From a virus, in IMG/VR virus record IMGVR_UViG_3300025120_013163, positions 1 to 53,008 of that record: DNA of 53,008 nt, one strand, 5' to 3'. Every line of letters starts with the position of its first letter. The stretch's first letter is position 1. Below the pieces are notes generated by a model. The model was not told where the DNA came from, made no database searches, and was given only the letters and a program-made list of their open reading frames with translations. Positions 1 to 53,008 of the stretch are shown piece after piece. Both the position numbers and the translations under genes were made by a program.

Positions 1-452
1 GTAACGTAGATATTGCAATGGGTATTCATGCTGGTGATCATGCAATTTATCCTGATTGTAGACAAGAATTTAGAGATGCAGATTATGAAGCATTTAAACA
101 AGGTAATTGGGAAGCTGATAAAGTAAAGTATTATACACCTTTTATAGATGGAGATAAATATGATATATTATTGGATGGTCAATCTGCATGTAAAATATTA
201 GATTTAGATTTTGATGAAGTTTATAAAAGAACTCACACTTCTTATAAACCTATTAAACATTACTATCGTCCTGAAACAAATGCATGGAAGTGGTACTCAG
301 ATTATAAATCAGCATCTTCTGTAGAAAGAATAGAGGCATTTATTAAATTAGGAAGACCTGATCCTGCAGAATATGCTGATGAAACAGGTCCTGTAGATTA
401 TAAAATAGCAGAAAATCATGTTAAACAATTATTAGAAAATCATGGAAAATAA
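1..452 (+). CDS. queC: 7-cyano-7-deazaguanine (preQ0) synthase QueC, C-terminal part
   Basis: The reading frame is open at the left edge, so the N-terminal PP-loop ATPase half lies outside the window. QueC converts 7-carboxy-7-deazaguanine to preQ0 using ATP and ammonia. The visible part contains the family signature HAGDHAIYPDCR and, near the end, VERIEAF, which follows the zinc site in ordinary QueC. Oddly, the four zinc-binding cysteines of the family (TCY, then CxxCxxC) are not there: by hand alignment they read S, D, S and S, in HTSY and SDYKSASS. Genes queD, queE and folE follow within 3.5 kb, which supports the assignment. Whether this divergent enzyme is active is open. Confidence 0.88.
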   Translation, partial: NVDIAMGIHAGDHAIYPDCRQEFRDADYEAFKQGNWEADKVKYYTPFIDGDKYDILLDGQSACKILDLDFDEVYKRTHTSYKPIKHYYRPETNAWKWYSDYKSASSVERIEAFIKLGRPDPAEYADETGPVDYKIAENHVKQLLENHGK

Positions 453-609
453 ACAACAACTACCAGATGCAAGACTTCACCAACAAATTAGTTTTGTAAA
501 ATCCGGTGTTAGGATAGTAGGTTATGCTGCTATTCCCTTTAGTTTGGGTTGGGCAGTTACTTTTCTTATCTTAAGTGAAGTAATAGGTATAATAGAAGAA
601 TTAGTATAA
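442..609 (+). CDS. small single-pass membrane protein, unknown function
   Basis: Encodes 55 residues. A polar N-terminus of about 20 residues is followed by a hydrophobic stretch (around residues 24-50, rich in V, A, L, F and I) that could span a membrane once, ending in EELV. The ATG overlaps the end of queC by 11 nt, a typical phage arrangement. No family is recognised. It could be an inner-membrane accessory protein. Confidence 0.55.
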   Translation: MENKQQLPDARLHQQISFVKSGVRIVGYAAIPFSLGWAVTFLILSEVIGIIEELV

Positions 610-627
610 ATTAAATTAAATAAAATT

Positions 628-885
628 ATGAATAAAGGAATATTATTTTTTAATGCTTCATGGTGTGAACCTTGTAAAGTATTAAAACCAGTAATGGATC
701 AAATTTCTAAAGAAGGTATAAATGTAAAAAGTATAAATACTGAATATGATGTACAATTTGTAGAACAGTATAATCCTAGAAGTATCCCTACATTAATATT
801 AACAGATATGGGAGGTAATGAAATTAAAAGAACTACAGCTGGTGGGTGGACTAAAGAACAAGTATTAAATTGGTTTAATAATTAA
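628..885 (+). CDS. thioredoxin-like protein
   Basis: An 85-residue compact thioredoxin-fold protein. The redox motif CEPC (in ASWCEPCK, residues about 13-16) and the cis-proline motif SIPT (about residues 52-55) are both present, as expected for a disulfide reductase. It is shorter than cellular thioredoxin (about 105 residues) and closer in size to phage thioredoxin/glutaredoxin proteins such as T4 NrdC. A plausible job is reducing ribonucleotide reductase or another phage enzyme, but no reductase gene is in the window. It lies between queC and queD with short spacers, so it is probably co-transcribed. Confidence 0.85.
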   Translation: MNKGILFFNASWCEPCKVLKPVMDQISKEGINVKSINTEYDVQFVEQYNPRSIPTLILTDMGGNEIKRTTAGGWTKEQVLNWFNN

Positions 886-887
886 TC

Positions 888-1370
888 ATGTTTACAAGTA
901 CAAAAGTTTTTGATGGTTTTAGTACTGTATTTCGTCAATGGAAAGCTAAAGATACACATTGTAGGTTTTTACATGGGTATGGGATTTCATTTAAAGTATG
1001 GTTTAAAGGTGAATTAGACCATAGAAATTGGGTTTGGGATTTTGGTGGAATGAAAAGAGCTAAAACCCTAATTGATGGCAAACAACCTAAGGCTTGGATG
1101 GATTTTATGTTTGACCATACAGTAATAATTGCTGAAGATGATCCTTTATTATCTGAATTTAAAATGTTAGATAATCTTCCTAATTTAGGAAATAACAATA
1201 AAGGTGGTATACAGTTAAGAATAATCCCCGCTACCGGCGCTGAAAAATTTGCTGAATATATTTATAATAAGCTTAATAATTTTGTTCAAACTGAGACTAA
1301 TAATAGAGTTAAAGTAACCCAAGTAGAATTTAGAGAACATAATAAAAACTCAGCAATTTATTCAGAATAA
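888..1370 (+). CDS. queD: 6-carboxytetrahydropterin synthase-like protein QueD
   Basis: This 160-residue protein of the 6-pyruvoyl-tetrahydropterin synthase fold would carry out the second step to preQ0, making 6-carboxytetrahydropterin from dihydroneopterin triphosphate. Visible landmarks are CRFLHGYG (catalytic Cys25, His29), VWDFGGMK, FDH and REHNKNSAIY near the end. The usual zinc triad is altered: the position of the AAH histidine reads VF (Phe15) and the HGH motif reads HGY (Tyr31). From memory, similar FRQW...LHGY proteins occur in other marine phages, so this may be a subfamily trait. It sits between thioredoxin and queE. Confidence 0.82.
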   Translation: MFTSTKVFDGFSTVFRQWKAKDTHCRFLHGYGISFKVWFKGELDHRNWVWDFGGMKRAKTLIDGKQPKAWMDFMFDHTVIIAEDDPLLSEFKMLDNLPNLGNNNKGGIQLRIIPATGAEKFAEYIYNKLNNFVQTETNNRVKVTQVEFREHNKNSAIYSE

Positions 1371-1415
1371 TAAGTTATTAACAGTGAATGAAAAACCACT
1401 TTAAAAAATTAACAC

Positions 1416-2198
1416 ATGCACAAACAATTAAAAAGGATAGAGGACTATAACAAAACTCTTCCCGTATTAGAAGTATACACAGCAGTACAATCAGAAGGTA
1501 GTCGTCAAGGTTATCCAACTATTGTAATTAGAACAACAGGCTGTACTCACAGATGTTTTTTTGGCGAAGGGGGATGGTGTGATAGTTGGTATACAAGTAT
1601 TCACCCTGAAAAAGGAACATATTCATTTCAAGATATTATAGATGTATATGATCAAAATCCCCATATAAAAGAGATGATGTTAACTGGGGGATCTCCAACA
1701 ATGCATCCTAAACTAGTAAACGAATTAACACATTTTGCACATGAGAGTAATATATTTATTACTATTGAAACTGAAGGTTCTCACTTTCTCCCCACAGATT
1801 ATCCTATTAATCTTCTATCTATTAGCCCTAAGTTTTCTAATTCTGTTCCAAAGTTAGGAGCAGTAACACCCCAAGGGAAAGATGTTGATGAAAGGATGAT
1901 TAAGACACATAATAGGTTAAGATTAAATTATGAAGCAATAAATCAATCTATTGAATATCATTCTGATTATCATATTAAACCTGTATTAGATAAAGATCTA
2001 TCTATGGTAGAAGAAGTAGAAAATTTTCTAAAGGAATGTAACATACCAGATGATAAAGTTTGGGCTATGCCTGCTGGGGATACTAGAGAAAGTTTAATGG
2101 AATCCTATCCTGAAGTAATGAATTTTGTAAGAGATAGAGGTTGGAGATTTACAGGTAGATCTCATATTATGGCTTTTAACACTGAACGTTGTGTCTAA
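1416..2198 (+). CDS. queE: 7-carboxy-7-deazaguanine synthase QueE (radical SAM)
   Basis: A 260-residue radical SAM enzyme for ring contraction of 6-carboxytetrahydropterin to 7-carboxy-7-deazaguanine. The N-terminus has the QueE pattern (EVYTAVQSEGSRQGYPTIVIR), followed by the cluster cysteines Cys43, Cys47 and Cys55, then the SAM motif MLTGGSP. The cysteine spacing is CX3CX7C, not the common CX3CX2C, because GEGGW-type residues are inserted before the third cysteine. Length is near the family norm. The gene follows queD after a 45-nt gap without a recognisable promoter, and its end overlaps the next small gene. Confidence 0.92.
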   Translation: MHKQLKRIEDYNKTLPVLEVYTAVQSEGSRQGYPTIVIRTTGCTHRCFFGEGGWCDSWYTSIHPEKGTYSFQDIIDVYDQNPHIKEMMLTGGSPTMHPKLVNELTHFAHESNIFITIETEGSHFLPTDYPINLLSISPKFSNSVPKLGAVTPQGKDVDERMIKTHNRLRLNYEAINQSIEYHSDYHIKPVLDKDLSMVEEVENFLKECNIPDDKVWAMPAGDTRESLMESYPEVMNFVRDRGWRFTGRSHIMAFNTERCV

Positions 2199-2325
2199 AG
2201 AAGAAGCATTAGAAATATTAGAAGAAATAGAAGAAAATGTAAATACTTGCTGTGCTATAACTATGGAACCAGAGGAAGTATTAGTATTAATAGATAAATT
2301 AAAAGAATATATAAAAAATGTATAA
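2191..2325 (+). CDS. small acidic helical protein, unknown
   Basis: A 44-residue frame beginning with GTG that overlaps the end of queE by 8 nt and the start of the nuclease gene by 8 nt. The product is rich in Glu, Ile and Leu and would be helical, with two adjacent cysteines in the middle. The tight overlap on both sides is the main support. No family is recognised and the start codon is not certain. Confidence 0.45.
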   Translation: MSKEEALEILEEIEENVNTCCAITMEPEEVLVLIDKLKEYIKNV

Positions 2326-2659
2326 ATATAACGCAAAATTAGATAGAGTAGTTGATGGAGACACTGTTGACGCACTTGTAGATTTAGGATTTGACACTTG
2401 GAAAAAAGTAAGAATCAGAATGATGGGTATTAATGCTCCTGAGTCTAGAACTAGAGATTTAGAAGAAAAAAAATTAGGTTTAGCTTCTAAAGCAAGACTT
2501 ATAGAAATGTTAGGTGATGGAGAATTTATTCTTCAATCTCATGGTGTAGGAAAATATGGGAGATGCTTAGGAGAAATTTTTAAAGAAGATGAAGTAAGTA
2601 TTAATAGGCAGTTAATTTATGAGGGCCATGCCACAGAATATTTTGGAGGAAAAAGATAA
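2318..2659 (+). CDS. SNase-like (thermonuclease) nuclease
   Basis: This 113-residue protein has the staphylococcal nuclease OB-fold core: VVDGDTVDALVDLG (calcium-site acidic residues), VRIRMMGINAPESR (catalytic Arg34 and Glu42) and KYGRCLGEI (catalytic Arg82). It has no signal peptide, so it should act inside the cell, for instance in degrading host DNA or in DNA repair. It overlaps the preceding small gene and is followed after one base by the phosphoribosyltransferase gene, so it belongs to the same operon as the que genes. Confidence 0.88.
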   Translation: MYKYNAKLDRVVDGDTVDALVDLGFDTWKKVRIRMMGINAPESRTRDLEEKKLGLASKARLIEMLGDGEFILQSHGVGKYGRCLGEIFKEDEVSINRQLIYEGHATEYFGGKR

Positions 2660-2660
2660 T

Positions 2661-3062
2661 ATGGAAAATAAAATTTATGTTGGGTGGAAAGAAATTGAAG
2701 AATTAGTTGATAATTTATGTTATCAAATAAAAACTTCACATACTAATATTAAATATGTACATGGTTTAAAAAGAGGAGGATTAATTCCTGCCGTTTTAGT
2801 TTCACATATTTTAGATTTAGAATATATAGATACTCCTAAACATTATGAACCTATGGAGTGTTTAATAGTAGATGATATATGTGATAGTGGGGAAACCTTA
2901 AAAAAATGTGGGAAAGAATACCCTACAGCAGTATTACATTATAAACCTTATACATCATGTTTAGAGCCTACAATGTATGCTTTTGTACATGAAGGAGACG
3001 AATGGATAATTTATCCTTGGGAAAGAGATGATAGTGAAACTATACAAGATTACCTAAAATAG
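2661..3062 (+). CDS. phosphoribosyltransferase-like protein
   Basis: This 133-residue protein carries the type I phosphoribosyltransferase PRPP-binding motif CLIVDDICDSGETL (residues about 67-80) and an upstream GLKRGGLIPA loop, as in hypoxanthine/xanthine/guanine salvage enzymes. The substrate cannot be read from the sequence. A purine or 7-deazapurine base would suit the neighbouring preQ0 genes, but that is inference. The ATG at 2661 is preferred over an upstream in-frame ATG at 2619, because it falls just after the nuclease stop codon and gives the expected N-terminus (WKEIEELVDNL). Confidence 0.82.
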   Translation: MENKIYVGWKEIEELVDNLCYQIKTSHTNIKYVHGLKRGGLIPAVLVSHILDLEYIDTPKHYEPMECLIVDDICDSGETLKKCGKEYPTAVLHYKPYTSCLEPTMYAFVHEGDEWIIYPWERDDSETIQDYLK

Positions 3063-3094
3063 TTTGGTTTTCTAATAAAGTTTTCGTATATTAA
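3063..3094 (+). promoter_or_regulatory. Bacteroidota-type promoter upstream of folE
   Basis: TTTGG at 3063-3067, 19 nt, then TATATTAA at 3087-3094, with TTTTCG directly before it. It lies in the intergenic gap before folE (ATG 3111). The spacing equals that of eleven other sites in the window and the layout matches the known Bacteroidota -33/-7 pattern. Confidence 0.8.
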
Positions 3095-3110
3095 CGTAAA
3101 ATAAATAAAA

Positions 3111-3809
3111 ATGGCAAAAAATAAAAACGCTAAAATTCATGAAAAATTAGAAGTTGTACAAAAAGGTTTTGCAAATGGGGTTGCAACTAATTTTCCTTTA
3201 AGTGATAAACAAAAGGAAAAAATGATTGAAAAAGCAACTAAAGCATATGGGGAATTTTTAACTGCATTAGATTGTGATTGGGAAAATGATCCTAATTCAA
3301 ATGATACACCTAGACGTGTAGCTAAAGCTTATGTAAATGATTTATGGGCTGGTAGATATACAGCTATGTCTCCTATAACATCTTTTCCTTCAGATGGTTA
3401 TGATGGAATTGTAATTGAAAGAAATATTCCATTAACATCTATGTGTTCACATCATCACCAAACAATTAGTGGTGTAGTTCATATAGGTTATATAGCTGGA
3501 GAAGATGGTCAAGTAGTTGGATTATCTAAATTAAATAGAATAGTTGAATTATTTGGGCGAAGAGGAGCTATACAAGAACAATTAACATCAGCTATTCATA
3601 ATGCTGTGCATCATATTACTGAAGGTAATAGAGGTGTTATAGTAACTATAGTTGCAGGACATAATTGTGTAAGTTGTAGAGGAGTTAAACATCAAGGAGC
3701 AGGTATGGTAACTACTAAAGCATCAGGTGTATTTAGACAAAATACTAATTTAGCAAGAAAAGAGTTTTTTGACAGTTTAAAAATTAATAATGGAGGACAT
3801 CAAATTTAA
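3111..3809 (+). CDS. folE: GTP cyclohydrolase I FolE
   Basis: A 232-residue GTP cyclohydrolase I, making dihydroneopterin triphosphate from GTP, the entry step for preQ0 and folate. The zinc ligands are visible as Cys112 and His115 in MCSHHHQ and a cysteine in HNCVSCRGV (about residue 186). GLSKLNRIVELFGRR and QEQLTSAI are the other family blocks. An N-terminal extension of about 35 residues precedes the core. The gene starts a new transcription unit behind its own promoter, and its last bases run into the MazG-like gene. With queC, queD and queE it completes the GTP-to-preQ0 route. Confidence 0.95.
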   Translation: MAKNKNAKIHEKLEVVQKGFANGVATNFPLSDKQKEKMIEKATKAYGEFLTALDCDWENDPNSNDTPRRVAKAYVNDLWAGRYTAMSPITSFPSDGYDGIVIERNIPLTSMCSHHHQTISGVVHIGYIAGEDGQVVGLSKLNRIVELFGRRGAIQEQLTSAIHNAVHHITEGNRGVIVTIVAGHNCVSCRGVKHQGAGMVTTKASGVFRQNTNLARKEFFDSLKINNGGHQI

Positions 3810-3819
3810 AAAAAAAGTT

Positions 3820-4338
3820 ATGAGTGAAAAAAAAGAAAAATTAGGTAATAAGTATTGGAATGTACCCTTTGTAAATGAGGTAGAAGAATTCAATGAAACA
3901 TTTGGTAAACCAAATAATTACGAACCAACAATCCCTGAAAAAAAAGAATGGATGTTTGTTTATGATTTTATTCAAGAAGAATTAGCTGAATATAAAGAAG
4001 CTTGTGAAAAAGGTGATATTGTAGAAGTTTTAGATGCATTGTGTGATATTGCTTATGTTTCATTAGGTAATGGAACTATGTTACATGGTTTGAAGGGTCA
4101 TATTTGGAAAGCATATCAAGAAGTTCAAGCATCAAATATGTCTAAATCTTGTGTTAATGAAGCAGAAGCTAATTTAACTGTAACCCAACGAGCTAAAGAA
4201 CAAGATGAAGCTTGTCATTGGGAGAAAATTGGAAATCGTTATGTTGTTTATAGAACAAGAGATAGAAAAGTAATGAAATCCATTAACTATTTTAGACCAG
4301 ATTTAAAACAATTTTTTCACAAAGAAGATTTAAAATAA
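3820..4338 (+). CDS. MazG-like / phosphoribosyl-ATP pyrophosphohydrolase-like NTP hydrolase
   Basis: About 172 residues with an all-alpha NTP pyrophosphohydrolase core: EELAEYKEACEKGD followed by EVLDALCDIAYVSLG gives the metal-binding EExxE and ExxD pattern. The later block VQASNMSKS is also seen in phage MazG-like proteins. Such enzymes hydrolyse (d)NTPs to monophosphates and may adjust nucleotide pools or alarmones. An in-frame ATG at 3790 would add ten Lys-rich residues and overlap folE. The ATG at 3820 is chosen because the upstream bases (AAAGTTATG) match the leader used by other genes here. Confidence 0.78.
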   Translation: MSEKKEKLGNKYWNVPFVNEVEEFNETFGKPNNYEPTIPEKKEWMFVYDFIQEELAEYKEACEKGDIVEVLDALCDIAYVSLGNGTMLHGLKGHIWKAYQEVQASNMSKSCVNEAEANLTVTQRAKEQDEACHWEKIGNRYVVYRTRDRKVMKSINYFRPDLKQFFHKEDLK

Positions 4339-4341
4339 TAG

Positions 4342-6021
4342 ATGTATAAAAAAGCATTTGCAAGACGTATTAAAGGTAATAAACATTTAATACATTTATG
4401 GACAGATGAAGGTTATGAAAAAGTAGAATGGGACAATCAAGCTTACATTGAATGTCCTGATCATGAAGCAACTTTTACTGGGTTAAATGGCGAACCATTA
4501 AAGAAAACTAAATATTGGAATAATGAAGATAGTAGGATTCATTTTGGTGATATGCCTGCTCATCAAAAATTTCTAATTGAAAAGTATGGTATTGATGATA
4601 CCCCATCTACAACTCATAGAGAATTATTTTTTGATATTGAGTGTGAAATGGGGGATGCTTTAACCCCTGAATACATTCAAAGTGCTCCCAAAAGAATTAC
4701 ATCAATTGCTTGGTATGATAAACAAATGGACCAGTGGGGTATTGTTATTTTAGATGAAAAAAAACAATTAAAACATACTAAAACTAAAAACAACAAAGAA
4801 ATTATTCCTTGTGGGGATGAAACTGAATTATTAAGTAAATTCTTAGAGCGATTTAGAGATATTGATCCTGATATTATTGTAGGATGGAATAGTGATTATT
4901 TTGATATTCCCTATTTATATTATAGATTATGTAATGTTTTAGGTCAGGATTTTGCTAGATTTTTATCTCCCATAGGTTATGTAAGAGAAACACCTTGGTA
5001 TAAAGACCAATATATTCAAATATGTGGGGTTGAATCTTTAGATTATATGCGTTTACATAAAAAATATAGTTGGGCAGATGAACCTTCAATGAGATTAGAT
5101 GCAATTGGAGAGAAATATGTTGGGATGAATAAAATTGAGTATGAAGGTAATTTAGATGATTTATTTAACACTGATATTCAGAAATTTATTAGGTATAATT
5201 TTGTGGATGTTGAAATATTAAAATTATTAGATGAAAAATTAGATTATTTAGCTTTAACAAAAAATCTAGCTCATAAAGGAAAACATAATTATAGTGAAGT
5301 ATATGCTAATACTAAAACACAAGATGGAGCAATTTCAGCTTATTTATTAAGTAAAAAAATAATTCCACCTGCTAAAGATCGTAATCCTATTCATAAAAAA
5401 GGATATGCTGGTGGTTATTTATTTTGTCCCCAAGCTGGTTTATATAATTATATGTTTGATGAGGATTTAACATCACTATACCCCTCAATTATTATGACTG
5501 TTAATATCGGTAAAGAAACAATGGTAGCTAGAATTATTGATGCTGATGACAGAAATAATAGATTAGGATTAAATGATTTAAAAGCTAAAGATCCTAAAGA
5601 AGAAATATTAATCGAAAACATTAAACGTAAACGTACTAAAGTTACTATAGGAGATTTAATTGGATTTATTGAAAAAAATAATTGGGCTATCTCAGCAAAT
5701 GGTGTTATGTTTAGTACAAATCGTGAATCAGTATTATCAACTATATTAAATAAATGGTTTGATGAAAGAGTATTGTATAAAAATAAAATGAAAAAAGCAT
5801 ATAAATCAGGTAATAAAGAACTGGGTGCTGCTTATCACATGAAACAATATACTATGAAAATTTTATTAAATAGTTTATATGGTGCTACTGCATTAGGTTC
5901 GTTTAGATATGGTAATGTAGTGTTATCTGAAGCTATTACATTAAGTGGTCAGCGTATTATCCAAGAAAGTGCTTTATGCGCTAATAGACATATGAATAAA
6001 GTAATTAAAGGAAAAATATGA
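4342..6021 (+). CDS. DNA polymerase family B, N-terminal part (exonuclease, motifs A and B)
   Basis: This 559-residue part holds the 3'-5' exonuclease motifs FDIE (97-100), NSDYFDIP (183-190) and YNFVDVEIL (about 285-293). It also holds polymerase motif A, DLTSLYPS (375-382), and motif B, KILLNSLYG (506-514). The chain then stops with TGA shortly before motif C, which lies in the next gene. The two genes overlap as ATGA, so they are translated by coupling. The joined length (868 residues) is like T4 gp43 (about 900), and nothing seems lost at the break. The product must assemble with the second part to be active. Confidence 0.95.
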   Translation: MYKKAFARRIKGNKHLIHLWTDEGYEKVEWDNQAYIECPDHEATFTGLNGEPLKKTKYWNNEDSRIHFGDMPAHQKFLIEKYGIDDTPSTTHRELFFDIECEMGDALTPEYIQSAPKRITSIAWYDKQMDQWGIVILDEKKQLKHTKTKNNKEIIPCGDETELLSKFLERFRDIDPDIIVGWNSDYFDIPYLYYRLCNVLGQDFARFLSPIGYVRETPWYKDQYIQICGVESLDYMRLHKKYSWADEPSMRLDAIGEKYVGMNKIEYEGNLDDLFNTDIQKFIRYNFVDVEILKLLDEKLDYLALTKNLAHKGKHNYSEVYANTKTQDGAISAYLLSKKIIPPAKDRNPIHKKGYAGGYLFCPQAGLYNYMFDEDLTSLYPSIIMTVNIGKETMVARIIDADDRNNRLGLNDLKAKDPKEEILIENIKRKRTKVTIGDLIGFIEKNNWAISANGVMFSTNRESVLSTILNKWFDERVLYKNKMKKAYKSGNKELGAAYHMKQYTMKILLNSLYGATALGSFRYGNVVLSEAITLSGQRIIQESALCANRHMNKVIKGKI

Positions 6022-6947
6022 AACACTTAGAAGATACTCCATGGTGGATTTGCGACCCAGGTGATGTAAATTATTGCGCTTATGTTGATACAGATTCCAA
6101 TTATTTTAATGCAGAACCCTTACTAAGACATTTGTATCCTAACTTTGATGAAATGTCTGATTCAGAACGAGATACTGTTTTAGAAAAAGAAGCACTTAAA
6201 TATCAAGATATTATAACAAATGATTATGATAAATTAGCTAAAGAATGTTTTAATGTCACTTCTCACAGATTAGAAATGAAAACTGAATGTGTGATTAGAT
6301 CAGCTTATTTTAGAGCTACAAGACGTTATGCACAATGGATTACTAAACAAGAAGGTATTGAAAATGAAATATTAGATGTAAAGGGATTAGAATTTAAAAA
6401 AGCTAATTTCCCCCCTGTATTTGGTAAATTTTTTAAAAGTTGTTTAGAACAAGTACTTAAAGGAGTACCTAAACATGAGATTGATTCTCAATTATTAGAA
6501 TTTAGAAGACAAATATTGAGTGGGGAAATACCTTTAGAAAAAATAGGAAATCCCCAAGCCGTTAAAAAGTTAAATAAATTTACAGAACGTAAAGCTCGTG
6601 CTGGAGAAATGTTTTCTTCAATAGGTAAAGGAGCACCTGCTGCTGTTAAAGCTTCTATCATTTATAATGACCTATTAAGGTTTTGGAAATTAGATAAAAA
6701 GTATAGTTATATCACTCAAGGAGAAAAAATTAAGTGGATTTATTTAAAAAATAATCCTTATAGAATTGATGCTATTGCTTTCCTAGATTATGATATACCA
6801 AAACAAATTCGTACATTTATTGAGCAATATGCTGATAGACAAAAAGTGTTTGAAAGTATACTATTAAATAAGTTAGAGGGATTTTATAATGATCTAGGTT
6901 GGTCATTAAGTTTAAACCCCCATAGAAATAAATTTTTTAATTTTTAA
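6018..6947 (+). CDS. DNA polymerase family B, C-terminal part (motif C, palm end and thumb)
   Basis: A 309-residue second half of the replicative polymerase. The catalytic motif C, YVDTDS, is at residues 22-27, and the rest corresponds to the remaining palm and the thumb (for example LEMKTECVIRSAYFRATRRYA and the KGLEFKKANFPP region). Start and stop of the two halves overlap in ATGA. A -1 slip would fuse the frames, but no good slippery heptamer is seen, so two chains are more likely. Its C-terminus presumably carries the contact to the clamp encoded at 7349. Confidence 0.94.
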   Translation: MKHLEDTPWWICDPGDVNYCAYVDTDSNYFNAEPLLRHLYPNFDEMSDSERDTVLEKEALKYQDIITNDYDKLAKECFNVTSHRLEMKTECVIRSAYFRATRRYAQWITKQEGIENEILDVKGLEFKKANFPPVFGKFFKSCLEQVLKGVPKHEIDSQLLEFRRQILSGEIPLEKIGNPQAVKKLNKFTERKARAGEMFSSIGKGAPAAVKASIIYNDLLRFWKLDKKYSYITQGEKIKWIYLKNNPYRIDAIAFLDYDIPKQIRTFIEQYADRQKVFESILLNKLEGFYNDLGWSLSLNPHRNKFFNF

Positions 6948-6948
6948 T

Positions 6949-7347
6949 ATGACTAAAAATAAAGATAAAGATAAAGATAAACCTGATATGTTTGCAGAAA
7001 ATAAGGCGATTATGCCTTATGGTGATAGTGTAGCAGCTCCTAAAATTGATTTACCAAATACTAATGCCTGGGTAGCCCAACAATCAGTAGATGTAAATAA
7101 TTATTTATCTACTAAATTTATAGAATTAAAAGAAGAATATGCGAAACTTATAACTTTATATAAATGGAATGAATTAGTTAATAAATCTGAATTTAGTTTT
7201 ATTCCTATTAAAGGACATACATATTATCTTTATCAAAGAGAAGATGAAAAATTATTTTTATCTTTAATTGAACCTGAATATTGGAATCAATTATTTGTAG
7301 GAGAAGTAACCTTAGATTCAGATAATAAATGGATAAAAAAACAATAA
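6949..7347 (+). CDS. DUF2452-like protein
   Basis: This 132-residue protein starts with a repeated KDKDKDK tract. From about residue 60 it has ELKEEYAKLITLYKWNELV and then GHTYYLYQREDEKLFLSLI, EYWNQLFVGEV and W near the end. This pattern agrees with DUF2452, a family of unknown function also found in eukaryotic C1orf50. The gene sits between polymerase and sliding clamp with 1-nt gaps, so a replication-linked role is reasonable but unproven. Confidence 0.6.
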   Translation: MTKNKDKDKDKPDMFAENKAIMPYGDSVAAPKIDLPNTNAWVAQQSVDVNNYLSTKFIELKEEYAKLITLYKWNELVNKSEFSFIPIKGHTYYLYQREDEKLFLSLIEPEYWNQLFVGEVTLDSDNKWIKKQ

Positions 7348-7348
7348 A

Positions 7349-8095
7349 ATGATAAATAAATCAAAATTACAATCAATAATATCAAAATATTATTTAAATG
7401 GGTTGGTACAATCTGTAAGATGGGTAACTAAAAATAATAAATTAAGTATTAGTTTTACTTCAGAACACAAAGACATAGCTGGAGATTTAGTATGTAATAC
7501 TTCACCTGTAGAGGATAGTGAAATAGCAATATTTGATACCTCTCAATTAAATAAATTAATATCAGTTACTAATGGGGAATTATTACTTACTTTGGAAAAA
7601 GAACATAAAGTATATTCTAAACTACACATTCAAGATAATTCATTTAATGTAGCTTATTCTTTAGCAGATTCATTATTAGTTCCTAAAAGGGGGACAATTA
7701 ATTTTCCTACTGAATATGATGTAATAATTGATTTAACACCTGAAATTGTAAGCAATTTTATTAAAGCAAAAAGTGCATTAACTGATATAAATGATGTAAT
7801 GATTAGTACTGAAGAAGATCCTGATAGAGGAGCTGTAGTACAATTTGCATTTGGGGATTTAAATAATTTTTCAAATAAAATTAAATATATTGTAGATGAA
7901 AATTTAGAAATAAATAAACAATTAAAATTACCTTTTAATTCAGATTCATTTAAAAATATACTAGCAGCAAATAAAGATTTAGAAAGTGGTAAACTTTCAT
8001 TAACAGAGGAAGGATTTATGAAATTAGAATTCCAATCAGAAGATATAAAGACTTTATACTATATGGTAAGAAAAGAAGATGCCACATATGTATAA
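7349..8095 (+). CDS. sliding clamp (T4 gp45 / PCNA-like processivity factor)
   Basis: 248 residues, similar in length to T4 gp45 (228). The sequence alternates beta strands as expected for clamp folds, with a start like INKSKLQSIISKYYLNGLVQSVRW and an end like EDIKTLYYMVRKED. Identification leans on position (directly after polymerase and DUF2452, upstream of the clamp-loader genes) as well as on the fold pattern, because clamps have few invariant residues. It would form a ring on DNA and tether the split polymerase. Confidence 0.78.
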   Translation: MINKSKLQSIISKYYLNGLVQSVRWVTKNNKLSISFTSEHKDIAGDLVCNTSPVEDSEIAIFDTSQLNKLISVTNGELLLTLEKEHKVYSKLHIQDNSFNVAYSLADSLLVPKRGTINFPTEYDVIIDLTPEIVSNFIKAKSALTDINDVMISTEEDPDRGAVVQFAFGDLNNFSNKIKYIVDENLEINKQLKLPFNSDSFKNILAANKDLESGKLSLTEEGFMKLEFQSEDIKTLYYMVRKEDATYV

Positions 8096-8103
8096 TAAAT
8101 TGA

Positions 8104-8612
8104 CCTAAGGGCGCAAGTTTTAAATTATTTATTAACCGCTGATCTTAATGACAGCATAAAAACAAAGTGATATGAGTACACATTTTTTAGAGAGGTCACA
8201 CCATCCGTTTGACCTATTATTTCGAAATTTATTCGAAGCAAACACCCAATTCGTTCCGGCTACAGAAGCCAAACAACAATACCCAATTAATATTTTTGAA
8301 GATGATATAGGTTTAACTTTTGAGTTAGCTTGTACTGGCATTCCTAAAGAAGCCATTGAAGTTAAATTAGAAGGAGACATGATCACCTTTAACTACGATA
8401 AGGAGAAAACACCAGATTCTCCCTCCCGAAATTATATTCATAGAGGAATAGCAAAACGTTCTTTTAATTTAGGATATAAAGTAGGGACTAAGTTTGATCT
8501 TAAAAAAGCAACAGCTAATTTTCATGATGGTTTACTAATTGTGACAATCCCATTTGCAAAAGAAGCTATGCCAAAAGTTTTAAAAATTAACTAACCAAAC
8601 GCGCCCTTTAGG
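8104..8612. repeat. inverted repeat flanking the hsp20 gene
   Basis: CCTAAGGGCGC at 8104-8114 is matched downstream by GCGCCCTTTAGG at 8601-8612, its reverse complement with one extra T. The two copies bracket the whole small heat-shock gene. This could mark past insertion of the gene or pair in the mRNA. A chance match of 11 bases with this GC content is unlikely in such AT-rich DNA. Confidence 0.55.
8172..8594 (+). CDS. small heat-shock protein Hsp20 (alpha-crystallin domain)
   Basis: 140 residues. The alpha-crystallin domain begins around YPINIFEDDIGLTFEL and runs through IEVKLEGDMITFNY to the diagnostic FHDGLLIVTIP (A-x-x-x-n-G-v-L strand). A short C-terminal tail ends in KVLKIN, an IxI-like anchoring motif. 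sHsps hold unfolding proteins for refolding by other chaperones, and GroES and GroEL are encoded just downstream. The gene stands between two inverted repeat copies in wider gaps than usual here (76 nt upstream), and no copy of the common promoter is seen before it. Confidence 0.92.
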   Translation: MSTHFLERSHHPFDLLFRNLFEANTQFVPATEAKQQYPINIFEDDIGLTFELACTGIPKEAIEVKLEGDMITFNYDKEKTPDSPSRNYIHRGIAKRSFNLGYKVGTKFDLKKATANFHDGLLIVTIPFAKEAMPKVLKIN

Positions 8613-8618
8613 TTGGTT
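8593..8618 (+). terminator. possible hairpin after hsp20
   Basis: AACCAA (8593-8598) and TTGGTT (8613-8618) form a 6-bp stem with a 14-nt loop containing the GCGCCC repeat. A short T-rich run follows at 8627-8633. The stem is weak for a terminator, and its 3' arm is also the upstream promoter element of the next gene. Confidence 0.35.
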
Positions 8619-8643
8619 TACCCAAATTTTCTTCGTATATTAT
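8613..8643 (+). promoter_or_regulatory. Bacteroidota-type promoter upstream of the GroES/GroEL group
   Basis: TTGG at 8613-8616, 19 nt, TATATTAT at 8636-8643, with CTTCG just before the latter. It precedes the small gene at 8669 and groS/groL, so it probably drives chaperone expression. Confidence 0.75.
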
Positions 8644-8668
8644 ACCATAATTAAAAAATTAAAGTTAT

Positions 8669-8965
8669 ATGACTATTATTAGAGATCCATTATTAGAGCC
8701 TTATTTTATAGGTAAAGATGCATATTGCTATACAGCATATGAAGTGATAACACCACAAAAAAAATATTTAGAAAAAGGCAGTTTAGGTAAAAATTATGAA
8801 AAACCTATAGGCCATTATAGTGATTTTGGTAATGCTTTAAAAGCTATTATGAAACATCAACTAAATGAAAAAAATAAAGAATATCCATCTGTTCAAGAAT
8901 ACCTGGATAAATGGAATAAAATTAAATCAAATTTAAATAACCTTATTAAAAAAATTACAATATGA
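8669..8965 (+). CDS. unknown protein upstream of groS
   Basis: A 98-residue soluble protein with a start like MTIIRDPLLEPYFIGKDAY, a centre KYLEKGSLG...GHYSDFGNALKAI, and a Lys/Asn-rich end. No family is recognised. Its stop overlaps the groS start by 4 nt and it is first after the promoter, so it is co-expressed with the chaperonins. Confidence 0.7.
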   Translation: MTIIRDPLLEPYFIGKDAYCYTAYEVITPQKKYLEKGSLGKNYEKPIGHYSDFGNALKAIMKHQLNEKNKEYPSVQEYLDKWNKIKSNLNNLIKKITI

Positions 8966-9300
8966 ATTTAGAAGCATTATTTAACGCTGTTATAGTAAAA
9001 CCAATTGAAGCTGAAGAAACTAAGTATGGTTCAATTGTAGTTCCTGATATGGGAAAAGATGTAAATGAACATGGAGAAATAATAGCAGTAGGACCTGGAC
9101 TGCATACAATTTCAGGTACATTTATTGAAACTATAAGCAAAGTTGGAGATATAGTAATATTACCAACTCAAGGATTTACAAAGCTACAACATGATGGAGA
9201 GGATTATTTAGTTGGTCCTGAAAATCAAATTTTAGCTAAAGTAAAAAAAGAAGTAGATTTAGAAAAAATATTAGAAGAAACTGAACCATTAAAAGAATAA
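8962..9300 (+). CDS. groS: GroES-like co-chaperonin
   Basis: 112 residues, close to cellular GroES (about 97) and T4 gp31 (111). Landmarks are the N-terminal strand NAVIVKPIEAEET, the block YGSIVVPDMG, GEIIAVGPG and the late VGDIVILPTQGFTKLQHDGEDYLV, all in GroES order. The mobile-loop region is shorter and divergent. An acidic tail (KKEVDLEKILEETEPLKE) extends beyond the usual end. It would cap the GroEL encoded 2 nt downstream, for folding of phage proteins such as capsid. Confidence 0.92.
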   Translation: MNLEALFNAVIVKPIEAEETKYGSIVVPDMGKDVNEHGEIIAVGPGLHTISGTFIETISKVGDIVILPTQGFTKLQHDGEDYLVGPENQILAKVKKEVDLEKILEETEPLKE

Positions 9301-9302
9301 AA

Positions 9303-10940
9303 ATGAGTAAAATTATAGAATTTGGCCCTGAGGGTAGAAATAAATTAGTAAAAGGAATTGACACATTAGCTAATGCTGTAGTATCAACATTAGGTCCTAA
9401 TGGGAGAAATGTAGTAGTTGAAAGACCTAACCAATCACCAATATCAACAAAAGATGGAGTTACAGTAGCAAAACATATAAGTGTGAGTGATCCTGTTGAA
9501 AATTTAGGTGTAAATTTAGTTAGAGAAGCATCTATTAAAACAGCTGATAAAGCTGGTGATGGTACAACTACATCAACCCTTTTAGCAAGAGAAATGATTA
9601 AAGATGGTTTACAATATTTAGCTAATGGAGCTAATGCTGTTGAAATTAAAAGAGGTATTGATAAAGCAGTAAAAGAAGTTATAAATAATCTAAGAGAAAA
9701 TATATCAGAAGACATTTCAGATGAAAATCAATTAGAACAAATTGCAACTATTTCAGCAAATAATGACCCTGAAGTAGGTAAATTAATAGCTACAGCAATG
9801 GATAAAGTAGGGGTTGAAGGTGTAGTTCATATTGAAGAATCTAAAACAGGAGATACTTATTTAGAAACTGTTGAAGGGATGCAGTTTGATAGAGGTTATT
9901 TGTCACATTATTTTGTTACTAATAATAGCACTATGACTTGTACTTTAGAAGACCCTTATATCTTAGTACTAAACCAAAAGTTATCTTCAGTAAAAGATTT
10001 ATTACCTATGTTAGAAGCAGTTTCTAATACTAATAAATCTTTATTAATCATAGCTGAAGATGTTGATAGTGAAGCTTTAGCAACTCTTATTGTAAATAAA
10101 GCTAGAGGTACTATTAAAGTAGCAGCTGTAAAAGCACCTGATTTTGGTGATAGAAGGAAATTAATCCTAGAAGATATAGCTTCAGTAACAGGAGGTCAGG
10201 TATTTGATAAGGATAAAGGAATGAAACTTGATAAATTTTCTTGGGAGTGGTTTGGTGAAGCACGTACTGTAACTATTTCAAAAGAAAAAACAACTATTAT
10301 TGATGGTAAAGGAGATGAAGAATCTGTTAAACAAAGATTAGAAGAACTTACTACTCAAATTGATAAAGCACAATCATCTTTTGAAATTGAAAAATTACAA
10401 GAAAGATTAGCTAAAATGGCTGGTGGTGTTTCTATTATTCATGTTGGTGGTTATACCGAAACTGAAATGAATGAAAAGAAAGATAGAGTTGATGATGCTT
10501 TACATGCAACTAAAGCTGCTATTGAGGAAGGAATTGTACCCGGAGGAGGAGCAGCTTTATTATATGCTAGAGAAACTATACTAACAGGATGTAAAAAATG
10601 TATAGGTAAAAATATTGTTTATAAAGCTTGTGGTAAACCATTTGAACAAATATTAGTTAATGCCGGTAAAGATTCAGTTGAAGCCCAAATGATAGGTAAA
10701 TACCATTTAGTTGATTCTGGTAATGATACTTGGGCTGGATATAACATTAAAACAGATAATGTTGAAGATATGAAACAAACAGGTATTATTGATCCTACTA
10801 AAGTAACAAGAACAGCTCTTGAAAACGCTGCTGCTGTTGCTGGAACTGTATTACTTACAGAATGTATAGTTGTTGATGAACCTAAAGAAGATACTCCACA
10901 ACCACAAATGGACCCATCAATGATGGGAATGGGAATGTAA
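9303..10940 (+). CDS. groL: GroEL-like chaperonin (60 kDa)
   Basis: Full length at 545 residues (E. coli GroEL has 548). The ATP-binding blocks STLGPNGRNVVVE and KAGDGTTTSTLLARE, the ISANNDPEVGKLIA region and DALHATKAAIEEGIVPGGGAAL are all present, and the tail ends in Met/Gly (MMGMGM) as in cellular GroEL. A phage-specific feature is a cysteine cluster (GCKKCIGK...KACGK) in the intermediate/equatorial part. Encoding both GroEL and GroES is uncommon among phages, which often bring only the co-chaperonin. Confidence 0.97.
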   Translation: MSKIIEFGPEGRNKLVKGIDTLANAVVSTLGPNGRNVVVERPNQSPISTKDGVTVAKHISVSDPVENLGVNLVREASIKTADKAGDGTTTSTLLAREMIKDGLQYLANGANAVEIKRGIDKAVKEVINNLRENISEDISDENQLEQIATISANNDPEVGKLIATAMDKVGVEGVVHIEESKTGDTYLETVEGMQFDRGYLSHYFVTNNSTMTCTLEDPYILVLNQKLSSVKDLLPMLEAVSNTNKSLLIIAEDVDSEALATLIVNKARGTIKVAAVKAPDFGDRRKLILEDIASVTGGQVFDKDKGMKLDKFSWEWFGEARTVTISKEKTTIIDGKGDEESVKQRLEELTTQIDKAQSSFEIEKLQERLAKMAGGVSIIHVGGYTETEMNEKKDRVDDALHATKAAIEEGIVPGGGAALLYARETILTGCKKCIGKNIVYKACGKPFEQILVNAGKDSVEAQMIGKYHLVDSGNDTWAGYNIKTDNVEDMKQTGIIDPTKVTRTALENAAAVAGTVLLTECIVVDEPKEDTPQPQMDPSMMGMGM

Positions 10941-10941
10941 T

Positions 10942-11214
10942 ATGGAAATAAAAGAAACTGAACATAATAAGCTTATTGCTACTAGAGTACCACCTGGAGA
11001 CAAGTGGACTTTAGTAGATGATAAGAAAAAAATAGTACATGATACTTTAACTGATGCTTTAGAAGCCCATTTTAAGGCATCCGGTAATCCTTGTGAATTT
11101 AGATTATCCCCTTTAGATAGTAAATTATATGCTATTGAAACACATCAGTATGAAATACCTGAAGAAGAACCAAAAGAATTTAGTATGTATGGAGAATTTA
11201 AACAAGGCGCATAA
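10942..11214 (+). CDS. unknown protein after groL
   Basis: This 90-residue acidic protein starts 1 nt after groL and is likely co-transcribed with it. It has predicted beta strands (WTLVDDKKKIVH, EFRLSPLDSKLYAIETHQY) and a Glu/Pro-rich end. No family is recognised. It is the last gene before a new promoter. Confidence 0.7.
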   Translation: MEIKETEHNKLIATRVPPGDKWTLVDDKKKIVHDTLTDALEAHFKASGNPCEFRLSPLDSKLYAIETHQYEIPEEEPKEFSMYGEFKQGA

Positions 11215-11217
11215 TAA

Positions 11218-11249
11218 TTTGTTTTCCCAAAATAACTTTCGTATATTTA
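11218..11249 (+). promoter_or_regulatory. Bacteroidota-type promoter directly before the clamp-loader gene
   Basis: TTTGT at 11218-11222, 19 nt, TATATTTA at 11242-11249, with CTTTCG before it. The next ATG is only 4 nt further on (11254), so the transcript would have almost no leader. Confidence 0.78.
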
Positions 11250-11253
11250 CGTC

Positions 11254-12180
11254 ATGAAAAATCACACCCTATTAGTTGAAAAATACAGACCTACTAATAT
11301 AGATAATTATGTAGGGAATAAAAGTATCAAAGATACTATTAAAAGTTATATATCAAAAAATGATATTCAAAATTTATTATTTTATGGACCTGCAGGTACA
11401 GGTAAAACAACATTAGCTAAATTAATAGCTAAAAATATTGATTGTGATTTATTATATATTAATGCTTCTGATGAAAGAGGGATTGAAACTATTAGAGATA
11501 AAGTATCAGGATTTGCTAGTACAATGTCTTTTAAATCATTAAAAATTGTTATTTTAGATGAAGCAGATTTTTTAACTATAATGGCTCAAGCATCTTTAAG
11601 AAATGTAATTGAAACATTTTCTCGTTCAACTAGATTTATATTAACTTGTAATTATGTAGAACGTATAATTGATCCTTTACAATCTAGATGTCAAACTTTA
11701 AAAATAGTTCCACCTAGTAAATTAGATATTGTTAAACATTTAAAGGGTATTACTGATAGAGAAGACATTAAAGTACACGTAAATGATTTAGCAGTTGTAG
11801 TTAACAACAACTACCCTGATGTCCGTAAAATGCTTAATACTATACAAGTATCTACGGTAGATAACACATTAAAACTTGATAATGATGTATTAGTAGAAAG
11901 TAATTATCAAAATAAAATATTAGAAGAATTAAAATTAAAAAAACCTAATTGGAGAACAATTAGGCAAATAGTAGCAGATTCTAATGTAAAGGATTTTGAA
12001 GGATTGTATAGATTTTTATATGATAACTCATCTGAATACGCCCCAGGAAAAGAAGGTATGATTGCCTTTTATGTGAATGAATATTCATATCAATCAAATT
12101 TTAGAATAGATAAAGAAGTCAATTGTATGGCTTTAATCTCAAAAATAATAGAAACAATTAAACCACAAATATTAAAATAA
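11254..12180 (+). CDS. clamp loader ATPase subunit (T4 gp44 / RFC small-subunit-like)
   Basis: 308-residue AAA+ ATPase. It starts with VEKYRPTNIDNYVG as RFC/gp44 proteins do and has Walker A GPAGTGKT (45-52), Walker B VILDEADF (about 99-106), sensor 1 in ILTCNY and the arginine-finger motif SRC (144-146). It would load the sliding clamp together with the gp62-like subunit at 12413. The start is secure because the KYRP motif must lie near the N-terminus. It follows the promoter by only 4 nt, so its mRNA may be leaderless. Confidence 0.95.
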   Translation: MKNHTLLVEKYRPTNIDNYVGNKSIKDTIKSYISKNDIQNLLFYGPAGTGKTTLAKLIAKNIDCDLLYINASDERGIETIRDKVSGFASTMSFKSLKIVILDEADFLTIMAQASLRNVIETFSRSTRFILTCNYVERIIDPLQSRCQTLKIVPPSKLDIVKHLKGITDREDIKVHVNDLAVVVNNNYPDVRKMLNTIQVSTVDNTLKLDNDVLVESNYQNKILEELKLKKPNWRTIRQIVADSNVKDFEGLYRFLYDNSSEYAPGKEGMIAFYVNEYSYQSNFRIDKEVNCMALISKIIETIKPQILK

Positions 12181-12186
12181 TTAATT

Positions 12187-12432
12187 ATGCAAAACGGACA
12201 ACAACCAAACATCGATTTAAAAAACACAACATCCATTGAAACTGAAAATGGAAATAAAATTTGGCAACAAGGAGCTTTACTGCGTAAAGTATCAAAGTTT
12301 GTAACTGGAACAGATTCAGATGCAATTATGCCTATACCTGTATTTTATGACCCAGATACAAATAAAATTTTAGAAGATTCAATGCCTAAGGAATTAAGAG
12401 AGGAATATAAAGATGTCCTTGTTAAATCCTAA
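12187..12432 (+). CDS. unknown protein between clamp-loader genes
   Basis: 81 residues with a polar start and a more ordered core, KIWQQGALLRKVSKFVTG and MPIPVFYDPDTNKILEDSMPKELREEY. Its end overlaps the gp62-like gene by 20 nt. The position between both loader subunits suggests a replication link, but no function is known to me. Confidence 0.7.
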   Translation: MQNGQQPNIDLKNTTSIETENGNKIWQQGALLRKVSKFVTGTDSDAIMPIPVFYDPDTNKILEDSMPKELREEYKDVLVKS

Positions 12433-12847
12433 AAATGTATTTGAATGGCTAAATGAACTAACTGATAAAAAGTCTAGTTTAGATAGCTTTGAAGAAAGTT
12501 CTTGGGAGAATTTTAATGCTTATATGGTACATAGATTTGTATCAATGTATCAAGGTTACATAGAAATTGCTAATTTAGCTCAAAAATTCTCTCCAACAGA
12601 TAAAAAAGGAATTTACAATTTTTATTGTGAAATGCTTCCTAGAAAAAAAATGTTTTTAAGATACATTAAGTCAAAAACAAAACAAAATGTAAAAGAAATA
12701 TTAGAACCTATGGTAAAATATTTTGAATGTAGTTTTGTAGAAGCAAATGAATATGTAAATCTTTTAAGTAAAGAGGATATTAAGGAAATTCTCATTAAAT
12801 TAGGTATAAATGATAAAGAAATTAAAAAAATAACAAAAAAATTATAA
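12413..12847 (+). CDS. clamp loader small subunit (T4 gp62-like)
   Basis: This 144-residue, mostly helical protein has a start NVFEWLNELTDKKSSLDSFEE and the block WENFNAYMVHRFVSMYQGYIEIANLAQKF, which resembles gp62 of T4-like and cyanophage loaders. Later IYNFYCEMLPRKKMFLRYIK fits the same family. T4 gp62 is 187 residues, so this is a short version. It lacks a nucleotide-binding site and would act as the fifth subunit of a gp44(4)-gp62(1) loader. Confidence 0.72.
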   Translation: MSLLNPKNVFEWLNELTDKKSSLDSFEESSWENFNAYMVHRFVSMYQGYIEIANLAQKFSPTDKKGIYNFYCEMLPRKKMFLRYIKSKTKQNVKEILEPMVKYFECSFVEANEYVNLLSKEDIKEILIKLGINDKEIKKITKKL

Positions 12848-12848
12848 A

Positions 12849-13067
12849 ATGGCACAATATAAATTAATAACGGCTCTTAAAACTCAAGCAGAAGCAGATA
12901 AATCTAAAGCATTAATGGCATTAGAATTACTAACTGAATGTGCAGTAGGAATAGGAGACCATACTTCAGATGATTTTCTTAAAGATGCTACAAAAAGTTT
13001 AAAATTATTAGCATCAGCTGAAGAGAGATTAGAAACTATAGAAAAGTATTATGGAAAAAATGAATAA
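12849..13067 (+). CDS. small helical protein, unknown
   Basis: 72 residues, almost wholly helical (KTQAEADKSKALMALELL; SLKLLASAEERLETIEKYY). It lies 1 nt after the gp62-like gene and overlaps the next start. No family is recognised. Confidence 0.68.
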   Translation: MAQYKLITALKTQAEADKSKALMALELLTECAVGIGDHTSDDFLKDATKSLKLLASAEERLETIEKYYGKNE

Positions 13068-13407
13068 GAAAGAAATAGTAGAATTATTCGAAACTGAGTA
13101 CCCAGAATTATCTGAGGAATATAAAAAGATAGGATTGGAAATGTATACTATGTTTGCTGCTAAACATATGGATTATGGTTTAAATAACATAGCTTTAGGA
13201 GGAGATATTTTACATGATGAGAATGATAAAAAATTCTCATTAACTGGTTTAGCTATTAGGTTAACTGATAAAATTAGTAGATTAAAAAATTTATTATTAA
13301 ATGGTAGAGCATTTGTTAAAGGTGAAGGGATGGAAGATACTTTTATGGATATAGCTAATTACGGTATTATTGGATTATTAGTAGGGAGAAATAAGTGGAA
13401 AAAATAA
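13051..13407 (+). CDS. DUF1599 / Nmad1-like protein
   Basis: 118 residues. The pattern AAKHMDYGLNNIALGGD, then LAIRLTDKISRLKNLL and MEDTFMDIANYGIIGLL, agrees with DUF1599, a family named nucleotide modification associated domain 1 by comparative genomics. The conserved D and NY residues suggest a nucleotide-binding helical fold. The link to DNA base modification is inference, but it would suit the preQ0 genes at the left end. An ATG at 13060 is an equally possible start. Confidence 0.6.
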   Translation: MEKMNKKEIVELFETEYPELSEEYKKIGLEMYTMFAAKHMDYGLNNIALGGDILHDENDKKFSLTGLAIRLTDKISRLKNLLLNGRAFVKGEGMEDTFMDIANYGIIGLLVGRNKWKK

Positions 13408-13411
13408 TGTT

Positions 13412-14362
13412 TTGGCTAAAAAAATCCCCCCAATTGTAAAGATAATAAGAAATTATAAACCTGAGCCTATCAATTATGGTTATCAGAAAAATATTTCTTA
13501 CTCTCAGCTTTCAATGTTTAGAAGTTGCCCTCAAAAGTGGGCTCTTCAATATAAAGAGGGACATAAAAAACATTCCCCTAGTATTCATACTGTATTTGGG
13601 ACTGCATTTCATGAAGTTTTACAATATTATTTAGATGTAATGTATGAACAAAGTGGAGCTGCAGCAGATAGAGAAAATGTAGAAGAATTATTAGAGGATA
13701 AACTAAGGGAAGAATATCTTATCCAATATAAGAAAAATAAAAATTTACATTTTAGTACATCAGAAGAAATAAGAGAATTTTATGATGATGGGGTTAAAAT
13801 ATTAAGGTATTTTAAAAAACATAAAGGTAAGTATTTTAGTAAAAAAGGATGGCATTTAGTAGGTTGTGAGGTACCCATATCAGTTATGCCTAATAACGCG
13901 TATAAAAACGTTATATACAATGGCTTCTTAGATGTTGTAATGTACCATGAACCTACAGATACTTTTCAAATAATCGATATTAAAACAAGTACTAAAGGGT
14001 GGAATTCATATGCTAAAAAGGATGAAGAAAAGCACTTTCAACTAGTTTTATATAAAAAATTCTTTGCAGAACAATTTGGATTAGCAGAAAAGAGTATTGA
14101 TATTGAGTTCCTAATTGTTAGAAGAAAAGTATATGAAGGTGGGGAATATCCTCAAAAACGAATACAAACATTTACACCAGCATCAGGAAAAAATAAAATA
14201 AGTAAAGCAACACGAATATTAAATGAATTTATAAATGAAGCATTTAACTATACAGGATACAAAGAAACACTTCACGTTCCAAGACCGTCGAAATGGAATT
14301 GCTTCTTTTGCCCTTTTAAAGAAGATGCAAAATTATGTAATGTCCTTGGTAAAAATTTATAA
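13412..14362 (+). CDS. PD-(D/E)XK nuclease with iron-sulfur cysteines (Cas4/RecB-like)
   Basis: 316 residues. It begins with the RecB-family entry ISYSQLSMFRSCPQKW and GTAFHEVLQYY (His67), followed by the catalytic residues Asp173 (NGFLDVV) and Asp189/Lys191 (IIDIKTS), then the QLVLY helix. Cys39, Cys297, Cys300 and Cys309 give the four ligands of a Cas4/AddB-type 4Fe-4S cluster. It would be a DNA exonuclease, for example in recombination-dependent replication. No ATG fits the N-terminus, so the TTG at 13412, four bases after the previous stop, is taken as start. Confidence 0.88.
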   Translation: MAKKIPPIVKIIRNYKPEPINYGYQKNISYSQLSMFRSCPQKWALQYKEGHKKHSPSIHTVFGTAFHEVLQYYLDVMYEQSGAAADRENVEELLEDKLREEYLIQYKKNKNLHFSTSEEIREFYDDGVKILRYFKKHKGKYFSKKGWHLVGCEVPISVMPNNAYKNVIYNGFLDVVMYHEPTDTFQIIDIKTSTKGWNSYAKKDEEKHFQLVLYKKFFAEQFGLAEKSIDIEFLIVRRKVYEGGEYPQKRIQTFTPASGKNKISKATRILNEFINEAFNYTGYKETLHVPRPSKWNCFFCPFKEDAKLCNVLGKNL

Positions 14363-14405
14363 TCCACATATACGTATAGACAAATATAAACCAATAATTA
14401 AAACT

Positions 14406-14600
14406 ATGGCTGAAAAGAAAAATATGACACTTACAAGTGTAAAAGTAAAAAGTAATTTATTTGAAAATTTTAAGATTGAATGTGTAAGACGTAAATTCTC
14501 ATTTCAGAAATTATCTGATAGAGCTATTCATTTATATCTTACAGATGAAGATTTTAGAAAAAAAATACACAATCACAGTAATTTAGAAATTAATCAATAA
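14406..14600 (+). CDS. small ribbon-helix-helix-like protein
   Basis: 64 residues starting MAEKKNMTLTSVKVKSNLF, a basic strand, followed by two helices (NFKIECVRRKFSFQKLSDRAIHLY). This is the layout of ribbon-helix-helix DNA-binding proteins. The ATG at 14406 is chosen although the frame is open further upstream, because the strand motif starts here. It sits at the boundary between the replication module and the glycan cassette and could be a regulator. Confidence 0.6.
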   Translation: MAEKKNMTLTSVKVKSNLFENFKIECVRRKFSFQKLSDRAIHLYLTDEDFRKKIHNHSNLEINQ

Positions 14601-14606
14601 ATAAAA

Positions 14607-16040
14607 ATGAAAGAAGGTTACATTAAAAAAGAAGATAGAAAAAAAATTCTCCTTATTACAGATGATATTAGAGTTCATTCTGGTGTTGCTCAAGTAGGAA
14701 GAGAAATTGTTATAAATTCATTAAATAGATATAATTGGTGTCAAATGGCTGGGGCTGTTGAACATCCTGATCAAGGAAAAGTTGTAGATATGAGTGAAGA
14801 AGTAAAACAACATCATACAGATGAAGAAGATCCGTATCTTATGTTATATCCTGTTAAGGGTTATGGAGACATAAATATTTTAAATATAGTATTAGACAGA
14901 GAAAAACCAGATGCAATATTTTTAATAACAGATCCTAGATATTTTTCTTGGTTATTCCATAATGAAGATCAAATTAGAAGAAAAATACCTATAGCCTATC
15001 TTAATATTTGGGATAATTATCCTGCTCCAATGTATAATAAAGAATTCTACGAATCTTGTGATTTATTAATGGGTATTTCAAAACAAACTGTTAATATAAA
15101 TAAACTTGTTTTAGGAGAAAAAGGAAAAAATAAAATATTTAAATATATCCCCCATGGTCTAAATTGTGATAAATTTAATATATTAGAAAAAGATGATATT
15201 GAAGTAAAAACTTTTAAAGAAAATATAGGTTTATCTCAAGATAATAATTTTCATTTATTATTTAATTCCCGAAATATTAGAAGAAAGCAAATATCTAACA
15301 TAATAATGGCATGGAAATTATTTATAGATAAATTAACTCCTGAAGAAGCTGTAAAATGTCAACTTACGTTAAAAACAGAAGCTACATTTGAACATGGAAC
15401 AGATTTAAATGCTGTTGTAGAATATTTTTGTGATCCTAAAATTTGTAGAGTAGGAATTTTACAACATAAATTAGCAACAGAAGAAATGAATTTAATGTAT
15501 AATTCAGCTGATGGTGTTATACAAATTTCTAATGCTGAAGGTTGGGGATTATCATTAACTGAAGCTATGTTAACAGGTACACCTTTTATTGCCGCTGTTA
15601 CTGGAGGTATGCAAGATCAAATGAGATTTGAGGATGAAGATGGGAATTGGATTGAATTTAATGGTGAATTTCCTTCTAACCATCATGGTAAATACAAAAA
15701 ACATGGTGAATGGGCATTTCCTGTTTACACAGCTGCAAGTACTTTAGTAGGATCTCCTCCAACCCCTTATATATACGATGATCATCATAATATTAATGAT
15801 GTAGTTGATCAGATAATGAAATTATATAAAATGGATGATGAAAAAAGAAAAAAAGTAGGAAAGAAAGGATATGATTGGGCTCATAGTAAAGAAGCTGGAT
15901 TTACATCTAAAATAATGACGAACAGAGTTATAGAAGGAATGGAAGAATTATTCCAAACCTGGAAACCAAGAGAAAAATATAATTTTATAAAAGACACAGA
16001 TTTTGAAAAAAGAATTTTACCACATAAATTAGTTTATTAA
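14607..16040 (+). CDS. glycosyltransferase, GT-B fold (group 1 / GT4-like)
   Basis: 477 residues. The N-terminal domain starts with KILLITDDIRVHSGVAQVGRE, typical of GT-B acceptor domains. The C-terminal donor domain has FNSRNIRRKQISNII and the nucleotide-sugar motif NAEGWGLSLTEAMLTGTPFIA (E-x7-E). No membrane segment is seen, so it is cytoplasmic. It opens a run of glycan genes that extends to 31.7 kb and is followed after 2 nt by a second GT of the same type. Donor and acceptor are unknown. Confidence 0.9.
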   Translation: MKEGYIKKEDRKKILLITDDIRVHSGVAQVGREIVINSLNRYNWCQMAGAVEHPDQGKVVDMSEEVKQHHTDEEDPYLMLYPVKGYGDINILNIVLDREKPDAIFLITDPRYFSWLFHNEDQIRRKIPIAYLNIWDNYPAPMYNKEFYESCDLLMGISKQTVNINKLVLGEKGKNKIFKYIPHGLNCDKFNILEKDDIEVKTFKENIGLSQDNNFHLLFNSRNIRRKQISNIIMAWKLFIDKLTPEEAVKCQLTLKTEATFEHGTDLNAVVEYFCDPKICRVGILQHKLATEEMNLMYNSADGVIQISNAEGWGLSLTEAMLTGTPFIAAVTGGMQDQMRFEDEDGNWIEFNGEFPSNHHGKYKKHGEWAFPVYTAASTLVGSPPTPYIYDDHHNINDVVDQIMKLYKMDDEKRKKVGKKGYDWAHSKEAGFTSKIMTNRVIEGMEELFQTWKPREKYNFIKDTDFEKRILPHKLVY

Positions 16041-16042
16041 AT

Positions 16043-17374
16043 ATGAAAAATACATTTGTTATAAGTTGCCCAATTGACACATATAGTGGATATGGAGCAA
16101 GATCAAGAGATTTAGTTAAATCTATAATAGAATTAGATAAATACGATGTTAAAATTTTAGGCCAAAGATGGGGTAGTTGTTCTTTTGGGTTTGTTAATGA
16201 TCACCCTGAATGGCATTTTTTAAGAAACCATATGATTGGTGGCATTGACCAAAAACCAGATATTTGGGCTCAAATTACAGTACCTAATGAGTTTACACCT
16301 GTAGGAAAATATAATATAGGTTTTACAGCAGGAATAGAAACTACTTTATGTGCTGCACCTTGGGTTGAAGGTATGAATAGAATGGATTTAAATATAGTTT
16401 CCTCAGAACATTCAAAACAAGTATTTTTACAATCAAAATACGATAAAGTAGATCAAAAAACAAATCAAAAAATAGGTGTTATATCAATAGAAAAACCAAT
16501 AGAAGTACTATTAGAAGGTGCTAATTTAAATTTATATAAACCTATAAAAGAAGATGAAATTAAAGAATTAAATTTACTAAAAGACATTAATTCTATTCCT
16601 GAGGATTTTGCTTTTTTATCTGTAGGACATTGGATGCAAGGGAATATAGGTGAAGATAGAAAAAATATAGGTGTTACCCTTAAATCATTTTATAGTGTTT
16701 TTAAAAACAAAAAGAAACAACCTGCTTTAATACTTAAAATATGTTCAGTTAATTCATCTTATATGGATAGAAGAGAAATAATGAAAAGAGTAGATGCAGT
16801 TCGTCGAGCATGTGGGGGAGGTAAATTACCTAATGTTTATATATTACATGGTAATTTTTCTAATAAAGAAATGAATGAATTATATAATCATCCTAAAATA
16901 AAAGCAATGGTATCTCATACTAGGGGTGAAGGGTTTGGAAGACCATTATTAGAATTTAGTTTAGTAAATAAACCTATTATATGTTCGGGATGGTCTGGTC
17001 AATTAGATTTTCTCCAAAACGATTTTACATTGTTATTACAAGGTACTTTAACTAATGTTGATCAATCTGCCCAACAAAAAGATGTAATAATAGCAGAGTC
17101 TAAATGGTTTCAACCTAATCCTCAAGAAATATATAGATCTTATAAAGAAATATTTGATAATTATAAGGCTTGGTTGGTAAAAGCAAAAAGACAAGGGTAC
17201 CATAGTAGAACTTATTTTGCTTTTGAAAATATGAAAGCTAAAATAAACACAATATTAGAGGATAATGTTAATATTCCTGAACAAGTAAAATTAGCATTAC
17301 CTAAACTTAAAAAAATAGAAGATAAAAAAGAATTACCTAAATTAAAATTACCTAAATTAAAAAAAGTTTACTAA
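16043..17374 (+). CDS. glycosyltransferase, GT-B fold (group 1), with Lys-rich tail
   Basis: 443 residues. The start FVISCPIDTYSGYGARSRDL and the donor-site block SHTRGEGFGRPLLEFSLVNKPIICSGWSG mark a retaining GT-B enzyme. The last ~30 residues are a basic low-complexity tail made of LPKLK units (LPKLKKIEDKKELPKLKLPKLKK), partly from a 15-bp tandem duplication. This tail could anchor the enzyme to membrane or nucleic acid. It is paired with the GT at 14607. Confidence 0.88.
   Translation: MKNTFVISCPIDTYSGYGARSRDLVKSIIELDKYDVKILGQRWGSCSFGFVNDHPEWHFLRNHMIGGIDQKPDIWAQITVPNEFTPVGKYNIGFTAGIETTLCAAPWVEGMNRMDLNIVSSEHSKQVFLQSKYDKVDQKTNQKIGVISIEKPIEVLLEGANLNLYKPIKEDEIKELNLLKDINSIPEDFAFLSVGHWMQGNIGEDRKNIGVTLKSFYSVFKNKKKQPALILKICSVNSSYMDRREIMKRVDAVRRACGGGKLPNVYILHGNFSNKEMNELYNHPKIKAMVSHTRGEGFGRPLLEFSLVNKPIICSGWSGQLDFLQNDFTLLLQGTLTNVDQSAQQKDVIIAESKWFQPNPQEIYRSYKEIFDNYKAWLVKAKRQGYHSRTYFAFENMKAKINTILEDNVNIPEQVKLALPKLKKIEDKKELPKLKLPKLKKVY
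17333..17362 (+). repeat. 15-bp tandem duplication in a glycosyltransferase tail
   Basis: TTACCTAAATTAAAA occurs twice in direct succession (17333-17347 and 17348-17362), encoding LPKLK twice. A third, diverged unit lies about 40 nt upstream. It suggests slippage growth of the tail. Confidence 0.85.
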
Positions 17375-17397
17375 CAGATAAATAAAAAAGTATAAAT

Positions 17398-17865
17398 ATG
17401 AATTATGATGAAATTGTAAACTGTCCTAAAAGTGGTGGGGATTTATGTTATAAAATGGAAATATCAAAAGATATAACTAATTATTTTAGTTTATCTTGTG
17501 GGTTTTGGACTAACACTTTAATGATATTAGGATCTGATTTTTATGAAGAACAATTACAAACTCTCCCTGAATTATATAAAGATTTATCTTGGACTGATCC
17601 AAAAACAGAACTTATTTGGGTACCTAATACTATAAACCAACCAGAATTAGGTATGGTATTTGCTAATGGTGTAGATAAAAATAATTGGTCTTGGGCTGCT
17701 GTAAAAGCAGTTGAAGTTAGTGAAAAAGAAAAGATAAAATTCCCAATTCCTGGAAAATCAGGAGAATATTACAAACATAGAATGGATATGGAAAATCTAA
17801 AGTCTTTTGACCCAGAACGTGGCTATATAGATGCACTTTCGTATATTGGAGTATTACCTGAATAA
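17398..17865 (+). CDS. unknown phage protein
   Basis: 155 residues, soluble, with an N-terminal CPKSGGDLCYK and LSCGFWTN that give three cysteines in a pattern vaguely like a partial zinc ribbon. Many tryptophans follow (WTDP, IWVPN, NWSWAAV). The sequence reads like a conserved T4-like or cyanophage protein, but I cannot name it. Its end contains a copy of the promoter motif. Confidence 0.72.
   Translation: MNYDEIVNCPKSGGDLCYKMEISKDITNYFSLSCGFWTNTLMILGSDFYEEQLQTLPELYKDLSWTDPKTELIWVPNTINQPELGMVFANGVDKNNWSWAAVKAVEVSEKEKIKFPIPGKSGEYYKHRMDMENLKSFDPERGYIDALSYIGVLPE
17818..17849 (+). promoter_or_regulatory. promoter-like site inside the end of a gene, before a GT2 gene
   Basis: CGTGG at 17818-17822, 19 nt, TATATTGG at 17842-17849, with CTTTCG before the latter. 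It falls in the last codons of the 17398 gene and 24 nt before the ATG at 17873. The spacing is identical to the intergenic sites, although the -33 box is weaker. Confidence 0.55.
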
Positions 17866-17872
17866 ATTAAAA

Positions 17873-18505
17873 ATGAAAATAAGTTATGCAATCCCCGTTT
17901 GTAATGAAATAAATGAATTACAAAGATTAGTAGATTTTTTAACAAAACATAAACGTGAAGAAGATGAAATTGTTATTTTATTTGATTCTCAAAATGGCTC
18001 TAAAGCAGTAGATGAGTATTTAAGATCAAAATCAGTAAATACTAAATCTCCTTTTATTTGGCATTCAAACCCATTAAATAATGATTTTGCACAACAAAAA
18101 AATTACCTTACTAAGATGTGTAATGGAGATTGGATATTTTTAATTGATGCAGATGAATGTCCAAATGAGTATTTATTTGATGGTTTACCCTGGATGATAG
18201 AAAATAATCCTGAAGTTGAAGCTTATTGGGTTTCTAGAATTAATACTGTAAAAGGATTAACTACAGAACATATTCAAAAATGGGGATGGAATCTTAATGA
18301 TAGAAGTTGGGTAAACTTCCCTGATAAACAGATGAGAATTTATAAAAATGATCCTGAGAATATTAAATGGGTAAAGCCAGTTCATGAACAATTGGTAGGT
18401 TATAATAAATTTGCTGATCTACCAAGTAATGAAGAGTATTGTTTATATCACCCTAAAGATATTAAACGTCAAGAAAAGCAAAATAAGTTTTATGAAACAC
18501 TCTAA
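17873..18505 (+). CDS. family 2 glycosyltransferase
   Basis: 210 residues. The start MKISYAIPVCNEINELQRLV is the GT2 beta-strand, and FLIDADECP carries the DXD-type metal site. The later WVNFPDKQMRIYK and HEQLVGY resemble TupA/WaaE-like GT2 enzymes that act on LPS-type cores. ATG 17873 is selected over an upstream in-frame start because the strand begins here. Its 3' end overlaps the next gene by 14 nt. Confidence 0.88.
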   Translation: MKISYAIPVCNEINELQRLVDFLTKHKREEDEIVILFDSQNGSKAVDEYLRSKSVNTKSPFIWHSNPLNNDFAQQKNYLTKMCNGDWIFLIDADECPNEYLFDGLPWMIENNPEVEAYWVSRINTVKGLTTEHIQKWGWNLNDRSWVNFPDKQMRIYKNDPENIKWVKPVHEQLVGYNKFADLPSNEEYCLYHPKDIKRQEKQNKFYETL

Positions 18506-19319
18506 AATAGGATTTACTTGTAGTTCATTTGATCTTTTACATCCTGGACATATTTTAATGCTACAGGATTGTAAAAACCATTGTGATTATTTAATTGTAG
18601 GATTGCAAATAGATCCTACTATAGATAGGCCTACTTCTAAAAATAAACCTATTCAAACTTTAGAAGAAAGACTGTTAATGGTTAGTTCAATAAAATATGT
18701 TGATGAAGTTAGAACATATTCAACAGAAAAGGATTTAATTAAATTAATTAATAACATAAATCCAGATATTAGAATAATGGGGTCAGATTGGAAAGTTTTA
18801 AAAGATAAAATAACGGGATTTGATTTAGCTCCTATATATTTTCATAATAGAAATCACAACCATTCAACTACTAACTTAAGAAAAAGAATAGTAGACAACC
18901 AAAACCCCAAATTAAATGCTCCTGAAATACATGATAGTGTAAAAATTATAAATCCTGTAAATTTATATGGATGTAAAATAGGAAAAGATAGTTTTATAGG
19001 TCCCTTTGTTGAAATACAAAATAATGTAAAAATAGGAAATAATACAAGAATAAGTAGTCATTCATTTGTTTGTAGTAGTGTTGAAATTGGTAACAATTGT
19101 TTTATAGCCCATGGGGTTATGTTTGTAAATGATAACTTTACCGAAGAAAAGGGAAAATGGATTGAGAGAAAAACTAAAATAGGCAATAATGTAAGAATAG
19201 GAAGTAATGCAACTATTTTACCTATAAAAATAGGAAATAATGTAGTAATAGGAGCTGGTGCGGTTGTAACCAAAGATGTACCAGATAATTCAATAGTAAA
19301 AGGAAACCCAGCAAAGTAA
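18492..19319 (+). CDS. cytidylyltransferase fused to a hexapeptide-repeat acyltransferase
   Basis: 275 residues in two parts. Residues 1-130 are a TagD-like nucleotidyltransferase with CSSFDLLHPGHILML (HPGH 17-20), while the usual late motif ISTTxxxxRI is represented by HSTTNLRKRI. Residues about 145-275 are a left-handed beta-helix with many IGNN/IGxx hexads, ending GAGAVVTKDVPDNSIVKGNPAK as in sugar O- or N-acetyltransferases. One chain could thus activate and acylate a sugar or polyol phosphate. The combination is unusual. It is within the glycan operon, overlapping the GT2 gene. Confidence 0.85.
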   Translation: MKHSKIGFTCSSFDLLHPGHILMLQDCKNHCDYLIVGLQIDPTIDRPTSKNKPIQTLEERLLMVSSIKYVDEVRTYSTEKDLIKLINNINPDIRIMGSDWKVLKDKITGFDLAPIYFHNRNHNHSTTNLRKRIVDNQNPKLNAPEIHDSVKIINPVNLYGCKIGKDSFIGPFVEIQNNVKIGNNTRISSHSFVCSSVEIGNNCFIAHGVMFVNDNFTEEKGKWIERKTKIGNNVRIGSNATILPIKIGNNVVIGAGAVVTKDVPDNSIVKGNPAK

Positions 19320-20101
19320 TGAAAATATCAATAATACATAATTTATATAAAATTAATCCTCATATAAATGAGTCTATACAATATAATATCCTAGCATTAG
19401 AAGAAGCTGAGATTGATTATCAATATATTCTTTTTAATGATAAAGGTGATAAAGATATATATAATGATATTAAAAATCTTTTAAATGATAAGGTTGAATA
19501 CCATTATAGCAAAGTAAATTATGGAATGGGAAAATGTAGTGGTGGTTGGATGGGTGCAATTCCATTATTAAAAGGAGATATTATACATAATACAGGACAA
19601 GATGATGTTTTTGTAGTTGATTTTTATAAAAAGGTAAAAGAAGTTTTCTCAAACCCAGAAATAATGTTCTTTAGTTGTAATGGTATAAGAACTGATGAAA
19701 ATTTAAACCAACAGGGACCTATGATTTCTCCCCAATTTCAACCCGATTATTCAAATCCCTTAGATAGATTTAAAGAGTGGTTTGGTGTACAAAATAATGA
19801 AGTAACAAGAGCTAATAATAATTTATTAGCTCCTGGAACTTTATATCGAAAAGAAATTCATAATATAATAGGTCTCCCTTCACTTGATGAATTTTTTGGG
19901 GTTGGAGATTTTGAATATTGGGCACGAATGTTATTTTTTGGGATTAAAGGGTATTATGAACCGACTCCTTTATGGTTATATAGAATATCAGACCATTCAA
20001 TAAGCCATAGTGAAAAAAGTAAAAATAAGGACCACAGACCTCCTTATTTACAAAAAATAAAAGAAAAATATATAAAACTATGGAAAGAAAAAATGCAATA
20101 A
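19319..20101 (+). CDS. GT2-like glycosyltransferase
   Basis: 260 residues with a GT-A style start (MKISIIHNLYKINPHINESI), a central DIIHNTGQDDVF where a DXD-like QDD occurs, and a C-terminal region LDEFFGVGDFEYWARMLFFGIKGYY typical of GT2 substrate-binding helices. It shares its first base with the last base of the preceding stop codon and overlaps the epimerase gene. Donor unknown. Confidence 0.75.
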   Translation: MKISIIHNLYKINPHINESIQYNILALEEAEIDYQYILFNDKGDKDIYNDIKNLLNDKVEYHYSKVNYGMGKCSGGWMGAIPLLKGDIIHNTGQDDVFVVDFYKKVKEVFSNPEIMFFSCNGIRTDENLNQQGPMISPQFQPDYSNPLDRFKEWFGVQNNEVTRANNNLLAPGTLYRKEIHNIIGLPSLDEFFGVGDFEYWARMLFFGIKGYYEPTPLWLYRISDHSISHSEKSKNKDHRPPYLQKIKEKYIKLWKEKMQ

Positions 20102-21009
20102 TAAGTGGGGGAGCAGGTTTTATAGGAGGACATCTATCCTTAAGATTACTTAAAGAAGGTTTTAATAAAGTTTATATAATAGATAATTTAGTAAGAACTA
20201 ATAGTTTAAGAAATATATCTAAAGATAAAAAAATTGAGTTTATTTATGGTGATGTTTGTAATTTTGATTTTACTAAATTAAATAATGTAACTCATTTTTT
20301 TCACTTAGCAGCAACTAGAATTAATAGGTGTGCTACTTATAACAAAGAAGGACATGATTATATAGCATCTGGAGGGTTTAATGTAGTTAATTATTGTGCT
20401 AAAAATAATATTAAATTATTCTTTTCTAGTACAGCTAGTGTATATAATAAACCCAAACGTCAACCTATACAAGAAGATGACCCTTGTACTCCTCATACAA
20501 TATATGGAGCTGGAAAATATTATACAGAAAATTTAATTCGTAGTTATGATAATATGGTAGGTTTAGATTATACTATTAATAGATTTTTTAGTGTATATGG
20601 GGTAGGAATGGATTGTGAAGGAGCATATACTGAAGTAATATTTAATTGGTTAAATAATATAAAAAATAATAATAAAAATATAAAAGTATTTGGGAATCCG
20701 GATGAAAAAATATTAGATTTAGTTTATGTTAATGATGTTATTGATGCTATTATATTATCAACATTTAACTCTAATAAAGAAGTATTTAATGTGTCTACTC
20801 AAAATGGAGTAACATTAACAGAATTAATCAGTACAATTGAAGATGTAACTAATACTAAATTAAATATTGAAATAGTTCCTGAAAATAGAACAGATATAGA
20901 AAATAAAAGAGTTGGAGATACAACAAAATTAAAAAAACTAGGATGGGGTTCTAAATATAACCTTAAAGATGGGATTATTAATACTAATAAGTGGATAAAT
21001 AAAAAATAA
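20080..21009 (+). CDS. NAD-dependent epimerase/dehydratase (extended SDR)
   Basis: 309 residues. The Rossmann motif GGAGFIGG is at the N-terminus, the catalytic serine region is FFSSTASVY, and the YxxxK motif is YGAGK. FFSVYG and LDLVYVNDV are typical of nucleotide-sugar epimerases (GalE/RmlB/WbgU class). It would change the configuration or oxidation of an NDP-sugar feeding the adjacent GTs. It overlaps the previous gene by 22 nt. Confidence 0.9.
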   Translation: MERKNAIISGGAGFIGGHLSLRLLKEGFNKVYIIDNLVRTNSLRNISKDKKIEFIYGDVCNFDFTKLNNVTHFFHLAATRINRCATYNKEGHDYIASGGFNVVNYCAKNNIKLFFSSTASVYNKPKRQPIQEDDPCTPHTIYGAGKYYTENLIRSYDNMVGLDYTINRFFSVYGVGMDCEGAYTEVIFNWLNNIKNNNKNIKVFGNPDEKILDLVYVNDVIDAIILSTFNSNKEVFNVSTQNGVTLTELISTIEDVTNTKLNIEIVPENRTDIENKRVGDTTKLKKLGWGSKYNLKDGIINTNKWINKK

Positions 21010-21010
21010 A

Positions 21011-21673
21011 ATGGAATACCAATACGTACAATATAATAAAAACCAAATAAAAAAATACGGAGACGAAAAAAAATTAAATGAATTAATAGATTTAGTAAGT
21101 GAATGTTCTACTCTTAAAGAATATAAAAAATTTCGTTCTAAGTATAAAGATAACAATTATGCTGGTGAAGGAGCGAGCAATTGGAATAACTCTAATTCTT
21201 TATGTACCCCGAAAGAATGGTTAGCAATATATAAATATGCAGATGAATATGGGAATTGGTCATCTAAAACTCAAATTTGTGGGCCTGCTTGGAAAGATAA
21301 AACAGTATTAGATTTTGGTGCTGGATCTGGTACCCCTTGGAGTGGAGATATTGATGGGGTAGACTTATATTTACTTGAAGCTAATTTAGGCATATCATCT
21401 CTTCTTAAAAAAAGATATGAATCTTTTCCAAATGTAAAAATAATAACAACTTTTAAAGAATTACCAAAAGATATTAAATTTGACTATATCTATTCAAAAA
21501 ATGTTTTGGAACATGTAAGATATTTAAATGAACATTTAGAAATATTATATTATTTAGGCAATGAAAATTGTGATTATTGGTTACAAATAGATCCAAATCC
21601 TATGGGAGGTCATGTTATGAATCTCCATGAGGATACTAAAATTAAAACTCAATTTTGGAATGATAAAAAATAA
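21011..21673 (+). CDS. class I SAM-dependent methyltransferase
   Basis: 220 residues. A long N-terminal helical part precedes motif I, VLDFGAGSGTPW, then LYLLEAN (acidic residue after strand 2) and FDYIYSKNVLEHV (motif IV region). In this setting it may methylate a sugar or sugar nucleotide, but the target is not visible. The 3' end overlaps the next gene by 14 nt. Confidence 0.8.
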   Translation: MEYQYVQYNKNQIKKYGDEKKLNELIDLVSECSTLKEYKKFRSKYKDNNYAGEGASNWNNSNSLCTPKEWLAIYKYADEYGNWSSKTQICGPAWKDKTVLDFGAGSGTPWSGDIDGVDLYLLEANLGISSLLKKRYESFPNVKIITTFKELPKDIKFDYIYSKNVLEHVRYLNEHLEILYYLGNENCDYWLQIDPNPMGGHVMNLHEDTKIKTQFWNDKK

Positions 21674-22103
21674 TTGGGATAAATTAAATAATGAAGTAGG
21701 TCCTTGGAATGAGTTTAGTATAGTAAGAGGAAAAGAATATATTAAATTTGGTAATGATATATGGGTTGGATATTTTTGTTTAGTTGATGGTTCAGGGGGA
21801 TTAGAAATAGGAAATAAAGTTACACTATCTTCTGGGGTTCATGTTTACACTCATGACTCTAGTAAATTTAGAGCTTACAATTGGGAAAAAGATTCTAAAA
21901 AAGGATCTCACATAAGAATGGCACCTGTTAAAATTGGTAATAATGTACAAATAGGAGCTAATAGTATTGTAACTAAAGGAGTAACTATCGGTAGCAATGT
22001 AATAATAGGAGCTTTAACATTAGTAAATAAGGATATCCCAGATAATAGTTTTGTTACTGGTAATCCTATGGTTATAAAAAAATTAAAAAATGATAATATC
22101 TAA
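21660..22103 (+). CDS. hexapeptide-repeat acetyltransferase
   Basis: 147 residues of left-handed beta-helix: IKFGNDIWVG, LEIGNKVTLSSGVHVYTHD (with the catalytic-type histidine), VKIGNNVQIGANSIV, VTIGSNVIIGALTLVNKDIPDNSFVTGNP. This is the CatB/WbbJ type of sugar O- or N-acetyltransferase and probably acts as a trimer. Start ATG 21660 overlaps the methyltransferase gene. It could acetylate an amino sugar made by the nearby aminotransferases. Confidence 0.88.
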   Translation: MIKNNWDKLNNEVGPWNEFSIVRGKEYIKFGNDIWVGYFCLVDGSGGLEIGNKVTLSSGVHVYTHDSSKFRAYNWEKDSKKGSHIRMAPVKIGNNVQIGANSIVTKGVTIGSNVIIGALTLVNKDIPDNSFVTGNPMVIKKLKNDNI

Positions 22104-23016
22104 ATGCCCCCTAAGAGTTTCATTAGTAGGAGGATCTACTGATTTACAGTCTTTTATTGATGAATATGGGTATGGACAAGTAATTAGTTTTCCTATATCT
22201 TTATACACATATATTTCTTTATCTAAAAGATATGATAAAAAATATGTAATAAATTATACTAAAAGAGAAAATGTAATTGATCCAAATAAGATAAAAAATG
22301 ATATAGCAAGGGAATTAATTAAATATTTTAAATTACCTCCATTAACAATGGCTTTTAATGCAGATATCCCATCAACTGGTAGTGGTTTAGCAGCATCTTC
22401 CTCATATATGGTTGCTGCAGTTGCTGCTGCATGTGAATTTAAAGGATTAAAATGGTCACAAGCTAAAATATGTAAAATAGCTCATGAAATAGAATTAAAT
22501 TTTAATCCCTTAACGGGTTATCAAGATACTTATGGTTGTGGTTTACCATCACCTAAACTAATGATTTTTAATGGGGATGTTGATGTAAAATTTATTGAAT
22601 TACCTTTATCTCATAAGGGAATATATTTACATAATACAGAAGTAAAAAGATCGTCAACTAATATTCTTAAAACTATTAATATTAAAAAAAGTTATCCTTT
22701 ATTAAAATTAGTAGATAAAACTTATAAATCACTTGATAATTCCAAAGAATTCTTTAAATTATTAAGTGATTCTTGGAACATTAAAAAACAAACATCAAAT
22801 GAAATATTAAATAATAAAGAATTATCTACTTTAGATAATATCTTAGATAAAGATAATATAATAATATTTCATAAATTATGTGGTGCTGGAGGTGGTGGGT
22901 ATTTTTTAATAATAACAGATGAATTAGAATACCCTGATGATTATTATCAAGTAAAATATGCAGATAAAATAAAAATTAATATAGACAATAAAGGAGTAAC
23001 AGTATGGGAGATATAA
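22090..23016 (+). CDS. GHMP-family sugar kinase (heptose kinase HddA-like)
   Basis: 308 residues. The start MIISKCPLRVSLVGGSTDL and the ATP motif PSTGSGLAASSSYMVAAVAA are those of HddA/FGGY-unrelated GHMP kinases that phosphorylate D-glycero-D-manno-heptose 7-phosphate at C1. The late motif LCGAGGGGYFLI is also present. An SIS-domain isomerase (24994) and a SIS-HAD fusion (42277) in the same phage fit a heptose route. Other sugars such as fucose remain possible. Confidence 0.85.
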   Translation: MIISKCPLRVSLVGGSTDLQSFIDEYGYGQVISFPISLYTYISLSKRYDKKYVINYTKRENVIDPNKIKNDIARELIKYFKLPPLTMAFNADIPSTGSGLAASSSYMVAAVAAACEFKGLKWSQAKICKIAHEIELNFNPLTGYQDTYGCGLPSPKLMIFNGDVDVKFIELPLSHKGIYLHNTEVKRSSTNILKTINIKKSYPLLKLVDKTYKSLDNSKEFFKLLSDSWNIKKQTSNEILNNKELSTLDNILDKDNIIIFHKLCGAGGGGYFLIITDELEYPDDYYQVKYADKIKINIDNKGVTVWEI

Positions 23017-23858
23017 AAATATTATTAATAGGTTGTGGTTATTGGGGGAAAAATTGGTATAAAACAATTAAAAATTCTAAATACGATTTAGTGGGTGTTG
23101 TTGATCCTTTACCTGTTATAGACGTTGATATACCGTTGTTTAATGATATAAATGACGTAAACATTAAATATACTCATGTTATTTTAGCAGTAAATGCTAA
23201 ACTTCATAGTAAAATTGTAAATCAATTAAATATCCCACAAGAAAATATTTTAGTAGAAAAACCATGTGGGATTGATATAAAAGATGCAGAATTAATTAAA
23301 GATGCATTCCCTGGATATATATTTTTATATTCAGATGAATACCAGTATATTAAAAATAATTTAAATAAAATAGGAAAACCTCAATATTGGAAAAGTATTA
23401 GAGCATCAATGGGTCCTAAAGTTAGATCTGATGTCTCTATTTTAGAAGATTATATGATTCACGATTTATATATTTATAGAGATTTATTTGGTGAGTGCAA
23501 AATAGGACAACAATCTAGTTTTAGTGAATTTAACCTACCTATAAAAAGTAGCTCTTTATATCTAGAATTAGATGGAAAAATACCTGGTCATTTCTATTCT
23601 TCTTGGAATTATCCTATAAAGGAAAGAAAAATTATTATAAAAGGAGACAAAGGAAGCTTTATATGGGAAAATGATGATTTATATTATGATAATACCCACT
23701 ATGTTGATAATGAAGTTATTGAAGGTACTTGTAAAAAAATCACAACTACTTCCAAGTCAAATTTGGATCTTGAATTAGAATTTTTTATATTGGGGGAAAA
23801 ACCAAATGTAAATATTTTAAATATTTGGTCATTAATAAATGTTATAAATAAAAAATAA
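23004..23858 (+). CDS. Gfo/Idh/MocA-family oxidoreductase
   Basis: 284 residues. The N-terminal Rossmann domain begins KILLIGCGYWGKNWY, and the family motif EKPCG follows ILV at about residue 87. The C-terminal part has the beta-sheet domain (KIIIKGDKGSFIWEND). These enzymes oxidise or reduce NDP-sugars with NAD(P). Here it probably provides a keto-sugar to the aminotransferase encoded next. It is shorter than the usual 330-350 residues. Confidence 0.88.
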   Translation: MGDIKILLIGCGYWGKNWYKTIKNSKYDLVGVVDPLPVIDVDIPLFNDINDVNIKYTHVILAVNAKLHSKIVNQLNIPQENILVEKPCGIDIKDAELIKDAFPGYIFLYSDEYQYIKNNLNKIGKPQYWKSIRASMGPKVRSDVSILEDYMIHDLYIYRDLFGECKIGQQSSFSEFNLPIKSSSLYLELDGKIPGHFYSSWNYPIKERKIIIKGDKGSFIWENDDLYYDNTHYVDNEVIEGTCKKITTTSKSNLDLELEFFILGEKPNVNILNIWSLINVINKK

Positions 23859-23861
23859 ATT

Positions 23862-25007
23862 ATGAAAATACCATTAGGAAAACCTTATCTTAAAGAAGAA
23901 GCAGCATTATCAAAAATTAAAGAAGTATTAGAATCAAGATGGATTAGTGGTGGTCCTCGTATAAAGGAATTTGAAGATTGTATTCAAGAATATAATAATG
24001 ATCCTGAGGGATATTATGTAGCAGTATCTAATGGGACTGTAGCTATTGAAATGGGTTTATTAGCTATTAATGGAGGTAAAAGATTAGAATCAACTGATGA
24101 AGTTATAGTACCTTCTTGGAGTTGGGTTGCAAGTGGATTTGCAGTTAATAATGCAGGTGGAACCCCAGTTTGGTGTGATGTAAATGAATATGGTGTTCCT
24201 TATATAGAAGATATAAAATCTAGAATTACACCTAATACTAAAGCCATTATTTTAGTTCATCAAATGGGTATTCCTTGTGATTTAGATGCTTTTAAGGAGT
24301 TAGATATTCCTATTATAGAAGACTCAGCATGTGCTTTGGGTAGTGAGTATAAAGGTAAAAAAATTGGAAATAGTAATAATATAGTAACATATTCATTTCA
24401 AGCTAGAAAATGTTTAACAACAGGTGAAGGTGGAATGATAGTTGTAAGAGATAAAAATATAGCAGAATGGTTAAAATCTTATAGAGCATTTGGTACTAAT
24501 ATTTCTCCTTTAGCTAGAGATAAAGCTAAATTTTTACTTAAAGAACAATTTGATTTTATAGGTAACAATTTTAAAATGGCTGATATTCCTTGTGCTTTAG
24601 GAATATCTCAAATAAGATTTTTTGATGAAGAAATAGAATTAAGAGATGAAGCGGGTGAATATTATAATTATTTAATTAATGAACAACTACGAGGTTATGG
24701 AGTTTCTATTGGTAATGTTGTTCCTGATTATTGCACAAGATATAATTGGCAAAATTATCATTTAATTTTAGATGATAAATACAACAGAGATCAAGTTGTA
24801 GATTTATTAAGAAAAAGAAATATTGGTTGTAAGTGGGATATACAAGCAATCCATGTTGAACCTGCTTATAATGATAATACAGAATTACCCCAAACTATGA
24901 AGTATCATAATAATGGTATGTGGTTAGGATTTTATGCTGAAATAACAAGAGAAGAACAAGAATATGTTATTAGCAACTTAAAAGAGGTACTAGATGAACT
25001 TAAATAA
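23862..25007 (+). CDS. DegT/DnrJ/EryC1/StrS aminotransferase
   Basis: 381 residues, full length for this PLP enzyme family of sugar aminotransferases. Visible motifs are VAVSNGTVAIEM, the phosphate/aspartate block IIEDSACALGSEYKG and the PLP lysine in SFQARKCLTTGEGGM. It likely transfers an amino group onto a 3- or 4-keto sugar nucleotide, following either the Gfo/Idh/MocA enzyme or the Gmd product (as in perosamine synthesis). Overlaps the SIS gene by 14 nt. Confidence 0.93.
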   Translation: MKIPLGKPYLKEEAALSKIKEVLESRWISGGPRIKEFEDCIQEYNNDPEGYYVAVSNGTVAIEMGLLAINGGKRLESTDEVIVPSWSWVASGFAVNNAGGTPVWCDVNEYGVPYIEDIKSRITPNTKAIILVHQMGIPCDLDAFKELDIPIIEDSACALGSEYKGKKIGNSNNIVTYSFQARKCLTTGEGGMIVVRDKNIAEWLKSYRAFGTNISPLARDKAKFLLKEQFDFIGNNFKMADIPCALGISQIRFFDEEIELRDEAGEYYNYLINEQLRGYGVSIGNVVPDYCTRYNWQNYHLILDDKYNRDQVVDLLRKRNIGCKWDIQAIHVEPAYNDNTELPQTMKYHNNGMWLGFYAEITREEQEYVISNLKEVLDELK

Positions 25008-25485
25008 ATTACGATTAGAAATAAATAAGGTAACAGAAGATGTTAAAAATAGTTTATGGTATTGGATAAATAATCATAAAGAAATTATTATAATAGGAAA
25101 TGGGGGTAGTAATTCAATTGCATCTCATATATCTCAAGATTATACTAAAGTTTTAGAAAAAAAATCTTATAGTTTTTCCGATCCTTCAAGATTAACTTGT
25201 TATATAAATGATTATGGTAGAGATAAGGCATATGTAGAATTCTTAGATGATTTTACTGAAAAAGATACATTAGTTATTTTAATTTCATCATCAGGAAATT
25301 CTATGAATATAGTTAATGCCGCTAAATACTGTGAAAATAATAATATAACATATTTAGCTTTAACTGGTTTTAATAGTAATAATAAATTAAATAATATGAA
25401 CCCTATGTGGAGATGGCATGTTGACTCAAGTGATTATGGTGTGGTAGAATGTGTTCATCAAATAGTATTACACTCAATATTATAA
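24994..25485 (+). CDS. SIS-domain sugar-phosphate isomerase (GmhA-like)
   Basis: 163 residues, one SIS domain: IIIIGNGGSNSIASHISQDY, then LVILISSSGNSMNIVNAAKYC and VVECVHQIVLHSIL. These match phosphoheptose isomerase GmhA, which makes heptose 7-phosphate from sedoheptulose 7-phosphate, though slightly shorter than the usual 190. A kinase of HddA type lies three genes upstream. Its stop shares one base with the next start. Confidence 0.82.
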   Translation: MNLNKLRLEINKVTEDVKNSLWYWINNHKEIIIIGNGGSNSIASHISQDYTKVLEKKSYSFSDPSRLTCYINDYGRDKAYVEFLDDFTEKDTLVILISSSGNSMNIVNAAKYCENNNITYLALTGFNSNNKLNNMNPMWRWHVDSSDYGVVECVHQIVLHSIL

Positions 25486-25901
25486 TGGAAAAAATATATT
25501 CAAAAGTAGATGGCAGACTATTACATATTGTAAATAGACTATCAGAAATAAAAGGTAGAACTGAAATTGTACCTGAAAATAATTTTATTCAATGTGCTAC
25601 TTTAGAAATGGAAAAAGGTAAAACATTCCCACCACATAAACATATTACAAAAGATAGACATTATAAAGAACAAATTGCTCAAGAATCTTGGGTTGTAATT
25701 AAAGGAAAGGTACAATGTATATTTTATGATATAGATGATAAAATAATAGCAGAACCTATTTTAGAAGCTGGGGATGCTAGTTATACTTTATATGGAGGTC
25801 ATACCTATAAAATATTAGAAGATAATACTATTGTATATGAATATAAAACAGGTCCTTATGAAGGACAAAAATTAGATAAGACTTTTATTAATGAAAAATA
25901 A
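25485..25901 (+). CDS. cupin-domain protein
   Basis: 138 residues. The metal-binding cupin motif is seen as FPPHKH with a following Glu in KEQ, and the second motif as GGHTYKILEDNT. Strands such as WVVIKGKVQCIFYDID support the double-stranded beta-helix. In sugar clusters such proteins can be isomerases, epimerases or oxygenases of sugar intermediates, so the exact role is open. The ATG at 25485 is favoured over an upstream one that lies far inside the SIS gene. Confidence 0.75.
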   Translation: MEKIYSKVDGRLLHIVNRLSEIKGRTEIVPENNFIQCATLEMEKGKTFPPHKHITKDRHYKEQIAQESWVVIKGKVQCIFYDIDDKIIAEPILEAGDASYTLYGGHTYKILEDNTIVYEYKTGPYEGQKLDKTFINEK

Positions 25902-26841
25902 AAAAGTAGTATTATCTTTAAGACACAGACACAATAAAAATTTAAATGATTATAGTTCAGCTATAATTTATTGGTATGGGGTTTTAGATAGATTAGGATA
26001 TGAAGTGTTATATTATGATTATGATGATTATAATATTGATGATTTATACAATACTGTAAAAGAATTTAATGCTGATTTTTTTATTCATACTAATTATTTA
26101 GTAGGAGTTCATAAAGAATTTGATAGAATAAGAGAATTGTGTAAAGTATTTCTTTTATCAAGTGATGCTTATAGATTTCATGATTCTAATTTAAAACATT
26201 GGATACCTTTTGTGGATGGGATTATTACATTTGAAGGGATAAAAGAGTGGTATTTAAGAGATGGTTTACCTGAGGAAGGATTTTTAAAAATGAAATGGGG
26301 ATTCAACCCTAATACTATGTGTACTGAAGATGTAAATAATAAATCTATTAATGTTCAACATTATGGAGGATTACATGGTGATAGAAGATCCAAAATATCC
26401 CAGTTTAATCAGTTAGGTTGTAGTATTACTCAAGAAGAATTTTTAACTCATGATGAAATGAAAAAAAATTTAGCAAAATCAAAATATTCATTATGTTTTA
26501 GTTCTAATGCTATTGGAACTAGAAATGAATTAAAAGGTAGAGTAATTGAAATCCCCTCTCAAGCTGTTTTGTTAACAGAACCAGCTCCTGATTTAGATAC
26601 TTATTTTAATGAAGATGAAATCATTACATTTAATAGTGTAGAAGAAGCTGTAAATAAAATAAATTCTATTACAGATAAGGAATATAATAATATTTTAAGA
26701 AAAGGACAAAAAGCATTATGGAATAGAAATACTGTATATCATGAATGGAATAAAATTTTACCACTAATGGATCCAGATTATAAACCAATAGATCCAATAG
26801 ATATAATTAAAAAATACCACAATGAGTACTATAAAGTTTAG
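25891..26841 (+). CDS. glycosyltransferase-like protein (CgeB / GT1-like)
   Basis: 316 residues. The N-terminal half has alternating strands and helices with YSSAIIYWYGVLDRLGYEVLYYDYDD. The C-terminal half ends with KGRVIEIPSQAVLLTEPAPDLDTYFNEDEIITF, the donor-site pattern of CgeB-like GT-B enzymes (R-x-E-P/I...Y-F...E). Overlaps the neighbours on both sides, so it is part of the glycan operon. Confidence 0.75.
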   Translation: MKNKKVVLSLRHRHNKNLNDYSSAIIYWYGVLDRLGYEVLYYDYDDYNIDDLYNTVKEFNADFFIHTNYLVGVHKEFDRIRELCKVFLLSSDAYRFHDSNLKHWIPFVDGIITFEGIKEWYLRDGLPEEGFLKMKWGFNPNTMCTEDVNNKSINVQHYGGLHGDRRSKISQFNQLGCSITQEEFLTHDEMKKNLAKSKYSLCFSSNAIGTRNELKGRVIEIPSQAVLLTEPAPDLDTYFNEDEIITFNSVEEAVNKINSITDKEYNNILRKGQKALWNRNTVYHEWNKILPLMDPDYKPIDPIDIIKKYHNEYYKV

Positions 26842-27244
26842 ACCTGTAGAGGAAAAAGATTGGAAGGATGTTTATTATCTTTTAAATCAACTAACAGAAT
26901 TATTAGGAACAATTAGAGATAAAAAAGTATGTTGGAATAGATTTGTATCAAATAATTCTAATAATGCTATTGTAGGTTTACATAATGATCAAATTATTGC
27001 TTATGGGAGTATAGTTATAGAAAATAAAATAAGAGGAGAATTAGCAGGTCATATAGAAGATATAGTTGTAGATAAAAAATTTAGAGGAAAAAATATTGGT
27101 GTAAAACTTATTAAAGAATTAGTAAAAATTGGTTATAGTAAAGAATGTTATAGAATAACATTAACTTGTGATCAATCATTAATTAATTTTTATTATAAAA
27201 ATGGTTTTAAAGTTAATAACATTGCAATGAAAAAACACTTATAA
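26822..27244 (+). CDS. GNAT N-acetyltransferase
   Basis: 140 residues. The GNAT acetyl-CoA block HIEDIVVDKKFRGKNIGVKLIKELV (R/Q-x-x-G-x-G/A) and the final strand-helix FYYKNGFKV are clear. It is of the size and style of glucosamine-phosphate N-acetyltransferases. A likely substrate is an amino sugar from the operon. Confidence 0.88.
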   Translation: MSTIKFRPVEEKDWKDVYYLLNQLTELLGTIRDKKVCWNRFVSNNSNNAIVGLHNDQIIAYGSIVIENKIRGELAGHIEDIVVDKKFRGKNIGVKLIKELVKIGYSKECYRITLTCDQSLINFYYKNGFKVNNIAMKKHL

Positions 27245-28089
27245 TGAATTACGGAAGAATACATTTTGAAGGAACTCCTAGTGCTGGGTTTTTTAGTAAT
27301 TATTTTGGTGTAATGTCTACTATGTTAGATTTACATCATAATCATAAATTATTCCCCTATGTAGATAATTCGAATACTTGGTGGAATCCAACATTTAATT
27401 TTGAAACCTTAACAGCAGAAGATTTAAATATTAATCCTTGGGATTGGTGGTTTCAACAAGATAAACCTCTTAATATTAAAGAATGTCCTAATATAGAAGT
27501 TAATTATAGTAATATTTCTCATGTACCCAATCAATTTCATCAAAACCCATCATTACCCTATGCTAGAGAAATGGATTTAAAATATTGTAAATTACAATCT
27601 TATATTACACTTGAAATAAATACATTATTTGAAAGATATTTTGCAAATAAAAATATTTTAGGGGTTATGGCACGAGGTACTGAAATGTTAAAATTCCATA
27701 AAGAGTATCCAAAAGTAAATTCTAATGTGTGGGGGCATATTATCAAAGATTTTTTAAATGACCATCCTGATATTGATAATATATTTTTAGTTACAGATGA
27801 TAACGAAATATTAAACAATATTTTAGAAATAAACCCCCAAACTATTTACTTAAAAGATTTCTTTAGGAAAACAACTCAAACAGATGAAGAAATTAATAAT
27901 AAATATAAACCTTGGTGGTTAACATCTCCATCTAATGATCTTAACCATAGAAAAAGATTAGGTGAAGAATGTATAATTCAAGCAAAACTTCTCTCTAAAT
28001 GTCAATCTCTTTTAGGAACATATTCAGGGTTTACTAATGCAGCTCAATTTTTTAATCATGAGGGTTTTAAAAGTTTTTATCTTATATAA
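27244..28089 (+). CDS. putative fucosyltransferase-like glycosyltransferase
   Basis: 281 residues. The centre has ILGVMARGTEMLKFHKEYPKV, which resembles the HxRGTD motif of alpha-fucosyltransferases and NodZ/O-fucosyltransferase relatives. It is followed by IFLVTDDNEILNNI and a late LLGTYSGFTNAAQF, both common in that superfamily. The N-terminal FFSNYFGVMSTM also fits. The GDP-mannose dehydratase encoded two genes later could supply GDP-linked 6-deoxysugars. Assignment is by motif only. Confidence 0.6.
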   Translation: MNYGRIHFEGTPSAGFFSNYFGVMSTMLDLHHNHKLFPYVDNSNTWWNPTFNFETLTAEDLNINPWDWWFQQDKPLNIKECPNIEVNYSNISHVPNQFHQNPSLPYAREMDLKYCKLQSYITLEINTLFERYFANKNILGVMARGTEMLKFHKEYPKVNSNVWGHIIKDFLNDHPDIDNIFLVTDDNEILNNILEINPQTIYLKDFFRKTTQTDEEINNKYKPWWLTSPSNDLNHRKRLGEECIIQAKLLSKCQSLLGTYSGFTNAAQFFNHEGFKSFYLI

Positions 28090-28712
28090 TGAGTTTTGAG
28101 AGTATAAAAATATTTGAAAATAAAATAGCTGAATTTTTTGGTTCATCTTATGCTGTAGCAGTAGATTGTTGTACTCATGGGATTGAATTATGTTTAAGAC
28201 ATGAACATATAGGTTCAATTAAAGTACCTAAAAGAACTTACATATCAGTACCATTTTTAGCATCAAAGTTAAATATGACTTTTGAATTTAAGGATGAAGA
28301 TTGGAAAGATTATTATTATTTAACTGATAATATTATTGATGCAGCTGTATTATGGAAAAGGAATAGCTATATCCCTGGAACTTTCATGAATATCAGTTTT
28401 CAATTTAGAAAACACTTGGCTTTGGGTAGAGGGGGTTGTATATTGACGGATAATAAAGAAGCAGCAATTAAATTAAAGAAAATGTCATATGATGGGAGAC
28501 ATCCAGATATACCTTGGAGAGAACAAAATATAGAAATGGTAGGATATCACTATTATATGACCCCAGAAACTGCTGAATTAGGTTTAGAAAAATTACCAAA
28601 AGCAATTAAAACTAAACCAATACAATGGACAATAAATGATTGGCCTGATGTATCTAAAATGAAAGTATTTAATAGTGTAGAGGAAATAGATCCCTACTTA
28701 CAAACAAAATAA
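28089..28712 (+). CDS. compact DegT/DnrJ-like aminotransferase, lacking the C-terminal domain
   Basis: 207 residues, compared with about 370 for the family. It keeps the start of the large domain (ENKIAEFFGSSYAVAVDCCTHGIEL), the Asp region (NIIDAAVLW) and the PLP lysine block SFQFRKHLALGRGGCIL. It then ends soon after YYMTPETAELGLEKL. The small C-terminal domain is missing without any sign of frameshift. It could be a working minimal enzyme, a partner of the 23862 aminotransferase, or a decaying copy. Confidence 0.78.
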   Translation: MSFESIKIFENKIAEFFGSSYAVAVDCCTHGIELCLRHEHIGSIKVPKRTYISVPFLASKLNMTFEFKDEDWKDYYYLTDNIIDAAVLWKRNSYIPGTFMNISFQFRKHLALGRGGCILTDNKEAAIKLKKMSYDGRHPDIPWREQNIEMVGYHYYMTPETAELGLEKLPKAIKTKPIQWTINDWPDVSKMKVFNSVEEIDPYLQTK

Positions 28713-28715
28713 ACA

Positions 28716-29687
28716 ATGAAAAAAGCATTTATTACAGGAATTAATGGGCAAGACGGCAGTTATTTAGCTGAATATTTATTAGAATTAGGATATGAGGTAC
28801 ATGGTACAGTTAGAAGAAATTCAACTCCTGAAAACCAAGATACAAGAATAGAAAAAATACATAATAAAATTAATACTTATTATGCTGATTTACTAGATCA
28901 AGGTAGTATTGAAAGGTTATTAGATGACATACAGCCTGATGAAATATATAATATCGCTGCCCAATCCCACGTAAGAATTAGTTTTGACATTCCCCAATTT
29001 ACAGTACAAACAAATGCCTTAGGTGTTCTTAATATATTAGAAGCATATAGACGTTCCTGTCCTAAAGCAAAATTTTACCAAGCAAGTAGTTCTGAAATGT
29101 TTGGTTTGTCTGTTGATAATGATAATTTTCAAAGAGAAACTACCACAATGAACCCAGTATCACCTTATGGATGTTCTAAAGTATTTGGTTATAATATTGT
29201 AAGAAATTATAGACGTGCTTATGGGTTACATGCTACAAACGGTATTTTATTTAATCATGAATCACCTAGAAGAGGTAGTAATTTTGTAACTAATAAAGTA
29301 GTAAAGGCAGCAGTAAGGATTAAATTAGGTTTACAAGATAAATTAGAATTAGGTAATATGGATTCTTATAGAGATTGGGGTCATTCATATGATTATGTTA
29401 GGGCAATGCACTTAATGGTGCAACATAATAAACCTGAGGATTGGGTAGTATCAACTATGGAAACACATTCAGTAAGAGAAATGTGTGAATTAGTATTTAA
29501 CTATTTAAATTTAGACTATAAAGATTATGTAACACAAAATCCTAAATTTTTAAGACCAGAAGAATTACCTTATTTAAAAGGAGATTCTACAAAAATTAGA
29601 ACAGAATTAGGTTGGAAACCCACATATACTTTTAAAAGTATGATGGAAGAAATGACTGATCATTGGTTAAAATACTATAAAAAATGA
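28716..29687 (+). CDS. gmd: GDP-mannose 4,6-dehydratase
   Basis: 323 residues. The start KAFITGINGQDGSYLAEYLLELGYEVHG is diagnostic of Gmd, with VRRNSTPENQDTRI, then SSSEMFG (active-site Ser/Glu), YGCSK (YxxxK) and NHESPRRGSNFVT. It converts GDP-mannose to GDP-4-keto-6-deoxymannose, the branch point to fucose, rhamnose and perosamine. DegT-type aminotransferases and acetyltransferases nearby favour an N-acyl-perosamine-like product; the fucosyltransferase-like gene favours fucose. Confidence 0.97.
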   Translation: MKKAFITGINGQDGSYLAEYLLELGYEVHGTVRRNSTPENQDTRIEKIHNKINTYYADLLDQGSIERLLDDIQPDEIYNIAAQSHVRISFDIPQFTVQTNALGVLNILEAYRRSCPKAKFYQASSSEMFGLSVDNDNFQRETTTMNPVSPYGCSKVFGYNIVRNYRRAYGLHATNGILFNHESPRRGSNFVTNKVVKAAVRIKLGLQDKLELGNMDSYRDWGHSYDYVRAMHLMVQHNKPEDWVVSTMETHSVREMCELVFNYLNLDYKDYVTQNPKFLRPEELPYLKGDSTKIRTELGWKPTYTFKSMMEEMTDHWLKYYKK

Positions 29688-30577
29688 AAATAGCATTCTT
29701 TACAGAAGGACAATATCAAGGTAAAATATCTAGGAATAATCCTAATATGCGAACAGATTTAGCATGGATATGTTCATTAGAAGCAGATCATTGGAGTATA
29801 AACCAACAACCTGACCAACAATATGACTTAGGTATTGTTATCATTCCAAAGAAAAACCCACAATTTGATTTAAATAAATTAAAACAATATTGTAGTAAAA
29901 TAGCTGTAATGCAAGAAGGTCCTAATTGGTACTGGCAAGATTATCCATTACAACAACAAATATGGTATTTTAATACTATACAAGAAGCTGACTTTATGTT
30001 TGTTCATAATATATTAGATAAAAAATATTATGAGGGTTTAACAGGTAAAGAATGTAAAATTTTACCTAGTTTGATGATTGAAGATTCAATTAATAATCTA
30101 CCACAAGTTGAAAGAAAAGACATTATTATAGGTGGTAATTTTTGCAGTTGGTACGGTGGATTTGATTCTTACATAATAGCACAGGAAGCAGATTGTCCCA
30201 TTTATATCCCAAGTATGGGTAGAAAAATTGAAGGTGAAGAACAAATGCCTAATTTAAATCATTTACCTTATATGAATTGGGTAGAATGGATTAAATCACT
30301 TAATAATTTTAAATATGGTATTCATTTAATGCGTACACATGCTGCAGGTACATTTGCTTTAAATTGTGCTTATTTAGGCATACCTTGTATTGGGTATGAA
30401 GGTTTAGACACACAAGAAATATGCCATCCAGACTTAACTGTAAAAATGGGAGATTTATCTACAGCAAAAGAAAAATTAAATAGGTTAAAAACAGACAAAG
30501 ATTTTTATGATTTATGTTCTGAATTAGCAAAATTTGGATATGAAAATAATTATAATGAAAAAAAATTTAAGATATGA
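29684..30577 (+). CDS. glycosyltransferase-like protein (GT-B fold, unassigned)
   Basis: 297 residues. It has MKIAFFTEGQYQGKIS at the start, strands like DLGIVIIPKK and KIAVMQEGPNWYWQD, and a late HLMRTHAAGTFALNCAYLGIPCIGYEGLDTQ reminiscent of the donor site of GT-B enzymes. The family is not certain. It overlaps gmd by 4 nt and the next GT2 gene by 4 nt, which supports a glycan role. Confidence 0.6.
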   Translation: MKIAFFTEGQYQGKISRNNPNMRTDLAWICSLEADHWSINQQPDQQYDLGIVIIPKKNPQFDLNKLKQYCSKIAVMQEGPNWYWQDYPLQQQIWYFNTIQEADFMFVHNILDKKYYEGLTGKECKILPSLMIEDSINNLPQVERKDIIIGGNFCSWYGGFDSYIIAQEADCPIYIPSMGRKIEGEEQMPNLNHLPYMNWVEWIKSLNNFKYGIHLMRTHAAGTFALNCAYLGIPCIGYEGLDTQEICHPDLTVKMGDLSTAKEKLNRLKTDKDFYDLCSELAKFGYENNYNEKKFKI

Positions 30578-31749
30578 AAATAAGTTTAATACAACCTGGT
30601 AGAAATAATCTTAAGTACCTTAAATGGTCTTACGATTCAATAAGAAAAAATCAAGGCAACCATGAAGTACAAATTTGTGTAGCAGATGATGCTAGTACAG
30701 ATGGTACATGGGATTGGTGTCAAGCAATGATGGCTGAAGATGGTGCATTTGATGCAATTAGAAATGAAGGCCCAGAGCGATTAGGTCACACAATTTTATA
30801 TGACAGATTAGTTAATGAAGTAGCTGAACATGATATTTGTATGATTTATCATGCAGACATGTATTTAATGCCTGGTGCGTTAGATCAAATTGAACACAAG
30901 TTAAAAGATAAAACAATTGTATCTTTAACTCGTATTGAACCACCTTTACACCCTGATGGACCTGAAAAAATGTTAATGGACTTTGGTGTTGAACCTGAAG
31001 AATTTAAAGAAGAAGAATTATTAGAATGGTTTAAAGATGTTCAATTACAACAATCAACTAAAATAACTGAAGGCATATTTGCACCTTGGGCATTTTATAA
31101 GTCAGATTTTCAAGAAATAGGTGGACATGATCCTTTATACGCACCACAATCTAAAGAAGATAGTGATATATTTAATCGTTTTCAATTAAACGGAATCAAA
31201 TTTGTACAAACATGGGGTGGATGTGTTTATCATATGACTTGTAGAGGTAGTAGAAGAAATACAGTTGATAAAGCTAAAAACATATATGAAGATTCTCCAG
31301 AATGGTTAGCACAAAACAAAAGATCATCTCGTAATTTTATTCGTAAATGGGGTCATTTTGTTAAACATGATAGTTTAATGAAACCTATTATACCCCCTAA
31401 ATATGATATAGGGATTATACTTAATAATAAAAATATAAATTTGCTAAACAATTTAGAACCCTGGTGTAATACTATATATACTAACTGCAATATCCAGGAT
31501 TATATTAAAGTTGAACAACAAAACACAATTATGGATTTATATGAAAGAGTAAAACCATATGATAATGAAAAAAACAACAATATTTTAATTACTATTGATA
31601 ATAATTTTAATGAACAAGATATGCAATATTTATCTCAATTATCTGAAATATTAGAAGATAATGGAGAAATTGGAAAATTTGAATTAGGTAATTTAAAAAT
31701 AGATATTATTGAAATAAAAAATTATGTTAATGAATTAATTAAGTTGTAA
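30574..31749 (+). CDS. family 2 glycosyltransferase with C-terminal extension
   Basis: 391 residues. The GT2 domain begins MKISLIQPGRNNLKYLKWSYDSIRK with VCVADDASTDGTWDW-type strand 4 residues, an HADMYL metal site in place of DXD and GHDPLYAPQSKEDSDIFNRF. From about residue 270 there is a separate region with strands (YDIGIILNNKNINLLNNLEPW) that does not belong to the GT2 core. It is the last gene of the first glycan cassette. Confidence 0.88.
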   Translation: MKISLIQPGRNNLKYLKWSYDSIRKNQGNHEVQICVADDASTDGTWDWCQAMMAEDGAFDAIRNEGPERLGHTILYDRLVNEVAEHDICMIYHADMYLMPGALDQIEHKLKDKTIVSLTRIEPPLHPDGPEKMLMDFGVEPEEFKEEELLEWFKDVQLQQSTKITEGIFAPWAFYKSDFQEIGGHDPLYAPQSKEDSDIFNRFQLNGIKFVQTWGGCVYHMTCRGSRRNTVDKAKNIYEDSPEWLAQNKRSSRNFIRKWGHFVKHDSLMKPIIPPKYDIGIILNNKNINLLNNLEPWCNTIYTNCNIQDYIKVEQQNTIMDLYERVKPYDNEKNNNILITIDNNFNEQDMQYLSQLSEILEDNGEIGKFELGNLKIDIIEIKNYVNELIKL

Positions 31750-31784
31750 TATTTATAATAGTATCAACCCTAAAACTTATTACT

Positions 31785-32102
31785 ATGGAAGAAAAAACTA
31801 CGAAAAGAAAAATTACAAGTATAGAGATAAGTTATAGTAATAAAAGAGAACTAAAAGAATTATCTAATAAAGAAGAATTTAGAGATGTTATAATGAGAGA
31901 TTCTTTTAAAGCAATTAAAGAAGCAATTAAAAAAGATAAAACAACAGTAGAATTATTTAATATAGTAAATTTATCTATAATAATAAAACTATCCTACTTA
32001 TACTACCCATCAGCATTAAAAAAAATAAGTAATTATTTTGAGGAGTATGAAGAATATGAAAAATGTGCTGAAATAAAACAATTAATTAATAAAATAAAAT
32101 AA
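31785..32102 (+). CDS. unknown helical protein with EYEKC C-terminal motif
   Basis: 105 residues. The end, YFEEYEEYEKCAEIKQLINKI, resembles the end of the protein at 43955 (YYTEGEEYEKCSKLVKLKNKL). It is like the UvrB/UvrC-type helical hairpin found in many small phage proteins. The rest is helical and Lys/Glu-rich. It precedes the Omp28-like gene by 4 nt. Confidence 0.65.
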   Translation: MEEKTTKRKITSIEISYSNKRELKELSNKEEFRDVIMRDSFKAIKEAIKKDKTTVELFNIVNLSIIIKLSYLYYPSALKKISNYFEEYEEYEKCAEIKQLINKIK

Positions 32103-32106
32103 AATA

Positions 32107-33927
32107 ATGAAAAAGCTAATATTAGCTGTAATAGTCTTGCTTGGACTACAAATACAAGCACAAACCTTTGTAAGTACAACTCCTGAAAACAGAAATGTTA
32201 TACTTGAAGAATTTACAGGTATATATTGTACATATTGTCCTGATGGACATTTAATAGCTCAAGGTTTACATGATGCTAATCCAATGGATGTTTTCTTAAT
32301 TAATATACACACAGGTGGATATGCTAATCCAAATGGACCAAGTGATCCTGATTTTAACTGTTTATTTGGAGCTGCAATTGCAGCTAATTCGGGTTTAGCA
32401 GGTTATCCAGCTGGTACTATTAATAGAGCAACATTTAGTGGAATATCTCCTCAAGGTAGTCCAGGTACTACAGCTTTAAGTAGAGGTGATTGGGTAGCAG
32501 CATCAGCTGATATTATGTCACAACTATCTTATGTTAATGTTGGTGTTCAAGCAAGTTACGATATGTCTACTGGTATTTTAACAGTTAATACGGAAACATA
32601 TTACACACAAACTACTACAAACATAAATGTGTTACACGTAGCAGTAGTACAAAATAACGTACCAGGTCCTCAAACAGGTGCTTTATCATATAACCCAAAT
32701 GCAATAATAACAGGACCTTGGAACCCAACTTATAACCATCAACATATGTTTAGACATTTAATGGATGGTGCTAATGGTTTAGAATTTAATGTTACAACTG
32801 CGGGTACATTTGTTCCTAATACACATACATGGCAAATGCCTACTAATTTAGCTAGTGGTCAATCAACTACTGGATTTTTTCCAGATTTAGACCCTACAAA
32901 TTTAGATGTTGTAGCTTATATAACTGAAGGTCCAGGTGAAATTATTACTGGTTTTCAAGCTAATGTAGCACCTATATTTCCAAATGCATATGACGCTAAT
33001 GTAACTAACTCAACAGCTGAAAGTGTTGTTTGTGCTAGTGAAACAGATATAACTATTACATTTAGAAATTATGGTAATCAAAATTTAACATCATTAGATT
33101 TAACTTATGATATTAATGGTAGTACTTATCCTGCTATTAATTGGACTGGTAATTTAGCTTCAGGTGCTGAAGAAACATTAACCCTTAATAGTGTTACTTT
33201 TACACCACAAGCTAATAATACAGTTACTTGGGTAGCTAGTAATCCTAATGGACAAATAGATCAAAATACAACTAATAATTCATTAATTTCTACATTTACA
33301 CATTTTGATTTAAATGGTGATGTAGTAAACGGAATATCACCTGGAACTATTAATGTAGATATTTTAACTGATGGTTATGGAAGTGAAACAACATGGGAAG
33401 TTATTGATGAAAGTGGTATAGTAGTTGGTTCTGGTGGTCCTTATAATAACAATACTCAATATAATGAAACTGCTTATGTAAATAGTAATGAGTGTTATAC
33501 TTTTAATTTATATGATTCATACGGTGATGGAATGTGTTGCGCAAATGGTGTAGGTGAAGTAGTAGTAATGGATCAAAATGGTAATACTATTTTTGAAGGT
33601 GATCCTGTTAATTTACAAAATTTTACAGAATTAGGTGTGTATTTTTCTACAGGTATGGGAAGTAGTAATTCATGGGAATGTACACCATTTGGATGTGCTG
33701 ACGTAGGTATTGGTCTTGGAACGTATGCTACGCAATTAGATTGTGAATCTGATATAGCTAATGCAAATACACCATGTTTTGTTATAACAAGTATAAACGA
33801 AATAGAATTATCTACTAAAATTAATAAAATTTATGATGTATTAGGCAGAGAATATAAATCTAAAGTTGGAGAATTAGAAAATGGTTTGTATATTATCGAT
33901 AACATTAAAGTAATAATTAATAAATAA
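32107..33927 (+). CDS. Omp28-like secreted protein with probable T9SS sorting domain
   Basis: 606 residues. A signal peptide (KKLILAVIVLLGLQIQAQ, about 1-19) is followed by an Omp28-type domain that opens with VILEEFTGIYCTYCPDGH (CXXC at 41-44). Then come Ig-like/CARDB-like beta segments (about 300-390), a Cys-rich block with NLYDSYGDGMCC (about 470-490) and WECTPFGCADVG. The last 45 residues, with INKIYDVLGREYKSKVGELENGLYI, match the style of type A sorting domains recognised by the type IX secretion system of Bacteroidota. The protein should be exported and perhaps attached to the outer surface of the infected cell. It resembles a host gene captured by the phage. Confidence 0.85.
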   Translation: MKKLILAVIVLLGLQIQAQTFVSTTPENRNVILEEFTGIYCTYCPDGHLIAQGLHDANPMDVFLINIHTGGYANPNGPSDPDFNCLFGAAIAANSGLAGYPAGTINRATFSGISPQGSPGTTALSRGDWVAASADIMSQLSYVNVGVQASYDMSTGILTVNTETYYTQTTTNINVLHVAVVQNNVPGPQTGALSYNPNAIITGPWNPTYNHQHMFRHLMDGANGLEFNVTTAGTFVPNTHTWQMPTNLASGQSTTGFFPDLDPTNLDVVAYITEGPGEIITGFQANVAPIFPNAYDANVTNSTAESVVCASETDITITFRNYGNQNLTSLDLTYDINGSTYPAINWTGNLASGAEETLTLNSVTFTPQANNTVTWVASNPNGQIDQNTTNNSLISTFTHFDLNGDVVNGISPGTINVDILTDGYGSETTWEVIDESGIVVGSGGPYNNNTQYNETAYVNSNECYTFNLYDSYGDGMCCANGVGEVVVMDQNGNTIFEGDPVNLQNFTELGVYFSTGMGSSNSWECTPFGCADVGIGLGTYATQLDCESDIANANTPCFVITSINEIELSTKINKIYDVLGREYKSKVGELENGLYIIDNIKVIINK

Positions 33928-33931
33928 ACAT

Positions 33932-34084
33932 ATGCAAAAATATGGAATGTTCTTAAAGTCAGGCAATGAAATAATTCATAGGACAAGTGCAGATAGTTTA
34001 ACAACAGCTTATAATTATTTTGCTAAATCAAAAGATATGTCTTTAACAGCATTTAAAAAAATATTTATTGTAATAAAATTATAA
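33932..34084 (+). CDS. small basic protein, unknown
   Basis: 50 residues (start MQKYGMFLKSGNEIIHRTSA, end KKIFIVIKL), 4 nt after the Omp28-like gene. It has a helical centre, DSLTTAYNYFAKSK, that looks like phage proteins with a KSGN...A...F pattern. No family is recognised. Compact spacing supports it being real. Confidence 0.55.
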   Translation: MQKYGMFLKSGNEIIHRTSADSLTTAYNYFAKSKDMSLTAFKKIFIVIKL

Positions 34085-34087
34085 ACT

Positions 34088-34270
34088 ATGGATTTTCAAG
34101 GAAAAAGTAAAAAAAGCTATGAAGCTAGCACTAAGGCAGTAGGATACAGTATTATATCGATGATAATATTGTTAATAGGGATGACTTTATTTAGTAGTTG
34201 TGCTACTACTAAAGTAGATAAATGTTGTAAAAATTCAGATAAAATAATAGAACATTACGAAACTAAGTAA
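34088..34270 (+). CDS. small membrane or lipoprotein-like protein
   Basis: 60 residues. After 17 polar residues there is a hydrophobic segment (GYSIISMIILLIGMTLF) ending in SSCATT, which resembles a lipobox (LFSSC), then a CC pair. It may be a small lipoprotein or a single-pass protein. As a lysozyme-like protein is encoded at 35755, an outer-membrane spanin role is conceivable but unproven. Confidence 0.6.
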   Translation: MDFQGKSKKSYEASTKAVGYSIISMIILLIGMTLFSSCATTKVDKCCKNSDKIIEHYETK

Positions 34271-34272
34271 TA

Positions 34273-34674
34273 ATGGGTGAGTTATTTGAAGGCGAGGATG
34301 ACATCAGGGGTTTATTTAAACAGATGTTAGGAAGTGATATTATTATTAAAGATAATATTAAAGAAAGTGAGGAAAAATTATTTATTTTATTTGTAGAACA
34401 ATTAGAAAAAGCAAAAAACTTAGAAGACAAGGTTATTGATATGGGATTAGACGTTAATCCCTTAGTTAGTCCTCTTTGGATAGTAATAGAAAATATGTTA
34501 AAATTACAATTTGGGTTAGATACGACTAATCTTATTATGTTTTATTTGTATGATAGAATTGGACCTGATGGTAAAATTATCCCACTAGTTGAAGAAGAAT
34601 CAGATAAAAAATTCAAATTAAAAACTCCTAAAGATTTATTTGCATATATTAAGTTTAGATATTCCGATAAATAA
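34273..34674 (+). CDS. unknown phage protein
   Basis: 133 residues, acidic, mostly helical: EEKLFILFVEQLEKAKNLEDKVIDMG, then a hydrophobic PLVSPLWIVIENMLKLQFG. It starts 2 nt after the previous stop. No family is recognised. It ends just before a promoter. Confidence 0.7.
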   Translation: MGELFEGEDDIRGLFKQMLGSDIIIKDNIKESEEKLFILFVEQLEKAKNLEDKVIDMGLDVNPLVSPLWIVIENMLKLQFGLDTTNLIMFYLYDRIGPDGKIIPLVEEESDKKFKLKTPKDLFAYIKFRYSDK

Positions 34675-34706
34675 TTTGGATATCTAAAATATTTTTCGTA
34701 TATTTA
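34675..34706 (+). promoter_or_regulatory. Bacteroidota-type promoter
   Basis: TTTGG at 34675-34679, 19 nt, TATATTTA at 34699-34706, with TTTTTCG just before it. It drives the gene at 34727 and the following lysozyme and radical SAM group. Confidence 0.8.
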
Positions 34707-34726
34707 TCTAATAAACATTATAAAGT

Positions 34727-34969
34727 ATGGAAATGATAAATTGTGCTAGGTGTGGAGCTGCTATGCCTAAATTAAGATTAACAAAATTTGGATATGATTT
34801 TTGTATTAATTGTTCAACTGAAAAACCTAAAAGAGCAATAAATGTAACTGGTGGTAGTGGTGATCATACTTATAATACTATTAAAGTCGTAACATCAGAT
34901 CAATATGACTCTTATCAAAAGCAGCAAGAATTGAATAAGAAAGTAAAGTTTGGAGATGCCGAAAGCTAA
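34727..34969 (+). CDS. small zinc-ribbon protein
   Basis: 80 residues with two CxxC knuckles, CARCG near residue 6 and CINCS near residue 31, as in small C4 zinc-finger proteins of phages (DksA/TraR-like size, without clear DksA motifs). A Gly/Ser-rich loop follows. It is first after a promoter and may be a regulator. It overlaps the next gene by 14 nt. Confidence 0.7.
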   Translation: MEMINCARCGAAMPKLRLTKFGYDFCINCSTEKPKRAINVTGGSGDHTYNTIKVVTSDQYDSYQKQQELNKKVKFGDAES

Positions 34970-35579
34970 ACCACTTACTAAAGAAATGATTTTAGCTGCT
35001 ATGTCTCAAACTAAAAGTAATAGAGCAGCATGTAGGTATCTTAATGTAAGTTATATACATTATAAAAGGTGGGCTAAGTTATATGAGAGTGATACTCATG
35101 ATAATTTATTTGAACAACATAAAAACCAATGTGGTAAAGGTATTCCTAAATTTTTAAGAGGCAAAGGAAAAGAACCAGCATTAATAGACATAATTGAAGG
35201 TAGAGTTGATGCATCATCATTTTCACCAGATAAAATAAAATATAGATTAATAACAGAAGGTCATTTATTAGAAGAATGTGCTACTTGTAAATTTAATGAA
35301 CGTAGAGTATCTGATTATAAAATGCCTTTATTACTACATTTCAAGGACAATAATAAAAAAAATTATAGAAAGGAAAATATAGAATTATTATGCTACAATC
35401 ATTATTTTTTAACTGTTGGAGATATATTTACAAATAAACAAATTAAAGGTATTGAAGATCATAAACCTGTAAATCAAAGTACCGTTGAGTGGGAATTAGA
35501 TAATTATCAACTCCAACAATTAGAAAAGTTAGGATTAAGTAATACTAAAAGTGAAGATGATTATATATCAAGAATATAA
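34956..35579 (+). CDS. HTH plus HNH-like nuclease domain protein
   Basis: 207 residues. A helix-turn-helix (NRAACRYLNVSYIHYKRWAKLY, about 22-43) is followed from residue 105 by an HNH-like treble clef: Cys108 and Cys111, then LLLHFKDN (His128), ENIELLC (Asn141, Cys146) and NHYF (His149). It may be an HNH endonuclease of the homing type or a DNA-binding regulator. ATG 34956 is preferred to a TTG six bases earlier. Confidence 0.65.
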   Translation: MPKAKPLTKEMILAAMSQTKSNRAACRYLNVSYIHYKRWAKLYESDTHDNLFEQHKNQCGKGIPKFLRGKGKEPALIDIIEGRVDASSFSPDKIKYRLITEGHLLEECATCKFNERRVSDYKMPLLLHFKDNNKKNYRKENIELLCYNHYFLTVGDIFTNKQIKGIEDHKPVNQSTVEWELDNYQLQQLEKLGLSNTKSEDDYISRI

Positions 35580-35752
35580 TGAAGAAATATAAAGGTTTAA
35601 AACATAAAAAACATAATAAAATAGTTAATGATTATGATAAACAAAAAGAAAAACATCTTGAAAAATTAGCTACTAAAATATTAAAAAACGACGAAAAATC
35701 AGAAAAGTTAAAATCTAAACAAATTAAAGGAGACTTTTTAAAAAATTTCTAA
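35579..35752 (+). CDS. small lysine-rich protein
   Basis: 57 residues, with about one third lysine and several histidines (KKYKGLKHKKHNK). It shares one base with the previous stop codon. The charge suggests RNA or DNA binding. No family is recognised. Confidence 0.6.
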   Translation: MKKYKGLKHKKHNKIVNDYDKQKEKHLEKLATKILKNDEKSEKLKSKQIKGDFLKNF

Positions 35753-35754
35753 TT

Positions 35755-36315
35755 ATGGTAATGACAAAATCAAACAATGATCAAATATATTTTACTGCTA
35801 CTGCTGTTATATTATTAATTATAGCTTTAATTTTTGTAGTAAATAAAGCATCTAATGAAGTAGACCAATTACAACATGAATTAAATAATAACAATACATT
35901 AATTGATAGTTTAAAACATGAAATAGACTCATTAAATGAAAGATATCAAATATTTGATTCCCAACCTGCTAGAGAATTAATAGATCTTATTAACGCTATA
36001 TCTTATGTAGAAAGTAGTGGAAGAGATTCAGCATATAATGCTTCAGAAGATGCTGTTGGGTATTTACAAATAAGACAATGTATGGTTGAAGATGTAAATA
36101 GAATATTAAAACGAAAAGGATCTTCAGAAAGATATATATATGAAGATAGATGGTTAAGACATAAGTCAATACAAATGTTTAATATTTATTGTCAACATTA
36201 TAAATTAAGTACAGCTGAAGAAATAGCAAGATGTTGGAATGGAGGACCTAGAGGCATGCAAAACGAGATGACTGTAGGATATTGGAAAAAAGTAAGTAAT
36301 AAGTTAGATATATGA
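35755..36315 (+). CDS. membrane-anchored lysozyme-like (SLT) protein
   Basis: 186 residues. A hydrophobic segment (about 12-29, FTATAVILLIIALIFVVN) is followed by a coiled-coil (about 33-64). A lysozyme/transglycosylase-like domain begins ELIDLINAISYVESSGRDS, where Glu86 would be catalytic, and continues VGYLQIRQCM and ARCWNGGPRG. The fold points to peptidoglycan cleavage in the periplasm. The N-terminal anchor resembles a signal-arrest endolysin, or the protein could be a virion-associated murein hydrolase. ATG 35761 is an alternative start. Confidence 0.78.
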   Translation: MVMTKSNNDQIYFTATAVILLIIALIFVVNKASNEVDQLQHELNNNNTLIDSLKHEIDSLNERYQIFDSQPARELIDLINAISYVESSGRDSAYNASEDAVGYLQIRQCMVEDVNRILKRKGSSERYIYEDRWLRHKSIQMFNIYCQHYKLSTAEEIARCWNGGPRGMQNEMTVGYWKKVSNKLDI

Positions 36316-36494
36316 TGAATTCTATAGACCATTTAAGATATATTTTTAACCATTTAGATGGGGAAATAGTAATTAATATTGAAGAAAATACACCTGGTGG
36401 TTTAAAAGCTTTATGTAATTTATATTCACTCCAATTACAATTAGAAAAAGAACGTTATAAAACTTCTCGGTTAATAGCTGAGTATTTAGCATAA
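36312..36494 (+). CDS. small helical protein, unknown
   Basis: 60 residues with start overlapping the lysozyme stop (ATGA) and a helical end (LYSLQLQLEKERYKTSRLIAEYL). No family is recognised. It may be translationally coupled to the lysozyme-like gene. Confidence 0.6.
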   Translation: MMNSIDHLRYIFNHLDGEIVINIEENTPGGLKALCNLYSLQLQLEKERYKTSRLIAEYLA

Positions 36495-36497
36495 ATT

Positions 36498-37868
36498 ATG
36501 AAACTAAAAGATTTTGATGTATTAAGGACATCTACCTTAAAAAATAATATGGGTGAGTTATCTATATGTAAAGGAAAAAATGATGGTAAAATTGTAATTC
36601 ATAGATACGCAAATAGAGGTAAAATCCAAAATTGGATAGAAAATTATGAATATATAGATAAAGAAAGTACAAGCTTTCTTATACCTTTAACACCTACAAA
36701 ATCTAATGAAATACTTGATAGATTAGAATCTGGTATACCTTATTCTGGTATTTTTATTTTTTACGAAGATAATAATTTAACAGAAGAAGTAGACGACAGA
36801 GAAAAATCAGAAGAAGAGCATAAGTTTACTTCAACGGGTGTAAAATTTTGGAAACATGTTGAAGCAATGACTTCTTATAAAGAAGGAACAGGAAGAACTG
36901 TAGTTTCAACACATATATCACCTGAAGGAGCATGTAATCTTAAATGCCCTTATTGTTCTGTTACATATCGTGATACACATTCTAGGTTAGACTTAGATGT
37001 AATAAAAGATTATGTTGTAAAATTAAAAACAAGGGGATTAAAAGCAGTTATACTAACAGGAGGAGGAGAACCAACAGCATATAAATATTTTAATGAACTA
37101 GTACAATGGTTAAAATATGACCAAAAACTATCAGTTGCTCTTATTACAAATGGAACATTAGCTAAAAGATTAGAACCAAAAACACTAGCAGCATTTTCTT
37201 GGGTTAGAGTTAGTATTAATATGTTTACTAATTGGGAAAAAAGAATAGGTGATAATTTTAATACATCTGATTTAAATGAAGAATGTATAGTAGGTTGTTC
37301 AATGGTGTATACTGTTGAACATGAGATGACAGAAGATATAATGACAGATAGAGTTAAGTTACTACAAAAAGTTTCTAAAATAGCAGATAGATTAAATGCT
37401 AAATATATAAGATTACTTCCTAACTGCTTATTAGAACAAAAACACCTAATAGCTCAACATAAGGCATTAGATAAAACTTTACAACAAGTTAAAGATAATA
37501 GATTTTTTCATCAATATAAAGTACATGGAACTCCAAAATCTCATGTATGCCACCAATCATATTTTAGACCTTATTTAAGTGAAGAACCTCACCACGAAAC
37601 AGGTATACCTGGAACTGTATATCCTTGTGATAGTGTAGTATTAAATGATTCATACCAACATTTTGCAAAAGAATACCAATTATGTAAACCTGAAGACATT
37701 TTAGAATATCTTGATAAAAAGATAATGCCTAAATTTGATCCTTCTGAAAGGTGTAAAGGATGTGTATTTACTGAAAATGTTGATATGTTAGGAGATTGGG
37801 TAGAAGGTAAAGTAGATAAGATAGAAGAATATAAAAATGTAGAATTAGAACATAATGAATTTATATAA
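36498..37868 (+). CDS. radical SAM protein with SPASM-like C-terminal cysteines
   Basis: 456 residues. A unique N-terminal part of about 135 residues precedes the cluster motif CNLKCPYC (Cys146, 150, 153) and ILTGGGEPT. Conserved-looking cysteines lie towards the end (SHVCHQ, VYPCDS, YQLCKP, RCKGCVF), as in SPASM or twitch domains that hold extra iron-sulfur clusters. Such enzymes often modify peptides, sugars or cofactors. The substrate is unknown. A methyltransferase follows after 2 nt, which suggests a two-step modification. Confidence 0.85.
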   Translation: MKLKDFDVLRTSTLKNNMGELSICKGKNDGKIVIHRYANRGKIQNWIENYEYIDKESTSFLIPLTPTKSNEILDRLESGIPYSGIFIFYEDNNLTEEVDDREKSEEEHKFTSTGVKFWKHVEAMTSYKEGTGRTVVSTHISPEGACNLKCPYCSVTYRDTHSRLDLDVIKDYVVKLKTRGLKAVILTGGGEPTAYKYFNELVQWLKYDQKLSVALITNGTLAKRLEPKTLAAFSWVRVSINMFTNWEKRIGDNFNTSDLNEECIVGCSMVYTVEHEMTEDIMTDRVKLLQKVSKIADRLNAKYIRLLPNCLLEQKHLIAQHKALDKTLQQVKDNRFFHQYKVHGTPKSHVCHQSYFRPYLSEEPHHETGIPGTVYPCDSVVLNDSYQHFAKEYQLCKPEDILEYLDKKIMPKFDPSERCKGCVFTENVDMLGDWVEGKVDKIEEYKNVELEHNEFI

Positions 37869-37870
37869 AT

Positions 37871-38512
37871 ATGAATAAATACAATAAAGATTATTTTGAA
37901 AATGGTGTAGAATTAGGTATTAGTGGTTATACTAACTATAGATGGATGCCTGACTTAACAATACCTATGTGTGAAAGGTTTGTAAGTTATTTAGGAATTA
38001 AAAAGGGTGATAATTTATTAGATTATGGCTGTGCTAAAGGATTTTCTGTAGATGCTTTTAATAGGCTTGGGTATAACTGTTTTGGGGTTGATATTAGTGA
38101 ATATGCTATATCTAAGTGTAATAATTTAATAAAAAACAAACTTAAGATTTATAATGGATCTGAATCCTTACAGCATAGTGGGTTTGATAAGTTTGATTTT
38201 ATATTTGCTAAAGATGTATTTGAACATATAGAAAAACATGAATTAAAAGAATTATGTAAAACTTTATACAACCATACAAAAACATTATTTGTCGTTGTAC
38301 CTTTAGGTGAAGATAATAAATATATAATTCCTGAATATGAAGATGATATAACTCATATTATTAGAGAAAATAAAGAATGGTGGGAATTATTTTTTACTAA
38401 GATTGGATTCAATATTAAAAAATCAGAATATATAGTAAAGGGTATAAAAGATAATTGGTCTCAATATGAAAGGGGTAATGGTTTTTTTACATTAGAAACT
38501 AAATATGTATAA
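37871..38512 (+). CDS. class I SAM-dependent methyltransferase
   Basis: 213 residues. Motif I is LLDYGCAKGFSVDAF, with FGVDIS after strand 2, DFIFAKDVFEHIE as motif IV, and LFVVVPLGE for strand 5. It follows the radical SAM gene directly, so both may act on one substrate. The target is not visible. Confidence 0.85.
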   Translation: MNKYNKDYFENGVELGISGYTNYRWMPDLTIPMCERFVSYLGIKKGDNLLDYGCAKGFSVDAFNRLGYNCFGVDISEYAISKCNNLIKNKLKIYNGSESLQHSGFDKFDFIFAKDVFEHIEKHELKELCKTLYNHTKTLFVVVPLGEDNKYIIPEYEDDITHIIRENKEWWELFFTKIGFNIKKSEYIVKGIKDNWSQYERGNGFFTLETKYV

Positions 38513-38523
38513 TAAAATATATA

Positions 38524-38823
38524 ATGAAAGATACATTTGATTTAAAAAAATATCTTAAAGAAGCTAAAGACGATGAGGGTAATAGAGTACCTAGTGCTGA
38601 ACTTATTTTACCTAGAGGTAAAGAAGTTGTATTACAAGCCGAGTCACAAGATTATAAAAGAGGATTATTAGTAGAATTATTAGATAATGGGGGTTATAGA
38701 ATAAAATATTGGTATGGAGATGATATTAAAGTATACCCAGCTGAAGTTAAAGTAGATGGGGAATCAATTAAAAAAGATGCTAAAGTAGTAGATATATTAT
38801 TTCATCCTGAATTAAAAAAATAA
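38524..38823 (+). CDS. unknown protein
   Basis: 99 residues with beta-rich centre (GGYRIKYWYGDDIKVYPAEVKVDGE) and a helical N-terminus. No family is recognised. It begins the run of small genes that extends to 41.6 kb. Confidence 0.65.
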   Translation: MKDTFDLKKYLKEAKDDEGNRVPSAELILPRGKEVVLQAESQDYKRGLLVELLDNGGYRIKYWYGDDIKVYPAEVKVDGESIKKDAKVVDILFHPELKK

Positions 38824-38830
38824 ATATAAA

Positions 38831-38992
38831 ATGAACGAAGGAACTAAAAGCCAAGTTATAGAATACGTTTATAAAAATTATAAATTATACAAAAATAAAG
38901 AATTAATAGTTGAAGAATTTGATAATTGTTTTAGAATTAAATCAAATGAAGATGAATCTCCTTTAATATTAGGTAAAAATATTTTAAAATAA
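38831..38992 (+). CDS. small unknown protein
   Basis: 53 residues (start MNEGTKSQVIEYVYKNYKLY), 7 nt after the previous gene. Basic start, acidic centre. No family is recognised. It is followed by a promoter with inverted repeat. Confidence 0.55.
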   Translation: MNEGTKSQVIEYVYKNYKLYKNKELIVEEFDNCFRIKSNEDESPLILGKNILK

Positions 38993-39008
38993 TTCTAATA
39001 AATCCCCG

Positions 39009-39048
39009 CGAAAATGCTTGGATACCTGAAATATCTTTCGTATATTTA
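39009..39048 (+). promoter_or_regulatory. promoter with flanking inverted repeat (copy 1)
   Basis: CTTGG at 39017-39021, 19 nt, TATATTTA at 39041-39048. CGAAA at 39009-39013 pairs with TTTCG at 39036-39040. The centre reads GGATACCTGAAA, shared with other copies. It drives the 42-residue gene at 39064. Confidence 0.8.
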
Positions 39049-39063
39049 TGTATAAATAAAGAT

Positions 39064-39192
39064 ATGAACAACGAAGAACTATATAGAAAATTAAGAATAA
39101 TTCAAGAATTACTTGATGAAGATGTACGTGAAGCTAAACGTGAATTAGAATACTTAATCCAAGAAGTACACGGTATTACAAAAACAAGATAA
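39064..39192 (+). CDS. small helical acidic protein
   Basis: 42 residues forming one long charged helix (ELYRKLRIIQELLDEDVREAKRELEYLIQEV). It has its own promoter on both sides, so it is a single-gene unit. No family is recognised. It may bind a host protein during early infection. Confidence 0.6.
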   Translation: MNNEELYRKLRIIQELLDEDVREAKRELEYLIQEVHGITKTR

Positions 39193-39201
39193 AGACTTAT
39201 G

Positions 39202-39241
39202 CGAAAATATTTGGAGAAGCCAAATATCTTTCGTATATTTA
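39202..39241 (+). promoter_or_regulatory. promoter with strong inverted repeat (copy 2)
   Basis: TTTGG at 39210-39214, 19 nt, TATATTTA at 39234-39241. CGAAAATATTTGG (39202-39214) pairs with CCAAATATCTTTCG (39220-39233), 13 bp with one bulged base and a 5-nt loop. The -33 box lies inside the 5' arm. Confidence 0.85.
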
Positions 39242-39245
39242 CAGG

Positions 39246-39280
39246 GTAAATAAGGGCGTAAAGCCAAGTATAAATTAAAA
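39246..39280 (+). repeat. 35-nt leader repeat, copy A
   Basis: The 35 bases after the promoter, containing GGGCGTAAAGCC (a GGC/GCC mini-hairpin), are identical to 40055-40089. The stretch lies in the 5' leader of the gene at 39292 and could act in mRNA stability or translation. Confidence 0.85.
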
Positions 39281-39291
39281 AAATAAAGGTT

Positions 39292-40002
39292 ATGTTAGAA
39301 CAATTAGAATTATTCCAAGTATTAAATCAAGAACAATTAAATGAAGTTGATAGATTTGTAGAAAGAACAAATCAACAAATAGTTGATAGAGTAGCAAGTA
39401 TAAAGAAAATGATAGATTTACTTGAAGAAGGTGGTTTTGTAGAAGATGTAAACTTTAATAGAAATTTTGAAATAGGAACTAGTACACATGAAAGATCATT
39501 TGGATATGGTGATGATAGTTTTAAAGCTGAAGTAACAGTTAACACAGTAAGTGGTGGTGTTTATTTAATACATAAATATTTTAGAAATGGTTCATGTAAG
39601 TTAACTTCATCAGGAGTTAGTTTAGAAGGTGATAAATTAATGTGCACAATGATAACTCCACAGTACAGAGCTTATAAACCATCTACATTATTAGTTAAGT
39701 TAAATGAATATAATCAAGAGCAACAATGGAAATATGATAATGCTGTTAAGAAAAATGAAATATTAAATTATACTCTTGGTAAGTATTCAAAATTATATTC
39801 AAATGCTAAAGTACAAACAGGAAATGGATATGCTGGTAATTCTTCATTCACAACAGTTTTAGTTTCATTTGAGAGTGGTAGTTGGGTTGAATTTAGATTA
39901 GGATATAGAAAAGATGAAGAATATATGTTTAAAAAATTTGATGCTAAGGTTGATGCATTAAAAGGTATGGATTTATTAAATCATTTTAATAAACAATCAT
40001 AA
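39292..40002 (+). CDS. unknown protein of the early-type small gene module
   Basis: 236 residues. A helical N-terminus (LFQVLNQEQLNEVDRFVERTNQQIVDRV) is followed by a beta-rich region with FKAEVTVNTVSGGVYLIHKYF and later SSFTTVLVSFESGSWVEFRLG. It is the largest protein in this module. No family is recognised. It has a promoter with inverted repeat and a conserved leader ending AAATAAAGGTTATG. Confidence 0.72.
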   Translation: MLEQLELFQVLNQEQLNEVDRFVERTNQQIVDRVASIKKMIDLLEEGGFVEDVNFNRNFEIGTSTHERSFGYGDDSFKAEVTVNTVSGGVYLIHKYFRNGSCKLTSSGVSLEGDKLMCTMITPQYRAYKPSTLLVKLNEYNQEQQWKYDNAVKKNEILNYTLGKYSKLYSNAKVQTGNGYAGNSSFTTVLVSFESGSWVEFRLGYRKDEEYMFKKFDAKVDALKGMDLLNHFNKQS

Positions 40003-40010
40003 AGTAATTG

Positions 40011-40050
40011 CGAAAGGGGTAGGATACCTGAGATCCCTTTCGTATATTTA
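40011..40050 (+). promoter_or_regulatory. promoter with inverted repeat (copy 3)
   Basis: GTAGG at 40019-40023, 19 nt, TATATTTA at 40043-40050. CGAAAGGG (40011-40018) pairs perfectly with CCCTTTCG (40035-40042). The arms differ from copy 2 in sequence but keep the complementarity. Confidence 0.83.
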
Positions 40051-40054
40051 CGGA

Positions 40055-40089
40055 GTAAATAAGGGCGTAAAGCCAAGTATAAATTAAAA
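40055..40089 (+). repeat. 35-nt leader repeat, copy B
   Basis: Identical to 39246-39280. It is the leader of the gene at 40103. Confidence 0.85.
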
Positions 40090-40102
40090 TTAAATAAAAG
40101 TT

Positions 40103-40261
40103 ATGAGTGAAACAAGATTAAAAGAGTTACAAGATGAAATTGCTAGATTAAGAGAAATAGATAGACAAATATCTGAAAGAGTAGATAAAGAGGCAGATAA
40201 TTCTATAGTAATAGAATGCAGTGCAGATTTAGATTTAGCAATGCAATATGAAAGCGAATAA
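40103..40261 (+). CDS. small acidic helical protein
   Basis: 52 residues (start MSETRLKELQDEIARLREID), a long charged helix and an acidic end. Leader as in the neighbouring genes. No family is recognised. Confidence 0.6.
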   Translation: MSETRLKELQDEIARLREIDRQISERVDKEADNSIVIECSADLDLAMQYESE

Positions 40262-40280
40262 TAATTAAAAAATAAAGGTT

Positions 40281-40469
40281 ATGTCAAAAATTAGAGTAAA
40301 TACAAAAAATAGTAAAGTAATTAATGAAACATTATTTATTGATTTAATAAAATTAAATTCATTAAAAAAGAAACAAAGAGAAAATGTTAACGATGGAAGT
40401 AGTATTATTCATCCTATGTTAGGGAGAATGGTATCATATGAAGGTGAATTCATCAGAATTAATAAATAA
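40281..40469 (+). CDS. small basic protein
   Basis: 62 residues, Lys/Asn-rich, with HPMLGRMVSYEGEFIRINK at the end. It starts after the conserved AAATAAAGGTTATG leader and has no own promoter, so it follows the 40103 gene in one transcript. No family is recognised. Confidence 0.6.
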   Translation: MSKIRVNTKNSKVINETLFIDLIKLNSLKKKQRENVNDGSSIIHPMLGRMVSYEGEFIRINK

Positions 40470-40484
40470 AAAAAAATAAAGGTT

Positions 40485-40925
40485 ATGGTTAAAGCAAAAA
40501 GATTAGTACTTACAAATGAGTGGGTTGAAATAAAGGAAATGTTCGAAACAAACACTAATGGTTGTGAAGATTATGGTAAAAATTTCGAAATTGGGGGTGA
40601 ATTAGATATTTTAACTAGGTCATTTTTAGATAGATTAGGTGAAATTACAACACATAAAGGTTATTACTGTGTAATTGACGGAGTTAAAATGGATTTATGG
40701 AAAGAAAGATTATGGTCCGTAGTTGAAAATGCAGGTTTATTAGCCCCAATAGCTTGGAAAATAGATAAAACAACTCAAGATGAAATCGATAGAAAAGTTG
40801 AATTAGAAGAAGCTAAATGGGATAATGAGTTTAATGAATTAGATGACTATGAACCAACTGATGATGAACTAAGAGAAACAGAGAATCCAGAATTCAATAG
40901 TATTAATTTAATAGAAATAGAATAA
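40485..40925 (+). CDS. unknown acidic protein
   Basis: 146 residues. An ordered N-terminal part (LTRSFLDRLGEITTHKGYYCVIDGVKMDLWKERLW) is followed by a very acidic end (DDYEPTDDELRETENPEF). Same translation leader as the preceding genes. No family is recognised. Confidence 0.65.
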   Translation: MVKAKRLVLTNEWVEIKEMFETNTNGCEDYGKNFEIGGELDILTRSFLDRLGEITTHKGYYCVIDGVKMDLWKERLWSVVENAGLLAPIAWKIDKTTQDEIDRKVELEEAKWDNEFNELDDYEPTDDELRETENPEFNSINLIEIE

Positions 40926-40926
40926 T

Positions 40927-41073
40927 ATGTACGATGACTTTCAAGTAGTAACACAAGGAGATAGTTTTTTAATGGGATTATCTTATTATAGTAAAAACGA
41001 TGTAGCTGAAGAAGATTGGGCTGAATTAAATCTTTATTTGGGTTTTGTTAGATTAACATGGAGAAAATTTTAA
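40927..41073 (+). CDS. small unknown protein
   Basis: 48 residues (start MYDDFQVVTQGDSF, end LYLGFVRLTWRKF). ATG is 1 nt after the previous stop, which supports it. No family is recognised. Confidence 0.55.
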   Translation: MYDDFQVVTQGDSFLMGLSYYSKNDVAEEDWAELNLYLGFVRLTWRKF

Positions 41074-41074
41074 T

Positions 41075-41419
41075 ATGAGTAGAGCATTATTATATACATT
41101 TATAATATTTACTATAACACAAATTGCAGTTTGGTATCAAACTAATGGACAATTTATATCTGAATGGTTTAAAAATAATACTTTTATATTAAGTTTATTT
41201 GGAATACCTATTAGTTTTGGATATATTTATGCTACTAGATTTGCATTTGAAGCGTTTGATAATGTGTTATGGCCTGGTAGATTATTAGGTTTTGCTTTAG
41301 GTATTATTTCTTTTACTATATTAACTAATTATCATATGGGGGAAGGAATAACACCCAAAGTAATTGTAAGTTTAATATTAGCAACAACTTTAGTTTTAAT
41401 CCAAGTACTTTGGAAATGA
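41075..41419 (+). CDS. multi-pass membrane protein, unknown
   Basis: 114 residues with about four hydrophobic segments (LLYTFIIFTITQIAVWY, FILSLFGIPISFGYIYA, LLGFALGIISFTIL, VIVSLILATTLVLIQVLW). It sits tightly between two small genes. No family is recognised; holin or a superinfection-type membrane protein are possibilities without direct support. Confidence 0.68.
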   Translation: MSRALLYTFIIFTITQIAVWYQTNGQFISEWFKNNTFILSLFGIPISFGYIYATRFAFEAFDNVLWPGRLLGFALGIISFTILTNYHMGEGITPKVIVSLILATTLVLIQVLWK

Positions 41420-41631
41420 TAGGAGTACATTATATAAAATATATAAATGATATAGGTTATATTGTTAAAAATGAAATATCTAAACATATGTTTACCCAAA
41501 ATAACCAAGTAAGATTTGATTGGGTACAAATGTATAGAGATGAAATGGGTTATGACCATGTACTGCAAAATGATAATGTATTTTTCTTTTGTGAAACAAT
41601 AGAAGAAGCAAAAATAATAATAAATGAATAA
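41416..41631 (+). CDS. small unknown protein
   Basis: 71 residues with start overlapping the previous stop as ATGA. Contains YIVKNEISKHMF and VFFFCETIEEAKIIINE. A TTG two codons earlier is possible. It overlaps the cytidylyltransferase gene by 8 nt. No family is recognised. Confidence 0.6.
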   Translation: MIGVHYIKYINDIGYIVKNEISKHMFTQNNQVRFDWVQMYRDEMGYDHVLQNDNVFFFCETIEEAKIIINE

Positions 41632-42280
41632 AATAGCTTGTTTTATACCTATAAAAAGCAATAGTAGTAGAGTACCTAATAAAAATTTCCGTCTGCTTGG
41701 GGGTAAACCTTTATATAAACATGCTTTGGATACAGTAATTAAGTCTAAAGTTTTTGATGACATATTTGTTGATACAGATTCTAAAGATGTAAAAAAATAT
41801 TGTATAGAAAATTCAATTAATGTTATAGATAGAGATCCAAAATTGTCAAAAGATGATGCAAATGGGAATGACTTATTAAAATATTGGGTTGATATTAAAC
41901 CTAATTATGATGTTTATTTTCAAGTTTTTGTAACTTCTCCATTTTTAACAATTAAAACATTAAATGATTGTGTAAACATTATGAATGAGAATAATAATGA
42001 TTCTGTATTTACAGTTATTGAAGATTATACTTGGTATTGGTTTAATAATAAACCTATAAATTACGATCCTAAACTATTACCAAGAAGCCAAGATGCTAAA
42101 CCTATAATAAAGGAAACAACAAGCCTATATGCTATAAATAAAAATGGTTTTAAAAAAACAAAATCTAGAATAGGTGAGTTTCCCAAAACTTATGCTGTAG
42201 CTGAAGTAGAAAGTACAGATATTGATAATAAATTTGACTTTTTTATAGCAGAACAAATAATTAAAAATTATAAATTATGA
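41624..42280 (+). CDS. CMP-sugar synthetase-like cytidylyltransferase (NeuA/KdsB-like)
   Basis: 218 residues. The start ACFIPIKSNSSRVPNKNFRLLGGKPLY is the nucleotide-binding signature of acylneuraminate/KDO cytidylyltransferases, followed by IFVDTDS and FVTSPFLTIKTL. It would activate a nonulosonate or other sugar acid with CTP. It overlaps the SIS-HAD fusion gene by 4 nt, so the two may serve one sugar route. Confidence 0.88.
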   Translation: MNKIACFIPIKSNSSRVPNKNFRLLGGKPLYKHALDTVIKSKVFDDIFVDTDSKDVKKYCIENSINVIDRDPKLSKDDANGNDLLKYWVDIKPNYDVYFQVFVTSPFLTIKTLNDCVNIMNENNNDSVFTVIEDYTWYWFNNKPINYDPKLLPRSQDAKPIIKETTSLYAINKNGFKKTKSRIGEFPKTYAVAEVESTDIDNKFDFFIAEQIIKNYKL

Positions 42281-43260
42281 TGAATATTGAAAACATAGGA
42301 CATAGATTTAATGAAATAGTAAATACTCCTGAATGGAAAGAATTACAAGAAAAATACAATAAATGCAATGATATTTATGTATTGGGTCATGGTGGTAATA
42401 TGGGAATAGCAGATCACACAGCAGTTGACATGACAAGATTGTCAAATGGTACAAAAAATGCTATATGCCCAGGCAGTTGTGTTGTAGCTACATCTTTAAT
42501 TAATGATACAGATTTTACACAATGGATGGTAGCATGGTTACAACAAAGAACATCTACTAGAACTAAAGGCCAAATGAAAAAATCACTAGTATATGGTATT
42601 TCTTCTTCAGGAACATCTAAAGATGTAATTAAAGCATTACAGTGGGCTTCTGATAATAATATGGAAACATGTTTATTAACGGCTAAATCTATTTCAAGTA
42701 AAATAAAAGGACTGACTCAAGTGATATTAGGAGTAGATTATTATCATACAGCTGAATGTTTAAGTTTATTATTACAATACCAATTAACACATGGTTCTGG
42801 TAATGAATGTCCTCCAATAGGACAAAATAGTCCTGAAGATCTAAAAGGATTAAATTGGAATAAGGGTATTCGTAAACATTCTTACCCAGATGAACAAATA
42901 AATTTAGGTATAGATTTTGATGGCGTTATCCATAAAAACAGTAGGGGATTTTATGATGGTACTATATATGATGAACCTATTAAGGGAACTGAAGAAGCAC
43001 TTAAAAAATTATCAGATAAATACACATTAATATGTTATACAGCTAAAGCAAAACCAGATAGAGGATTAGTAAACGGTAAAACAGGAACTGAATTAGTTTG
43101 GGAATGGTTAGATAAACATAATTTTTCTAAATACATTTCTAAGGTTACAGCTGAAAAACCAAGAGCAGTTGCATATATTGATGATAAAAATATTAGATTT
43201 ACTGATTGGGAATCATGTTTTAAAGATTTAAATAAATTAAATATGTTAGATAATGAATAA
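42277..43260 (+). CDS. fusion of SIS isomerase domain and HAD-like phosphatase domain
   Basis: 327 residues. Residues 1-190 form a GmhA-like SIS domain (IYVLGHGGNMGIADHTAVDM; SLVYGISSSGTSKDVIKAL). From about 208 an HAD domain follows with LGIDFDGVIHK (Asp213, Asp215 as nucleophile and acid/base), ICYTAK and AVAYIDDKNIRF. Heptose synthesis uses an isomerase and a phosphatase as separate enzymes, so a fusion could couple those steps. Overlaps the next gene by 8 nt. Confidence 0.82.
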   Translation: MMNIENIGHRFNEIVNTPEWKELQEKYNKCNDIYVLGHGGNMGIADHTAVDMTRLSNGTKNAICPGSCVVATSLINDTDFTQWMVAWLQQRTSTRTKGQMKKSLVYGISSSGTSKDVIKALQWASDNNMETCLLTAKSISSKIKGLTQVILGVDYYHTAECLSLLLQYQLTHGSGNECPPIGQNSPEDLKGLNWNKGIRKHSYPDEQINLGIDFDGVIHKNSRGFYDGTIYDEPIKGTEEALKKLSDKYTLICYTAKAKPDRGLVNGKTGTELVWEWLDKHNFSKYISKVTAEKPRAVAYIDDKNIRFTDWESCFKDLNKLNMLDNE

Positions 43261-43948
43261 ATCTGTATTAGTAGTATATTCTTGTTATAATCCCCCTACA
43301 TCTTTAATAGATAGTATTCAAAGTTTATACGATAAACAAATACTTAATAATACTAAACATAAAATAATTTGTGTAGATAATAATAGTGATATTATATCAA
43401 CTTATGATGCAGTTAAAGAACAATTTCCTAATGTAGAAATAATATTTAATAAAAATAAAAACTATGAATGGGGGGCTTATAAATATGCTTATGATAATTT
43501 TTCTAATTATGATTTATATTTTTGTTTACAAGATACAATTGTTTTTACAAAACAAATTAATATTAATAATATAACAGATAATTCTCCTTATTCTATATTT
43601 TATTCTGGGGGATTCCTTAAATTAGGAGCTGATCCTTTTGGTGTAAAAGTATTTTATTTAAAAAATCTTTTATCATATAAAGTATTAAAACAAAAAAACA
43701 TAAATTTTGATGATATGGTTTGTGAAGATTTTATAATGTCTCAACATAATACATTTTTAATAACAAAAAATGATTTATCTAAATTATTTGAAGTGTTAAT
43801 TAACCCTCCAAGTAATAAACTAGATTCTAATTTATATGAAAGAATATTTGGGTTATATTTTATAAAAAAGAATATTAATAGAAAAGATCTAACCTCTTAT
43901 ATAAAAAAAATAGATAGAGAAGATAGAATATTTATAACAAAAAAATAA
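43253..43948 (+). CDS. GT2-like glycosyltransferase
   Basis: 231 residues. Strand VLVVYSCYNPPTSLIDSIQSL, ICVDNNSD and NYEWGAYKYAYDNFSNYDLYFCLQDTI give a GT-A fold, with QD near the metal site. It is small for the family and the C-terminal part is Lys/Asn-rich. It belongs to the second sugar group. Confidence 0.7.
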   Translation: MNKSVLVVYSCYNPPTSLIDSIQSLYDKQILNNTKHKIICVDNNSDIISTYDAVKEQFPNVEIIFNKNKNYEWGAYKYAYDNFSNYDLYFCLQDTIVFTKQININNITDNSPYSIFYSGGFLKLGADPFGVKVFYLKNLLSYKVLKQKNINFDDMVCEDFIMSQHNTFLITKNDLSKLFEVLINPPSNKLDSNLYERIFGLYFIKKNINRKDLTSYIKKIDREDRIFITKK

Positions 43949-43954
43949 TAAATT

Positions 43955-44242
43955 ATGGAAAATTTTAATAACTTTTTTAACAACTATGAAAAAAATGAAA
44001 TTACAAACGAAGAATTAGTTAGGTTGGCTAATGAAAATACTTTTAGTATATTAATGGGGAAAACCACAATGGAGGAATTATTTGAACAAGATGTTGATAT
44101 ACCCCTATTAGTGGATCCATCTGAAAAGCCATTGTCAAAAGATAAAAAAATGGAAATTTTAGAGGGAATGATTGAATATTATACTGAAGGAGAAGAATAT
44201 GAAAAGTGTAGTAAATTAGTAAAGCTAAAAAATAAATTATGA
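43955..44242 (+). CDS. unknown helical protein with EYEKC C-terminal motif
   Basis: 95 residues. The end MIEYYTEGEEYEKCSKLVKLKNKL resembles that of the 31785 protein, while the N-terminal parts differ. The motif is a helical hairpin of UvrB/UvrC style. Function unknown. It overlaps the next gene by 4 nt. Confidence 0.65.
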   Translation: MENFNNFFNNYEKNEITNEELVRLANENTFSILMGKTTMEELFEQDVDIPLLVDPSEKPLSKDKKMEILEGMIEYYTEGEEYEKCSKLVKLKNKL

Positions 44243-44520
44243 AATTAGATAATAAAATTACAAGTTATATCTGGGATAAATGTGCAAAACAAATAGTTGA
44301 TGGTTACGTTTATGTTAAAATGGATGATATAATTAAATTAGATATTGATAAAAAAGATTTAATTGTGGATGATTTAGAAATAGTACCCAAAGTAATAACT
44401 AATGAAGTAATAGTTAAAGAAGAAATAAATATGGACTCAGTAGCTAAGTATCTAATTGAAGAGGGATTTAAATATGAAAAAAGCATAGATAGTGAGAGTG
44501 AGTTTTGGATAAAAAATTAA
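44239..44520 (+). CDS. unknown acidic protein
   Basis: 93 residues, rich in Ile, Lys and Asp, alternating short strands (DDIIKLDIDKKDLIVDDLEIV) and a helical end. No family is recognised. It is directly upstream of the bS21 gene. Confidence 0.6.
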   Translation: MKLDNKITSYIWDKCAKQIVDGYVYVKMDDIIKLDIDKKDLIVDDLEIVPKVITNEVIVKEEINMDSVAKYLIEEGFKYEKSIDSESEFWIKN

Positions 44521-44523
44521 TAT

Positions 44524-44718
44524 ATGTTAGTAATAAAATTAGGTAAAAATGAAAAAATAGATAGAGCATTAAAACGCTTTAAAAAAAAATTTAGAAATAC
44601 CAAAGTATTACAAAAATTAAGAGAAAAAAAACAGCATATAAAAAAATCAACTAAATTAAGAGAACAAAAACAAAAAGCAATTTATAATAAATTAAAAAAA
44701 GACAGTTATGATGAATAA
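44524..44718 (+). CDS. rpsU: ribosomal protein bS21
   Basis: 64 residues. MLVIKLGKNEKIDRALKRFKKK is the bS21 signature, and the rest is highly basic with KLREKKQHIKKSTKLREQK, as in Bacteroidota bS21. Residue 54 is a tyrosine, the position that in Flavobacterium johnsoniae ribosomes has been described as helping to hide the anti-Shine-Dalgarno end of 16S rRNA. The phage copy may replace host bS21 on ribosomes. bS21 is the ribosomal protein most often found in viral genomes. Confidence 0.92.
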   Translation: MLVIKLGKNEKIDRALKRFKKKFRNTKVLQKLREKKQHIKKSTKLREQKQKAIYNKLKKDSYDE

Positions 44719-44932
44719 AGATTTCAAACCATTATTTGAAAATTTAAATATGAATCCTGCTAGGGGTGAAAATGAAACATATGATGAATATGTTATTAGA
44801 AGAAAAAAAGTTAATTTTATCTTAAAAAAATATAAACAAACAGGTAGAGAAGTATTTGAATCAGTATTCCCTGAAGGTGTTACAATTGATGGGATGGATA
44901 ATATAATTAAAGATGCACAAAATGGCCAATAA
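44708..44932 (+). CDS. unknown protein downstream of rpsU
   Basis: 74 residues, starting MMNKDFKPLFENLNMNPARGE, then a charged helix (VIRRKKVNFILKKYKQTGREVFESVF). It overlaps the bS21 gene by 11 nt; an ATG at 44711 is an alternative. No family is recognised. Confidence 0.62.
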   Translation: MMNKDFKPLFENLNMNPARGENETYDEYVIRRKKVNFILKKYKQTGREVFESVFPEGVTIDGMDNIIKDAQNGQ

Positions 44933-45308
44933 AAGTTATGACAAACGCAGAGCGTTATTTTGTAAATTAATTAAAAAAAGCGATACTCATGATGGGTATT
45001 ATAAATATTTGGTTACAATAGGTGAAAAAGATGGTACTATCCATAAACAACCTGTGTATGGGAGGGATATGCAAGATGCAATTAGTAGATTAATTAAAAA
45101 AGAACTCACTGTTAAGGTTGAAAAAAAATTAGAAACAGGATGGATTTTTGTTGCTTGGTTAATTGCGATGGCATGGCCTGCTGTTATATTTGGTATAAAT
45201 GGGGTTGAAGATAATCCTATGTGGATTGCATTATCACTTGGTTCAGTATTTATAATGACAATGATAGCAGTTTGGTGGTATAGTTATGTGAATAAAGGTG
45301 AAAAATGA
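44922..45308 (+). CDS. two-pass membrane protein, unknown
   Basis: About 128 residues. A soluble N-terminal part of 75 residues with basic residues (KSYDKRRALFCKLIKKS) precedes two membrane spans (WIFVAWLIAMAWPAVIFGI and WIALSLGSVFIMTMIAVWWY). ATG 44913 would add three residues. No family is recognised. It overlaps neighbouring genes on both sides. Confidence 0.66.
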   Translation: MANKSYDKRRALFCKLIKKSDTHDGYYKYLVTIGEKDGTIHKQPVYGRDMQDAISRLIKKELTVKVEKKLETGWIFVAWLIAMAWPAVIFGINGVEDNPMWIALSLGSVFIMTMIAVWWYSYVNKGEK

Positions 45309-46177
45309 TTATAGATAGTTTTTTATTTAATGGTGAGTTAGAACTTTTAGAATTAAGATTAAAAGTTTTATATAATTATGTTGACAAATTTACTATAGTT
45401 GAAAGTAATTTTACTTTTAAGGGGAATTTAAAACCTATGGTATGTAAAGAATATTTAGAAGATCTTGGATTTAAGGATGATCCTAAAATTGAAGTAATTG
45501 AAGTTAATCTACCACCTTCTAATTCTAAAATGTCATCAGAAGATGAAGATAATTATTGGGATATTTTAAGAAAAAATCAAATAAGTTTATGTGAAAATGA
45601 TGATATACTTATTTTAGCAGATATTGATGAATTACCTCACCCCCAATATATTGATAGCCAATGTAATTATATTAATAATAACCCTAATAATCTTTTACTT
45701 TGTGAGATTTATAATTTAGAATATCAGGTTAATTATGCTTTATCTGAAGATGGTATTTCACCAACCATTCGTAGACAACCTCTTATAGCAAAAGGAGCAT
45801 TTTGGAAAAAAAATAATCCCCAACAAGTAAGAAATTTAATTTCAAAAGGAGGGCATATTGATTCTTTTCCTTATGAAATAGAATGGTTAAATGGTATAAA
45901 ATTAGGATGGCATTTATCATGGATGGGAGATACTAATGAAAAATTAAAAAAATTAAATTCTCATTCTTGGCATTTAGAGTTGGATGATATTAGGGAAAAA
46001 TTCAATGGTAATGAGATTAAAGATAAAATAGTTAATTTTAATCCTACTAATGGTGGTAAAGATATTTTAGAAAGAGAAGAATATTCATTAATTGAATTTG
46101 ACTATACAGAACTCTTTAGAATAATAGATAATGTTGGTAATTTACCTCATATAAAAAAATATTTATTAAATAATTAA
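45305..46177 (+). CDS. family 17 glycosyltransferase
   Basis: 290 residues. The start IIDSFLFNGELELLELRLKVLYNYVDKFTIVESNFTFKGNLK is the diagnostic GT17 pattern (beta-1,4-N-acetylglucosaminyltransferase family), with ILADIDELP as metal site and GWHLSWMGD near the end. In phages and bacteria the acceptor is not established. It is near a CMP-sugar synthetase and FkbM methyltransferases. Confidence 0.92.
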   Translation: MIIDSFLFNGELELLELRLKVLYNYVDKFTIVESNFTFKGNLKPMVCKEYLEDLGFKDDPKIEVIEVNLPPSNSKMSSEDEDNYWDILRKNQISLCENDDILILADIDELPHPQYIDSQCNYINNNPNNLLLCEIYNLEYQVNYALSEDGISPTIRRQPLIAKGAFWKKNNPQQVRNLISKGGHIDSFPYEIEWLNGIKLGWHLSWMGDTNEKLKKLNSHSWHLELDDIREKFNGNEIKDKIVNFNPTNGGKDILEREEYSLIEFDYTELFRIIDNVGNLPHIKKYLLNN

Positions 46178-46185
46178 AATATAAT

Positions 46186-46902
46186 ATGTTATTAAGACAT
46201 GATTTAAAAGATCTATTAGTCCCTTTTAAAGGTAGTGACAAAATTAAAACAAACTATTCAGAAGTATTTCAAGATATTTTTGTATTACAATGTTTAAATG
46301 GAAAAAAGAATGGAATATATTTAGAAATTGGAGCTGCTGGTCCTGTAAGTGGAAATAATACATATTTACTAGAAAAAGAATTTGGATGGACTGGTTTATC
46401 TATAGATTATGGATATGATGATTGGGATGATAGTGTAGTTATAACTTGTGATAATCAGAGCTTTTCAAGAAGTGGGTTTAAAAAATATTGGGAAGGAAAG
46501 TGGCATAAAGATAGAGATCAACCTTTATTATTAACTAATGCTATAACTTGTGATTGGATAAATATTATAAATGATACTATAATAGATTATCTACAAGTTG
46601 ATATAGACCCACCAGGAGGTACTTATGAATGTTTAGAGAGATTACCATTTGATACAGTTGATTTTAAAGTTATAACTTATGAACATGATGCTTATGCAGA
46701 ACCTGAATGGAGAATAAAATCAAGAAAGTTTTTAGAGTCTAAAGGATATGTTTTAATAGCTGGAAATATATCAAAAGAATATGGTTCACCATTTGAAGAT
46801 TGGTGGATTAATTTAAAATATATAAATGAAATAAACCCTTTAATTAAAAGAAACATATTTGAAGAATCTTTACCAGTAATGAAATATTTATTTAATAAAT
46901 GA
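46186..46902 (+). CDS. FkbM-family methyltransferase-like protein
   Basis: 238 residues. SEVFQDIFVLQCLNGKKNGIYLEIGAAGPVSGNNTYLLEKEFGWTGLSID is the FkbM motif I region, and DYLQVDIDPPGG together with FKVITYEHDAY belong to the same fold. It would O-methylate a sugar. It follows the GT17 gene after 8 nt. Confidence 0.83.
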   Translation: MLLRHDLKDLLVPFKGSDKIKTNYSEVFQDIFVLQCLNGKKNGIYLEIGAAGPVSGNNTYLLEKEFGWTGLSIDYGYDDWDDSVVITCDNQSFSRSGFKKYWEGKWHKDRDQPLLLTNAITCDWINIINDTIIDYLQVDIDPPGGTYECLERLPFDTVDFKVITYEHDAYAEPEWRIKSRKFLESKGYVLIAGNISKEYGSPFEDWWINLKYINEINPLIKRNIFEESLPVMKYLFNK

Positions 46903-46973
46903 TAAAATTAATTAAAAAACTTTGGTATGAATATTATAGACGTAAAAGAAAACATAGTGTATGGGATCTGTAA
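46899..46973 (+). CDS. putative 24-residue basic peptide
   Basis: MIKLIKKLWYEYYRRKRKH and five further residues. The start overlaps the previous stop (ATGA) and the end overlaps the next start, which is why it is listed. The size makes it uncertain. Confidence 0.3.
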   Translation: MIKLIKKLWYEYYRRKRKHSVWDL

Positions 46974-47221
46974 GTAAACTACCAGATTGGTTTGATGGAA
47001 ATGTATATGATAAGGGTGATACAGTTAGAAATCCGTTTTCAGGTGAGGAATATGAATTAACGGCTGAGGAGTTATCAATGTATGATTATATAGTTGGTAG
47101 TCAGTTAGTATTTGAAATGATGCCCGGTAACATACCTGAGGATGGTATTAAACGATTTAAACATGGTTTAGATTGGTTTAGAAAAAATAATTTAGAAGCA
47201 TATAAAATATTATTAGATTAA
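46961..47221 (+). CDS. unknown phage protein
   Basis: 86 residues: LPDWFDGNVYDKGDTVRNPFSGEEYELTAEELSMYDYI. The pattern looks like a conserved T4-like/cyanophage protein, but I do not know a name or function. It is acidic and soluble. Confidence 0.72.
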   Translation: MGSVSKLPDWFDGNVYDKGDTVRNPFSGEEYELTAEELSMYDYIVGSQLVFEMMPGNIPEDGIKRFKHGLDWFRKNNLEAYKILLD

Positions 47222-47226
47222 ATATT

Positions 47227-47628
47227 ATGAATAAATGTGATTGGTGTGGTGCACTAACAAGTAATAAAGAAGGATATTCAGCAATGTCTCCTTTAAATGA
47301 AAGGTATGAAAAATTAATTCAACAGTGGGATAAAGAATATGGTCAATTTTGGTATGATAATCCAGGTAAAAAGATTGATCAAAAATTATTAGACGAAGTA
47401 GTGTTATATGATCAAGCAACTAGTACAATAGGTAAAGCAATTATTTGTGATCATTGTTTAGAAAAAGATGAAATGATATACCAAAAGTATAGACAACTTA
47501 CTATTAAAGATGGTGATCCTTATGGTATGTTAAAAATAGTAGTTGATGATAATGATGATAATGTTGATTATGATATTGACAAAATGGAAATGTGGTATAA
47601 TGATGTAAAAAATAATTTGGATAAGTAA
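47227..47628 (+). CDS. zinc-finger-like protein
   Basis: 133 residues with CDWCG at residues 4-8 and CDHCLEKDE around residue 77, forming a split C4 zinc site, plus an acidic end. Function unknown. Its last codons contain the -33 box of the following promoter. Confidence 0.68.
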   Translation: MNKCDWCGALTSNKEGYSAMSPLNERYEKLIQQWDKEYGQFWYDNPGKKIDQKLLDEVVLYDQATSTIGKAIICDHCLEKDEMIYQKYRQLTIKDGDPYGMLKIVVDDNDDNVDYDIDKMEMWYNDVKNNLDK

Positions 47629-47647
47629 AATAAATTTCGTATATTAA
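47616..47647 (+). promoter_or_regulatory. Bacteroidota-type promoter
   Basis: TTTGG at 47616-47620, 19 nt, TATATTAA at 47640-47647, with ATTTCG before it. It overlaps the end of the zinc-finger gene and serves the gene at 47658. Confidence 0.75.
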
Positions 47648-47657
47648 AGTAAAAAAC

Positions 47658-47891
47658 ATGGGTTATAGACTAACAGTACATATTGATAAAGCTCCAATTA
47701 TCAAAAATAAAGATACAGAAGCAAAAATGGGGATTAAAAATACTATTTCAGTAAGAAATATTCCTTCACGTGATCAAGTAGAAGTAGAATTATTACATTT
47801 AAGAGATAAATATAAAATTTCTAAAGGTAAAAATAATAAGAAAATGCATAAATATGATAAAGAATTAATATATGTAAGTCATGAAAAATAA
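47658..47891 (+). CDS. unknown basic protein
   Basis: 77 residues, Lys-rich end (GKNNKKMHKYDKELIYVSHEK). First gene after a promoter. No family is recognised. Overlaps the next gene by 11 nt. Confidence 0.65.
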   Translation: MGYRLTVHIDKAPIIKNKDTEAKMGIKNTISVRNIPSRDQVEVELLHLRDKYKISKGKNNKKMHKYDKELIYVSHEK

Positions 47892-48099
47892 AAAAGAATA
47901 TAAAGGGGAGTACCTATCATTATATGATTATTTAGGCCAATCTGCTGGGGGTGAATTAGGTAGAAAAGTAGCATATGAAGCAGCTAAATGTGGTGTTATA
48001 ATTCACTCTAAACATATTTCAAATAAAGCATATACGGGTAAAATACAAATGTATCCAAATGATTTTTTAAATGAATGTAAAGATAAAGGATTACTATAA
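47881..48099 (+). CDS. unknown small protein
   Basis: 72 residues: EYLSLYDYLGQSAGGELGRKVAYEAAKCGVII. This looks like a small phage protein related to helix-bundle DNA-binding types, but no name is known to me. It shares one base with the following gene. Confidence 0.65.
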   Translation: MKNKKEYKGEYLSLYDYLGQSAGGELGRKVAYEAAKCGVIIHSKHISNKAYTGKIQMYPNDFLNECKDKGLL

Positions 48100-49022
48100 T
48101 GAAAAAATACTTTATTAGTTTTGGTAATGGAAAATTTAAAAATCAACTAAATAGAGTTTGTAATGAAGCCAAAGAAACAGGATGGTTTGATGGTGTAATA
48201 GCATCCACACCTTCTTCAATTGAAGGTTTTATAGATAAACACAAAGATTTTTTTGATAATAATCCAAGAGGGTTTGGTTATTGGATATGGAAACCATTTA
48301 TTTTATTAAACCAACTAATGTATATGGATAATGGGGATTATTTATTTTACACAGATGCAGGATCCAGAATATTACCTCATAGAAAAGATAAGTTAAGTGA
48401 GTATTTACATAAATTAAATGAACAACCTATCTTAATAAATGGAGAAGGTAATGCAGAAGGAGGTGGTGGTGGAGGTTATACACAACAAAAATTTGTAAAA
48501 TTATCACTACTTAAAGAATTTAATTTAGAAAATGATAAAGAATTTTTAAATTCATCACATAGTGAAAGTGGAATGATAGCTATTCGTAAATGTAAAGAAA
48601 GTATAGATATTATTAAATTGTGGTTAGAACTAATAACTAAAAATAATTATTTATTTACCAATGATGATTTAGGTAATGATAAACAATTAGATGGTTTTAT
48701 AGAACATCGCCATGATCAATCAATACTTAATGTGTTGTTTTATTTAAATAATTATAAAGCTTTATGGTTTGAAGAATGTTACGGTATAGGACCATTTTTT
48801 AGTAGTAGACAAACAGATGAGGGTTATAGAGAATTCTGTGCAGATTGGTTTAGAGCAGAAACTGATTATATTGATAATAAAATTCATGGACAATTAGAGG
48901 ATTATTTAAGAACTAAACCAAGTAAAGAATGGTATAAAGGACAAAAAGATTATAATCCTAATACAATGTTTAGTGAGTGGGATTATTTAGAATATAGAAA
49001 AAAAATACAATTAAATTTATAA
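48099..49022 (+). CDS. glycosyltransferase-like protein
   Basis: 307 residues. RGFGYWIWKPFILLNQLMYMDNGDYLFYTDAGS is the signature of a glycosyltransferase-like family in bacteria and large viruses, where DAG is the metal site. HDQSILNVLFYLNNY near residue 210 also fits a donor-binding motif. A Gly-rich insertion (GNAEGGGGGGYTQ) lies around residue 124. Donor and acceptor unknown. Confidence 0.72.
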   Translation: MKKYFISFGNGKFKNQLNRVCNEAKETGWFDGVIASTPSSIEGFIDKHKDFFDNNPRGFGYWIWKPFILLNQLMYMDNGDYLFYTDAGSRILPHRKDKLSEYLHKLNEQPILINGEGNAEGGGGGGYTQQKFVKLSLLKEFNLENDKEFLNSSHSESGMIAIRKCKESIDIIKLWLELITKNNYLFTNDDLGNDKQLDGFIEHRHDQSILNVLFYLNNYKALWFEECYGIGPFFSSRQTDEGYREFCADWFRAETDYIDNKIHGQLEDYLRTKPSKEWYKGQKDYNPNTMFSEWDYLEYRKKIQLNL

Positions 49023-49025
49023 TAA

Positions 49026-49202
49026 ATGAGTGATAAAGTTGAAGATACATTATATGAAGCCCATAACTTAGGAATATATAATAAGGTTATGAGGAAATCT
49101 AAAAAATTAGCTAAAATTCATCCTCATATGGAAATAGGAGATAGAATGGAAATGGCATTAAATGAAGTAATAAAAAAACAAAATAATGGAAAAAAGAAGT
49201 GA
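49026..49202 (+). CDS. small basic helical protein
   Basis: 58 residues (start MSDKVEDTLYEAHNLGIYNK), 3 nt after the preceding gene, with basic ends. No family is recognised. Overlaps the next small gene. Confidence 0.55.
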   Translation: MSDKVEDTLYEAHNLGIYNKVMRKSKKLAKIHPHMEIGDRMEMALNEVIKKQNNGKKK

Positions 49203-49314
49203 GCAAATATGGAAGACGTATTTAACAATTAGAGGTGGTGATTTTAGTAATTGGTATGAGAGTTTAAGTCCTATTGAGTGTCATTTATTTAATAAAAAAT
49301 TAAGATTAAAGTAG
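49186..49314 (+). CDS. small unknown protein
   Basis: 42 residues (start MEKRSEQIWKTYLTIRGGDF; WYESLSPIECHLFNKK). It is overlapped at both ends by neighbours, which supports translation. No family is recognised. Confidence 0.5.
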   Translation: MEKRSEQIWKTYLTIRGGDFSNWYESLSPIECHLFNKKLRLK

Positions 49315-50090
49315 TGGGAGAAAATAATACATTTATAGTAGATGAAACAGTTTATGATGTAATAAATTATTTTAAAGAACACACTATTAAATTTCAACTT
49401 TATAAAAATTGTATAATATCAGATTATATAAGAAAGGGATATAAATGGGAGGAGCATCAACACAATTTAGCATTTGAATACATTAATTCTGATTCTATAG
49501 TAGTAGAGATAGGAGCTCATATTGGTACACTTACTATGATATTTAGTAAATTAGCTAAAACTGTTTATGCTTTTGAACCTACAAAAGAATCTTTTGATGT
49601 ATTAAATAACAATATATCATTAAATGAATGTAAAAATGTTATATCAAAACAAGTAGGTATAGGCGATAAAATTGAGTCAACAAAAATAGGTTGGATTGGG
49701 GATAATAATTCTGGAGCAACTATATTAAAAGGAGGTATGGTTACTAATGAAGTTTTAAGTTCTGCTGAAGGTGGATCAACTAATAGTATTGAAACTAAAA
49801 TAGATTTAATTAATCTTGATGTTTTAACTTTAGATAGACTAGATTATTTAAAAATAGATGTAGAAGGATATGAAGAAAAAGTAATAAAAGGAGGATTAAA
49901 CACAATAAAAAAATTCAAACCTATAATTGTTATGGAATGTATGGATGATTATAGTAAACAGGAGCCAATATCAAAATTAAATTTAGAAAATAAATATAAA
50001 TCATTGTTAGATTTAGGTTATACTTACAAAATATTAGGTAAAGGAAATATAGATAAAAATTGGGATGTATTATTTAAACCAAAAAAATAA
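49314..50090 (+). CDS. FkbM-family methyltransferase
   Basis: 258 residues, GTG start forced by an upstream in-frame stop. SIVVEIGAHIGTLTMIFSKLAKTVYAFEP is motif I, and LDYLKIDVEGYEEKVIKGGLNTI is the conserved FkbM block. It would methylate a hydroxyl of a sugar or secondary metabolite and is probably part of the glycan pathway. Confidence 0.9.
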   Translation: MGENNTFIVDETVYDVINYFKEHTIKFQLYKNCIISDYIRKGYKWEEHQHNLAFEYINSDSIVVEIGAHIGTLTMIFSKLAKTVYAFEPTKESFDVLNNNISLNECKNVISKQVGIGDKIESTKIGWIGDNNSGATILKGGMVTNEVLSSAEGGSTNSIETKIDLINLDVLTLDRLDYLKIDVEGYEEKVIKGGLNTIKKFKPIIVMECMDDYSKQEPISKLNLENKYKSLLDLGYTYKILGKGNIDKNWDVLFKPKK

Positions 50091-50197
50091 TGGATAGAAA
50101 ATTTATAGCACAAATGAGGCTAAAAGCAGTAAAAAAAGAGCAAGTAAGATTGAAAGCAGAGGAAAGAAAATTAATAGCAATAATAAGAGAAAAATAA
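50090..50197 (+). CDS. small basic helical peptide
   Basis: 35 residues, almost all Lys, Arg, Glu and aliphatic (RLKAVKKEQVRLKAEERK). The start shares a base with the previous stop. Reality is uncertain because of its size. Confidence 0.4.
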   Translation: MDRKFIAQMRLKAVKKEQVRLKAEERKLIAIIREK

Positions 50198-50271
50198 AGC
50201 TTCAAACTCTTCTCTACATATTGCATTGATTTAATACGTATATACAGTTATTAATTAAAAACAAATAGGTT

Positions 50272-50427
50272 ATGGTAGATGTTTTAGCAGGTATTGGTGT
50301 AATTGCGCTAGTTATTGGTGCAGGAATTTTCGTTAATTATATGGAGAATGTAGATGATAAACGTAAGCAAGATAGAAATGATGATTATGTTGAAGATGAT
50401 GATTGGTGGAATGATCAAGAAGCATGA
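50272..50427 (+). CDS. single-pass membrane protein with acidic tail
   Basis: 51 residues. Hydrophobic span (VLAGIGVIALVIGAGIFVNY) followed by a strongly acidic tail (DDYVEDDDWWNDQ). It begins after a TAGGTTATG leader. The 75-nt gap before it does not contain the common promoter. No family is recognised. Confidence 0.58.
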   Translation: MVDVLAGIGVIALVIGAGIFVNYMENVDDKRKQDRNDDYVEDDDWWNDQEA

Positions 50428-50654
50428 GACGAATCAAGGAGGTAAAGTGGAAGCGTAAGTGTGTTATGTGTGAGGAAGTAAATTCAGCGTGGATTGAGAT
50501 TACGGTGAAGACGGAAGGTAAAGACAAACACATTATATGTGAGCCGTGTTTAACTAAAATACTTTCATTAGATCATTGGGGAATAAAGGTACATCGCATA
50601 GCTAAAAAGTGGGCATTTCCTGAGTGGATGCTTGATAGAATTAAGAGTAAATAA
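50424..50654 (+). CDS. small zinc-ribbon protein
   Basis: 76 residues with CVMCEE near residue 13 and CEPC near residue 39, making a C4 zinc ribbon, and a basic start (MRRIKEVKWKRK). Codon use is more G-rich than most neighbours. Overlap with the previous gene as ATGA. It is the last gene before the long non-coding stretch. Confidence 0.62.
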   Translation: MRRIKEVKWKRKCVMCEEVNSAWIEITVKTEGKDKHIICEPCLTKILSLDHWGIKVHRIAKKWAFPEWMLDRIKSK

Positions 50655-51642
50655 GCGTATTAAATTAAGTGACTTTGGTAGCGATTAATGCAATGGCTGG
50701 CTAAAGTGAATAATAATTGGACAATAAAAAACGCTGGATAACGTAAAGCGTTGTGTGGGCTCCATTTCCAACCCGTTAAGTAGGACAAACTATAATCAAT
50801 TATGACAAGTAAATGGCAAGCAGCAATTGCATGTGACAATAGATGATGGGGTTATATGACACAAATTATGAGTGGTGCTAGCCCCCATTTGATGCGCATC
50901 CAAACTCTACTATAGTTACCAAATATATACTTGTACAGCACATATGTTCATAAATTTTCATAACAATTCACAAAGAAATGTGTGGAATGGCGTGGATATG
51001 TGGGGGAGATTGCGTATATTGGGGTAAATAATGGCATTACAGCCGTTGGGAAGCATACTACGGTGACGATGCTAGCGGTGAGCAGTACCTTAATACATAA
51101 TAAACCGTACCCTATTATTAATTATTAGTTAATTACGTCGCACCTAGTGGTACCTGGGTTAGTACCTTATACTATACTATCTTCACCGTATGCGTTACTG
51201 GATTCGATACAACTATTACTATTATATCTACTACATACCTACGCTTAGCGGGCGTACCGCCGCCGTACTACATAATAATACCCACCGTGCGCAGATATCC
51301 ATATGGCGTGGATACGCGATAGAAAGGATGTGGACCACTTTAAAGATCGTAAACGACCTTAACCCATCGATTGTATATACTTATATCATTGATCGCCTCC
51401 CACATTAATTTATTGATGATTTTATAAAGTTACCACCGGATGAGTATATATTGATATAGGGTACCGGTGGTTGAATGTAATCTTCACCGTTACATTCTTC
51501 ACCGTCGCTGGAATAATAATTATCATATCACCTCCTTGGAAAACTTTTGTAAACCAATTTCGTCATCATTAAGTCATACATGCGTACCACCCTAGTACAA
51601 TTTATTTACCATTTAATATTCCAGCTCAAACTATATATAACC
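50655..51642 (+). other. non-coding region rich in inverted repeats; candidate large structured RNA
   Basis: Nearly 1 kb without a credible gene and visibly richer in G and C than the coding DNA. Complementary pairs include AACGCT/AGCGTT (50730-50752), ATGGGG/CCCCAT (50846-50888), the palindrome GATGCGCATC (50891-50900) and TACGGTGA/TCACCGTA (51059-51066 with 51183-51190). Further pairs are TATCCA/TGGATA (51296-51314), ACCACCGG/CCGGTGGT (51432-51471) and GAATGTAA/TTACATTC (51473-51497). CGGTGA occurs twice and TCACCG three times. A promoter-like site at 50991 points into it. It could be a giant phage ncRNA or a replication origin. Confidence 0.5.
50991..51022 (+). promoter_or_regulatory. promoter-like site inside the non-coding region
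   Basis: CGTGG at 50991-50995, 19 nt, TATATTGG at 51015-51022. The following bases GGTAAATAATGGCATTACAGCC resemble the leader after other promoters (GTAAATAAGGGCGTAAAGCC). The CG before TATATT is kept although the TTT is not. Confidence 0.55.
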
Positions 51643-51732
51643 ATGAATATAGAAAAAAATAGAGTAGACGTATCATCAGCCCTATATGTAATTATTATGG
51701 TGGTGGTTTTTACACTAGCGTTAAATTATTAA
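51643..51732 (+). CDS. putative 29-residue membrane peptide
   Basis: Starts MNIEKNRVDVSSALYVIIMV and continues hydrophobic to the end (VVFTLALNY). One membrane span would fit. It is the only plausible frame between the structured region and the hairpin at 51734. Uncertain because of size. Confidence 0.35.
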   Translation: MNIEKNRVDVSSALYVIIMVVVFTLALNY

Positions 51733-51733
51733 A

Positions 51734-51764
51734 CCCCATTTCCCATATGGGTAAGGGTTTGGGG
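51734..51764 (+). terminator. strong hairpin, possible terminator
   Basis: CCCCA (51734-51738) pairs with TGGGG (51760-51764), and inside lies the palindrome CCCATATGGG (51742-51751). A long T run follows only about 25 nt later (TTTTTTT near 51787). It may end the transcript from the structured region. Confidence 0.5.
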
Positions 51765-51906
51765 AATTTAACATCCTCAAATCACTTTTTTTATAAAATT
51801 TTTAACATGGCATGAATATATACGTATCTAGGTATGCGGGTATGCTAAGAGGAAGAGTTCTTAGACGACTTTATGAATTTAGTAATATTTATAATAAAAT
51901 TATATT
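51765..51906 (+). other. short non-coding stretch with a hairpin
   Basis: CTAAGA (51845-51850) pairs with TCTTAG (51859-51864), with an 8-nt loop GGAAGAGT. Just upstream GGTATGC occurs twice. Nothing else is seen before the ATG at 51907, and the common promoter is absent. Confidence 0.4.
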
Positions 51907-52335
51907 ATGCCACTTACTCTTAACTTTTCTTCTGCACAACTAAATGGAGCAGGGAGTTTAATAGGTTCACAATTACAAAATAATCAACCTCAAACCCCTT
52001 ATTTGTTTACTATATATTATCCTAATGCGGGAAGTGGTACTGCATATTTTAATATAGGAGTTGCCCCAAATAATAATGGAAATTTTAGTGGAAGCTTTAG
52101 TGGAAGTTTTTCTACTGGAAGTTTTGGATTTACTGGATCTTTATCTGGTTCATTTATAACTAGTTCTGGAATTAATTTAAATGGATATATCTCTTCAAAT
52201 TATATAAATAGTGTAGTTATTTCATTACCAACTCAATCCTTTCAATTAGCTCCTCTAAATGTTATTCAACCCAATACTTTAAATGTTAGTGGAACTGGTG
52301 GTATTTATTTGGTTATTGAGTCAAATGATGCATAA
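51907..52335 (+). CDS. Gly/Ser-repeat protein, possibly structural
   Basis: 142 residues, no charged clusters, rich in Ser, Gly, Asn and Phe. The centre is a repeat of GSF units (FSGSFSGSFSTGSFGFTGSL, about residues 60-83). Flanking parts are beta-rich. It could be a virion, fibre or surface protein, but no family is recognised. It is isolated, with non-coding DNA before and a promoter after it. Confidence 0.65.
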   Translation: MPLTLNFSSAQLNGAGSLIGSQLQNNQPQTPYLFTIYYPNAGSGTAYFNIGVAPNNNGNFSGSFSGSFSTGSFGFTGSLSGSFITSSGINLNGYISSNYINSVVISLPTQSFQLAPLNVIQPNTLNVSGTGGIYLVIESNDA

Positions 52336-52354
52336 GTTTTAAAAGTAATGCGCA

Positions 52355-52391
52355 GGAGGCTTGGATACCCGAGAGAGCTTTCGTATATTTA
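52355..52391 (+). promoter_or_regulatory. promoter with inverted repeat (copy 4)
   Basis: CTTGG at 52360-52364, 19 nt, TATATTTA at 52384-52391. GGAGGCT (52355-52361) pairs with AGCTTTC (52376-52382) if two G-U pairs are allowed. The leader contains GTGC AAAA CGCAC, a small hairpin. Confidence 0.8.
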
Positions 52392-52440
52392 TGTCATAAA
52401 TGAGTGCAAAACGCACACATACTAATAAAAAATAAAGGTT

Positions 52441-52692
52441 ATGAATTTTACAAAAACAACAGAAGGTTTACATAAATTATCATTACAAGAATTAAATGAA
52501 TTTAAAGGTTTAGTTGAACAAATGATTCAATTAAAACAACCAGGCTTTAGAGTAGGAATGAAAGTTGGGGTTGATCATAAAAAAGTTATGGGAATGATTG
52601 GAGAAATTATTAAAGTTAATAATAAAAAATGTAAAGTTAATTTTGATGGTCAAACATTTGTAGTTCCTAAATCAATGATAATAATAAAGTAA
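52441..52692 (+). CDS. small protein with KOW/SH3-like domain
   Basis: 83 residues. A helical start (LHKLSLQELNEFKGLVEQMIQLK) is followed by RVGMKVGVDHKKVMGMIGEIIKVNNKKCKVNFDGQTFVVP, a small beta-barrel pattern like KOW or SH3-type nucleic-acid-binding domains. It has its own promoter and the AAATAAAGGTTATG leader. Confidence 0.65.
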   Translation: MNFTKTTEGLHKLSLQELNEFKGLVEQMIQLKQPGFRVGMKVGVDHKKVMGMIGEIIKVNNKKCKVNFDGQTFVVPKSMIIIK

Positions 52693-52698
52693 TGCGCA

Positions 52699-52735
52699 GG
52701 AAGCTTGGATACCTGAGAGAGCTTTCGTATATTTA
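52699..52735 (+). promoter_or_regulatory. promoter with inverted repeat (copy 5)
   Basis: CTTGG at 52704-52708, 19 nt, TATATTTA at 52728-52735. GGAAGCT (52699-52705) pairs with AGCTTTC (52720-52726) with one G-U pair. Close relative of the copy at 52355. Confidence 0.82.
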
Positions 52736-52787
52736 CGGTATAAATAAGTACAAAACACACAAAAACTAATTAAAAAAAATAAAAGTT

Positions 52788-53008
52788 ATGATCAATATAG
52801 AAGATTTACAATCAGCAAAATTTATGAGTAAGGAGGAAATTAGTAAAGTAGCTCCTTCAGTATTTACAATGAATCCTTCAGATGAGGTATCAGATAAATA
52901 TACTCATATTCCAACAGAAGAAGTTATTAATGATATGGAAGAATTAGGTTGGGGAGTTGTTGATGCAAAAGAAGTTAAAGCTAGAACTAAATCAACAAAA
53001 GGATTCCA
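52788..53008 (+). CDS. DUF932-like phage protein, N-terminal part
   Basis: 73 codons before the right edge. SPSV-like start FTMNPSDEVSDKYTHIPTEEVINDMEELGWGVVDAKEVKAR agrees with the start of DUF932, a phage/plasmid family of unknown function (SdkY...iPT...GW). The gene is cut by the end of the window. It has its own promoter with inverted repeat. Confidence 0.62.
   Translation, partial: MINIEDLQSAKFMSKEEISKVAPSVFTMNPSDEVSDKYTHIPTEEVINDMEELGWGVVDAKEVKARTKSTKGF

Follow-up and report, generated by a model that had tools for sequence, protein, structure and literature searches.

A candidate T9SS cargo protein of the Omp28/HBP35 type encoded by a large phage of marine Flavobacteriales

HBP35 of Porphyromonas gingivalis (PDB 5y1a) carries a thioredoxin motif and a C-terminal domain, is found at the cell surface and has thioredoxin activity in vitro (PMC2907840). 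For the export of GFP, the final 22 residues of its C-terminal domain (motifs D and E) are sufficient (reviewed in PMC10202324), and when its last five residues are removed the surface form is lost (PMC2907840). The phage-encoded protein described here resembles HBP35 in having a signal peptide, a thioredoxin-like CXXC domain, a putative C-terminal export domain and last residues that contain lysine. Where HBP35 carries a complete Ig-like type-A domain, the phage gene product has a compact terminal module, and it contains two beta domains more. With the Omp28 family (PF11551; NF033782) it shares the Omp28 domain, but it has no lipobox and its C-terminal architecture is different. We propose, at a probability of roughly 0.7, that this protein is a host-captured, Omp28/HBP35-like cargo of the type IX system (T9SS) that the infected cell would either release or expose on its surface.

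The gene is located at positions 32107 to 33927 on the plus strand of the window, by which we mean the whole 53,008-base virus record that was analyzed. It is a single unbroken ORF of 606 amino acids, running from ATG to TAA, with homologues on phage contigs and host chromosomes. The original prediction had described it as a phage gene with a signal peptide, an Omp28-type CXXC domain, a Cys-rich DSYGDG-type segment and a C-terminal IYDVLGRE...NGLYI module, and all of these features are present. Residues 1-19, MKKLILAVIVLLGLQIQAQ (32107..32163, plus strand), followed by TF, have the architecture of a signal peptide with cleavage near A18/Q19; here and below, such calls come from our own hydrophobicity rule rather than SignalP. 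The signal sequences of relatives differ, yet they are equivalent, and every relative in which the start is present retains one.

The Omp28/thioredoxin-like domain spans residues 23-248 (32173..32850, plus strand) and contains the motif EEFTGIYCTYCPDGH. It passes the gathering cut-off of PF11551 (37.1 against 34.9 bits, residues 92-248, Pfam) and gives a long partial match to NF033782, lipoprot_Omp28, at 62.6 bits (E 3.1e-17), under the NCBIfam cut-off of 150 bits. Within it lies the thioredoxin-like active-site motif C41-T-Y-C44 (32227..32238, plus strand; context EEFTGIxCxxCPDGH), both cysteines of which are invariant among 16 phage and host relatives. Two beta domains follow on the same strand. 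The first, CARDB-like or Ig-like, covers residues ~297-378 (32995..33240), with a weak CARDB match (E 0.4) and beta strands modeled at a pLDDT of ~80, and the second, taken from the AF2 model, covers residues ~392-515 (33280..33651) and includes YDSYGDGMCCANG at residues ~469-481, a segment conserved in phage copies and close host copies. After a Cys-rich stretch the protein ends in a short sorting-like module at residues ~562-606 (33790..33924, plus strand), whose core, KIYDVLGREYKSKVGELENGLYIIDNIKVIINK, occupies the last ~34 residues (573-606) and follows the pattern KIYDVLGRE...NGLYI..KVIINK.

In the AF2 model, which has a mean pLDDT of 68, the last 90 residues have no confident fold. The fold as a whole is predicted to resemble that of HBP35, which is the best PDB match by structure (Foldseek E 6e-11, 16% identity, TM 0.30/0.55) and also the sole PDB match by sequence (E 0.15). 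Foldseek matches after the first rank were to generic beta-sandwich proteins and were left unused.

Relatives with 56-85% identity occur on ten viral contigs, three of which (L002-L004) are near-identical, so that the independent observations number fewer than ten. A further relative is found on the phage-like contig L026, which belongs to a MAG with the label Pelagibacter, and a shorter Omp28 version of ~330 aa on four contigs (L042-L045). Immediately upstream in the main phage lineage is a small conserved gene (31785..32102, plus strand), common to nine contigs with the window counted. The right neighbours, genes for 50, 60 and 133 aa (33932..34674, plus strand), are likewise shared wherever those contigs extend far enough, and the 60-aa product contains a lipobox-like SSCATT as well as a TM segment. 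A hypervariable glycan-biosynthesis cassette of glycosyltransferases, epimerases and aminotransferases (14607..31749, plus strand; PHROGs), with a gene content that varies from contig to contig, terminates shortly upstream of the cargo gene. The Omp28-like gene thus sits between this cassette and small, HNH and lysis-like genes, away from the tail genes. Its closest long relative, the 84-kb contig G001, encodes a tail sheath, a tail tube, a UvsX-like recombinase, a DnaB helicase and a ribonucleotide reductase. Across the whole gene, dN/dS among the phage copies is 0.18-0.45.

Chromosomal homologues in Flavobacteriales MAGs are up to ~73% identical, a closeness that could point to an assembly chimera or host contamination. 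This explanation is ruled out by synteny, since the same gene with phage neighbours recurs in assemblies from several metagenomes; the structural and replication genes of G001, and the grouping of phage copies apart from hosts with a C-terminus of their own, speak against it as well, leaving it a negligible probability. The Omp28-like gene is a phage gene.

Other parts of the genome deserve a brief description. The window encodes a phage Hsp20, GroES and GroEL set (8172-10940) and a DNA polymerase in the form of two overlapping genes (4342-6021 and 6018-6947), split identically in G001. At 3-3809 are queC, queD, queE and folE-like genes, 63-74% identical to those of Immutovirus immuto, a combination that may possibly serve 7-deazaguanine DNA modification. 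The motif TTTCGTATATT is present in 10 copies on the plus strand, at 3082, 11237, 17837, 34694, 39036, 39229, 40038, 47635, 52379 and 52723, where 0.04 would be expected in the window; it is often preceded by TTTGGATA or a similar sequence and resembles Bacteroidota promoters of the -33/-7 type. Immediately after the Omp28 gene in G006 lies a gene (P0007, L016:7611-8678) for a 356-aa protein that has a signal-peptide-like start and gave no match in Pfam.

We took the host from the nearest homologues. Candidate host genomes encode SprA in 9 of 10 cases and a PorU over the cut-off in 8 of 10, and four of them have 32-60 TIGR04183 matches each. The sprA gene is a T9SS translocon gene. A host homologue lies 2-4 kb from it in four genomes, and in a fifth a partial sprA shares a short contig with the homologue; at the loci read, the intervening genes are ruvA and one more whose product has a sorting-domain-like end. 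In one host family 48 of 52 genomes match, part of them only partially. Among sequences with a complete end, the C-terminus is a long type-A domain in 30/30 host homologues and short in 11/11 phage homologues, counts that overstate independence because the rows are related, so that a Fisher value is no true probability. By the usual test the host homologues qualify as T9SS cargo. One host genome (G263, L191:1840-7041) also encodes a protein of 1733 aa in which an Omp28-like N-terminal part is joined to a long extension that finishes in a type-A-like manner.

The phage C-terminus behaves differently from the original prediction in one respect: TIGR04183, PF18962 and NF033708 matched neither the window protein nor its isolated tail in searches of Pfam and NCBIfam, and TIGR04183 found nothing across the whole window. 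On this profile criterion alone, which that prediction had itself set, the claim that the protein is T9SS cargo of a Bacteroidota phage would fall. It is rescued by the kinship of the module to type-A domains, by the occurrence of the module on host secreted proteins, by the type-A ends of host homologues, several of which lie beside sprA, and by unambiguous type-A proteins in related phages. The cargo assignment and the Bacteroidota host are thus very probably correct, and what did not stand is a sorting domain recognizable at profile level.

A module HMM run over 2537 viral ORFs gave significant matches exclusively at the extreme C-terminus, its best E-value on reversed ORFs was 0.26, and 38 of 40 uncut short-module proteins begin with a signal-peptide-like stretch, compared with 20.8% of all ORFs; together these results argue that the terminal module is not due to chance. 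It caps three body families, namely large Omp28, small Omp28, which is akin to the large protein in the Omp28 domain, and a family of small, Cys-rich proteins of 170 aa with a signal peptide, not related to Omp28 and found on 17 viral contigs. In a predicted model of a 170-aa protein the module appears as a separate small beta unit (pLDDT ~65-75).

Comparison of the module with the type-A domain by hhalign gives a probability of 86.7% over 36 columns. A type-A HMM scores at least 8 bits on 11 of 25 modules (the window module itself has 8.0 bits), compared with 3 of 1719 background C-termini, a somewhat favourable comparison because look-alikes were removed from that background by motif, and 14 of 2000 shuffles. 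By eye, it retains iYD.xGR, G.xYI and, at the terminus, K..xIxK, and the PNP strand is absent. As judged from these alignments, we are dealing with a compact, remote relative of type-A sorting domains, ~30-45 aa in length. Since 22 residues suffice for export in HBP35 and its last five are required, such a compact signal is, by analogy, a plausible T9SS address.

The module is also present in hosts. A 20-row module model, run over 248 genomes from the order, matched 62 at E <= 0.01, with strong matches in fewer; the weak, partial ones are probably type-A domains. A 9-row model had no match in the first four host genomes. At nearly all the strong host loci inspected, the match lies no more than a few residues from the C-terminus; the proteins concerned differ greatly in size, and the neighbours include thyA, dfrA and etf genes, which indicates that some of these loci are chromosomal. 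Across the phylum, none of 396 genomes matched the short module at 1e-6 even though 304 of the 396 have sprA, so the module appears to be a speciality of this host group; the survey shows lineage restriction and provides no positives to correlate with T9SS. A second short terminal type, LFYIYDDGTVEKKIIIE and similar, is common on secreted proteins of hosts (for example at L125, L126 and L140) and ends three phage proteins (L114, L115, L118); the L114 end had no NCBIfam match. If the assignments hold, the compact sorting module escapes all current sorting-domain models (TIGR04183, PF18962, NF033708) in host and phage alike.

In trees, phage sequences fall in two or three separate groups, all with the short end, and phage copies cluster apart from host copies; in the Omp28-domain tree the main phage group is nested among host sequences. 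The copies on L001 and L026 have near-equal bodies (pN 0.03-0.07) but diverged modules (pN 0.40), the pattern expected from module exchange. So the host gene would have been captured repeatedly, or captured and recombined, with the short signal every time.

The same observations bear on whether the module has any role in T9SS. The protein might instead be a periplasmic or outer-membrane-associated thiol-disulfide protein, its CXXC used for envelope disulfide chemistry and its module a vestige. An invariant CXXC, the in vitro activity of HBP35, the lack of a sorting-profile match and the absence from phage lineages of the complete type-A domain seen in hosts would all suit such a protein. A vestige should, however, decay, and this module stays terminal on several unrelated bodies, ends intact host secreted proteins and has been swapped between copies, and the separate phage groups are all short where the host homologues are type-A. 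We therefore consider a vestige unlikely and retain a T9SS address as the preferred explanation of the module.

Related phages encode proteins whose sorting domains are of the conventional kind. P0001 of G001 (L013:10913-13906 = G001:30913-33906) is a 997-aa protein of Cys-rich GCTDPLAFNYDPLANTDNGSC repeats; it has a signal peptide, and its type-A domain is complete (TIGR04183 51.6 bits, cut-off 23; PF18962 50.4 bits). Its relatives occur on 61 viral contigs, and the uncut ones nearly all end in a VYPNPT-type domain, with three ending in the second short type. All 45 type-A phage proteins have a signal-peptide-like start, against the same 20.8% of ORFs by the hydrophobicity rule. Two more signal-peptide proteins of G001 (L013:8821-9909 and L013:19168-19623) resemble outer-membrane beta barrels, the latter with a weak OMP_b-brl match.

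Immutovirus immuto (MW353175), a phage of Flavobacterium sp. LMO8, is the nearest cultured relative that we found. Its protein immuto26A_15 (QQO91694.1; L193:12691-13422 of MW353175.1), encoded in the vicinity of a C-type lectin gene and further genes for signal-peptide proteins, consists of a signal peptide, a cohesin domain and a type-A sorting domain (TIGR04183 44.8 bits, cut-off 23; PF18962 34.6, cut-off 27) and is annotated in the database merely as a 'cohesin domain-containing protein'. This phage and host are a cultured pair, in which the idea of phage type-A cargo can be tested now. Among 50,697 phage records, tblastn returned no match for the window Omp28 protein or the 170-aa family and one trivial repeat match only for P0001, and PHROGs holds no family for the Omp28-like protein.

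Gene order bears on a further explanation, in which the protein is a virion or tail component and its signal peptide is incidental. It is large and beta-rich, as phage adhesins often are. Its gene nevertheless lies outside the tail genes, between the glycan cassette and the small, HNH and lysis-like genes, the P0001 cargo family is located among replication genes, and no relative with a start has lost the signal peptide; a place in the virion is very improbable.

Taken as a T9SS cargo, the protein would have the following history and route. A large contractile-tailed phage of marine Flavobacteriales would have captured a host Omp28/HBP35-like cargo gene, which stands beside sprA in several hosts, and would express it during infection. 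The signal peptide would direct the product through Sec to the periplasm, where folding of both beta domains and of the thioredoxin-like domain with its CXXC is predicted to take place. The host T9SS would then recognize the short module, made up of counterparts of the terminal type-A segments with the remainder of the Ig fold dropped, and carry the protein across the outer membrane. Finally, and speculatively, the anchored or released protein may remodel the infected-cell surface together with the phage glycan cassette. What the phage would gain is a matter of speculation, with receptor masking, superinfection exclusion, adhesion, and hemin or redox functions as candidates; masking or alteration of receptors against competing phages, or a change in adhesion, seems to us the most plausible.

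An alternative to this last step alone, compatible with export by T9SS, is a metabolic one: the surface protein could help the host to bind hemin or particles and so yield more phage. The nearest structure, HBP35, is a hemin-binding cargo needed for growth at low hemin, and hosts largely retain the gene. Hemin-binding residues have, however, not been identified in the phage protein, the fold match is moderate at the identity and TM values given above, and the other phage cargo (Cys-rich repeats, cohesin and 170-aa proteins) has no link to hemin. We consider this function fairly unlikely and continue to favor a change of the cell surface.

More broadly, we lean toward the view that large myophages of Flavobacteriales carry their own set of T9SS effectors, several of them host-derived, comprising the Omp28-like, Cys-rich 170-aa, giant Cys-repeat and cohesin proteins. 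With a repeatedly acquired, compact and exchangeable module on Omp28, this set would reprogram the infected-cell surface or surroundings via the host T9SS. Were this true, T9SS would join the host machines that phages exploit for their own benefit, and phage T9SS cargo would provide a route by which common marine bacteria acquire altered phage receptors, adhesion or gliding. T9SS signals would then include one more class, the compact module, with consequences for the question of the minimal signal that T9SS needs.

In the open-access literature, with most subscription papers outside that scope, we found no prior report of a phage-coded T9SS cargo, and in the same literature none of a tag that is shorter on virus copies than on host copies; the marine Bacteroidota phage literature examined leaves T9SS cargo unmentioned. 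An alternative C-terminal signal, type C (NF033708), is used in Flavobacteriia, and it matched neither the window protein nor the other short-module proteins. The type-A domain (TIGR04183/PF18962) resembles the module in its terminal position, its signal-peptide partners and its alignable iYD.xGR, G.xYI and K..xIxK segments, but it extends over ~72 positions, whereas the module has ~30-45 and lacks the PNP strand, and the profiles miss it. Immuto is like the window phage in its GroEL (57%), its QueE (74%) and the way in which glycan, DnaK-suppressor and HNH genes are similarly ordered; unlike the window phage, it has no Omp28 gene at the matching place. To our knowledge, none of the known surface-altering phage morons uses T9SS. 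These morons, which bring about O-antigen conversion and superinfection exclusion, nonetheless have the outcome that we propose here, a phage-coded change of the host surface, and the window phage would combine such a moron-like role with a glycan cassette of its own.
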